The notes beneath the pieces were generated by a model. That model was not told where the DNA came from and did no database searches. It saw only the letters and a list, made by a program, of their open reading frames with translations. A program made the translations under genes and the position numbers. DNA of 39,586 nucleotides from a virus. Of this stretch, positions 1 to 39,586 are shown in pieces (positions within the stretch are counted from its first letter, which is position 1; each line of letters begins with the position of its first letter). The stretch is taken from the IMG/VR virus record IMGVR_UViG_3300018026_000134, positions 1 to 39,586 of that record. The stretch is one strand, 5' to 3'.

Positions 1-457
1 TGGTAAAAGTGGCAGAGTATAACTGGGTATAAAAGGATGGGGAGATGTTATGGGTGGTGCTCGAATCCAAGATGTCGTCCATGACCAGCACCACGGAGCT
101 ACTGCTGACGTTTATGACCGGGGTGTTACCATTCGTGTCTAAGTTTCCATAAGATACGGCTGGCGTGCCAGCGCCAGCTATCTCGCTAAGAACGAACCAC
201 CCCTTGTAGTAGGGGCCAGTGGGGATGCTCACGGTAAGGCTGGCGCTGTCCCCCGCCTGTGCCGTTCTCGTCCACACTAGCGCCCGATTGTTGTTGTATC
301 CAACTGTCGGAAAAGTCTCATCTAGTATACTGGTGTATCCCGGCATGTCATAGACGGGATGCCCACTACTTATATCCGTCCCAAGGCTTTCAAGGACCAT
401 AAGGCTTCCGGGGGCGGGGGCGGAAGGGAGGGTAATGGTGAAGGAGTTGTGGCCCAT
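1..457 (-). CDS. Partial virion surface-domain protein, open at left edge
   Basis: The minus strand is open from an ATG at 457 to the window edge (152 codons). The product contains a beta-rich domain with a PAPGSLMVLESLG stretch, a TRTAQAGDSASLTV stretch and WFVLSEIAG. The same pattern (small-residue PG turn, then R-x-A-Q-A-G-D, then an E-I-x-G strand) occurs in the 598-aa protein encoded at 1456-3252, so this is another copy of that domain. The frame is continuous with the upstream 325-aa gene across one TAG codon at 479-481. Residues encoded before the ATG (VVTA) also fit the domain, and no good Shine-Dalgarno is visible, so this may be the C-terminal part of a longer readthrough protein. 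A GTG at 466 is an alternative start. The function on the virion is inferred from context. Confidence 0.6.
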   Translation of the reverse strand, partial: MGHNSFTITLPSAPAPGSLMVLESLGTDISSGHPVYDMPGYTSILDETFPTVGYNNNRALVWTRTAQAGDSASLTVSIPTGPYYKGWFVLSEIAGAGTPAVSYGNLDTNGNTPVINVSSSSVVLVMDDILDSSTTHNISPSFYTQLYSATFT

Positions 458-478
458 CGCCGTCACTACATCAATAGA

Positions 479-1456
479 CTATGCCAAACCTACGATGGTT
501 ATCAGCACATTCTCCGTGGTTACGATGTTCCCCGAGGAGTCGTATGCTATGCATGTTACTACCGTACTTACTGAAAAACCATCCACAAATTCGTAAATTC
601 CTGAACCGTTAGTGTTTATCAGGGTGGGAGCGCCCTCGATACTCACCGCTGCCACATTGTTGCTACTCCACAGGATATAGACCGGTGTACCCGCTGTGGT
701 GGTGGAAGGCACCGCCGTAAAAGTAGCCCACGCCGGAAGAGAGGTATCTCCCTCAGTACTGTAAGAAGCAAAGAGAGCAAATCCCGGCAAATCAAACAGT
801 TCCGTGCCCCTCTGGCTCAAAACAAGTTGGATGAGGTTGATGTTTGATGAGTTGTAGGTGGTATCCCCACTATACGCTGCCGTGATGAGGTGAGTGCCCG
901 TGGACAGGGTGGAGATGGGTCCGTAAGAGGTTGCCCCGGCAACCAAAGAGAGCGTCTGCGGGGGGAAGCCACTCAGGCTGTCGGTCAACGTAATCGTTCC
1001 CGTAGGTGTCCCGGATGACCCGGTCACTGTGATGTTAAAAGTGACCGCATCTCCGTACCGGGAAGGGTTTTCCGTGCTAAGAAGGGTGAGAGTGGGGACC
1101 GCCTTGGACTCCACGTTTTGGGTCAAAAAATTACTGCTACCAGCAAAGCTGTAGCTTCCAAAGGAGTACTGGTCCACGGTCTGTCCGACCGTCTGCACCC
1201 CTGAATTGTAGTTTACATCCCCGCTGTAAGTGGCGGTGATGGTGTGGGAGTTGACGGTAAGAATGCTATCGGTAAATAGGGCCGCTCCACTGGCGAGCGT
1301 CACCATCCCCATGGTCCCATCCAGATTGGATGAGAAGGTCACCGTGCCTGTGGGCGTTCCGGCACCGCCGCTTATCGTGACGACAAACTGCACCGTCTCT
1401 CCCGAATAAGAAGTGGACGGGGTATTGACTAGCAGGATTGTGGGGGTAGAGGGCAT
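479..1456 (-). CDS. Bacterial Ig-like (group 3) repeat protein, virion surface
   Basis: This 325-aa protein carries at least two bacterial Ig-like domains. Residues about 5-95 and 115-215 show the typical pattern: TPTGTVTFSS or TPTGTITLTD, then HTITATYSGD or HLITAAYSGD followed by YN. The last ~100 residues form a different beta-rich domain. Such domains usually decorate capsids, tails or fibres and bind surfaces. The ATG overlaps the stop of the upstream 598-aa gene (TAATG) and lies just after GGGGGAGGT, so translation should be coupled. The gene ends in TAG, but the frame stays open to the left edge of the window with more virion-type sequence. No transmembrane or signal segment is seen. 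Confidence 0.75.
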   Translation of the reverse strand: MPSTPTILLVNTPSTSYSGETVQFVVTISGGAGTPTGTVTFSSNLDGTMGMVTLASGAALFTDSILTVNSHTITATYSGDVNYNSGVQTVGQTVDQYSFGSYSFAGSSNFLTQNVESKAVPTLTLLSTENPSRYGDAVTFNITVTGSSGTPTGTITLTDSLSGFPPQTLSLVAGATSYGPISTLSTGTHLITAAYSGDTTYNSSNINLIQLVLSQRGTELFDLPGFALFASYSTEGDTSLPAWATFTAVPSTTTAGTPVYILWSSNNVAAVSIEGAPTLINTNGSGIYEFVDGFSVSTVVTCIAYDSSGNIVTTENVLITIVGLA

Positions 1457-3252
1457 TAGGCACCTCCCCCGTATGTTGCTGTGATGGTGTGATAGTCAAT
1501 GGCAAGAGCGGTAGTGCTATAGGATGTCGCTCCACTCGATAGGGGAAGAGTCTGAGGGGAGAAACTACCCACGTCGTCGGTCAATACCACATTGCCCAAG
1601 GGGTATCCGGCTCCCCCGAAAACTTGCACCACCACGTAAGGAACTTCCGTGCCTGAACCCACACTGATATTTGCCGTAACCGCAGAGTTGGGAACCATGC
1701 CAAGGTAAGCGGCGGAGTCGGCGTTCAACCATAGAGGTTTAGCATATCCACTGGGTAACCAATTGGTTAAATTACCCCAGCCTGCGGTACGGAAGAAACA
1801 GACAATTGCCAGTCCCGGACCTCCGGGCAAAACCGGAGTGGTGAGCAGGCTGTTACCGGGGCTGACATAGGTGCTGACCACGGTGCCTGCCGCCGCCCAT
1901 ATGACGGGTGTTCCGGCAAGTTCAATCATGTAATAGTCGTTGGCTGCGCCGTTATCATTGCTATCCGGCTTCGTGAAAGTCCACACCTTACCGTCATCTG
2001 ATTCTACGATGTGCGTCCCCACCGTGGCGTTGGCATTACCGTTCCAAAAACTGCCGAGACAATCAAACTCCACAGGTAAGACGGAGGGGGAGTTTCCGTG
2101 GTTCACTCCTCCGATAGCCAGCATGATGTTGCCTATCGTGGGGAAATTCGACAAGGTTACCGTGACGGTTGTATCCCCGCCGTTGCTACTGGAGGATTGC
2201 ACGACTGCGGGGGCAACGGGAGCAACCGTTATGTCGAATTCAACGTTATCTCCGAAAAACGATGGGTTGAGGGTGCTGCTGACGGCGGTTGTAGAGTTGA
2301 AATCCAAGCTGCTTTCAACCTGTTGTTCAAGGGTCGAAGACATGGGAGCGTAGGTACCGTCTCCACTATAAGCCGCCGTTATGCTATGAGCGCCTGCGGT
2401 GAGTGAGCTTACTACACAAGAGGCTATACCATTCACCAGAGGAAGGCTGCTTCCAAGCACAGTGCTGGTAGTCGTATCCGTTACCGTCACCGTCCCCGTG
2501 GGGATGGAAGTGGGGCTTCCTATGGCATTGATGGAGATAAGCAACGGGGTAGAAGCAACCGAAGGGTTGGGGTTGGAGGATATGATAACTGACGGCAAAG
2601 CGACGGGTCCTGCTACGATGGCATTCCACGCCGGGGTGGAAACCCATGTCGCTGTTCCAGTGACCGTGTTGGGTGGAGGACTGCCAGCGGCGGAGAGGAA
2701 TGCGGCATAGGCGTAGTTAGCGGGACTGCCGGTGTGGGTGGAATCCCCAAATTGATGTTGCAGCGTGTAGCCAGCGGGGAGGAACCCGCTTCCCGTTACT
2801 TGCTGGTCCCACACGAATGCCACTAAAGCCAAACTGGGACTGAGGACGGGGAAACTCGCCGTCATCGTACCGGTGGTGCTGGGAGTGGGGTTGGCTTGTC
2901 CACTGTGATAAGTCAAAGTGGGCTGCCCGGTAATCTCTACCAGAATTCCATCTTGTACAGCGGTGTAAACTTCACTGTCACCACCGATGTAAAAGTTATA
3001 AGTCTTGCCATCTCCAGCTTGAGCAACCCTTGTGAAAGCCGCCCCGCCATAGGTAGACTCATCGAATCCATTGAAATAGTTCCAATTGCCGGGACCGAGG
3101 ACGTTAAGAATACCATTGCCGCTGCCCACTGTGAAGAACAGCATGGTGTTACCGGGGGTAGGGGTATTGGGGAAACTGGTATTCCAACTCGCTATGGGTC
3201 CATCATTGCGAGAGTAACCCACCTGCACGATTTGTGGCGCTTGTAAGGGCAT
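1456..3252 (-). CDS. Multidomain virion surface protein with Ig-like domains
   Basis: This 598-aa protein has a repeated architecture. Residues ~1-218 are a beta-rich domain (FFTVGSGNG, FTRVAQAGDGKTYNF, ILVEITG). Residues ~220-312 are a group 3 Ig-like domain (IPTGTVTVTD, HSITAAYSGDGTY). A second Ig-like domain starts at ~320 (STLNPSFFGDNVEFDITV), is interrupted at ~350-545 by a second copy of the N-terminal domain type, and resumes with PLGNVVLTDDV and HTITATYGG at the C-terminus. The start overlaps the stop of the 95-aa gene (TAATG), and the stop overlaps the next ATG (TAATG). The role is probably an exposed tail, fibre or capsid decoration. The exact location on the particle cannot be told. 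Confidence 0.75.
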   Translation of the reverse strand: MPLQAPQIVQVGYSRNDGPIASWNTSFPNTPTPGNTMLFFTVGSGNGILNVLGPGNWNYFNGFDESTYGGAAFTRVAQAGDGKTYNFYIGGDSEVYTAVQDGILVEITGQPTLTYHSGQANPTPSTTGTMTASFPVLSPSLALVAFVWDQQVTGSGFLPAGYTLQHQFGDSTHTGSPANYAYAAFLSAAGSPPPNTVTGTATWVSTPAWNAIVAGPVALPSVIISSNPNPSVASTPLLISINAIGSPTSIPTGTVTVTDTTTSTVLGSSLPLVNGIASCVVSSLTAGAHSITAAYSGDGTYAPMSSTLEQQVESSLDFNSTTAVSSTLNPSFFGDNVEFDITVAPVAPAVVQSSSSNGGDTTVTVTLSNFPTIGNIMLAIGGVNHGNSPSVLPVEFDCLGSFWNGNANATVGTHIVESDDGKVWTFTKPDSNDNGAANDYYMIELAGTPVIWAAAGTVVSTYVSPGNSLLTTPVLPGGPGLAIVCFFRTAGWGNLTNWLPSGYAKPLWLNADSAAYLGMVPNSAVTANISVGSGTEVPYVVVQVFGGAGYPLGNVVLTDDVGSFSPQTLPLSSGATSYSTTALAIDYHTITATYGGGA

Positions 3253-3539
3253 TAGAGAGCCTCCCCATATTGGAACGGTGGGCTAGGCATGTGGTGGATG
3301 ACCTGTATCACCCCTTGCAGGTTGAATGGCCGGTTGGCGAACAGCAGGTACCGATTGTTTACGGCGTCGTAAGAGGCATTTTGAATCACCAGCGGTATGC
3401 CATCCACGTAAACCTCCACATCCACCGTGGGGTCAAACTCTACCGGTGGGCTGGTAGGCTTAATAAGCGGACCGATGTAGTTGCCCAACAGGAGTTGGAT
3501 GCGGTTCGGATAGGGCGCATTGGTAACGGCGGTCAGCAT
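3252..3539 (-). CDS. Small virion-associated protein of unknown function
   Basis: This 95-aa protein has no family I recognise. It looks beta-rich, with DVEVYVDGIPLVIQNASYD followed by RYLLFANRPF, a layout like a small domain displaying hairpins. It is coupled on both sides by TAATG overlaps, to the 403-aa SWIM protein upstream and the 598-aa Ig-domain protein downstream. It is therefore clearly translated as part of the same operon and is probably structural. No cysteine motif or membrane segment is seen. Confidence 0.65.
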   Translation of the reverse strand: MLTAVTNAPYPNRIQLLLGNYIGPLIKPTSPPVEFDPTVDVEVYVDGIPLVIQNASYDAVNNRYLLFANRPFNLQGVIQVIHHMPSPPFQYGEAL

Positions 3540-4738
3540 TATTCCCCACTCTTAAGGAACTTCAAAAACTCCTCGTATCCTTCTTCGGAAGCATACTTCT
3601 CAATCATGCTCATCTCCAAGCTTGTGCGCTTGCGGAGTAGTTTCTTCCACCACTCACCGGGTATCTTCTCCTGCAATCGCTCTAACCACCGTCTCGGTAG
3701 GTTGGGCTTCTTCCTTTGCTGGAGCTTCTTCTCCTCTTGCTTGATAAGGTCGTTAAGGTCCGGCTGTTTCTTGGGAGCGGGGGCTGGCGGCGGTGTAACA
3801 TTTGTGGCCTTTTCATCCCGTTTGACTACCTGCTGCTTGGGTGGTTGCGGAGGCTTGGGGGCCGGTCCCTTCGGCTTTGGCTCCATGGGCTTGGGAGCCG
3901 TGGGTTTGTTCAACGGCGGCAAGGCGGGCGGTTGCTCCCCCTTACCCCTCTCCAACTTCTCTGTCTCTTCCTCCAGAAGGTCGTCAATCATCTCCTTCTG
4001 CTTGTCGGGGTCTGTGGTCTTCACAATCTGGTCAATTTCTTTGCGCTTGCGCATCTCTTCCTGACGCTCTTCCAGCCGAATGCCCTTCTCAGTTGGGATT
4101 TCCTCCTCCAACCGCTTCTTGTTAAGCTCCACCTGCCGCTTGCGCACAATGTTCTGGATGTTGTGCTGAATAGCGGGCAGGATGCGCTCGAAGACCGTCT
4201 TGACATGCTTGCAGATAACGAAGTTGCCCCGGAGGTCTAACCGTTCTGTGGGGGCTTGTAGAAGAGGCCGGGGCTGCCCATGCAGACCGTCCCGCTGGTG
4301 GAGATTCCATTGTGCGCCCCAATACAGGAATGCCGGGCAGGAGCAGGAGACCCGGACATCAATCTGCCTTGCATCCTGTGTTTTTTCCACCTGACTTAAA
4401 TCGAACTGGACTTGCACGTCGTGTCCCTTGGGGTCGGAATAATTCTCGTGGCAGGTGACCTTGTAGGCAAGGTAAAGCTCCTTGGGTTTGGAACTGATGG
4501 GCTTGACCTCGCACCCGGCCCGGCGCTTGACGGAAAAAGCATTGGTCTGCCGGATGAGTTCCGGGAGGGAGATAGCTACCTTGGTGAAAGGTGGAGAAGT
4601 GAGGGATATGGGGATGCTAATCCATGTGCCTTGTTTGACTTGCCATGGGTTATATCCTCCCAGAATCATCCTGCTGAGCATCTGCTGGAAGTCTGGGGTC
4701 CAGTCTGGTGCGAGATTTTGCACTTGCGCTAAAGCCAT
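3539..4738 (-). CDS. SWIM zinc-finger-like protein with long charged tail
   Basis: I place the start at 4738 (MALAQVQN) because GATGAGGGAGTCT lies directly upstream; an in-frame ATG at 4750 has no ribosome-binding site. The product is 399 aa. Residues ~130-200 contain VSCSCPAFLYWG followed about 40 residues later by FVICKHVKTVF, the CxC...CxH arrangement of a SWIM zinc finger. The rest is Lys/Glu-rich coiled coil (~210-275), then a Pro/Lys-rich linker and a basic C-terminus. SWIM fingers bind nucleic acid or protein. Similar SWIM proteins sit among structural genes of other large phages (from memory), but the molecular job is unknown. It is followed by the 95-aa gene with a TAATG overlap. Confidence 0.75.
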   Translation of the reverse strand: MALAQVQNLAPDWTPDFQQMLSRMILGGYNPWQVKQGTWISIPISLTSPPFTKVAISLPELIRQTNAFSVKRRAGCEVKPISSKPKELYLAYKVTCHENYSDPKGHDVQVQFDLSQVEKTQDARQIDVRVSCSCPAFLYWGAQWNLHQRDGLHGQPRPLLQAPTERLDLRGNFVICKHVKTVFERILPAIQHNIQNIVRKRQVELNKKRLEEEIPTEKGIRLEERQEEMRKRKEIDQIVKTTDPDKQKEMIDDLLEEETEKLERGKGEQPPALPPLNKPTAPKPMEPKPKGPAPKPPQPPKQQVVKRDEKATNVTPPPAPAPKKQPDLNDLIKQEEKKLQQRKKPNLPRRWLERLQEKIPGEWWKKLLRKRTSLEMSMIEKYASEEGYEEFLKFLKSGE

Positions 4739-4767
4739 AGACTCCCTCATCTATGAACTGAAAAGCC

Positions 4768-5397
4768 TTATGAATTTCTCTTACGTTTTCCCCGCATTAA
4801 GGAACGAGAGATTTCGGTGTGTTTCTTACCAAAAAACGGGTTACTTTTACCGGACATTTTTTGACGAATTTTTTCCTTTGTTGTTTCACTACAGGGAATC
4901 CCCCTCCTCCCTTTACTAATTTTTCGGCATGTCTCTAAGGTTGGTTTTCTTCCAAGACTAGCTTGACGTAGCTTTTCTATGGTTTCCAGCGTAAATTTCC
5001 GACTACTATTCCACTCTCTCAATGCCTGTTTTCGTTCTTTGGTCCACGCTTTTGACATTTTTAATCTGGTCTCAAGGGTGTGACTGCCGGTGTGTCCCTC
5101 CCCTCCGCTACAAAGATTATATCCTATATCCGGGTAGTGAGACCCGAGAGCTTTTATAAGAAATCGTTCCCAATAACAAAGTTCTTCATTGGTTTGTAAA
5201 TCAGAAATTACGGGGTGAATGCTCCATACAGAAGAGGGACATTTCCACATAGCTGAAAAAAGGTGGGACCCTCCTCGATAATTTCCTTTGATAGCATCGC
5301 TAATTTTTCTTCTTAAATAAGAGTTTAAGTTAGAACCGATGGTTTTGCCAACGTAGATTTTAAGAGTTTCTTGATTAACTATGATGTAAACAAACAT
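4768..5397 (-). CDS. GIY-YIG homing endonuclease with NUMOD3 repeats
   Basis: This is a 209-aa free-standing endonuclease. The N-terminus has the GIY-YIG signature in the form VYIIVNQETLKIYVGKT, then a conserved E in CYWERFLIK and a YNLCSGGEGHTG segment that closes the nuclease domain. After residue ~105 come NUMOD3-type DNA-binding helix repeats (TRLKMSKAW, TIEKLRQASLGRKPT, TKEKIRQKMSGKSNPFFGKKH). The gene is visibly AT-rich compared with the flanking structural genes, as expected for a mobile gene. It sits between intact genes (138 aa upstream, SWIM protein downstream), so it is intergenic and not intronic. A weak GGGGA ribosome-binding site precedes the ATG. Confidence 0.9.
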   Translation of the reverse strand: MFVYIIVNQETLKIYVGKTIGSNLNSYLRRKISDAIKGNYRGGSHLFSAMWKCPSSVWSIHPVISDLQTNEELCYWERFLIKALGSHYPDIGYNLCSGGEGHTGSHTLETRLKMSKAWTKERKQALREWNSSRKFTLETIEKLRQASLGRKPTLETCRKISKGRRGIPCSETTKEKIRQKMSGKSNPFFGKKHTEISRSLMRGKRKRNS

Positions 5398-5445
5398 TTG
5401 AAAAATCCCCTATAAAGCCTTTAGGTAGTTCAAAAGTTACGGGGA

Positions 5446-5862
5446 TTAAGAGGGGGAAAGCTGGCTTTCCGTAGCTTCCTGCGGAGGGGCTTCATCAACG
5501 GGTGTTGACTCCACTCGTTTACGGCGCTTGAACGCTTTCTCGGTGGGAGGTTCCTCTTGAGGCAACGGGAGATGAGGAAGATTCTCCATAACATCCTTAG
5601 CGACCTTCTCCGCTGCGGCGGAAGAGATAAGCGCCATGCCTTCCACTTTACCGGCAGGTATCTTGACTTCCAAGAGGAACTTGCTTTTCAGAAAAGCCTC
5701 AATGACCAACGGAGCGACCTTGATGACCTTCTCAAATTTGCCGTTCCGAAAAACCGTGAGAGAGTTTCCATGCTTGGGGTCATAGGATAGCTGGTCCCCC
5801 GGTCGCACATAGAACTTGTAACCCTCAAAGTTTATCGTACTATTTGCCACAAAACTCTTCAT
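5446..5862 (-). CDS. Hypothetical protein, capsid-region
   Basis: This 138-aa protein is of a family I do not recognise. The N-terminal ~60 residues look like a small beta domain (INFEGYKFYVRPGDQLSYD, TVFRNGKFEKVIKV). The C-terminal ~45 residues are Pro/Glu-rich and probably disordered (LPLPQEEPPTEKAFKRRK). The ATG follows a GGGGGTGT element. It lies downstream of the major capsid gene and its terminator, after the 144-aa gene, and upstream of the GIY-YIG insertion, so a head-related role is possible but unproven. Confidence 0.65.
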   Translation of the reverse strand: MKSFVANSTINFEGYKFYVRPGDQLSYDPKHGNSLTVFRNGKFEKVIKVAPLVIEAFLKSKFLLEVKIPAGKVEGMALISSAAAEKVAKDVMENLPHLPLPQEEPPTEKAFKRRKRVESTPVDEAPPQEATESQLSPS

Positions 5863-5884
5863 TTTTCACACCCCCGTTAATGGG

Positions 5885-6319
5885 TCAGATAGCGTACTCC
5901 TGCTTGATTTCCTTAATTTCCTTCCGATTCCCGGCAATGAACTTAATCAACCCCTCGGCATACTTGGTCTGCCGTTCGTCCCCGGAAAGGGCCTCATAAT
6001 CAGCCTTGGTCTGAGTGATTTGTCGTTGCAGGTCCGCAACCCGTTTCTTTGCTTTCGCCAATGCTGTTTCTTCATCAACGCTGGGAACACGTAGATACGG
6101 GTCGTAATCGTTCACCCCCTCGAAGCCATCAGGCAGAATGACGCAGGTTTCCAAGTCGGTGTCAAACTGTAGCCTAAGATATTCACCGTCAATAAGGTAA
6201 CGGCCTACAAGTTCATCAACCTTGTCGTAAGGAAGCTTGCTTTGACGGGCAAAGGAATGAAGGTTAGACTCCAAATCCTCATCGTCCGGGCAGTAAAGTG
6301 AAACCGTGAATCGGGGCAT
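5885..6319 (-). CDS. Hypothetical acidic protein with C-terminal coiled coil
   Basis: The frame is open from 6478, but the start is placed at 6319 (MPRFTVSLYC): TACGGAGGAGTCT gives a strong ribosome-binding site there, and the longer version would cross the terminator hairpin at 6376-6403. The product is 144 aa. The first half is a small alpha/beta domain with many acidic residues (CPDDEDLESN, EYLRLQFDTDLE). Residues ~90-140 form a charged helical segment (AKKRVADLQRQITQTKADYE). The family is not recognised. Its position just downstream of the capsid gene terminator suggests separately controlled expression. Confidence 0.7.
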   Translation of the reverse strand: MPRFTVSLYCPDDEDLESNLHSFARQSKLPYDKVDELVGRYLIDGEYLRLQFDTDLETCVILPDGFEGVNDYDPYLRVPSVDEETALAKAKKRVADLQRQITQTKADYEALSGDERQTKYAEGLIKFIAGNRKEIKEIKQEYAI

Positions 6320-6364
6320 AGACTCCTCCGTAGGATAATACTGAGTTTCGGAGGAAAGGTGGGC

Positions 6365-6403
6365 TAAAAAGAGAACGGCGGGGGTCCCGAAAGACCCCCG
6401 CCG
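6365..6403 (-). terminator. Rho-independent terminator after the major capsid gene
   Basis: A perfect 11-bp stem (CGGCGGGGGTC / GACCCCCGCCG, 6376-6386 and 6393-6403) with a 6-nt loop is followed on the minus strand by TTCTCTTTTTA. It starts about 25 bases after the capsid gene stop. This is a textbook intrinsic terminator and should make capsid mRNA the most abundant message of the operon. Confidence 0.9.
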
Positions 6404-6428
6404 TGGAGTTGTACAATCAGAGGGGCGA

Positions 6429-7430
6429 TTAGTTCTCGCCGATGTTCTGACCGGTGATGAAGGACTCGTACCGACCATTGACGGTAAGCCGTTGAACTCC
6501 CGAAGGATTGAAGACTAAAAATCCGAGATTCTCAAAAATCGAAAACCCGATTTGCCTCAAATCCGGGCGGTCTGCCGACATAACGGTGAGCGGGATACGC
6601 TCCGGGATGACGCCCAAGAACTCGGCATCAGCGAGAATGTATACGCAGCCGTAGCCGACTTTACGGGACTGGAGGAGTGTAGCCCCCCACAGGTAGCCCA
6701 TGACGCCGGTCTTGAGTAGCTTACGCTGCGTCTCACGGTCGATATTTTGCTGCGTCCACTTCAACAGGTCCGTGTAGTCACGGGGGTTGAAGAAACAGAA
6801 CGCAACCGACAGGTCATGCCGCTGCACCTGTCCGAATCCATCAGCCATGGAGTTGATGTCAATGGGAGCGCTGATGGCGATGTCCCCATTGTAGACTGGG
6901 TCAAACAGGCCCGAGCCTGCCTTGGCAACGTTGTCGGCAGCCACTTGCGTGTTGGCTGCGGCGGCAACTGCGTCGAACAATCCGAAAACGTATCCGTCTT
7001 CGGCTGCGCCGACTTCCGCCTTGGCGAGGTTCAGAGAACGAGCGACCAAGTCGAACCGACGTTCCTTAATCTGGGTGATGGGAATCATCGGGTTGCTGAC
7101 GATTTCAAAGGTCGGAACGGTGACCCGCTTGGGCTTGGTGACCCGAACGATGTCTCCGCCTTCCTCACCAACGACGAAGGCTTCAACAAATGACCCACCC
7201 GGTGTGCTGGACACCGTCTGTGCCATGATGTCAAATTCCTTGTCATAGATGGGGAGTGCGCCGTCCGGTAGCGTTTCGACCATAAGAGCCTTGCGAGCAA
7301 TGCTCATATAGTCACGACGCCGACGAAGGGACGGTCCGAGGCTAGCGGCAAGCTTTTGGCGTCCGCCAGCGGTCTTGAGAAGCTGACCCAACATAGCAGT
7401 CTGCTGTTGGGTACGGGAAAGATTTGCCAT
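6429..7430 (-). CDS. Major capsid protein (probable HK97 fold)
   Basis: This 333-aa protein begins MANLSRTQQQTAMLG after a good AGAGGT site. The body has features expected for an HK97-fold capsid subunit: a helical N-arm, an extended loop region (GSFVEAFVVGEEGGD), a spine-helix-like segment (ERRFDLVARSLNLAKAEVGAAEDG), an Ala-rich helix, and a beta-rich C-terminus ending in FLVFNPSGVQRLTVNGR. It lies immediately after protease and scaffold-like genes in transcription order, is followed by a strong terminator, and shows the codon bias of a highly expressed gene. Identity rests mainly on synteny and overall pattern; no family profile was run. Confidence 0.75.
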   Translation of the reverse strand: MANLSRTQQQTAMLGQLLKTAGGRQKLAASLGPSLRRRRDYMSIARKALMVETLPDGALPIYDKEFDIMAQTVSSTPGGSFVEAFVVGEEGGDIVRVTKPKRVTVPTFEIVSNPMIPITQIKERRFDLVARSLNLAKAEVGAAEDGYVFGLFDAVAAAANTQVAADNVAKAGSGLFDPVYNGDIAISAPIDINSMADGFGQVQRHDLSVAFCFFNPRDYTDLLKWTQQNIDRETQRKLLKTGVMGYLWGATLLQSRKVGYGCVYILADAEFLGVIPERIPLTVMSADRPDLRQIGFSIFENLGFLVFNPSGVQRLTVNGRYESFITGQNIGEN

Positions 7431-7492
7431 TTGAATTACCTCTTTTTCCTGTTCCTTGCCTAATCGGTGGGGTAGCCTAAGCTACCTTCCAA

Positions 7493-8125
7493 TTAGAGCA
7501 GACTTGCTACGCCCAGCCACGGCTCCTGAGTGCTGGGGACGTGAGTGCAGATGCCGACCGGGATGTAGCCGTTCGTTCCGCCAGTGGTGCCAGAGTGTGC
7601 CTTATCGGTGTAAAGTCCAACGTTACTCGTGGAATTTCCACCGCAGTACACATAAGCACCGGCGACAAACGCTACGCCAGCCTGCGTGTCATACGACTCT
7701 TGGTTGATGTTGCCCTGCCAGAGACCACGAACCACTGGGGCCTTCTTGCTGCCCGCAGGTCCAATGGCACCGGAGAATTCACCGGGGCCGTTGATGAGGG
7801 CGGCGAACGGAACATTGCCCGCTGCTACTGTGGTTGTGGCGTTGGAGGTATACTGCCTGTCACCGGGGTTGAACGGACCCGTTCCAATGATGCCCGCAGT
7901 TGCAGTCTCGGTGCTGCCGAGAGTGCTGTCTACGTTACAAGGAACGATGACCGTTTCCACGTTGGAGGCGTTCTGGGGGTTTCCTGCGATAGCCATGATA
8001 CGACCTGACAGATACCCTGCGTTAATCAGGGTGGTCTGGTCAGTTCCGGGGTCTCCGGTGAGGAGAACGTCGGGCGTAGCATTAACGCTATCGTTTTGAC
8101 CGTAATAGACTAATTTAAGTCCCAT
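7493..8125 (-). CDS. Probable capsid accessory or decoration protein
   Basis: This 210-aa protein is rich in Gly, Thr, Ser and Asn with almost no charge clusters, typical of beta-structured virion proteins. It opens MGLKLVYYGQNDSVN and contains many short turns (GGNSTSNVG, SGTTGGTNGY). It lies directly upstream of the major capsid gene with only a 62-base gap, so the two are probably co-expressed. That position and composition fit a head decoration or stabilisation protein, but the family is not recognised, so the role is inferred. Confidence 0.6.
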   Translation of the reverse strand: MGLKLVYYGQNDSVNATPDVLLTGDPGTDQTTLINAGYLSGRIMAIAGNPQNASNVETVIVPCNVDSTLGSTETATAGIIGTGPFNPGDRQYTSNATTTVAAGNVPFAALINGPGEFSGAIGPAGSKKAPVVRGLWQGNINQESYDTQAGVAFVAGAYVYCGGNSTSNVGLYTDKAHSGTTGGTNGYIPVGICTHVPSTQEPWLGVASLL

Positions 8126-8254
8126 AAGTTCTTTCCTTTGTTGAACTTAGGAGATTTTTGTCTCCATGTAGAAGGTTGGATTAACCTGTATACCCAATCC
8201 TCTGTCTAGGAGTAGACTCGGGACTATAGGAAAACAGGCTGCTTCATACATTTA

Positions 8255-8339
8255 AAGGAGTTGATAGCAAAGATATTATTTTACCGACATTTGTCGATAA
8301 AATAACAGCTTGGCCATAAAACACAACTATCCACTCCTT
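8255..8339. promoter_or_regulatory. Nested inverted repeats between divergent genes
   Basis: The 234-base gap between the capsid operon (leftward) and a rightward GIY-YIG gene holds two inverted repeats. An AT-rich near-palindrome has 14-base arms with one mismatch (8276-8289 and 8292-8305, core CCGACATTTGTCG). It is bracketed by AAGGAGTTGATAG (8255-8267) and CTATCCACTCCTT (8327-8339), which pair at 12 of 13 positions. No T-tract follows either arm, so an intrinsic terminator is unlikely. An operator or a structured 5' leader is possible. No confident sigma-70 promoter was found here. Confidence 0.45.
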
Positions 8340-8359
8340 CATAAAGAGGGGATGGTAAA

Positions 8360-9010
8360 ATGCAAATCTACTTGGTGACTAATCTTGTTAACAACAAGAT
8401 GTACGTCGGACAAACAATTCAGAGCGTAGAAAGGCGATGGCGGAAACACCTTAGCAACGCTAGGATGGGGCAACAAGACCGTCTCTATCAGGCCATCCGC
8501 AAATATGGACCAGAGGCATTTATAGCAGAGGGCCTAACCCGATGTAATAGCCTGGAACAGATGAACAACCTGGAGAAGCTCTGGATTGCCTTGCTTGGGA
8601 CTTACGATTACGAATCAGGATACAATATGACGCCTGGAGGAGACGGACGCCCCGTACTTTGCACAGAAGAAACAAGAAAAAAGATAAGTAAAACACGCAA
8701 GGGCCAACCTTGCCCGCAATCAACGAAAGAGGCGGTTGGTAAACGGCATAAGGGGAAACCCAAGCCCATATCTCAACGGCAGAAGATGGCTGCCCACTGG
8801 AACACTGAAACTGAACAGGGTAGAAACCGACGTTCAAAACAAGCGGATGTTGCCCGCCAAGTTAACGCTATCGAAAATGTCAAACTTAAGGACTACACCT
8901 GTCCCACCTGTAAGAAAGAGTTTAAACAGGTGACAAAGGGAGCATATGGCGGTCATCGCAAGGCGTGTCTGTTTTGGAATATTCCCTATGAGGGTACTGT
9001 TATCGAATAA
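8360..9010 (+). CDS. GIY-YIG homing endonuclease, opposite strand to its neighbours
   Basis: This 216-aa endonuclease has the nuclease signature IYLVTNLVNNKMYVGQT at residues 3-19, followed by RRWRKHLSNAR, E in NNLEKLWIALLG, and GYNMTPGGDGRP. NUMOD3-like repeats follow (TRKKISKTRKGQPCP, TKEAVGKRHKGKPKP). The C-terminus carries a Cys/His zinc-finger module (CPTCKKEF ... GGHRKAC). It is transcribed rightward inside a leftward block, between the scaffold-like gene and the 210-aa/capsid pair. The site AAAGAGGGGATGGTAAA precedes the ATG. Being in the opposite orientation, it must rely on its own promoter. Confidence 0.9.
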   Translation: MQIYLVTNLVNNKMYVGQTIQSVERRWRKHLSNARMGQQDRLYQAIRKYGPEAFIAEGLTRCNSLEQMNNLEKLWIALLGTYDYESGYNMTPGGDGRPVLCTEETRKKISKTRKGQPCPQSTKEAVGKRHKGKPKPISQRQKMAAHWNTETEQGRNRRSKQADVARQVNAIENVKLKDYTCPTCKKEFKQVTKGAYGGHRKACLFWNIPYEGTVIE

Positions 9011-9065
9011 GGCAGGACGCCCGAAACTACTGTTAATGGCGGCTCCGGGCGCATGGTGGAAGGAC

Positions 9066-9106
9066 TCATAAAAACTAACCCCCGGCGAGTGATAACTGCC
9101 GGGGGT
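9066..9106 (-). terminator. Intrinsic terminator after the scaffold-like gene
   Basis: A 9-bp stem (ACCCCCGGC at 9078-9086 with GCCGGGGGT at 9098-9106) with an 11-nt loop is followed on the minus strand by TTAGTTTTTATGA. It lies about 20 bases past the stop of the 786-aa gene. It would stop leftward transcription before it runs into the plus-strand GIY-YIG gene. Confidence 0.8.
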
Positions 9107-9124
9107 GGGGTTGCACCTGCGAAA

Positions 9125-11485
9125 TTAGTCATTCGGGATACCGTCGTTGGGTCCGAACATCGCATCGCCAATGTTGATTGCCTTTGGCGTGGAGGCGTCG
9201 GAAGCCATCACCGGCTTAATTTTCTTAAGCGTCGGCTTGGCGGCGGGCTTGGCGGCTGCCTTGGGAGCGGCTGCCTTACCTTGGGACTGAGGAGTCTGTC
9301 CGGGGGCGGGTTCCTTCAAAGCGGGAACGGCGTCCTGCGGAGTACGGACGGGACCAGTGCCAGTAGAGTTTTCCTTGAACTCCTGCGGCTCGGGGGCGGC
9401 GTCAGTGATGACTTCGGCCCACAGGTCGTCCTTGTGGTCTTCCTCGTTGTTACGGCTATCGGCGGAAGTTTCCTTCTGCTCGAAGTGCTTAGCGGCGGTT
9501 CCGTCGTAGGCCGGGATGACTTCCATACCCGCCACGGAGGCGGCGGTACGGACCTGACCAAGGAGGGTTGCCAACGGGTCGTCATCGGCACCTTGACGGC
9601 TGAACATGGAGGCTACGACATCCCCGAATTCCTGAATGCCGTTGTTGTCCAGAGCAGCTTCCATGGTAGAGGCGGCGGACGGCGAGAAGAAGTCAGCACC
9701 GGAGTTGTCACCTTCGTTGGCGAGGGCGGAGGTCTTCTCCTCCATGTTGTCCTCGTTAAAGATGTTCTCAAGGTTGAGTTCCTGTTCGGCACCTTCGCCT
9801 TCGAGGTTCTCTCCTTCACCTTCAACGGACTGCCCCTCGCCTTCGAGAGTCTCACCCACTTGCTCAAGTTCCTCACCTTCGGTTTCAAGGACGCCCTCGG
9901 GCACGTCTTCTCCCTCGGTCTCTTCTTGAGCAACCGCTTCCTCAAGCTCGTGGATTTCGGTTACAAGTTCCTGTGCCTTTTCGCCGAGGTCCTTAATCTT
10001 CTCCTCGGTCACCATCTCACCAGCACCGGCTGCATCACCCATCGGTCCCTCGGGCGGCAGTCCACCTTCGGCGGGTGGCATTTCACCTTCCACCGGAGGC
10101 ATATCAGCGGGCGGCATCTCGCCTTCCACGGGTGCTGCATCCATGGGGGGCGCTGTATCTACTGGAGGTGCGGCGGGCGGAGCGGCGGGGGCTGCCGGGG
10201 CGGCTGCCTCGGGTCCGGGATACGCCTTCTTACTCTTAACGGCGGCTGCCTTGGCGGCGGTACACTTGGCGCACATCTTACCACCCTTGCAGTTCGGGCA
10301 AGTGGCTGTCTTGGCGGCTGCCTTGGGCGCTCCATCTCCACCTTCGGCCTTGGATGCACCTTCCGATAGATTCACCGTGTCTCCGGGGCGCTCACCAGCA
10401 CCGGGACGCTCGGCTGCTTTACCGGCATCGACTTCCTTCGGCTCCGAGGCGGTACCACCACCATGACCACGCCCGTCATTATAGGTCGGGGTCTGCGGTC
10501 CGGCATCCTGCCGGTCATCCGCTTTCTTGGCGGAGGCATTAACGGCCTCACCCTTGATTTCGGACTTCACGGCGCTCTTCTCTGCCGCCAAGTCACCGGG
10601 CTTATCAGCCTTCTCGGTGTCGTTCATTTCGTCCCTGTGGACTTCCTTGAGCGTACCGAGGTCAGCAAGCCGGGTATAGTGGGCGTTGACGGCGGTCTGC
10701 TTGAGAGCAGCCTTCAAAGCGCTCGTCTTGTTGGCGAGCAGGCTTTGAGCAAACGCTTTCTGGGCTTCCACCGGAGCAGTGGGCAGCATCGTCTTGGCGA
10801 TAGTCCAAGCAGCAGCCACACGAGTCTTGGCTTCCCGCTTGATAGCGTCCTTATCCGCCTTGACAGCGGCGATGGATTCCTTCATTGAAACCTTAGTGTC
10901 TTTTGCCATAATCTTTCCCCTCTCGGAGTTAGGGCTGTTGCTGCCCTTCTTATCAGGTATTTGATAGTTCTGTTTTTTGCTCGCCATCATGGGTTGGGCG
11001 GGAGCGGGCGGTGGTTCCGGGGGTACCCCAGTGGTTCCCTCGGGGGTTTGCGGTGGTTCGGCGGGTATCTCAGCGGGTGGTTCTGCCATGGGTGCCTCAG
11101 CGGGTGATACTGGTGCTTCGGCGAGAGGGGGTTCTGCGGGTGGTTCTGCCTCGGGGGTTAGGCCGGGGCCGGGAGGAGTGGTATTTCCCAGCTTATCCCC
11201 GGTAGCGATATCTCCGAGGGTCTGGTCCAGTCCATCCAACTCACTCTTGAGTTCAGGAGACCAAGGACCTTGCTTGAAGCGTTCCCAAGCGTTCAGGAAC
11301 TCTACTTTCTCCTTCATGCCTTGGATATCCTTCTCGATTTCCTTACGCTTTTCAGCGAGATAATCGAAAGTCTTCCCACCCTCACCCTCGGGAAGAGTCA
11401 TATCCAAGTTCTTGATTTCATTGTCCAAAGCGCCAAGCTCTGCAACCTTGCGCCTATATACGGAGATGAGTGGATTTATTACCAT
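9125..11485 (-). CDS. Scaffold/core-like low-complexity protein
   Basis: This 786-aa protein sits between the maturation protease and the capsid genes, the usual place of a phage scaffold or prohead core. Residues ~1-90 are a coiled coil (LDNEIKNLDMTL, EKRKEIEKDIQGMKEK). Residues ~95-165 are Pro/Ala/Glu-rich. An Ala/Lys-rich helical segment starts at residue 193 (MAKDTKVSMK). A CPNCKGGKMCAKC zinc ribbon lies near 395, and a Pro/Ala linker follows. A very acidic stretch with repeated EGE units spans ~520-600, and the tail is Ala/Lys/Pro-rich. The start overlaps the protease stop (TAATG). Scaffold identity is inferred from position and composition, not from sequence similarity. Confidence 0.65.
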   Translation of the reverse strand: MVINPLISVYRRKVAELGALDNEIKNLDMTLPEGEGGKTFDYLAEKRKEIEKDIQGMKEKVEFLNAWERFKQGPWSPELKSELDGLDQTLGDIATGDKLGNTTPPGPGLTPEAEPPAEPPLAEAPVSPAEAPMAEPPAEIPAEPPQTPEGTTGVPPEPPPAPAQPMMASKKQNYQIPDKKGSNSPNSERGKIMAKDTKVSMKESIAAVKADKDAIKREAKTRVAAAWTIAKTMLPTAPVEAQKAFAQSLLANKTSALKAALKQTAVNAHYTRLADLGTLKEVHRDEMNDTEKADKPGDLAAEKSAVKSEIKGEAVNASAKKADDRQDAGPQTPTYNDGRGHGGGTASEPKEVDAGKAAERPGAGERPGDTVNLSEGASKAEGGDGAPKAAAKTATCPNCKGGKMCAKCTAAKAAAVKSKKAYPGPEAAAPAAPAAPPAAPPVDTAPPMDAAPVEGEMPPADMPPVEGEMPPAEGGLPPEGPMGDAAGAGEMVTEEKIKDLGEKAQELVTEIHELEEAVAQEETEGEDVPEGVLETEGEELEQVGETLEGEGQSVEGEGENLEGEGAEQELNLENIFNEDNMEEKTSALANEGDNSGADFFSPSAASTMEAALDNNGIQEFGDVVASMFSRQGADDDPLATLLGQVRTAASVAGMEVIPAYDGTAAKHFEQKETSADSRNNEEDHKDDLWAEVITDAAPEPQEFKENSTGTGPVRTPQDAVPALKEPAPGQTPQSQGKAAAPKAAAKPAAKPTLKKIKPVMASDASTPKAINIGDAMFGPNDGIPND
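10907..10925 (-). promoter_or_regulatory. Internal in-frame ribosome-binding site in the scaffold-like gene
   Basis: Inside the 786-aa frame, GAGAGGGGAAAGATT directly precedes an ATG at 10909 (MAKDTKVSM). Starting there would give a second product of 594 aa lacking the N-terminal coiled coil and Pro/Glu linker. Internal starts that make a nested scaffold product are known in other phages (for example lambda C/Nu3). Use of this one is inferred. Confidence 0.45.
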
Positions 11486-12387
11486 TAGCGTAGGTTCCTT
11501 CCGTCGTCCCGAGAGAGGAGAAGCTCTCCCACATTAAGACCTTCATAGTTGCCATTTTCTGAGGCTGCTTTAGCAAAAACTGCTTTCTCGGACCCACGAA
11601 TATGGTTGGTATACTTGGTAGCGGGGCCAAGCCACTCGTTGGAGACTATCGACCGCTTGACAGCGCCGGGAAACGCTGGAGTTTGTACCCAAGAAGCCTC
11701 TACGAATTTCACACCTCCCCCCGGAAGGTATTTATGTCCGCAAAGTTCTGCTACACGGCGTGGAATGCCGTTATCATCCGGCATAAAACTGCCCTTATTG
11801 AACTGGAGGTGATGACAATAATTGCTGGAGTCGGTCACATGCTGACCACAGAAAGAGCAGATTACAAGGTCGGTAACACACCCCATGGATAGGTACTTGA
11901 CTCTTTCAGACCTAATATCATTGGCAAGCTTTTCATGCTTAAGGTCAGTAGCCACGAGTATGTCTACAAAATATATATCATCCTGTGGGTCTTGAGTCAG
12001 ATGTATCTTGCGGAGGACCGAATCAATAATATGACCCTTGGCATACTTACTGTTTTGAAAATGTTCCACAAAGTTAAAGGCACCCACAAAGGTTTTGTAG
12101 GACAACTTCAGTGTTTCTGGACCCCAAGCATCGTCATTGTTATTTACAAAAGCCGCACTAGCAGTCCTAATCAACCAATCCTCCGGTTCTTTTTCTAAAG
12201 CAACTGATGCCATGATTGTACAGTGTGACAAAAGATAGCGGGTCTGACTTGCTGCGGTTTTGCAGAACGGATGACTTTGGTCTACATTGTAACCACGAAA
12301 CGCACTACTCCCATGCATCTTCTCCCAATCGCTAAAGCTAAGAAGAGGTTCGGCAAGCTCCGCATTGGCAAACTTCTTAAATGACAT
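11485..12387 (-). CDS. Probable capsid maturation (prohead) protease
   Basis: This 300-aa protein has the layout of large-phage prohead proteases. FNFVEHFQN (His109) is followed by KGHIIDSVLRKIH, IYFVDILVATDLKHEKLANDI, and then YLSMGC (Ser167). Next come a zinc-binding CSFCG ... YCHHL module (Cys177, Cys180, Cys191, His192) and a C-terminal strand VKFVEASWVQTPAFPGA. His109 and Ser167 are the likely catalytic pair. It would cleave scaffold and capsid N-termini inside the prohead. It is followed by the scaffold-like gene with a TAATG overlap, which supports the assignment. Homology was judged by eye only. Confidence 0.65.
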   Translation of the reverse strand: MSFKKFANAELAEPLLSFSDWEKMHGSSAFRGYNVDQSHPFCKTAASQTRYLLSHCTIMASVALEKEPEDWLIRTASAAFVNNNDDAWGPETLKLSYKTFVGAFNFVEHFQNSKYAKGHIIDSVLRKIHLTQDPQDDIYFVDILVATDLKHEKLANDIRSERVKYLSMGCVTDLVICSFCGQHVTDSSNYCHHLQFNKGSFMPDDNGIPRRVAELCGHKYLPGGGVKFVEASWVQTPAFPGAVKRSIVSNEWLGPATKYTNHIRGSEKAVFAKAASENGNYEGLNVGELLLSRDDGRNLR

Positions 12388-12393
12388 GTTCCC

Positions 12394-13203
12394 CTATACA
12401 GAGGTTTCAATAGCAATGACTTTTAACTGAAACCTTCCCGCTCGTCGTAAATAAGAGATAAACTCATCATATGTCTTGTCTTTTTTCATGTAGTTACAGT
12501 CCTTGCAAGCTGGGAGGACATTACCTGGAATATACCCCAGTGAATTATCTTTACGGTCTACACCGTTGCAGATGTAACCGCCATTATAGCGCTTGGAGCC
12601 CCTTCTTTCTGATGGTGGACTCCCGCAATAGTGACATGGTTGTTGAGTAATCTCGAAAAACTCGTCATTACTCAGTCCCCATTCATAGCCTCGCCTCTTT
12701 GCTGCTGCCTGATAAGTAGCCAGCAAGTGGTTACGCATACAGAGACCCAGCTCCAGTTTGCGGCTGTCAGTTCGCCAGCACCCACAACTCTTAGTCCTTC
12801 CCATAACCAAAGCATTGGTCCGTACAATAACCTCTTTTCCACAATCACAGACTGTTAGCCACCTTTTGACCGCTCGCTGACTTGGGTCAAAATCGTAAAA
12901 GCGAATAACGGTTAGGCGATTGAATTTATGCCCTAATAAATCTGACTCTAGCTGCCTGTTTTTCTTCTCCCGGAGTAACGCCATAGTTTCCCTGGCTCGT
13001 TCCCGAGACAAACATCCGCAGCTTTGGGCACCTTTCCCACGAAGGTTGGCACTAAGGTTGACCGTCTCATTCCCACAATCACACCTACAGACCCACCTTG
13101 CCTGCCCACCTTTATGGTTGGGAGCCCCCTCAACAACAATCAATCGTCCAAACCGCTGACCTATCAGATTTATTTTTCTCATACCTAATAAACCCATAGT
13201 CAT
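12394..13203 (-). CDS. HNH homing endonuclease with two zinc-binding CDCG modules
   Basis: This 269-aa protein has two copies of a short module: IGQRFGRLIVVEGA...CRCDCGNE...SCGC (residues ~14-65) and LGHKFNRLTVIRF...CDCGKE...SCGC (~90-145). These Cys-rich units are common DNA-binding parts of phage homing nucleases. The C-terminus is an HNH nuclease: CHYCGSPP, then CNGVDRKDNSLGYIPGNVLPACKDCN split by short loops, in which D-R-K-D-N replaces the usual first His pair. It lies between the TPR protein and protease genes, both intact. The true start may be the ATG at 13203, 13197 or 13182, since a tandem repeat duplicates the start region. Confidence 0.85.
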   Translation of the reverse strand: MTMGLLGMRKINLIGQRFGRLIVVEGAPNHKGGQARWVCRCDCGNETVNLSANLRGKGAQSCGCLSRERARETMALLREKKNRQLESDLLGHKFNRLTVIRFYDFDPSQRAVKRWLTVCDCGKEVIVRTNALVMGRTKSCGCWRTDSRKLELGLCMRNHLLATYQAAAKRRGYEWGLSNDEFFEITQQPCHYCGSPPSERRGSKRYNGGYICNGVDRKDNSLGYIPGNVLPACKDCNYMKKDKTYDEFISYLRRAGRFQLKVIAIETSV

Positions 13204-13224
13204 AAAACCTAATTAAACCCATTC
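13179..13224. repeat. Imperfect tandem repeat at the HNH gene start
   Basis: Two adjacent copies, TCATACCTAATAAACCCAT (from 13179) and TCATAAAACCTAATTAAACC (from 13200, continuing CAT), differ by small insertions. On the minus strand each copy carries an ATGGGTTTA...TTAGGT...ATGA unit, so the duplication multiplies the possible start codons of the HNH gene. Confidence 0.6.
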
Positions 13225-13225
13225 A

Positions 13226-13873
13226 TTACTTACTAAAGAACACCCCGCAATTCATACATTCCACGAGGTTTACTCCCTCAGCCTCAGAATCTTCCACGGG
13301 TTTGGTTTTGTCACACTTACAGTGGGGGCAAACGAGATTACCTTCCTCTATCGGAACGGAAACCTTGGCCCCGGCCTGCTTGGATACCATTTTGTCCAGA
13401 AGGAAATTCTTTACTTCCGGTTCAAGGCTATCAAGGTCGCCGTCACGGTCCATCTGCATTACCATGCTGTGATAGGCATAGCGTTCCTTGGGGTTGGCTC
13501 GAAGTGCCTGCTCCAACTGCTGAATAGCTGCTTTACTTTCTCCCGTCTGAGCAAACACAATACCTAGAAGAAAGTTAGCCTTCCCGTTATAGGGATTATG
13601 TACAAGGGATTGAGTGAGGAAATTACGGGCTACATCCCAGTTACCTTGTTTAGCGGCGTCTGCTCCATCGTCATAATATTTCTTTGCAAGATTCGGGTCC
13701 CAATCCTTCCCCGCCGCCATGTGCGGAGTAGCATCCCACGCTTCCCGGATTTGCTGGTCTCGTTCGGAAACATGAGCGGGACCTTCCCACGCCTTTTCAA
13801 TCTGCGTCTTTCTTTCCAGTTCCGGCAGGGTGACATTCACTTTCTGCTTGATTTCCTTGGGAGAGAATCCCAT
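13226..13873 (-). CDS. TPR protein with C-terminal zinc ribbon
   Basis: This 215-aa protein has at least two tetratricopeptide units at ~65-135: AKKYYDDGADAAKQGNWDVA, then a unit with NPYNGKANFLLGIVFAQTG, then AIQQLEQALRANPKERYAY. TPRs form helical scaffolds for protein-protein contacts. The last 40 residues form a zinc ribbon (CPHCKC ... CMNCG). It overlaps the end of the upstream 692-aa gene by 37 bases and precedes the HNH insertion and protease. A role in head or tail assembly is plausible from context, but no specific function is evident. Confidence 0.75.
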   Translation of the reverse strand: MGFSPKEIKQKVNVTLPELERKTQIEKAWEGPAHVSERDQQIREAWDATPHMAAGKDWDPNLAKKYYDDGADAAKQGNWDVARNFLTQSLVHNPYNGKANFLLGIVFAQTGESKAAIQQLEQALRANPKERYAYHSMVMQMDRDGDLDSLEPEVKNFLLDKMVSKQAGAKVSVPIEEGNLVCPHCKCDKTKPVEDSEAEGVNLVECMNCGVFFSK

Positions 13874-15915
13874 GTAAAGTGGATCCAGTACTTGTCGATT
13901 CCTAGTTTGTCGGCTACATTACGACGCTCGGTGTTCTGAGTACTTCTCCACCATCCCTCAGCATCGGCGGCAATCTTGGAACTCTTGATGCCAAGAGACT
14001 TCATGAAATCCTTATCTCCCTTAGTGGGCCTGAATGGTTTAGCACGAGTCACATCCTCATAACCTTCCGGGCCGAACGGAGTGTCCCAGTGAGAATAACC
14101 AAAGTGCCTGCGCATAAGCCCCTCGGCTCCATGAAGAGAGGGTTTGCTATACTTGTTGCCCATGGCAATATCCGTGCGATTCAGTTCATCACTCGTGACA
14201 CCGCACAACTTGCATTTAAGGGTAACATGTGGTACACCCGGACCTGCAAATGCAGGCCGACCGACAATTACGGGAGATTCTGTGGTCTCAGGAACCCCGG
14301 CTGCTTCCAGTAACTCAACGTCACCGGGTTCGATATAGTCAGCCAACTCCTGTAACTCAAGCAACTCACTTGTGCTTATGCGTTCGGCTCTAAGTTCACC
14401 TCTCAGATACTCCAAACGGTCCTTTACTGAATCGTTGGCTTTTGTACCGCCAAGGGGTTTGCCATAGAGCGTACCCATGTCGGTAACTTCACCTTCTGGT
14501 TCATCCTCCTCACCCACACCTGCTCCCTTCTTAAGGGGTCTCGGCGGTTTGGTGCTCTCATCAACTAGAGTGGGGTCAAGATGCTTGCGAAGCTCGGTCC
14601 TCGGCGGCAACATATCGGTGCTGTCATATATCTTCACCTCCGAGTCCAAGGCGGACATCTTATCCTGCACCTTCTCCGCCACATCCTCCATCTCCGCTCT
14701 ATTAACCTGTGGGTTATCCTTGGCGAGGTCGTTAACTACTTGCTTAACCTGCTGCTGTTCGGTTCCCGTGGGCTTTGCCTGTTGCTGGTCCGGCGCTGAC
14801 GATGGGAGTGCCTTACTGTTTGTCTGTGGGTTTGTCTGAGCGGGCTTCGGTGGTGTAGGAGCCGTCCACCGGGGCTGATTGGGGTCATTCTGCACGGGAG
14901 CGCCGGGTGCTCCTCCAATAGGAGTACCTGTGCCAAAGGATTTCTCCGTGGCGGTCTTGAAGCCGTCCTCTTCACCTTCTTTGAAAAACGTCGCTGTCTC
15001 CGGGTCGGGCGGCTGGAGAAGGGGATTATGGGGCTGAACGGTATCTACCAATCCCTTGAGAGACCCCCAAATCTTCATCTCCTTCATGAACTGCTCATCC
15101 TCGGGGGTATATTCACCGGGGACGATGGGTTCTTTCTCGATAGGGTCGCCACAATTGGCACACGTCTCCGCCCCGGATTCCAAAGAAAGCAGGGGTTGTG
15201 GGATGACCCCTGAGTCGGTCACATAATCCGGGTCATCAACTGGTCCCGGAGGGCCGACCTGCCCCTTGTCCAACATCTCATCAATCATCTCCATCCCACA
15301 GCGAGGACAGTAGACTTCCGACCGGAAGAGATATCCGTCCGGCTCTTCCCACTCTTTCTTGAGAGAGGCCCGGAATTCTTCTCGGTCCTGTATCCGTTTA
15401 CCGGAGGGGTGGAACTCCTCGGCGGCTACCTGAGTAATGGGGTCCTGTTTTGCTTTCAGGAGTTCGTTATCTGAATCACTAACAATCTTGACAGGCACGG
15501 CGCTCACACTTCCGGTCTTCGCCGTAAACTTCTTGCACCGGCAGCGGGGACTCTTGCAACCAAACCTGCCCCGGTTCCAATGTTCGTGGAACTGATGACC
15601 ACACCGGCACATGGAAGAATCGGAGGCTGTCCGTAGCTTGGGCTTGGTCCGTGGCTCCCAAAAGTCAACCACTCCATCGGATAGTCCATCTACCGCATCC
15701 GCTGACCCGTGCTTATTCTGCTCAATCTCCGTACCCTTCTCCCCAAACGGCTTGTTGTAGGGGATATCAGTAGTCGGCTCGGCGTGATGCTGCTGGGTCG
15801 CATAATCCGGGCTATCAAAAAGCTCCTCTTTGTCGAATCCCCCCACCCCGCCTCCGGGGACAGGAAGCATTTCGGCTTTTATGAGCAAGGGGCTGTGCGG
15901 TTTGGTTATAAACAT
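13837..15915 (-). CDS. Large zinc-ribbon, low-complexity structural-region protein
   Basis: The frame reaches a TTG at 15987, but an ATG at 15915 (MFITKPHSPLL, preceded by GAGGAG) is preferred, giving 692 aa; an ATG at 15870 is another option. The protein has several metal-binding motifs: CRCGHQFHEHW with CKSPRCRC near the N-terminus, CPRCG, CANCGD, and CKLCG with a distant HFGYSHW near the C-terminus. A Pro/Gln/Thr-rich middle (~330-410) is probably disordered. The family is unrecognised. It shares its style (zinc ribbons plus Pro-rich linkers) with the proteins encoded at 9125 and 18631, all in the head/tail block, so it is probably a virion or assembly protein. Confidence 0.7.
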   Translation of the reverse strand: MFITKPHSPLLIKAEMLPVPGGGVGGFDKEELFDSPDYATQQHHAEPTTDIPYNKPFGEKGTEIEQNKHGSADAVDGLSDGVVDFWEPRTKPKLRTASDSSMCRCGHQFHEHWNRGRFGCKSPRCRCKKFTAKTGSVSAVPVKIVSDSDNELLKAKQDPITQVAAEEFHPSGKRIQDREEFRASLKKEWEEPDGYLFRSEVYCPRCGMEMIDEMLDKGQVGPPGPVDDPDYVTDSGVIPQPLLSLESGAETCANCGDPIEKEPIVPGEYTPEDEQFMKEMKIWGSLKGLVDTVQPHNPLLQPPDPETATFFKEGEEDGFKTATEKSFGTGTPIGGAPGAPVQNDPNQPRWTAPTPPKPAQTNPQTNSKALPSSAPDQQQAKPTGTEQQQVKQVVNDLAKDNPQVNRAEMEDVAEKVQDKMSALDSEVKIYDSTDMLPPRTELRKHLDPTLVDESTKPPRPLKKGAGVGEEDEPEGEVTDMGTLYGKPLGGTKANDSVKDRLEYLRGELRAERISTSELLELQELADYIEPGDVELLEAAGVPETTESPVIVGRPAFAGPGVPHVTLKCKLCGVTSDELNRTDIAMGNKYSKPSLHGAEGLMRRHFGYSHWDTPFGPEGYEDVTRAKPFRPTKGDKDFMKSLGIKSSKIAADAEGWWRSTQNTERRNVADKLGIDKYWIHFTWDSLPRKSSRK

Positions 15916-15974
15916 ATGGAGATACTTCTCCTCATTAAAGCACCGTATAGCTTTGATTTTCAGTATCAAGCAAT

Positions 15975-16361
15975 ATGGGGATGACAAAGAAGAGAGCCAT
16001 CAGGCTCTTGCAGCGAGCCTTATCCGACGATTTGTTGAAAAAAGAGTGGCTGGAGAAACGCCAGCCGGGTGATGACCCCACTTTCGGCCATTGTTACACG
16101 GCAACAGAAGCCCTTTATTATCTATGGGGTAAATCAAGAGGATACAGGCCGGGGGTACTACGAGGTTCCCGAGGAACTCACTGGTTTCTCTTTAATGATA
16201 AGGGAGATATAGCAGACCCCACCGTTAACCAGTGGAGGGAGAGAGTCCCCTACGAACGGGGAAGAGGATGCGGCTTCCTCACAAAAGGACCTTCTCGAAG
16301 ATGTAGCAGATTGTTGGAGAGAGTGGGGGGAACAGGCCCTTGCCAATCCCATAAACAGTAA
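15975..16361 (+). CDS. Conserved phage protein of the GHCY...HWFL type
   Basis: This 128-aa plus-strand gene lies within the leftward block. The body, FGHCYTATEALYYLWG, GTHWFLFNDKGDIADPT and GRGCGFLTKGPSRR, matches from memory a small phage protein family with a conserved Cys, His-Trp and Asp-Pro-Thr. That set of residues hints at a cysteine-type enzyme or papain-like fold, but no activity is established. The start is the ATG at 15975 or the one at 15981 (MTKKRAI); neither has a strong ribosome-binding site. Its 3' half overlaps a minus-strand membrane-protein ORF. Confidence 0.65.
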   Translation: MGMTKKRAIRLLQRALSDDLLKKEWLEKRQPGDDPTFGHCYTATEALYYLWGKSRGYRPGVLRGSRGTHWFLFNDKGDIADPTVNQWRERVPYERGRGCGFLTKGPSRRCSRLLERVGGTGPCQSHKQ

Positions 16362-16418
16362 AGTGCCTATGGGAATAGCAGCGAGTACTCCAATGATTAG
16401 ACCGACCGATGTAGCCAT
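16158..16418 (-). CDS. Small single-TM protein, antisense-overlapping
   Basis: This 86-aa protein starts with a hydrophobic helix (ATSVGLIIGVLAAIPIGTLL), followed by a Ser-rich segment. Its ATG overlaps the stop of the upstream 51-aa zinc-ribbon gene (TAATG) and is preceded by AAGAAGG, the same coupling used elsewhere in this operon, so it is probably translated. About 200 bases at its 3' end lie antisense to the plus-strand gene at 15975-16361. An N-terminal TM followed by a polar tail would fit a holin, spanin or other small membrane protein, but nothing specific is seen. Confidence 0.45.
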   Translation of the reverse strand: MATSVGLIIGVLAAIPIGTLLFMGLARACSPHSLQQSATSSRRSFCEEAASSSPFVGDSLPPLVNGGVCYISLIIKEKPVSSSGTS

Positions 16419-16573
16419 TACGCCTTCTTAGCCGAACCCTCATTGCATTCCTTGCAGGTGTACAACGTCATTCGGGTAATTGTGGGAAGAGTGATGAATT
16501 GTGCCCCAGCGGGAATGGTCTTTTCGCACTTGGAACATTTTCTGTCGGTCATTGCTGTCTGGTAATAGGGCAT
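16418..16573 (-). CDS. Zinc-ribbon microprotein (51 aa)
   Basis: This short frame starts at an ATG at 16573 (MPYYQTAMTDRK) after GGAGTGAGT, two bases past the stop of the 88-aa gene. It encodes CSKCEK at ~12-17 and CKECNEG at ~39-45, a four-Cys zinc ribbon. The stop is fused to the next gene's start as TAATG. Tight spacing on both sides and the paired CxxC motifs make it a real gene. It may bind nucleic acid or protein; the function is unknown. Confidence 0.7.
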   Translation of the reverse strand: MPYYQTAMTDRKCSKCEKTIPAGAQFITLPTITRMTLYTCKECNEGSAKKA

Positions 16574-16575
16574 AC

Positions 16576-16842
16576 TCACTCCACAACAGTTGACTTGGTA
16601 AGAACGAGACCAAGGGAAGCAACCTTGTCAAGGCATTCCTGTTTACCCTCAGCACTGCTTACCGCACCCGGCTCACCATCTGTTCGAGTAGAACAGAACA
16701 ACGATTGCATGGTCTTACTCAGTCCCGATTTCTCAAAGAGGATAAAAACCCGCTTGGTCGTGGAGTTGTACACGAGCCGCCAGCATTTATACTCCGGGGA
16801 AACGTTAACCCAAACCTGTTCTCGGGTTACGGGGCTGGACAT
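16576..16842 (-). CDS. Hypothetical protein (88 aa)
   Basis: The product has beta-type sequence in its first half (VWVNVSPEYKCWRLVYNSTT, KRVFILFEKSGLS) and a helical end (EGKQECLDKVASLGLVL). The family is unrecognised. A strong AGGAGG site eight bases upstream supports the ATG at 16842. It lies between a GIY-YIG insertion upstream and the coupled zinc-ribbon and membrane microproteins downstream. Confidence 0.7.
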   Translation of the reverse strand: MSSPVTREQVWVNVSPEYKCWRLVYNSTTKRVFILFEKSGLSKTMQSLFCSTRTDGEPGAVSSAEGKQECLDKVASLGLVLTKSTVVE

Positions 16843-16879
16843 TAACCACGCCTCCTACTCACAAAGAATTGATTGCTGT

Positions 16880-17773
16880 TTAAGGTACTGATAAATGAGA
16901 ATTTATTTCAATGTGTTTCTTACGGGGGTGGCTCTGGGCCTTTGCCTGTTTCTTCCCGACCTTCGGGTCACACATAGGACTACGCCCACCATAACGTTCC
17001 AAGTTAGTGGTATCTCGTTTTGATAGTAAAGTTGAACTAAGCATAGGGTTGCTTACACCATATCTAGCAAGAAGAGTATATTTTGTCTTTCGCTTAATTT
17101 CCGCATCACTAAAAGTCCGTAGATTCTTCCAATGACTTGGACATTCACAGAAAGTATTAGAACAGCACGGCCTCTCATATTTCCCTAACAAAAACTTGGC
17201 ATTGGTACCACAGCCGTAAGAACACAGCTTAGAGGAGTCATCTATAGGCTTGGATATCATCTTTTTCTTACACTGACAATAGGCGGGACATGCCCCGTGA
17301 TGGCTGGAACAGCAGGGGTTTTCTTTATTTCCAATCAAGAAAGCGGCGGCCAACCCGCATCCATACCGACATAGAAGGTGAGAATCGGGAAGGATGGAAA
17401 TGAAATGGTTCTTTGAACCCCTTGGTCGCCCTGTATTGCCTTTCTCCTTAGCGATACGACCGGCCTTTCTAGGGTCGGACAACCCTTGTTCGTTGATGTA
17501 TTTGAAACCACCCTTGCCGCCTTCATGCAGATTGTAGCAAAGCGGGTCCTGCCGGGCATTCCGTAATAATTCTACCTCCTTCGTATATGCCTCTGCGGAA
17601 ACCTTAAATGTAAATAGGATGTCTTTCTTGAAGTTATGCTTACCATACTTCCTGACGGCACGCTTAATGGCAATCCCCGAGCCAAGATAATTGTCATTTG
17701 GATTATTAGTTTCGTGAACGCCGTAGTAGTAACGGCGATTGAGAAGATTGATAACCTTATAGACGTTGAACAA
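16880..17773 (-). CDS. GIY-YIG homing endonuclease with repeated zinc modules
   Basis: This 297-aa protein begins at a TTG (17773) five bases after GGAGG. The nuclease domain reads VYKVINLLNRRYYYGVHET, then RAVRKYGKHNF, E in EVELLRNAR and CYNLHEGGKGG. Two similar Cys modules follow (CRYGCG...F...CCS and CSYGCG...F...CCS, near 135 and 185), then a C-terminal NUMOD-like repeat (LARYGVSNPM, LERYGGRSPM). It differs in type from the other GIY-YIG genes here. A perfect 13-bp hairpin lies right against its ribosome-binding site. The flanking tail tube and 88-aa genes are intact. Confidence 0.9.
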   Translation of the reverse strand: MFNVYKVINLLNRRYYYGVHETNNPNDNYLGSGIAIKRAVRKYGKHNFKKDILFTFKVSAEAYTKEVELLRNARQDPLCYNLHEGGKGGFKYINEQGLSDPRKAGRIAKEKGNTGRPRGSKNHFISILPDSHLLCRYGCGLAAAFLIGNKENPCCSSHHGACPAYCQCKKKMISKPIDDSSKLCSYGCGTNAKFLLGKYERPCCSNTFCECPSHWKNLRTFSDAEIKRKTKYTLLARYGVSNPMLSSTLLSKRDTTNLERYGGRSPMCDPKVGKKQAKAQSHPRKKHIEINSHLSVP

Positions 17774-17781
17774 AGAGACCT

Positions 17782-17814
17782 CCGAGTATTAGACTGCTTT
17801 TGTCTAATACTCGG
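17782..17814 (-). promoter_or_regulatory. Perfect hairpin abutting the endonuclease ribosome-binding site
   Basis: CCGAGTATTAGAC (17782-17794) and GTCTAATACTCGG (17802-17814) pair perfectly over 13 bp around a 7-nt loop. On the minus strand the 3' arm runs directly into the Shine-Dalgarno (ACTCGGAGGTCTCT) of the TTG-started GIY-YIG gene, so the first SD bases are inside the stem. No T-tract follows, so it is unlikely to be a simple terminator. Similar stems restrict translation of T4 homing endonucleases such as I-TevI; function here is inferred. Confidence 0.6.
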
Positions 17815-17871
17815 AAAGTCACAATACCGAAACTTGCATTAAAGAATGAACAAAGCCGGAGTCTAAAAACT

Positions 17872-18567
17872 CTAACTTATTGAATATAAAAGACTTTGAC
17901 CCGTGGCGTCTCCCGGCCCTAACCCACTATCCAAAAATTCCCCATAAACCGTGCCGCTGACATCGAAGATGTCCGTGACACTGACCGTGACGTTTTCATT
18001 GACTGCCGCTGTTTCGATAACGTAGCCTGTCGTGTAGTTGGAAATCCAGCAGCCCTCGTACACCGTGGCAACGGCGAAGAGGCCCGGATTGCCTAAGTTG
18101 TTAAACCCGCCCTCGTTGGGGATGTCGGCGTTGGTAAGGTCTGGCTGTGCCCCGCCCGAATTGGGGGTAGGGGTTCCGGGAGTCGTGGACGCCAACTGGC
18201 TGAACACGATTTCCGTCTTGATGTCAAACGGCCAACGATGCTGACGGATGGACCTCACACCGCCGCTAACGCCAGCCTTGTAGCCCAAGACCTGCATGAT
18301 GTTGGCAAGATAGAGACAGGTCCGTTGGATGGTGATGCTCAACGGCTCGGTGACGCCGGGCACGAGTTCGGCAACTTGGTCGCCGTACCCCAAGCCACGG
18401 ATGGTCTCCACCGTGCGGGTTTCAGAAATGTTGAACTGGGAGGTGACGCCCAACTTGACAAACTTGCCCACGCCCACCACGTCGGTGAAAATCTTGAAGC
18501 GAGACGAAATCACCGATTCCGTCTGAGGGCTTGCTCCCTGCTGATAGATGTAACCACCTTGCGCCAT
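17872..18567 (-). CDS. Tail tube protein
   Basis: This 231-aa protein starts at 18567 (MAQGGYIYQQG) after ATGGAGGAAGAT; an upstream in-frame start has no comparable site. The sequence has the features of myovirus tube proteins: a short N-terminal tail, FKIFTDVVGVGKFVKLGV, an S-x-T-R-T-V-E-T-I-R-G-L-G-Y loop, EPLSITIQRTCLYLANI, a Thr/Pro/Gly loop (~130-155), and a C-terminal beta segment VNENVTVSVTDIFDV. Tubes stack as hexamers inside the sheath and carry the DNA. It lies in the same transcription unit as the sheath gene upstream. The call is by pattern and synteny. Confidence 0.75.
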   Translation of the reverse strand: MAQGGYIYQQGASPQTESVISSRFKIFTDVVGVGKFVKLGVTSQFNISETRTVETIRGLGYGDQVAELVPGVTEPLSITIQRTCLYLANIMQVLGYKAGVSGGVRSIRQHRWPFDIKTEIVFSQLASTTPGTPTPNSGGAQPDLTNADIPNEGGFNNLGNPGLFAVATVYEGCWISNYTTGYVIETAAVNENVTVSVTDIFDVSGTVYGEFLDSGLGPGDATGQSLLYSIS

Positions 18568-18630
18568 ATCTTCCTCCATTGCCGCCGAGCGGCGTTCTAT
18601 TCAAAAACCCGAAAGTTTCTTTCCTTACAA

Positions 18631-20697
18631 TTACCAGTCCTTCTTGGAAGGTTTTTTCGGTCCTTCACCCTTCCGTTGTTTCTTTGCGCACTGGTGGCAA
18701 AGCTCAGATTCGGAACCACTTAGTTCTTTGCCACAAGACTCACAACGTTCTTCTTCCTCGGCAGCGAGAATCAGGTCACCGAGAATCGAGGACTTCTTGC
18801 TTTTTTCTTTCACCTTGACGGCCTCCTCTTCGGCCTTCTCCTGCATCTCCTGCTTGCCAAGAACCTTGGCTGCCTGACCGAGCAGGTCATAGGCAAGGAA
18901 GATGGCTTCCACGGCTTCCCGGACCATCCGGCTGTCGTTGACCTGAGTGATTTCCTTGGCATCAAGGTATATGCTCTGGAGTTTATCGGCGAGAGACTTC
19001 ACCTTCTTGAGAGCGGTGCTGGCATCCCGCTTTTTCTCGGTAGCCGACTTGCTGTTCAAGGGGTTGTCATTAAGCTTGATGGGTTCGGTGGTCTCGGGAC
19101 GGTCCAGCTTCGCCGGGGCCTCATCCTCCAACTTGTGGGCTTCCTCTACTTCGGGTGTAGCCCCACCGCTTTCCGTAACGTCACCGGTTTCCTCATCATG
19201 GATAAACCATCCGCCCGCATCGCCTGCGGCGGTGATGGTGTTGACAATCTCTGCCTGTGCTGCCTGTATCTTCGTCCAGTCAGCGGTAGAGAGCTTGCCT
19301 TCCCGGTATGCCTGATAAGCAACTTCGTGTGGAGACACACTGCTCTCCTTCTGCTTATTGTGGATAGCCCACATCGTGGCATATGCCTTGTCCTTCTCAC
19401 CGGGGTATTCTTTCTTGATGTCGTGCGCCGTTTCTTCGCTGATGCCGGGCGGAGTCACTGCGACCTTGATGCTTCCCGACTTGGAGCCTACAGACTGGTG
19501 ACAGACGGCCCATGGATTGTATGGCTTCTTCTCACTGCCGCCTTCTTCCTTGTTCTGCTCCTTTACGTGATGCACGCAACGCTCGAACTTTGCGTCCTCG
19601 GCTGACTGCTTGTCAACGGAGGCGGTGTTGAGTCCACCGAAGCAGAAGTGCTGCATGTCGGTCGGTTCTTCATTCATGGGTTCCATACAGTTGCACGTCT
19701 CCCCTTCTCTTAACTTGCCGCCGCACTCGGGACACTCGGACTCCCGGACCCAATCTCCAACTTCGGGGTCCCAGACTTTCCTTTCGTTAGGGCATCCCCG
19801 CTCATGGCAATAGGTGCCATTGATGGTAGCGGAATAACATTGCGGGCACTTGCCCGGCCCGGTTCCCATTGGCTCTTCTTCCATTTCTTCTCCCGGTACT
19901 TCTGCTCCCACTGGGGTGTCATCGTAAAGGCCCAAAGCAGTCTTCACCGATGCCGACCGAGCGGCTCCCTGCTCTACTTCCACGGGACGGGTCTTAAGTT
20001 CTCCACTAAGGGATTGCACAAAGTCCCACGCCGCCTTGTCGTTGGGGTCAAGACCCTTGGAGATAGCGGTGACGATGTTGGAAAGTGACTCGCTGCTCAT
20101 TTGCTTGATATCAGCGGAGATGTTACCGTTTCCCGGCTTGGTTACTAGAGGGGCCGGGGGCGGTGGTGCCGGGGCGGCAGCGGGTGCGCCTGCGGCGGCA
20201 GGAGCGGCTGGTGCTGCGGCGGGGGCCAGTGCTCCGGGCTGGGCAACCTTCTTAGCTGCCACACGAGGAACCTCCGCCTTCACAGGTTCCTTGGCTTCTG
20301 CCTTTTCGTTACGGTCGGTGACCCAATTCTCACCGGCACTACCAGCGCCCCGCTTCTTGGCGGCGGTCTGGGAGGCTACGGGCGGCATCTCGGTCTGTTC
20401 GATACCGTGAGTTTGAAACTGGGGTAGGTTACTCATCTGGCTTACCCACCGAACATACTTTTCCGCCTGCTGAGCAAATTGAGGATAAGCTTGGTCATCA
20501 AGCTGATTTTGCATGGCGGCGTTGCTTGCCACGTTCTTCAACCACTTGGCTACCTGCTGCATCTGCTGGAGACGAGCATCTCCAGTAGATTCCATGATAG
20601 CGATGAGGCCCTCCGCCTCTTGAGCGGCCTGTTGGATGGTCTGCGGAGTAGCCAGAATCCTTGCCTGCTTGCGATGTGATACGAGATGCGATTTCAT
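18631..20697 (-). CDS. Large Ala/Pro-rich zinc-ribbon protein, tail region
   Basis: This 688-aa protein begins MKSHLVSHRKQARIL after TAGGAGACAC. Its parts in order are: a helical Gln/Ala-rich N-terminus (~15-95); a long Ala/Pro linker (~150-190); zinc ribbons CPQCYS...CHERGC and CPECGG...CNC (~285-345); two short motifs common in large-phage structural proteins (CVHHVKEQN with NPWAVCHQSVG, and KAYATMWAIHNKQ); a helical domain (~560-640); and a final CESCGKEL...CHQC ribbon. It sits between a small structural gene and the tail tube gene. A tail-assembly or virion role is likely by position, but I do not recognise a specific function. Confidence 0.7.
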   Translation of the reverse strand: MKSHLVSHRKQARILATPQTIQQAAQEAEGLIAIMESTGDARLQQMQQVAKWLKNVASNAAMQNQLDDQAYPQFAQQAEKYVRWVSQMSNLPQFQTHGIEQTEMPPVASQTAAKKRGAGSAGENWVTDRNEKAEAKEPVKAEVPRVAAKKVAQPGALAPAAAPAAPAAAGAPAAAPAPPPPAPLVTKPGNGNISADIKQMSSESLSNIVTAISKGLDPNDKAAWDFVQSLSGELKTRPVEVEQGAARSASVKTALGLYDDTPVGAEVPGEEMEEEPMGTGPGKCPQCYSATINGTYCHERGCPNERKVWDPEVGDWVRESECPECGGKLREGETCNCMEPMNEEPTDMQHFCFGGLNTASVDKQSAEDAKFERCVHHVKEQNKEEGGSEKKPYNPWAVCHQSVGSKSGSIKVAVTPPGISEETAHDIKKEYPGEKDKAYATMWAIHNKQKESSVSPHEVAYQAYREGKLSTADWTKIQAAQAEIVNTITAAGDAGGWFIHDEETGDVTESGGATPEVEEAHKLEDEAPAKLDRPETTEPIKLNDNPLNSKSATEKKRDASTALKKVKSLADKLQSIYLDAKEITQVNDSRMVREAVEAIFLAYDLLGQAAKVLGKQEMQEKAEEEAVKVKEKSKKSSILGDLILAAEEEERCESCGKELSGSESELCHQCAKKQRKGEGPKKPSKKDW

Positions 20698-20704
20698 GTG
20701 TCTC

Positions 20705-21172
20705 CTAAATGTCCACCGAAGGCAGTGAGGGAACTAAGCTCTGATTCCTCAGTGCCGTTAGGGCGACCGTGATTTCCGCTTGCATAGCCGTCCACCAAGC
20801 CTCCAAGGCCGCTGACGGATAAGGAGTAATGCAATCTAATTCACCCTGTATCGGTGCATGACGATTGGGATTATTGACGGGCGGACTGCTGGGCAAAGCG
20901 GACATAAACTTTACCGTCTTGGAAGACATCTGGGTGGTTATCCCCACGTAATACTGACTGCATGGAAAGACAAAGCTGAAAACTGCCGGGGGGCTAGAAC
21001 CTGGAACGGGAACATTGGCGAAAGTTCCATTCCCCACGAGGGAAATCTGAGGGTCGCCATATGCCGCAATGAGGGCCTTATCACTGGCATCCGTTGGGTC
21101 GCCGACAAACGTAGCCTGTAAACGGATACTGAGGATGCCGTTTGCTTGAGTAATAACAGGGGTTACTTGCAT
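20705..21172 (-). CDS. Small probable tail/structural protein
   Basis: This 155-aa protein has a beta-rich N-terminal half (GILSIRLQATFVGD, PAVFSFVFPCSQYYVGITTQ) and a helical C-terminus (ALEAWWTAMQAEITVALTAL). The family is not recognised. It starts three bases after the HNH gene stop (TAAAATG) and is followed eight bases later by the 688-aa gene. Its position between sheath and tube genes suggests a tail component. Confidence 0.65.
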   Translation of the reverse strand: MQVTPVITQANGILSIRLQATFVGDPTDASDKALIAAYGDPQISLVGNGTFANVPVPGSSPPAVFSFVFPCSQYYVGITTQMSSKTVKFMSALPSSPPVNNPNRHAPIQGELDCITPYPSAALEAWWTAMQAEITVALTALRNQSLVPSLPSVDI

Positions 21173-21173
21173 T

Positions 21174-21626
21174 TTACGCCACCGCCTTCATAACAAGAGG
21201 TTTGTGGGAATTCAGGTAAGTTATCAAGCATTCAAGGCGAGAAACGGAATCTTTAACTGACCCAAGAGCGACATTACATGAATGACACAAGACCCCTCTG
21301 ATTTCCTCGGTTTGATGATTGTGGTCCAACGACCACCCGTTTTTGTTTCCTGAGTTTGTAGAGCCACAACATGCGCATTTTAAACCTTGAGCCTCAAGAA
21401 TCTTCTGTTTGTCCTCTATTGTTATTCCGTATTTGTGACGAAAATTCCTTATGGTGTTCTTTCTCCTGATTTCAGGTCCTTTTTCTGAATGGTACCGATG
21501 AAGACCTCTTTTGTTTTGGCATAATTTGCAATAACGGTCAAACCCATCCGAAGAGCGAGCAAGGCGATGGAAATTCGCCTCGTTCACTTCTTTCTCAGTC
21601 CGGCACATTTTGCAAAACTTCATCAT
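21174..21626 (-). CDS. Endonuclease VII-type HNH endonuclease
   Basis: This 150-aa protein has CKMCRTEKE and YCKLCQNKR at the N-terminus, then CACCGS, LDHNHQTEEIRGVLCHSCN and LGSVKDSV. This is the phage recombination endonuclease VII / HNH pattern with the D-H-N-H catalytic core and a Cys4 zinc site. T4 endonuclease VII resolves branched DNA, but short free-standing copies scattered between phage genes usually act as homing nucleases. It sits between the sheath gene and a small structural gene. Its composition is more AT-rich than theirs. Confidence 0.88.
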   Translation of the reverse strand: MMKFCKMCRTEKEVNEANFHRLARSSDGFDRYCKLCQNKRGLHRYHSEKGPEIRRKNTIRNFRHKYGITIEDKQKILEAQGLKCACCGSTNSGNKNGWSLDHNHQTEEIRGVLCHSCNVALGSVKDSVSRLECLITYLNSHKPLVMKAVA

Positions 21627-21638
21627 TTCTCGGTCCTA

Positions 21639-24600
21639 TCAGAGAGTAGTTGTGACAGTAAACGTCACAGAAATATATAACAAACTAAACATAGGTTTAA
21701 ACGTCACAGTCACGTCCACCGTAGTGGGGTCGGTCGGGTCCGGCACCACGGATAGGCTCTTGTATCCACTGATGATTTGGTTATTCACCAAGGAGACCAA
21801 CCGGGAGTTGCAGACCACCTGAATATCCGTGGTCAGTCCGGTGACCAACTTCCTGCCGATGAACTGTGCAAGGTCTGCACGGAACTGCTGAGCCACGTAG
21901 TCGGTGACTGTGGTGCAGGTCGGTTCGGAAGTGATGGGGTTGCTCGGGTCGGTGCTCTTGTAGTGACGCACGTTGAGTGCCCCGTTGTTGTTGGTCAAAA
22001 CTACCAGACCATTCGATGCCATGAGGTTCATGGTCGTGTCGTCGTACTGCACGAGCAGGCGGCTGAACCCAACCAAGTTCTGATTGGTGAGGGTGGTCGC
22101 CACATCGTTGGCGGGGTTGGCATTGAGTCCGGCAAGAGCGGCTGCCATGAAGCTGCCGTCCACGGCGTACTCAAGCTGCTGCCCGGTCTGGCTGTTGGTG
22201 ATGAGAACTCCCGCCGCTGGCATACCGATGGCAATCATGCGGGCGTTCTTCAAGGCAACGGCGTTGGCACTTGCTTGGTTGGCGGAGGTGGTAGTGCTGT
22301 AGCCGACGAAGCCGATGGCCTCGCCCTTGTTACGAACGGTTGCCTGCGTGATGAGTTGACGGCTCAAGAACTGGTGAACCGTGGTGCTCACGCTGAGAGG
22401 AACGATGACATTCGCCTTCTGGTTGGTTCCGGGCAGGGCGGTTGTCAAGGTCTGGATGGCGCTGATAAAGTCAGCGTCCGAGGCCACATTGAGACCGGCT
22501 TGCTTCGGGACCTGAATGACGCCGAACTGCTGTGCGCCGTTCTGAGTCATCAACTGAATACCGAGCGACACCCGGTTGATGGTGCTCGGCTGACCGTAGG
22601 CGGCGTAAGCGTCGGACGGGTTGGTATAAAGGGTGATTGCCATGTCCGCTGCCGTCTTTTCGGTCTGGAAGCTGACGTAGTAGTACTCACCGATGCTCGG
22701 CTGATTGGCGGACGGAGCAAAGGTGTTGATGATGGCGGTATCCCCGGCGTTGGCACCAAAAGTGGTAATGACTTCGGTGTGGAGACCGGCGATGGCTACC
22801 AAGTTGTTCGGCTCCGCCGTGCTGAAAGGAACGTAAACGGTTCCCGTTACACGGGGGGTTTCGCTGCTGACATCGAATACCAGTGTGTCGCCCGGCTGGA
22901 AGTTGTACTGGGGCGTCGGGAGACTGGTGTATCCGTAGTCAAGGGCATCTTGTGGGTTGACGATGGTGAACTTGAGACCGGTGATTTCGTCAACATACGT
23001 CTGGTCAAGGTAGCCCACATTGGTGCCTACTCCACCGGAACCCGAACCCTTGGGGTTGCTGGAGGTAACGAGGTACCGGAGAGCATAAGGCTCCGGGGAA
23101 CTGGGGTCCACACCGCCAGCGAGGTTCAGGGGAGCAGCAGTCTGGATGGTCCCTGCCGTCTTAAGGTTGGCAAGTACCGTTCCAAAGGTGGTGCTGATAC
23201 CGGAACCGGCGAGGTCGATGACTTGGCTGGTGGTCGTCACACCGTTGAAGGTGATGGCGTTTCCAACCACGCTGACACCGTAGCTGCCCGTGGTATTGAA
23301 AGCGACTGTGATGGCATCTCCACCGGAACCGGGGGTCGTAGAGAAGAAGAGAATTCCCTGTGCCAAGAGGTATGCCTGTGCGCCCGGATTAGCATCCTTG
23401 GTGTATTCATCATTTTGGAACGTCAAGGTGACAGTCTCATCCACTTCACCCGGAGAATCATAGAGGTCCGGGAAAGCGAAAGGCCACACAATATCTGTCT
23501 GATTGAAAGCACCGGATTCGGTGACGACACTGTGGACGGCATCAAACGATACCACCGGCAGAATACGTCCTACCTCATCCTTCATCTTATAAGTGCCCTG
23601 TCCGGGGATGCCGGGGTTGACCACAGTGAGTGTGTAGGAGTGGTCATGCAGCGTGTTGCGGTAGTAACTGGCATACACGTTGTTTCCAGCGCCGGGAGCG
23701 TTGTAGAGAGTAAAGCTCCCCGTGCTTCCGGTCAGTTGAATGACCCGCTCGGAAGTGCCGGGATAGTAGTTACCCAGAGCTTCCACGGGGTTGGTGCCGA
23801 CGAAGACCATGATTTTGACTGGGTTGTCAGTTACCCTGCCGAGACCGCTGCCATCCACGGGGCTATCGGGCAGTGTGAACGTGAGGTTCTTGCCGTTGGC
23901 AACTCCCGTGCAAGTGCGGAGGAACACCTTCTCATCCACGAGGGTGGTGAGAATCTGAGTCGGACCGAAGGGAGTAAAGCCCGTGGTGGAACTTCCCACC
24001 AAGGTCTGACTGCCTGCGCCCCAGTTGATGACCGCATTTCCGACTGAATCCAGACCAAGATTGTAGTCCGTATCTTGGACGAAATCGGCCCGGTTAGGTC
24101 CCAAACCAACTTCGATGATGGAGGTGACATTCTGCGCCGGAATGATGTCATAGGTGTTCTGGTAAGTGTTGGTGTAATAGGTGATGGTGACGGTGGACGG
24201 GAAGGCCACGGGATTCTTAACCGTGACGAGACCTTCCGCACCGTTAACGGCGGAGACCGTTACGGGGGTGCCGTTCACTGTGACTGTAACCTTGCTGGGG
24301 TCAGTAGTGACCACCCCACCGCCGCTACCGTCTACGATGGGAACATGCTCAACCTTGAAAACAGTGTTGGTGTTGGGTCCTGCACCACCCGAGAGGAAAG
24401 TCGGGGAGATGGTTGCAGCCGGGATGGGAGGAGATTGGATGGCGGGCTGAGTCGCCGTGAGGTAACCAGCGTCCAAGGTGGGAATTCCCGCCTGCACGAG
24501 GTTATAAATGTCCTCAAGGGTACGCTTGCCGCCGCCGACCTCGGCGATGTCGATACTGATATGGTCCGTACCGGCTCCGCTGACCGCCTGTGTGTCCAGC

Positions 24601-25247
24601 ACGCCGATACCCGGAGGCGAAGACAGGGTGTCATCGAAGATGGTGAGACTGACAAGGTTGCCTGTAACGCCGGGGAGCTTGGTGCTGATGACCATGGAGT
24701 CGCCGCCCGGAGGACTGGCGATGTTGTTGTAAATCGTCAGTGTGGCAAAGGAGGGAACTTGGTCCGAGTCATCCTCATTGGTAATGAGGGTATCGGTCCG
24801 GGCGAAATAGTAACTGATTTCCACGTTCTGACCCGGAGTGATGAGTTCTTGAGTGGTGAACTCGCCTGTCTGACCCACGAGGGAGATAACCGTGCCGGGC
24901 ACGCCGTCGATGGTTATCTGAACCTGACTGGGGTCATTGGTGACCGTTCCCGCTCCAGTTCCTCCACCTGCCAGACCAACTGCCGCCGCTGTGACCACCG
25001 GGAAATAGGTGGTATGGAGGGTATTGGTGATTGCCGTGACTTGGTTGGAGATATTCTCGTTCACCACCTGCGGGCTAGCGACAGAGGACGAACCACGGAA
25101 AAGCTCCACGTTGTCCTGTTCAAAGAACTCCTGTCCTTCACCGATGATGACCGGGATACGGTTGTTCGTAAAGAGGGGCTGACCCGCTCCAGAAATGATA
25201 ACCGAGGTGTAAACTCCGGGGGGTGCATAGCTTCCAAAGAGTGCCAT
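21639..25247 (-). CDS. Tail sheath protein, very long (1202 aa)
   Basis: The start at 25247 (MALFGSYAPPGVYTSV) follows TTGAGGAGACTTACT. The N-terminal PPGVYTSV and RIPVIIGEGQEFF segments and the C-terminal ~270 residues (ISAIQTLTTALPG, RNKGEAIGFVGYSTTT, YVAQQFRADLAQFIGRKL, TVDVTVTFKPMFSLLYI) are typical of contractile sheath proteins. Usual sheath proteins are about 370-700 aa. The extra length comes from inserted beta domains, including three copies of a repeat at ~80-155, ~296-365 and ~450-535 (DPSxVxxTxxGxPxxV, then YY/YF). The sheath contracts to drive the tube into the host. The plus-strand open frames opposite it are shadows. Confidence 0.92.
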   Translation of the reverse strand: MALFGSYAPPGVYTSVIISGAGQPLFTNNRIPVIIGEGQEFFEQDNVELFRGSSSVASPQVVNENISNQVTAITNTLHTTYFPVVTAAAVGLAGGGTGAGTVTNDPSQVQITIDGVPGTVISLVGQTGEFTTQELITPGQNVEISYYFARTDTLITNEDDSDQVPSFATLTIYNNIASPPGGDSMVISTKLPGVTGNLVSLTIFDDTLSSPPGIGVLDTQAVSGAGTDHISIDIAEVGGGKRTLEDIYNLVQAGIPTLDAGYLTATQPAIQSPPIPAATISPTFLSGGAGPNTNTVFKVEHVPIVDGSGGGVVTTDPSKVTVTVNGTPVTVSAVNGAEGLVTVKNPVAFPSTVTITYYTNTYQNTYDIIPAQNVTSIIEVGLGPNRADFVQDTDYNLGLDSVGNAVINWGAGSQTLVGSSTTGFTPFGPTQILTTLVDEKVFLRTCTGVANGKNLTFTLPDSPVDGSGLGRVTDNPVKIMVFVGTNPVEALGNYYPGTSERVIQLTGSTGSFTLYNAPGAGNNVYASYYRNTLHDHSYTLTVVNPGIPGQGTYKMKDEVGRILPVVSFDAVHSVVTESGAFNQTDIVWPFAFPDLYDSPGEVDETVTLTFQNDEYTKDANPGAQAYLLAQGILFFSTTPGSGGDAITVAFNTTGSYGVSVVGNAITFNGVTTTSQVIDLAGSGISTTFGTVLANLKTAGTIQTAAPLNLAGGVDPSSPEPYALRYLVTSSNPKGSGSGGVGTNVGYLDQTYVDEITGLKFTIVNPQDALDYGYTSLPTPQYNFQPGDTLVFDVSSETPRVTGTVYVPFSTAEPNNLVAIAGLHTEVITTFGANAGDTAIINTFAPSANQPSIGEYYYVSFQTEKTAADMAITLYTNPSDAYAAYGQPSTINRVSLGIQLMTQNGAQQFGVIQVPKQAGLNVASDADFISAIQTLTTALPGTNQKANVIVPLSVSTTVHQFLSRQLITQATVRNKGEAIGFVGYSTTTSANQASANAVALKNARMIAIGMPAAGVLITNSQTGQQLEYAVDGSFMAAALAGLNANPANDVATTLTNQNLVGFSRLLVQYDDTTMNLMASNGLVVLTNNNGALNVRHYKSTDPSNPITSEPTCTTVTDYVAQQFRADLAQFIGRKLVTGLTTDIQVVCNSRLVSLVNNQIISGYKSLSVVPDPTDPTTVDVTVTFKPMFSLLYISVTFTVTTTL

Positions 25248-25359
25248 AGTAAGTCTCCTCAATTTTCAGCTATTAGGCCGCTGAACGGGCATTTATTTCT
25301 TGCTCCTCAACTATGGGGATGAAAGTCTAATTCTTGCTTCGATTGCAAGAGATAAACCC

Positions 25360-25740
25360 TCATTCCCCCAGAACCTTGGGCTGCGCCGAGGGTGGAATTA
25401 CCACCTCCCGGAGCTTGGTGCCCGGCAGGGTACGGTAGCTCTCACTGCTTGTGGCGATGAGGGCCTTTTCCCCCGACTCCTTGCGAACTTTGTCCCTAAC
25501 TGCTTGGCGCTCATGGATTTTCTCCCAGCGCTTTTCGGCATCTGCTCCCACCACCACATCAAAAGTGGGATTTGACATATTGTCTGTCTTGAGGCCCGGC
25601 GCACCCTTAAGCTGGTAGACGCATTTTCCTTTACAGTTGGGTCGGATGCAGGGGCGGTCTTCAAAAGTGGCCTTGTTCATGGGCATGAGTTCTTCAACAA
25701 GGACTCCGCAGGTATCACAGCGGAAGGCGTATATAGCCAT
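25360..25740 (-). CDS. FmdB-type zinc-ribbon protein
   Basis: The start at 25740 (MAIYAFRCDTCG) follows AAAGAGGAAATCTAACT. The 126-aa product opens with a zinc ribbon of the FmdB regulatory type: YAFRCDTCGVLVEELMPM and then CIRPNCKGKCVY about 20 residues later. The C-terminal half is charged and helical (EKRWEKIHERQAVRDKVRKE). In phages such proteins are common near structural genes; no precise role is known. It directly follows an inserted HNH gene whose leader seems to copy the first four codons of this gene. Confidence 0.75.
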   Translation of the reverse strand: MAIYAFRCDTCGVLVEELMPMNKATFEDRPCIRPNCKGKCVYQLKGAPGLKTDNMSNPTFDVVVGADAEKRWEKIHERQAVRDKVRKESGEKALIATSSESYRTLPGTKLREVVIPPSAQPKVLGE

Positions 25741-25742
25741 AG

Positions 25743-26210
25743 TTAGATTTCCTCTTTTTCTTTCCACTCTGCCACGTATCTAATAAAAGCTTCCAAAGGT
25801 CCGGGATTGTTTTCTAAACGACCCAATATGACATTGCAAGAAGTGCAAAGAAGCCCTCGATTGTTTTTAGTCTTGTGATTATGGTCCACACACAACCTTC
25901 GTTTGGCACGACATGCTGTGGGGGGTCTTTTACAGATTGCACACACACCACCTTGCTTTTCAAATTGAGCAGCGTATTCCTCTTGAGTCATTTTGTACCG
26001 ATATTTAATAAGCCAACAACCCGGAAGATTCTCAGTTCTTTTCTTAAACAACTCATTTCTTCTTGTTGGACTTGTGGTAGCCATGATTCGAGAGTTCCTA
26101 CATCTTCTACATACGTGTCTACGACCAACCGTATCTCCATTACGGAATAGTTGAAATTCCTCCTCAGACTTAGGGGTATTACATTTTCGGCACTGTATGA
26201 GTTCCGCCAT
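25743..26210 (-). CDS. Endonuclease VII-type HNH endonuclease
   Basis: This 155-aa protein has CRKCNTPKSEEEF and CRRCRNSR at the N-terminus, then CAICKRPP, CVDHNHKTKNNRGLLCTSCN and ILGRLENNP. This is the same DHNH plus Cys4 zinc-site pattern as the copy encoded at 21174, but the sequences are clearly diverged. It is the first leftward gene of the block, three bases before the FmdB-type gene. No ribosome-binding site precedes its ATG; instead, a tiny frame beginning ATGGCAATCTAT (26222-26233) runs into it. Confidence 0.88.
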   Translation of the reverse strand: MAELIQCRKCNTPKSEEEFQLFRNGDTVGRRHVCRRCRNSRIMATTSPTRRNELFKKRTENLPGCWLIKYRYKMTQEEYAAQFEKQGGVCAICKRPPTACRAKRRLCVDHNHKTKNNRGLLCTSCNVILGRLENNPGPLEAFIRYVAEWKEKEEI

Positions 26211-26285
26211 GGTGTATCAATATAGATTGCCATAGTCTATTTTCTAGTTCGATTGACTTTCCGTTTCTTTAGGCAGGAGAGCCAG
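26211..26285. promoter_or_regulatory. Divergent intergenic region between the two transcription blocks
   Basis: Leftward (25743 gene) and rightward (26286 gene) blocks start from this 75-base AT-rich gap, so outward promoters are expected here or in adjacent coding DNA. No convincing -35/-10 pair is visible by eye. It contains the ATGGCAATCTAT vestige (minus, 26222-26233) and the CAGGAGAG ribosome-binding site of the rightward gene. Confidence 0.4.
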
Positions 26286-27209
26286 ATGGAGACACTTAAT
26301 CAAGGGAAAACACTGGGACCGGGGGACCTTAGTATCCTTGTCCGGGATTCCAAAGGACGGATGGTTGACCCCGTGTCAATCTCCTATTCAATATTTCAGA
26401 TAACGGAAAAGATCCCCGAAGTGGGGCAGCGGGCATATGAGTATGATGCCGAGCAACCAAACCACATGGGGCGGCTGCCCGAAGATAGCCTCATTCTTTC
26501 CACTGAACCCCGGATGTGCCCTCGCCGGGCCTCCGTGGGGGCTTACTGGGTCAACATGACCATACCCACCCTGTGGCGGGGAATCTTCCGGCTGGTCTGG
26601 TATCTTATCCAATATGAAGGAGAGCCGGAAACACGGGTCTATGAGGATTTCGTCGTTCAGCCCATCGACCCGGCTGATTCCGCCTTCGAGGCTCCCTCTG
26701 TCATTATTACACCGCATCCCCTGACCAAGAATAAGTACACACCGGCCATTATGGCAGTCCGGGAACTCATCAGCGATACCAACCCAGACCGCAACTACCA
26801 CTTCCGTCCACCGACGCCGGGGAAGGTGGTTGCCGGGTACACCACTCGTGTAGGGTATATCTGGCTTGACTCCACTATACTAAGGATGCTTGACATTAAC
26901 ATTAGCAAGTTGAACACGTGGAACCCTAAGAACTTGACGAATTACAGCCTTGAGAACCTTCCAAAGGATTGGGGAAATTGTGCAGCAGTGGGTGCGGCGG
27001 CATCCTGTTTGTCCGCTGAGGGCGCACGTTGGGCGGCTGATGAGTTCAGCTACAGCTTGAATGGGGTAAGCTTGGACATCAACAAGTCCAGTCTTTACCT
27101 AAGTTTATCCCAAAGCTATGGTCAGGAGTTCCAAGAATGGGCACCCCTGATTACCGCTATCCGGCCTTACAGTGCAGGATTAAGACAACAGCGTTGGCTC
27201 CTCGGATAG
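26286..27209 (+). CDS. Virion structural protein, unassigned (307 aa)
   Basis: The start at 26286 (METLNQGKTLGPGDL) follows CAGGAGAGCCAG; the frame is open further upstream without a ribosome-binding site. The first ~130 residues form a beta-rich domain (DLSILVRDSKGRMVDPVSI, WRGIFRLVWYLIQYEGEP) like an immunoglobulin-type virion module. The C-terminal part (RVGYIWLDSTILRMLDI, EGARWAADEFSYSLNGVSL) is mixed. It opens the rightward structural block. A neck, tail-completion or baseplate role is possible, but no family is recognised. Confidence 0.7.
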   Translation: METLNQGKTLGPGDLSILVRDSKGRMVDPVSISYSIFQITEKIPEVGQRAYEYDAEQPNHMGRLPEDSLILSTEPRMCPRRASVGAYWVNMTIPTLWRGIFRLVWYLIQYEGEPETRVYEDFVVQPIDPADSAFEAPSVIITPHPLTKNKYTPAIMAVRELISDTNPDRNYHFRPPTPGKVVAGYTTRVGYIWLDSTILRMLDINISKLNTWNPKNLTNYSLENLPKDWGNCAAVGAAASCLSAEGARWAADEFSYSLNGVSLDINKSSLYLSLSQSYGQEFQEWAPLITAIRPYSAGLRQQRWLLG

Positions 27210-27248
27210 AAAAACAACTTTCTCGGTATTTATATGAGGGGGTTGTGT

Positions 27249-27956
27249 ATGTTCATCTATCTGATTGTCAACCACGAGACTGGGAAGTACTATGTCGGTC
27301 AGCATAAGGGGAACAACCTAAAAAAATACCTACAGCAGAAGTTTCATCACGCTCAAAAGGGAATCTCCAGTCGTTCCCGTCTTTATAACTCCATGCGTAA
27401 GCATCCCCTTCCCTCTTCTTGGTCCATACACGCCCTCCGGGCCGACATCCAAACAAAATCCGAATTAGACGAGACGGAGCGGGACTTCATCAAATTTCTT
27501 AGGGCAACTGACCCTGAATATGGCTACAACATATGCCGGAGAGGGGAGGGGTTCACGGGGCCGCACGGACCTGCGGCGAGAGCCAAGGTGACCGAAGCTC
27601 TGAAACAAAGATGGGCGCAACCGAACTTCCGGGAACACTGGAGTGAGATTATGAAAGGGCATCCTACATCACAAGAGACTATCGACAAGATTAAGGCTGC
27701 CCGTGTCTTGCAGGACGAAGCACCACGGGCCGAAGGCTGTAGGAAGTATGCGGCAGAGCACCCCAAAGAAATGTCAGCACGCCTGTCCCACGAGGCCCAC
27801 ATACTGGGGGGCAGGGCTGGAACACGGGAAGCCAAGCAAAGGGCCGCCAAAATCAGCATTGAAAGAAACAGCCGTAGGAAAGCCCAACATGTTCGCTGGC
27901 ATGTCAACCGAGGGTTGATTAACCCAGAATGTTTACTTTGTAAACCATCTTTGTAG
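27249..27956 (+). CDS. GIY-YIG homing endonuclease, paralog of the gene at 30101
   Basis: The start at 27249 (MFIYLIVNHETGKYYVGQHK) follows GAGGGGGTTGTGT. The product is 235 aa. The first ~100 residues, including HPLPSSWSIHALRADIQT, ETERDFIKFLR and GYNICRRGEGFTG, are nearly the same as in the GIY-YIG gene at 30101, while the C-terminal halves are different. Here the tail has a NUMOD3-like stretch (TIDKIKAARVLQ) and ends in a short Cys motif (CLLC). It lies between the 307-aa structural gene and a microprotein whose ribosome-binding site directly follows the stop (TAGGAGGAAT). Confidence 0.92.
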   Translation: MFIYLIVNHETGKYYVGQHKGNNLKKYLQQKFHHAQKGISSRSRLYNSMRKHPLPSSWSIHALRADIQTKSELDETERDFIKFLRATDPEYGYNICRRGEGFTGPHGPAARAKVTEALKQRWAQPNFREHWSEIMKGHPTSQETIDKIKAARVLQDEAPRAEGCRKYAAEHPKEMSARLSHEAHILGGRAGTREAKQRAAKISIERNSRRKAQHVRWHVNRGLINPECLLCKPSL

Positions 27957-27963
27957 GAGGAAT

Positions 27964-28146
27964 ATGCTCCATATCCTCGGAGATAACGGTGATAACCCTC
28001 AGATATCAATGACGGGGCGGCCGGACGGGACTTGGCGCATCATTATCACGGGCGTGAAAGACGCTCTCATCCTACCCAGTGGGCAAGACTTCTGCCCTGA
28101 TTCGGATGAGCCGGTAAAATGCCCTTATTGTAAGAAACCGAGGTAG
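27964..28146 (+). CDS. Microprotein with C-terminal CxxC (60 aa)
   Basis: The 60-aa product has a beta-hairpin-like region (TWRIIITGVKDALILPSG) and ends with CPYCKKPR; a lone Cys (FCPDSDE) lies upstream, so a partial zinc-ribbon or redox motif is possible. The strong GTAGGAGGAAT site five bases upstream and the tight spacing to the phosphatase gene downstream (three bases between stop and start) support a real gene. The function is unknown. Confidence 0.65.
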   Translation: MLHILGDNGDNPQISMTGRPDGTWRIIITGVKDALILPSGQDFCPDSDEPVKCPYCKKPR

Positions 28147-28149
28147 GAC

Positions 28150-28752
28150 TTGAAGCGAATCATCTTTCTTCGTCATCCTCAGACGGCCTACAACATGGAG
28201 CCAATTCGGCTCCGGGGGGCGCTTGACATCCCTCTGTCCCCGGCTGGATTCGCTCAGATACCACTGATAGTTGAAAAATTAAGGGGTCAATACTGCTGCA
28301 TCAAACAGGTGTATTCCAGCCCATTGGAGCGGGCTTCCATATTGGCAACCACTGTAGCCCATGAGTATGGGTTAAAGGTAGATAAACTAGACGGCCTCAA
28401 AAGCCGAGACTACGGCATTATGAATGGCAAACCTGTAGATGAAGTAAAGGATGTACTGGGAATCCTTGCTACGGGAGCGGGCCGGGATTTGTTCCCCAAG
28501 GGTGGGGAATCCATGAACACTTTCCTCGAAAAGTTGATAGAAGCCATTAAGCAAATCATTTATCAAGCTCCCGAGGATGGGGAGGTTCTAGTCTGCACTC
28601 ACCTCCAGAACATCATGCTGGGGACGAAGTGGTTATTCAATGGATTGCCGGAAATATCCGACTTCACATTCACTTACAGTGAGGCGAATGAAATACCACC
28701 GGGTGAGTGGATAGAGGTGAAAAGGGATTGGGTGGTGGTGAAGAATGATTAG
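28150..28752 (+). CDS. Histidine phosphatase superfamily protein
   Basis: This 200-aa protein appears to start at a TTG (28150) after GAGGTAGGAC. It has the branch-1 histidine phosphatase motifs: FLRHPQTAYN near residue 6 (Arg-His, but Pro where Gly is usual), LRGALDIPLSPAGFAQ, YSSPLERASILA with the second Arg, a GGESMNTFLEK acidic segment, and LVCTHLQNIM with the second catalytic His. Members remove phosphate from sugars, nucleotides or phosphoproteins through a phospho-His. The substrate is unknown. The 3' end overlaps the 436-aa structural gene by 8 bases. A related domain occurs in the 575-aa protein encoded at 30979. Confidence 0.85.
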   Translation: MKRIIFLRHPQTAYNMEPIRLRGALDIPLSPAGFAQIPLIVEKLRGQYCCIKQVYSSPLERASILATTVAHEYGLKVDKLDGLKSRDYGIMNGKPVDEVKDVLGILATGAGRDLFPKGGESMNTFLEKLIEAIKQIIYQAPEDGEVLVCTHLQNIMLGTKWLFNGLPEISDFTFTYSEANEIPPGEWIEVKRDWVVVKND

Positions 28753-30055
28753 CGAATTACTGGTCATCAATTCGAGTTATGTTGGCAGCCGGGACCTGTG
28801 GTGGGTGGACGACCCCGAGGCAACGAGGGGCTATAATATCTACCGGGCCTACGACCATCCAAGCAATTGGAAAAAGCTCAATAAGGGAACATGGCGGGGA
28901 CACTTCTGGAGAGACCAAGCTTACCTTGAAAAGGTGGAGTTCATTGTACGCCCGCAGGACTGGGTAGAACAGGGAGAGTTGGGCCGCTGGGGTTTCAAGC
29001 TCCCAGAGATCCCCTATTCCAACATTGTGGCGACTCGTCCCATGGTAGCCAACAACCCTGATGACATAAAGATTGTCCTCACCGACATGTTTAACAATAA
29101 GAGTGAGATACGTCCCACAGAGGTACGGGCACTAGACCAGACCGTCTGGTTCCCTATGGACAACACTCTTGCCAAGGGTGGAGCGGTGTCGGATACAGCG
29201 GTGGTTTCCACGGATAACGTCGTCGTCGCCAACTATGCTGGCATTCAGGAAGTAAAGGCATTTTTCAAGAGGCTAGCCAACTACGTGGACATCTACACCT
29301 CGCTGGCACGGCAATTCTACACGGTAGTAGGGGTGGGTGATGGCGGAGAAATCCACAAGCCCGGAGCACCAGCCGCTCCCGTTGTGAATACCCAAGAAGT
29401 AGACCAGATTACTTGGGAATACAAAGAAATGGTAAACCGCAACCACTGGGTTTTTGAACAGGTGGGCGAACCCGCTTATATAATGTTTCGCCGGACCCGT
29501 GGAGAACCTTGCGGCTGCGTGCGCCCCGAGGCGGGAATGGGTACTCCCCGTCACGGATGCAAAGTTTGCTTTGAAACCGGGGTCGTCGGAGGTTACTACG
29601 GTCCCTATGACTTTCTCTACGTCCCCCCTGACACGGCGCTTGTCCGTGAACTGGACGAAGGCGGGGGTATCAAAGCGACCCGTGAATCGAAAAGTTACCT
29701 GACCAATACCCCCATTGTACAGGATGGTGACCTCATCATTCGCCGGACTGGGGAACGTCTGGTCATTCACGGCGTCACTTACAAACAACCGAGAGGCATA
29801 CTCCTCCAACAGGACTTCGGCGTTCAATTACTGACCGAGGGTGACACCCGTTATCTCATTCCCATCAACACCGGCCTGCCGACACTTTACAACCCCATCT
29901 ATCGGGATAACCCGGACCAAGGCATCGACCCGCTCCACCTTAAGGGTGATGGAGAACCTATCGTGAATATCCGGGAGCAACCGGATAAGCCTTTCGAGAA
30001 CACTATTGAACCCCCGGTAGGGAGGACCGTCACGTTTGGGAGGATACAAAATTAG
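28745..30055 (+). CDS. Virion structural protein with a Cys-rich insert (436 aa)
   Basis: The N-terminus resembles a fibronectin-like strand pair (LWWVDDPEATRGYNIYRAYD). A beta-rich middle region (~60-150) is followed by a helix-containing part. A Cys cluster at ~257-280 (PCGCVRPEAGMG...HGCKVC) probably binds zinc and is followed by GGYYGPYDFLYVPP. The C-terminus is beta-rich (VIHGVTYKQPRGILLQQDF) and ends FGRIQN. By size and position it is probably a neck, tail or baseplate component. It overlaps the phosphatase gene upstream. The last three codons plus stop (IQN-stop) recur at the end of the next, mobile gene. Confidence 0.7.
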   Translation: MISELLVINSSYVGSRDLWWVDDPEATRGYNIYRAYDHPSNWKKLNKGTWRGHFWRDQAYLEKVEFIVRPQDWVEQGELGRWGFKLPEIPYSNIVATRPMVANNPDDIKIVLTDMFNNKSEIRPTEVRALDQTVWFPMDNTLAKGGAVSDTAVVSTDNVVVANYAGIQEVKAFFKRLANYVDIYTSLARQFYTVVGVGDGGEIHKPGAPAAPVVNTQEVDQITWEYKEMVNRNHWVFEQVGEPAYIMFRRTRGEPCGCVRPEAGMGTPRHGCKVCFETGVVGGYYGPYDFLYVPPDTALVRELDEGGGIKATRESKSYLTNTPIVQDGDLIIRRTGERLVIHGVTYKQPRGILLQQDFGVQLLTEGDTRYLIPINTGLPTLYNPIYRDNPDQGIDPLHLKGDGEPIVNIREQPDKPFENTIEPPVGRTVTFGRIQN

Positions 30056-30100
30056 AAAGTAAAAAACGAACTTTCCAAAGCACTTATAGGAGGAAGGTTC

Positions 30101-30979
30101 ATGTTCATTTATCTTATTGTCAATCACGAAACCGGGAAGTACTACGTTGGACAGCACAAAGGGGATAACCTTAAAGCCTACTTGCAGCGTAAATTTTCCG
30201 CCGCAAAACACAATGAGGGTAAGGGGGGTTCTTATTTATTCGCCTCTATGCGTAAACATCCCCTTTCCTCCTCTTGGTCCATTCATGCCCTTCGTTCGGA
30301 TATCCAAACAAAAGAAGAGCTTAACGAAACCGAGAGGGATTTTATCAAATTTCTGCGGTCACAAGACCCCGAGTATGGGTACAACATTTGTAAGGGTGGG
30401 GAAGGACATACAGGACCGTTATCTCAAGAAACTCGTCAAAAAATATCTACTCACCACAAACAAATGTGGACTAACCCTGAAATAAAACAACATTTCTTAA
30501 CACAAATGATAGTGGGGCATAGGAATAGTTCATCGTGGCATACCCCGGAAGGTCTTGAAAAAATTAAACAGGCAATTGCTGGATTAAAACGCACGCCTGA
30601 GACATGTAATAAAATACGGATTAAACGTCTGCTACAGCCAGACCCCCGGCGTGGGAAACATCATTCAGAGAAAACGAAAAAACGTATTAGCGAGGTCAAA
30701 AAAGGTACCCCAAGTTCCTTCCGTGGAAAACACCATAGTGATGAGTCAAAAGAGAAAAACCGAAAAGCCCATTTAATAAATCTGCAAGGACAAGATTTTG
30801 GAAACGTAATTCCCATGTCTTTAGTAGCGTCTAATCCCCAATCCAAGTGGGCGGTTAAATGCATTGTTTGCGGGTCCGAGGGAATAGTGAGGGGGGATAG
30901 AATCAGAAGTGGTGATTCCGCTTTCATGAGAGCACACTCTGGGATACATGAAGTCTCGAATAGGGGGATACAAAACTAA
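30101..30979 (+). CDS. GIY-YIG homing endonuclease with NUMOD3 repeats
   Basis: This 292-aa protein follows TAGGAGGAAGGTTC. The nuclease half (MFIYLIVNHETGKYYVGQHK, SSSWSIHALRSDIQT, ETERDFIKFLR, GYNICKGGEGHTG) is almost the same as in the gene at 27249. The C-terminal half has several NUMOD3 repeats (TRQKISTHHKQMW, TCNKIRIKRLLQ, TKKRISEVKKGTPSSFRGKHH) and a late CIVCGSEG. It is AT-richer than its structural neighbours. The last codons GGATACAAAAC-TAA copy the end of the upstream structural gene, and the stop overlaps the next ATG (TAATG). Confidence 0.92.
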   Translation: MFIYLIVNHETGKYYVGQHKGDNLKAYLQRKFSAAKHNEGKGGSYLFASMRKHPLSSSWSIHALRSDIQTKEELNETERDFIKFLRSQDPEYGYNICKGGEGHTGPLSQETRQKISTHHKQMWTNPEIKQHFLTQMIVGHRNSSSWHTPEGLEKIKQAIAGLKRTPETCNKIRIKRLLQPDPRRGKHHSEKTKKRISEVKKGTPSSFRGKHHSDESKEKNRKAHLINLQGQDFGNVIPMSLVASNPQSKWAVKCIVCGSEGIVRGDRIRSGDSAFMRAHSGIHEVSNRGIQN

Positions 30980-32706
30980 TGTACCTCTACCATTGCACCT
31001 CCACTGACCGAGTAGTAAGCATCCAGCATAAAGGGCTACAGCCTTCAATGGACCCACATTGGGGAGGAGACTTGGGAGATACTTCTCTGGGTAAAGTGTT
31101 CTTTGCTGATAACCCCCAGCACGCCTACTATTACGGTGAGATTGTCTTTCGTGACACCTTACAGTTAGAGGGAGCAGCGGGCGCTCCCATCCTGTTAAGA
31201 GTAAGAAACCTCCAAGGTATGGTACAGGACAAGCAAGATACCCACTCATTCTATGCCGAGAGGGTAATTCCCCCGCAAACCATTGAGATAATGTGGCATG
31301 GGTGGAAACCTATAAAGAGCGCCGGGGGATATTGGGATGAGATGGAGTACCGCCTCAATGACGATGAGAACGTTTATGAAGACTGGGAAGGTACCCCATT
31401 CGACAGTATAGAGGAAGTCTTGGCGGATGCCAAGGCGTCCATTCTAGCACCGGCTAAATCTGGAACTCTTAAAAGAGGGGACCGTATGCCAGATAAGACC
31501 AAACCCACTGTATGTTTTGTCCGCCACGGGCACACCCCCTATAACTCCTCTACCGGGGATTCCATGGATAGCCGCATCCGGGGATTCACCAATGTGCCCT
31601 TAGATGAGATTGGAAAACAACAGGCAGGGAAAACGGCCAAAAAATTTAAGGGTATGGATATAAAGGAGATATACTCCTCCGACCTTGACCGTGCCGCTTA
31701 TACAGCAAATGAAATAAAGAAGGTCACGGGGGCTAAACTCTACCTCATCCCCAACTTACGACCGTGGGACCTCGGAGATTGGGCTGGAGATACGGTCCGA
31801 GAACATATTGAGGAACTCGAACTCCTCCAGAAAAATATCGACCAAGCCGCTCCCGGAGGCAAGCCCTTCCGGGAGTTCTATGACCGGGCGGTCAGCATTG
31901 TCAAGTGGCTACAGGAGAGAGCCATAAAGCTTAACGGGAGGATAGTTGCTGTCACTCACTCCCGGTTTTTGAACTCCCTGCCCTGCATCATTTCCGAGGG
32001 TGACCCTACTACCGTACCTCTGGCTGGGGGAGCCGCCACTGGGCAAGTCATTGAAATTGAAAAGGTTGACGGAAATTGGGCTATGCGAACCCTTGATGAC
32101 GAGATTCAAGAAGTGGAAGAACAGAAGGCAAAATCCAAAGAAGGCGACTATACAAGCCATAAGAGAGGAACGCCCATGGGAATTTCTACGAAAGCAAGCG
32201 ATTTGGCGGCATTGGTATCAAAAACCGCCCAAGTATTGTGCGAGGGGGACCACCCCAACGCCGATTCCGACCTACAAGCCATGGTGGGCGACCCCACGGA
32301 TGTCCGTACTTCCACCTTTGCCCAGTTCCACCCCAATCCGGGGACCATGCAGCTTCCCAATCCTCTCAGCCCTATCGAGGGAGACGAGATTTTCTTCGCC
32401 TATATGCTGCCGGGGGCCGTATTCCAAGCTCATGATGGCAGCGAGTGGAACATCCTGTTTTATGACGGGGCCGACTCCATTCAGATTGAGAACCGCTGGT
32501 ACCCAAGGATTTCATGGTTTGTGTCCATCGGAGATATCCGGCGCAGCATTCACCAGTGGATTGAACCCATCACTCAGACCGTTCCGCCTCCGCCGCCCGG
32601 CGTCGATTACAGCGCCCTGCCGGTCAAGGTCATGGACAAGGAAGACAACATCGGAAGTGCTGATGCACTGACCGATGACAAGGTCAGCGGCGGAAGTAGC
32701 TGGTAA
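30979..32706 (+). CDS. Three-part protein: ART-like domain, histidine phosphatase, unknown C-terminus
   Basis: This 575-aa protein has three segments. Residues 1-~120 resemble an ADP-ribosyltransferase/KptA-type fold: LYHCTSTDRVVSIQHKGL, GKVFFADNPQHAYYYGE, PILLRVRN and RVIPPQTIEIM, with His5 and Tyr51-53 at the places of the H-Y-type NAD-binding residues. Residues ~175-380 are a complete histidine phosphatase (VCFVRHGHTPYNSS, IYSSDLDRAAYTA, IVAVTHSRF). Residues 400-575 are unrecognised and Pro-rich near the end. ATGs with good ribosome-binding sites lie exactly at both joints (31486, 32176), so separate shorter products may also be made. The ART call is tentative; the phosphatase is firm. Confidence 0.8.
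   Translation: MYLYHCTSTDRVVSIQHKGLQPSMDPHWGGDLGDTSLGKVFFADNPQHAYYYGEIVFRDTLQLEGAAGAPILLRVRNLQGMVQDKQDTHSFYAERVIPPQTIEIMWHGWKPIKSAGGYWDEMEYRLNDDENVYEDWEGTPFDSIEEVLADAKASILAPAKSGTLKRGDRMPDKTKPTVCFVRHGHTPYNSSTGDSMDSRIRGFTNVPLDEIGKQQAGKTAKKFKGMDIKEIYSSDLDRAAYTANEIKKVTGAKLYLIPNLRPWDLGDWAGDTVREHIEELELLQKNIDQAAPGGKPFREFYDRAVSIVKWLQERAIKLNGRIVAVTHSRFLNSLPCIISEGDPTTVPLAGGAATGQVIEIEKVDGNWAMRTLDDEIQEVEEQKAKSKEGDYTSHKRGTPMGISTKASDLAALVSKTAQVLCEGDHPNADSDLQAMVGDPTDVRTSTFAQFHPNPGTMQLPNPLSPIEGDEIFFAYMLPGAVFQAHDGSEWNILFYDGADSIQIENRWYPRISWFVSIGDIRRSIHQWIEPITQTVPPPPPGVDYSALPVKVMDKEDNIGSADALTDDKVSGGSSW
31474..31488 (+). promoter_or_regulatory. Internal ribosome-binding site at the phosphatase domain joint
   Basis: GAGGGGACCGT precedes an in-frame ATG at 31486 (residue 170, MPDKTKPTV), just before the histidine phosphatase domain begins. 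Initiation here would give a 406-aa product without the ART-like domain. Its use is inferred from the match to the Shine-Dalgarno pattern seen at other starts in this window. Confidence 0.45.
32162..32178 (+). promoter_or_regulatory. Internal ribosome-binding site at the C-terminal domain joint
   Basis: AGAGAGGAACGCCC precedes an in-frame ATG at 32176 (residue 400, MGISTKASDL), right after the phosphatase domain and a Lys/Glu-rich linker. Initiation here would give the 176-aa C-terminal domain alone. Its use is inferred. Confidence 0.45.
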
Positions 32707-32743
32707 ATTTTGGCGGAGAGTCAGTGAAACAGTAGGAGGAAAC

Positions 32744-32968
32744 ATGGTAATCACCTCAGCAGTAGTCGGTTTGGCAATCAGCCACGTCGTAGCCATCGTC
32801 GTTGGATGGTGGGCAAAGGCCAAGGCCGTAGCCACGGCAGAAGCCGCCAAGGTTAAGCCGGAAGCCGAGAAGGTTCTCGCCGCAGTCAAGGCAGAACTTG
32901 CCAAGGCAGAAGCCGTTGCCGAGACGGATGCGAAAAAGGTTATCGCCGCCATCAAAGCAAAGCTGTAA
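32744..32968 (+). CDS. Single-TM microprotein with Ala/Lys helix (74 aa)
   Basis: The start at 32744 follows AGTAGGAGGAAAC; an upstream in-frame start lacks a ribosome-binding site. The N-terminus is one hydrophobic helix (ITSAVVGLAISHVVAIVVGW) followed by a long Ala/Lys/Glu helix made of heptad-like repeats (KVKPEAEKVLAAVKAELAKA). This is a type I-like membrane anchor with a cytoplasmic or periplasmic coiled coil. A holin, spanin-like or inner-membrane attachment role is possible, but no family is recognised. About 80 bases separate it from the next gene. Confidence 0.7.
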   Translation: MVITSAVVGLAISHVVAIVVGWWAKAKAVATAEAAKVKPEAEKVLAAVKAELAKAEAVAETDAKKVIAAIKAKL

Positions 32969-33050
32969 CCAACCGGGGGTTCCCGCCTATCATGCCTGTT
33001 CAGTGGCTTGGTAACTGAAACGCCTATCGAGTTCTTTGTAGGGAGCATTT

Positions 33051-34724
33051 ATGCTTGACTTGACGGGCGGGAATCTCGTCGCTTATCTCCGCAGAGTTAT
33101 CGAAGACGCCGTAAACCGGTCCCCCCGGTTCCGGTACACCCTTGGAGAAGTCTCTTCTCAGTACAACAACCTCATTCAATGGAAGGACGCTCAAATCAGC
33201 ATCAAGAACGTCACCTCCACCGGCAACCGCCTCTCTCCTGACTACTTCATGTGCAAGAACTACGGGCGGGCAATTCTTGCCAAAATCCAGAGCAAAGAGG
33301 GGGGATTCATTGAGTGGGTGCAAGAGGTGGATTCCACCCGGCAGACGCCCGCAGCCGGGGTATACTATTTCAATGTGGATGAGGTCAATGAGCAGACACG
33401 GGACGTAGACCTAACCATCCAGAAATACACATGGCAAGAGGGTAAGGTTGTCAACGCCCAAGGCTCCATCGTCTACTTCGCCCCCCAAATTGACGGCACT
33501 ACGGTCTCAGGGTATGTCTCAGGCAGGGGAAGCCCCCCAACGCCTCTGGAAACGGCTGTAAACGACGGCACGTGGCAAACTACGCTCGTTTCTCCTCCTG
33601 TGCCGGTAGATTTGCTCCTCGCCCCGCATTTTGGCTATTTGCTGACCGATACCCCAGCCGGGTTGGTCCTCTTCGCCGGGTCCCCACCCGTCCAGCTTAC
33701 TCCCCTGTTGGATTACTGGTATCAACAGACCGTCCAGCAAGTGGTATGCCAAAGTACCGTGGGAGGACAAGAAGTCGTTGGCATTCCGCTGGGCCTTGTG
33801 GACGTTCCGGGAGGCGGAAGCCCGCCGCAGATGGTTCAGACCCTCCTCTCCTTCACGCTTACGGACCAGAACGGCTACGAACTTATCAAAGGGAAGGATT
33901 ACACCTACTTTGCCAGCAATGATTGGCTGGAACTCTCTCCGTACACGCCGCCCGGAATGACCATTACGGCAAACATGGTCGTTAAGGTTGACCCCACGGG
34001 CGTACCGGGGACCAACCCGGAGAATATCCTACAGACGCAAGTGACGGAGGGAAACAGTCTAGCACCGGGGCAGGTATTCGTACAGACCTCTCTCGGAAAC
34101 TACACGTCACTCGTACCCAATACGGATGGGACTTGTACCTTGCCCACTCTTCTCTTGCCGGGGGAATGGTGCCGCTGGGAAGTTCGAGTAGATACAGGAA
34201 GAACAAAGGCCCGAGCCAAAAAGTACAACCTCAATGAGAATGTCCTCCCCGGCCTGCGGATAGCTATCGGTGACAACGTTCTCAAGGATGACCAAGTGGC
34301 TATCATCGTGCAGCCCTACACCGCCGAGACCTATGAGGTATACGGGAGCAAGGAGAACCTGACCTTCACCGTGGACTGCCGGGCAAATGACCTCCAGACC
34401 GCCTCCGACCTCAGCGAGTTGCTCCGCCGAGAGCTTCTCATCATGCGCCGGACGAATATGGAGGCAGACGGCATCACCTTGTTTGAAGCCAGCCGGTCGT
34501 ATGTGGGATTGCAGCGTGACCTCAGCGGCACCGCTCCACAGTTTGTCTACAGTCTGACTGTTTCCGCTATGGCAGATTGGAAAGTGTTTGTACCACTGGT
34601 CACCCGGCTGGTCACCTTGGAAATAACCAGCACCGCCACGGTGTCATCCTACGGTCCGGGTATATCGCTTACGCCCCGAGTCAAAGTGTTTGGCAACACC
34701 AAGTTCTTAGAATCTTACACGTAA
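33051..34724 (+). CDS. Virion structural protein (557 aa)
   Basis: The ATG follows TAGGGAGCATTT. The N-terminal ~130 residues (LVAYLRRVIEDAVNRSPRF, VEEV-type strands, YYFNVDEVNEQTRD) are followed by a long beta-rich middle with many Pro/Gly turns. A C-terminal domain reads GLRIAIGDNVLKDDQVAIIV, then ENLTFTVDCRANDLQTASDL, ELLRREL, and a final strand region. The last ~130 residues resemble a tail-terminator or neck-type fold in layout, but this is a guess. It is the last gene of the rightward block and converges on the RNA ligase remnant. Confidence 0.7.
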   Translation: MLDLTGGNLVAYLRRVIEDAVNRSPRFRYTLGEVSSQYNNLIQWKDAQISIKNVTSTGNRLSPDYFMCKNYGRAILAKIQSKEGGFIEWVQEVDSTRQTPAAGVYYFNVDEVNEQTRDVDLTIQKYTWQEGKVVNAQGSIVYFAPQIDGTTVSGYVSGRGSPPTPLETAVNDGTWQTTLVSPPVPVDLLLAPHFGYLLTDTPAGLVLFAGSPPVQLTPLLDYWYQQTVQQVVCQSTVGGQEVVGIPLGLVDVPGGGSPPQMVQTLLSFTLTDQNGYELIKGKDYTYFASNDWLELSPYTPPGMTITANMVVKVDPTGVPGTNPENILQTQVTEGNSLAPGQVFVQTSLGNYTSLVPNTDGTCTLPTLLLPGEWCRWEVRVDTGRTKARAKKYNLNENVLPGLRIAIGDNVLKDDQVAIIVQPYTAETYEVYGSKENLTFTVDCRANDLQTASDLSELLRRELLIMRRTNMEADGITLFEASRSYVGLQRDLSGTAPQFVYSLTVSAMADWKVFVPLVTRLVTLEITSTATVSSYGPGISLTPRVKVFGNTKFLESYT

Positions 34725-34784
34725 CCGGTCAATCTTCAATTCCATCCGCCCGTTCGCCGGTATTGACAATGACCTGTACCAGCC

Positions 34785-34898
34785 TCATTTCTTCGACCAC
34801 TCCCACCGCAAGTTACTGCCGTCGTATTTCTCAAAAGCGAGGCAGGGACTCCCGAGGGGAGCATGGGCTGACCCGGCGATTTCGGGGTAGTGTTTCAT
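34785..34898 (-). pseudogene. Truncated RNA ligase remnant (KxDG motif)
   Basis: A short minus-strand frame starts at 34898 with an ATG that overlaps the stop of the zinc-ribbon gene (ATGA). It encodes MKHYPEIAGS, and then FEKYDGSNLRWEWSKK. The K-Y-D-G-S-N core is motif I of ATP-dependent RNA ligases, where the Lys takes AMP. RNA ligases of this type usually continue R/K-G-W-Y; here a TGA stop occupies that position and the next codons read GWY, so a CGA-to-TGA change is likely. Only ~60 bases remain before the convergent structural gene, so the other ligase motifs are gone. The product would be 37 aa and catalytically dead. Confidence 0.65.
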
Positions 34899-35092
34899 GC
34901 GTATATACCGCAGTACTCTGCGTCAGGATGCTCTTTGCAATATGGGCATGGGTCCACATGTATGCGGCTCAAGACCCGTGCGTAATACTCAATGTAAGGC
35001 TCCTCGTATCTTCCCGTCATGGGGCGACCGCACTTTGCACAATACATGTCAACTTCTAAAGAGATGGTCCCCGCACTGCTCGTAATAGTCAT
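34895..35092 (-). CDS. Zinc-ribbon microprotein (65 aa)
   Basis: The start at 35092 (MTITSSAGTISLEVDMYC) follows GTGAGGGTAGT, where the ribosome-binding site overlaps the stop of the AAA+ gene. The product holds CAKCGRPM and about 28 residues later CPYCKEHPDAEYC, giving a Cys4 or Cys5 zinc ribbon. It is the last intact gene of the NAD+/ATPase operon and overlaps the RNA ligase remnant by ATGA. The function is unknown; a nucleic-acid or protein-binding adaptor is possible. Confidence 0.7.
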   Translation of the reverse strand: MTITSSAGTISLEVDMYCAKCGRPMTGRYEEPYIEYYARVLSRIHVDPCPYCKEHPDAEYCGIYA

Positions 35093-35099
35093 ACTACCC

Positions 35100-36092
35100 T
35101 CACTTGTTAAAGCCCGGATGCGAGACGCCTTCACTGGACTTCGGCTTAATCTTCATTCCCTTTAGCCGTTCGATGGTTTCGTCAAATGGCCGGTCAAGGC
35201 ATTGCGTAGCGACCACGAACTCCCGCAGGTGGGCAATGCTGAGGTCGTTGGTTTCCTTCGCCCAACCGGCTATTTGCTCTTTCGTGAATTTCTCTCCGAT
35301 GGCACGGGTCAGATACATGCGTCGGGCCGACTCGTCCGGCATAGGGACCTTTATCACTTCGTCAAAGCGGCTCGGGCGGTTGACGATACGAGGCCCGAGG
35401 TTCTCAGGGTAGTTCGTCGTGGCGATATGCACCACGTTGTTTACCTGATGCTCACCGTCCAGAAAGCTGAGCAAATCGTGTTCGCCCCGGTGCTCAATCA
35501 CTTCCTCAATATCTTCCATGATGACGATAAGCGGGCGGTCCGGCTCTATCCGGCGAAGGACCCGCAGAGCGTTGATTGCCATGCCCGGATGCTGGCAGAT
35601 GATGACAATACCGCCCCGCTTGATGAGCTTTTCAATAAGCAGAGCGACCGTCGCCGTCTTACCCGACCCGGCGTTGCCCCACAGGAGGATACCCCGCTTG
35701 AACAGGATGCCCATAGCGGAGAACTTCTCCTTGGAGTCCCAAAAGGTTTCGATGGAGTTGATGACCTGTTGAGTGACCGTCTCCCCAAGGTCATAAAGGG
35801 TGTCAGTCATTGGCTTGGACTTGAGGAAGTATATCCTCCCGTCGCTGTCCTGAGAGAGGTTGTAGACCCCCGGAGGAAGCGTATCAGTGGTCTTGGAGGA
35901 GGCGGAAAAGCTACCGTTAGGATGCACCTGCCACTGGCAGACGTTCATGGTGATGACATCATCGGATTCGTCGCTCCCCGTGGGACCTTGGGCGCTAGTC
36001 TTATTTCCACGGGGAACACCTTGGTCTGAATCCCTTGCTGCCTTATCGTTCATCCTACCTTGCAGTTCCGCCCAATCGTCGGATGCTGACAT
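35100..36092 (-). CDS. AAA+ ATPase
   Basis: The start at 36092 (MSASDDWAEL) follows GTGAGGGAGAAAAT, giving 330 aa; an ATG at 36116 overlapping the NadV stop (TAATG) is also possible. The N-terminal ~125 residues are a separate region with a small beta domain (GVYNLSQDSDGRIYFL). The ATPase core has Walker A (GNAGSGKT, 139-146), Walker B (PLIVIMED, ending 194), sensor 1 (ATTNYPENL) and an arginine-finger segment (NRPSRFDEV). This is the classic AAA clade seen in FtsH/BCS1-like remodelers. No protease or nuclease domain is attached. It is the third gene of the NatV-NadV operon; its substrate is unknown. Confidence 0.9.
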   Translation of the reverse strand: MSASDDWAELQGRMNDKAARDSDQGVPRGNKTSAQGPTGSDESDDVITMNVCQWQVHPNGSFSASSKTTDTLPPGVYNLSQDSDGRIYFLKSKPMTDTLYDLGETVTQQVINSIETFWDSKEKFSAMGILFKRGILLWGNAGSGKTATVALLIEKLIKRGGIVIICQHPGMAINALRVLRRIEPDRPLIVIMEDIEEVIEHRGEHDLLSFLDGEHQVNNVVHIATTNYPENLGPRIVNRPSRFDEVIKVPMPDESARRMYLTRAIGEKFTKEQIAGWAKETNDLSIAHLREFVVATQCLDRPFDETIERLKGMKIKPKSSEGVSHPGFNK

Positions 36093-36115
36093 ATTTTCTC
36101 CCTCACATTTCGGCA

Positions 36116-37546
36116 TTAGTCATCTTCCCGGTTGTAGCGGTCATAACCGCTGGAGATTTCCCGGACTTCGTCAAGGGTCTGGTGCCGCTTAATTACCCCA
36201 TCTTCAAATACTGTCTCCAGCTTATCTTCGTGGCCTGTGGCGAGCTTCATATCGTATTCCTGCTCCACAGTCTCGAATTCCCCATCCGACAGTTCCAAGA
36301 GGGAGAACCTGCCGCCGATGGATGCCTTGGACGGGTCGGTCTTAACCGTCTTGTGAACATCCTCCCACCGACCGTCCCGGCAGATAGCGGAGCATTTGAT
36401 GGCGAACCGCATGGTATCACGGTTCTGCTGTTGAAGCAAAGCACCGCCCATGCCGTAGCCCCAGTTGTCCATGGACCACCCGGCCCGTGTCAGGTGACTG
36501 TTGATGCGGCAGATGTTCTGGTAGTTGACTCCGTCGCCTTGGATGACCCGGACCTGCTTGGGCAGGACCTTCCAACCCTTAGCGTTTGTCTCGAAGCCAA
36601 ACTTCTCGGCAATGGCGTTGAACATGTCTTCAATGACGACACAGGGGTCACCGCTATCCGGGCGCAGGACCACCACGCCGTCACGCCGCAGAATTGTTTC
36701 CCGCAACTTGCCGCCGAAGATGTTAGCAACGGCGTTGTGGGTGTCGTAGCTGTCTACCACGAGCGCCACGAGGCCAGCCGGGACCTTCTCCAGCATGTTG
36801 GCATAAGCCTCAGCCTCGGCATCCTCACCCCACGAAGTAACGGTGGAGTGCTCCATCGCCGGGATGGAGAAACCGGCGCAGGGGCAATCGTAGAACTGCT
36901 CCAGAAGCGAAAGAGCCGCCATGGTGTCGGTGCCCATGAAATTGACAAGGTGGGCAGCCCCGCCGATAGCAGCGGTCTCCTGAGAGCTAACGCCCCTGTA
37001 TCCGAAGTCGTGCAACTTGAAACCGAGTCCAGCCGGGTCACCGGTACGCACAAGGTCCCTGCCGATGGTCTGCTTGATTTCAAATGACAGGGTCCCAACC
37101 GTGATGGGATACCACACTTGCAGGAGTTGGGTTTCCGCCCAGTTGGTCAGCCACGGGAATTCCTTGTCGGTGTTTTCGATGGTCATCAACACGTTCTTGA
37201 TGGGAACCACGGTACCCTCTTTAACCGCACGAATGCGCAGGGGCAACTTGCCGCCATGCTTTTCCAGCAACCGCATCCAGCCGTTGAAGTTGAATACTTC
37301 ATCGTTGCCGAAATGCCGGTGACAAATGCGGGCAGCTTCGTGGACATCTTTCTTGGTGAACACCTTGCCCTCGAAGTATGCGGCGAGGATGTATTGCAGC
37401 CCGGAGAACAATGTGTGCTGCCAGAAACCACCCCGGCTCATGAGGTAGCTGTACACATATTCCGCATCCGAAGGATACTGAAACCAGTGCGACAGCTTGT
37501 AGCTGTCTGTCCTTAAAATGGGGTTAAGCTTGAGTGCTTTGGGCAT
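36116..37546 (-). CDS. nadV: Nicotinamide phosphoribosyltransferase (NAMPT/NadV)
   Basis: It joins nicotinamide and PRPP to make NMN, the first step of NAD+ salvage. The start at 37546 (MPKALKLNPI) follows AAAAGGAGAACACAC; 476 aa is normal for the family. Hallmarks are DSYKLSHWFQYP (13-24), LHDFGYRGVSSQETAAIGG (178-196), VNFMGTDT, SIPAMEHSTVTSWG with the catalytic His at 233, VVDSYD, VLRPDSGDP and VIQGDGVNY. These match the vertebrate and phage NAMPT family almost residue for residue, and all key residues are intact. The 5' end overlaps the NatV gene by 23 bases and its stop overlaps a downstream ATG (TAATG), so the pathway genes are translated together. Confidence 0.97.
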   Translation of the reverse strand: MPKALKLNPILRTDSYKLSHWFQYPSDAEYVYSYLMSRGGFWQHTLFSGLQYILAAYFEGKVFTKKDVHEAARICHRHFGNDEVFNFNGWMRLLEKHGGKLPLRIRAVKEGTVVPIKNVLMTIENTDKEFPWLTNWAETQLLQVWYPITVGTLSFEIKQTIGRDLVRTGDPAGLGFKLHDFGYRGVSSQETAAIGGAAHLVNFMGTDTMAALSLLEQFYDCPCAGFSIPAMEHSTVTSWGEDAEAEAYANMLEKVPAGLVALVVDSYDTHNAVANIFGGKLRETILRRDGVVVLRPDSGDPCVVIEDMFNAIAEKFGFETNAKGWKVLPKQVRVIQGDGVNYQNICRINSHLTRAGWSMDNWGYGMGGALLQQQNRDTMRFAIKCSAICRDGRWEDVHKTVKTDPSKASIGGRFSLLELSDGEFETVEQEYDMKLATGHEDKLETVFEDGVIKRHQTLDEVREISSGYDRYNREDD

Positions 37547-38465
37547 GTGTGTTCTCCTTTTTGGTAAGATGTTGTTGCAGCATCTCGAAGAGAGGACGAT
37601 GCTCCTTCTCAAAATCCTCCACAGTCAATTTGCTTATGTCAAACCACTGCGCTTGGGAAAGGTCATCGCTGCCCTTCCCGCCCATAGTCATACTGTACGC
37701 CATGAAGAAGACGGTCTTGAAGCCCTCAGATGGCTCCGAGCGCCAGCGCCAGCTATCGACCTTGCGGGAGCCGACATATTCAAGGTCTTGGATGTCCAGA
37801 CCCGTCTCCTCGAACGCTTCCTTCTTGGCATCAGCCTCGAAGGTTGGCGTGCTGAATATTGCGTGCCCGCCCGGAAAACGCCAGAACGTGTCATCTGGCT
37901 TCTTGCCGAGGAGAAGCATCAAACCCTTCTCCGCCTTGTGCAGGATAGCAATGTCCACCACGGTGACAAGCCGGGGCCACAGTTGGTTCATGGCGTAGAT
38001 GACACCCGCCCGGAAAAATGGCGACTCCATGACATTGTTGGTCAGCTTGGCACGGATATCCGTGCTGGTAAGGGACGCCGGGACCTCTATCTCCAGTTCC
38101 TTGACCTTGTGCTTCCCGTGATAGAAGGGAGCGAATGAGTCCCTACTACCGTATAATACCACTTCGTGGGGAACTTCTCCCACGGCTTCGGAGATGCGCT
38201 CATCCAAACTGTCTGACCACTGTTCGTCGGTCTTGCAGTCCCGCAGGGGCAATACGGTGAACTCGGGGAACTTCGCCTGAATCATTTTCTTCCGAGTCTC
38301 GAAGTCTAACGGGTCGTGCCGGGTCGGACCGACCTTATTGCAGCCAAGGAATACGATAACCCGCTGGTGACGCCCACGCACAATACGAAAAATTTCAAGG
38401 TGCCCGTCATGGAGTTCGTGAACTTGGAACCGGCCAACTAAAACACCAAATGATGGTTTGGTCAT
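37524..38465 (-). CDS. natV: Bifunctional NMN adenylyltransferase / Nudix hydrolase (NatV type)
   Basis: This 313-aa enzyme has an N-terminal nucleotidyltransferase domain with GRFQVHELHDGH (11-22, the GRFxPxHxGH motif) and STDIRAKL near 133, which makes NAD+ from NMN and ATP. The C-terminal Nudix domain has GGHAIF followed by KKEAFEETGLD, the REUxEExGU part of the Nudix box with Lys for Arg; family members hydrolyse ADP-ribose and related dinucleotides. The same fusion occurs in phage KVP40 (NatV) and in cyanobacterial NadM-Nudix proteins. CAGGAGGGTATC is the ribosome-binding site, and it lies inside the end of the upstream HNH gene (ATGA overlap). It works with NadV. Confidence 0.95.
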   Translation of the reverse strand: MTKPSFGVLVGRFQVHELHDGHLEIFRIVRGRHQRVIVFLGCNKVGPTRHDPLDFETRKKMIQAKFPEFTVLPLRDCKTDEQWSDSLDERISEAVGEVPHEVVLYGSRDSFAPFYHGKHKVKELEIEVPASLTSTDIRAKLTNNVMESPFFRAGVIYAMNQLWPRLVTVVDIAILHKAEKGLMLLLGKKPDDTFWRFPGGHAIFSTPTFEADAKKEAFEETGLDIQDLEYVGSRKVDSWRWRSEPSEGFKTVFFMAYSMTMGGKGSDDLSQAQWFDISKLTVEDFEKEHRPLFEMLQQHLTKKENTHAQSTQA

Positions 38466-39379
38466 GATACCCTCCTGTATCGTTCCCCCAACTCATATCG
38501 TTCAATTAATTCAATGCACTGTCCCTGTTCCGTCCACTCTCTAGAAAACTTACTGATTAAACTGAACAACTCTTTAACAGACAAATCGGATGTTACTCTT
38601 TTCCTACAATTTTCGGAGTGTGTGACATACCGGCAATTTGCTGGATGCCTTACTATCTCCGGGAAAACCCCAAGAGCATATGCCTGTTTTCGAGACAGCC
38701 TATGGTCTCGTACCAACCCAGTCTTATTCTTAACTGGATGAAATATACCCAACTCAGAAACTCGTCTCTTTGTCTCTATTGGCTGAAATTGTAGCAAGTT
38801 AGCCCCATTAACCCAATTCGATAATTTCCGGTATAGAGCAAAATCAGACAAGTTTTCTAGCGGCGTCCAATTGCCGTGTTCCTCATTTACTTTTCTTACA
38901 CGTTTACGATATTCATCAGTAAACTTCTCCCTTGATTTAGTACCAATCTTTCTCTTGGATTTTTCTGAGCAAGGGTGTGATATTCCTTTATGGCCCTCAC
39001 TTAGCCGTTGTAACCATACGTTGCCAAAAACCCTTCCTCGGTTTGCTGTTCCCGCCCCCCATCGTTCTCTTGGGTTTAGCATACGTAGCGAAACCTGTTT
39101 AGAAATAAGTTTCTTTGTATGTTTAGACACTTTGTTTCCATAGTTGGGGTTACCGGTCCCTGAAAAGTCCCTACTCCTTTTTAGGTCCGAGCATTTCCTG
39201 CTACAGACTATACGAGGCATTTCATGCCCTGATATCAAAAATCTCGTGGAACATTCACTACACACCTGTAAGAACTGGTGCCGTTTCTTTTTCCCTTGAA
39301 ACCCCTCATTTCGTTTTAAGCATGTTCCTCGAATCTCATTATTTCCCACCCCTGTCTTGCAATGAAAGCACATTAACAC
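38462..39379 (-). CDS. HNH-type homing endonuclease with zinc finger and NUMOD3
   Basis: This 305-aa protein begins at a GTG (39379) eight bases after AGGAGG; the ATG two codons later is too far from that site. It has CFHCKTG, CSECSTRFL with CSRKCSDLK (zinc fingers), NUMOD3-like GNPNYGNKVSKHT and SEKSKRKIGTKSRE, and a C-terminal nuclease core: LVRDHRLSRKQAY, then HPANCRYVTHSENCRK, in which D-H...N...H supply the HNH residues. It is clearly AT-rich. A small stem (39389-39403, CTCCT/AGGAG) covers its ribosome-binding site. It overlaps the NatV start by four bases and carries NatV's ribosome-binding site in its last codons. Confidence 0.85.
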   Translation of the reverse strand: MLMCFHCKTGVGNNEIRGTCLKRNEGFQGKKKRHQFLQVCSECSTRFLISGHEMPRIVCSRKCSDLKRSRDFSGTGNPNYGNKVSKHTKKLISKQVSLRMLNPRERWGAGTANRGRVFGNVWLQRLSEGHKGISHPCSEKSKRKIGTKSREKFTDEYRKRVRKVNEEHGNWTPLENLSDFALYRKLSNWVNGANLLQFQPIETKRRVSELGIFHPVKNKTGLVRDHRLSRKQAYALGVFPEIVRHPANCRYVTHSENCRKRVTSDLSVKELFSLISKFSREWTEQGQCIELIERYELGERYRRVS

Positions 39380-39441
39380 GATTTTATCCTCCTATTAAAG
39401 GAGTTGAAAGTCATGTTTATTGTGCTAGTCATGAGACGGAT

Positions 39442-39586
39442 TTATACTGCAATTCCCTTTTTGGCTTTCATTACGATATCATCATATGCGGTGAATGGGC
39501 ACAGAGAAGCGTTTAAGCTAAAACTGGACTTGTCAAATTCTACCGTAAGGATGCGTATTCTGTTTTCCATGCGGAAGACCCGAACA
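39442..39586 (-). CDS. Partial hypothetical gene, open at right edge
   Basis: The minus strand is open from the window edge to a TAA at 39442. The visible part reads MENRIRILTVEFD, and later CPFTAYDDIVMKAKKGIAV before the stop. It looks like a genuine small alpha/beta protein and fits the leftward direction of the operon. The true start may lie beyond the window. A plus-strand frame from 39413 with a GGAG site overlaps it and is a competing choice, so confidence is limited. Confidence 0.4.
   Translation of the reverse strand, partial: VRVFRMENRIRILTVEFDKSSFSLNASLCPFTAYDDIVMKAKKGIAV

Follow-up and report, generated by a model that had tools for sequence, protein, structure and literature searches.

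A predicted NAD+ salvage cassette with a divergent NatV subtype in an uncultivated, contractile-tailed phage

The window, that is, the whole 39,586-nucleotide stretch of DNA that was analyzed, comprises positions 1 to 39,586 of IMG/VR virus record IMGVR_UViG_3300018026_000134, which is linear and probably partial. A tail-sheath protein (phrog_2839, 2.4e-24) identifies the virus as a contractile-tailed phage. No match to near-identical DNA was found in the phage collection searched. The original prediction placed overlapping natV and nadV genes at 36116-38465, with genes for an AAA+ ATPase and a zinc-ribbon protein in the same operon. The coordinates were right, profiles, structure, and dN/dS exclude chance, and both neighbors do follow in the same direction. 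The genes and remnants at the locus, and two open reading frames on the opposite strand, are as follows (contigs used for comparison are designated L plus a number).

38462..39379, minus strand: homing-endonuclease-like ORF with NUMOD3, next to natV on its upstream side (NUMOD3 0.0011, under the cutoff; phrog_23051 9.2e-16)
37524..38465, minus strand: natV, 313 aa, predicted NMN adenylyltransferase (residues ~1-145) plus Nudix domain (~165-300) (Nudix 4.9e-10; PRK05379 2.4e-12; 2qjo by phmmer 4.2e-8; Foldseek)
36116..37546, minus strand: nadV, 476 aa, predicted nicotinamide phosphoribosyltransferase (NAMPT) (PRK09198 562 bits; active-site residues)
35100..36116, minus strand: AAA+ ATPase, 338 aa (PF00004 7.9e-12)
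34895..35092, minus strand: small zinc-ribbon-like protein, 65 aa, CxxC...CxxC (zinc-ribbon matches all subthreshold)
34785..34898, minus strand: RNA ligase stub, 37 residues, motif KYDGS (intact 206-aa homologue in L005, phrog_548 1.9e-6)
34724-34785, minus strand: C-terminal remnant of a HAD gene (intact counterpart at L005:9473-9808)
30979-32706, plus strand: ORF with a histidine phosphatase domain (PF00300, 8.3e-32)
30101-30979, plus strand: GIY-YIG/NUMOD3 homing endonuclease (phrog_314, 7.4e-23)

Read along the minus strand, the genes from the homing-endonuclease-like ORF through natV, nadV, AAA+, and zinc ribbon to the RNA ligase stub are joined by overlaps of 4 nt, 23 nt, and 1 nt, a 7-nt gap, and a 4-nt overlap; the AAA+ start overlaps the nadV stop (TAATG). 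Because these junctions are tight, they suggest that natV, nadV, and their neighbors form one transcript. The 476-aa NadV begins at an ATG with a GGAG ribosome site, and the 498-aa reading frame from a TTG is over-long. On the other strand, the N-terminal region of the 30979-32706 product appeared ADP-ribosyltransferase-like by eye, a putative assignment for which the predicted structure had a pLDDT of 36.

NadV is the more readily placed of the two proteins. Profile searches returned NAMPT_N (2.2e-31) and NAPRTase (2e-49) domains spanning its full length, as well as PHROG 448 (1.3e-148), and its score against NCBIfam PRK09198 lies well over the cutoff of 405 bits. Among solved structures, it matched Xanthomonas Nampt at 444 bits, rat NAMPT at 417, and Namat (9W5X/9W5W) at 228. 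NadV residues D207, H233, R295, and D297 correspond to D219, H247, R311, and D313 of NAMPT in human numbering, so that H233 is the equivalent of the catalytic His247 and D207 of the amide-specificity Asp219. The equivalents of NAMPT D16, Y18, F193, R196, D219, H247, D279, R311, D313, G353, D354, G384, and R392 are all identical in NadV. With these profile matches and an active site identical to that of NAMPT at these positions, NadV should make NMN from nicotinamide and PRPP. In two other contigs the match to nadV came in two pieces (L114:6025-7441, from a Sporocytophaga MAG, and L055, a viral contig), possibly reflecting a frameshift, an insertion, or decay.

The chain of NatV consists of a HIGH-type nucleotidyltransferase followed by a Nudix domain, the domain order of the NadM bifunctional enzymes. 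Its Nudix match was clear, whereas that to CTP_transf_like was weak (19.9 bits, just under the cutoff of 21). The PRK05379 bifunctional models recognized the protein, yet far under their curated cutoffs: the best of the NCBIfam PRK05379/NMNAT models gave 46.7 bits versus 409. NatV is thus a divergent relative of these model families, to judge from sequence, and falls outside their membership. The placement of the pair in the NAMPT, NMNAT, and Nudix families that had been foreseen was therefore obtained for NadV and for the Nudix half of NatV but not with the NMNAT models. By phmmer, the best solved relative of NatV was 2qjo. When its AlphaFold model (pLDDT 81, pTM 0.51, with uncertain domain packing) was searched with Foldseek, the six best PDB matches were all NadM enzymes (2QJO, 2R5W, and 2QJT; 1.9e-15 to 2.9e-14), which also bears out the predicted fusion to Nudix. 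Whole-chain TM-scores were low (~0.34), so how the domains are placed relative to each other in the model should not be relied on.

The motifs of NatV show where it departs from known enzymes. The adenylyltransferase motifs HxGH and [S/T]TxxR are present as HDGH and STDIR, and the NMNAT motif takes a variant form, GRFQVHELHDGH, with two extra residues before HxGH; at this position of the alignment KVP40-type NatV reads GRFR--PFHNGH. The same alignment indicated that a segment between the domains is missing from this NatV subtype. Across ~147 homologues, R12, H19, H22, T135, and R138, together with the E216/E219/E220 core of the Nudix box, are conserved, and H19, H22, R138, E216, E219, and E220 are nearly invariant. 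Compared with the Nudix consensus GX5EX7REUXEEXGU, the REUXEE core is KEAFEE, with K in place of R in this clade, and the glutamate of GX5E is replaced by P; this first Nudix-box glutamate is unconserved across the same homologues. The expectation that all catalytic motifs would be visible held for every NAMPT residue checked in NadV and was slightly too strong for NatV, with its two-residue HIGH insertion and missing first Nudix glutamate. Sequence and model together identify NatV as a probable divergent NMN adenylyltransferase-Nudix fusion. It is possible that the enlarged HIGH motif of this subtype might be accompanied by altered substrate use.

Both genes are under purifying selection. Between NadV and its L005 homologue, 16% of synonymous sites differ and no nonsynonymous sites do (dN/dS 0), and the remaining comparisons gave dN/dS of 0.13 to 0.17 for NadV and 0.08 to 0.17 for NatV, so that ~0.17 is the highest value. 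In a survey of gene order with the NatV-subtype alignment as the query, nadV followed closely behind natV, in the same orientation, at every one of 80 viral loci and at 73 of 80 genome loci. The two counts are not fully independent, since some loci in these sets overlap or nearly duplicate each other. Most genome loci came from Bacteroidota; a few candidate phyla and one Acidobacteria bin were also represented. These comparisons identify natV-nadV as a conserved cassette. In a tree built by a quick method, with many open forks, the window fell in a clade made up of phages alone, around which phage and bacterial sequences were intermingled. Because this intermingling requires at least four label changes, it indicates probable exchange of natV-nadV between phages and bacteria, in either direction. 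NadV was matched by 1,912 records of the phage database, versus 15 matching NatV, among them Tunturi_5 and huge uncultured phages.

The coupling to the AAA+ ATPase, which had been put forward as a new functional arrangement, was not supported. The protein has the AAA+ motifs (Walker A GNAGSGKT, Walker B VIMEDIEE, and RPSRFD). Its gene lies next to nadV in just two cases, the window/L005 lineage and L057. In L010 it is found on the upstream side of natV, in L203 the distance is ~4 kb, and in L017, L189, and L210 it is at least 40 kb (tens to hundreds of kilobases) from the cassette. The other long relative contigs searched yielded a few weak, general AAA+ matches but no AAA+ homologue, and none of the 80 genome loci had an AAA+ gene near the cassette. 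A conserved AAA+/NAD+ coupling was thus rejected as a general feature, with the gene near in four lineages, distant in three, and absent from most. The linkage of the zinc-ribbon gene is slightly steadier, but only within the closest group (L005, L008, L009, L010, L011, L057, and, interrupted, L006). In L012 to L018, relatives that are farther removed but keep the cassette, it is flanked by none of the AAA+, zinc-ribbon, RNA ligase, and HAD genes. The coupling of AAA+ and zinc ribbon to the cassette therefore appears mostly local.

The better-conserved downstream neighbor among close relatives, by gene content, is the RNA ligase, which the original prediction overlooked. It is present in every close relative (L005, L007, L008, L009, L010, L011, and L057), with a remnant in L006. 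A small DxDGT HAD-type protein, weakly matching phage polynucleotide kinases, is encoded near the cassette in L005, L007, and L057; the intact L005 copies lie at 8646-9266 (RNA ligase) and 9473-9808 (HAD-type protein). In the window, residue 37 of the RNA ligase is followed by an in-frame stop. A deletion of ~993 bp, whose ends share ~10 bp of sequence, took the remainder of the ligase and most of the HAD gene. The deletion is no assembly slip because the identical 131-base junction is found in three contigs of other metagenomes (L002, L003, and L004).

The cassette neighborhood has been invaded repeatedly. The NUMOD3-type ORF upstream of natV is confined to the window's own species group and is absent from L005 and other relatives. 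An HNH/endonuclease VII-like gene lies between natV and nadV in L007 (5382-6020), and in L006 a tyrosine-recombinase-like ORF, recognized by eye, interrupts the zinc-ribbon gene (~7530-11050). Directly upstream of natV in L005, the closest relative (1603-5072), are genes for an OmpA-fused putative binding protein, an NtrB-like permease, and an ABC ATPase. Of these genes, L007 (from 3759) and the species of the window (L003, 3611-3770) retain tail fragments of the ATPase only. The huge phage LR756500 encodes a homologue of the OmpA protein far from its own natV.

The pathway of phage NAMPT plus NMNAT is reportedly what Osterman and colleagues described in 2024 as NARP2. The window resembles it in having both enzymes of the route from nicotinamide to NMN to NAD+, phage encoded, adjacent, and overlapping, and differs in that its NatV is a divergent subtype. 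Published tests, as cited in PMC12300627, show counterdefense by NARP2; a similar role here would be by analogy. Schizotequatroviruses are reported to carry NARP2 in their core genome and in their virions (PMC12028318). A survey found NadV in 22% of medium phages and in 33% of jumbo ones, and all phages with NadM had NadV as well (PMC9503650); phage NadV and NadM were also surveyed in PMC7824862. Vibrio phage KVP40 likewise has a NadV homologue and an NMNAT-Nudix fusion. However, no nadV lies beside KVP40 natV within ~3.5 kb upstream or 4.5 kb downstream. In KVP40 NatV, moreover, the GRFR-PFHNGH spacing is standard and the segment between the domains is longer. The 308-kb Tunturiibacter phage Tunturi_5 has the same NatV subtype (37% identical) and the same natV-to-nadV order (gp218-gp217), but with ~117 nt between the genes and with no AAA+, zinc-ribbon, or RNA ligase gene annotated beside the pair. 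The NadM enzymes (PDB 2QJO, 2QJT, and 2R5W) share both domains in the same order and are the top structural matches, although identity is 16 to 20% and the HIGH motif and Nudix box of NatV are variant.

It is very probable that the locus is a phage NAD+ salvage cassette of this NadV-NadM (NARP2) kind. Since the pair is a conserved cassette, the two-step biochemistry and the NARP2 reading hold; the predicted two-step assignment is borne out by family and structure placements and by active-site residues, and the predicted NARP2-type pathway by the two genes occurring together with their order kept in all 80 viral contigs. One could instead suppose that the HIGH-type domain of NatV is some enzyme other than an NMNAT and that NadV works with the NMNAT of the host. 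Weak profile scores and the variant motif would be expected in that case, but the invariant coupling to nadV and NadM as the best match by both sequence and structure make it improbable. Still harder to credit is a NARP1-like system, in which the NadV-like protein would be a Namat using ADPR-PP rather than PRPP. Namat and Nampt do share a fold and catalytic core (PMC12774641, which identifies 9W5X/9W5W as Namat), but the bit scores favor Nampt approximately twofold, and the partner is an NMN adenylyltransferase, for which a Namat has no use. Among the window neighbors examined, which are part of its ORFs, nothing resembling a PRPP-synthetase-like adps was seen. On the scores and the partner gene, Adps plus Namat was rejected.

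General metabolic support deserves more weight, though we give it less than an even chance. The cassette could raise NAD+ for replication and host metabolism irrespective of defense, as many auxiliary metabolic genes do; the pair looks like an ordinary salvage pair on Bacteroidota and other chromosomes, and medium and large phages often carry NadV (PMC9503650). Because natV-nadV is chromosomal in many Bacteroidota, the pair alone is no defense-specific signature. The published NARP2 tests, as cited in PMC12300627, point instead to counterdefense. Supply of NAD+ to an NAD+-dependent DNA ligase of the phage was set aside: 11 relative contigs, up to 332 kb long, contained no such ligase (PF01653), although, being fragments, they could miss one. 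One obvious NAD+ consumer is thus unseen, and a purely metabolic reading is weakened, not excluded.

In the NARP2 reading, natV and nadV would be translated together, by coupled translation, and their activities would be those expected from gene identity, active sites, and fold. NadV would convert nicotinamide and PRPP to NMN, and the adenylyltransferase half of NatV would join NMN to AMP from ATP, giving NAD+. The probable targets of the Nudix half are ADP-ribose or related pyrophosphates, which it would cleave, or else NAD+, which it would trim. The likeliest benefit would be that NAD+ is kept up during infection, including when abortive-infection systems (TIR, SIR2, and similar) destroy NAD+ and release nicotinamide; for the window phage we infer this counterdefense role from the NARP2 papers. 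A broader repair island, combining NAD+ resynthesis with RNA-end repair by the RNA ligase and HAD protein, plus an ABC-type transporter in one relative, against self-destructive host defenses, is conceivable but rather unlikely.

The enzyme pair and its NARP2 role were already known (KVP40; Osterman 2024; Iyer 2022), and such pairs have been described in many phages. Beyond a divergent, widely shared NatV subtype in fixed order with nadV, and RNA-repair neighbors that the window virus has lost, little is new here. NAD+ reconstitution would thus extend to uncultivated soil phages, with the divergent NatV subtype traveling with NadV as a fixed-order cassette among phages, Bacteroidota, and other genomes. 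The subtype also gives a starting point for homology searches aimed at NARP2-type pairs whose scores fall far under the cutoffs of the standard NMNAT models.
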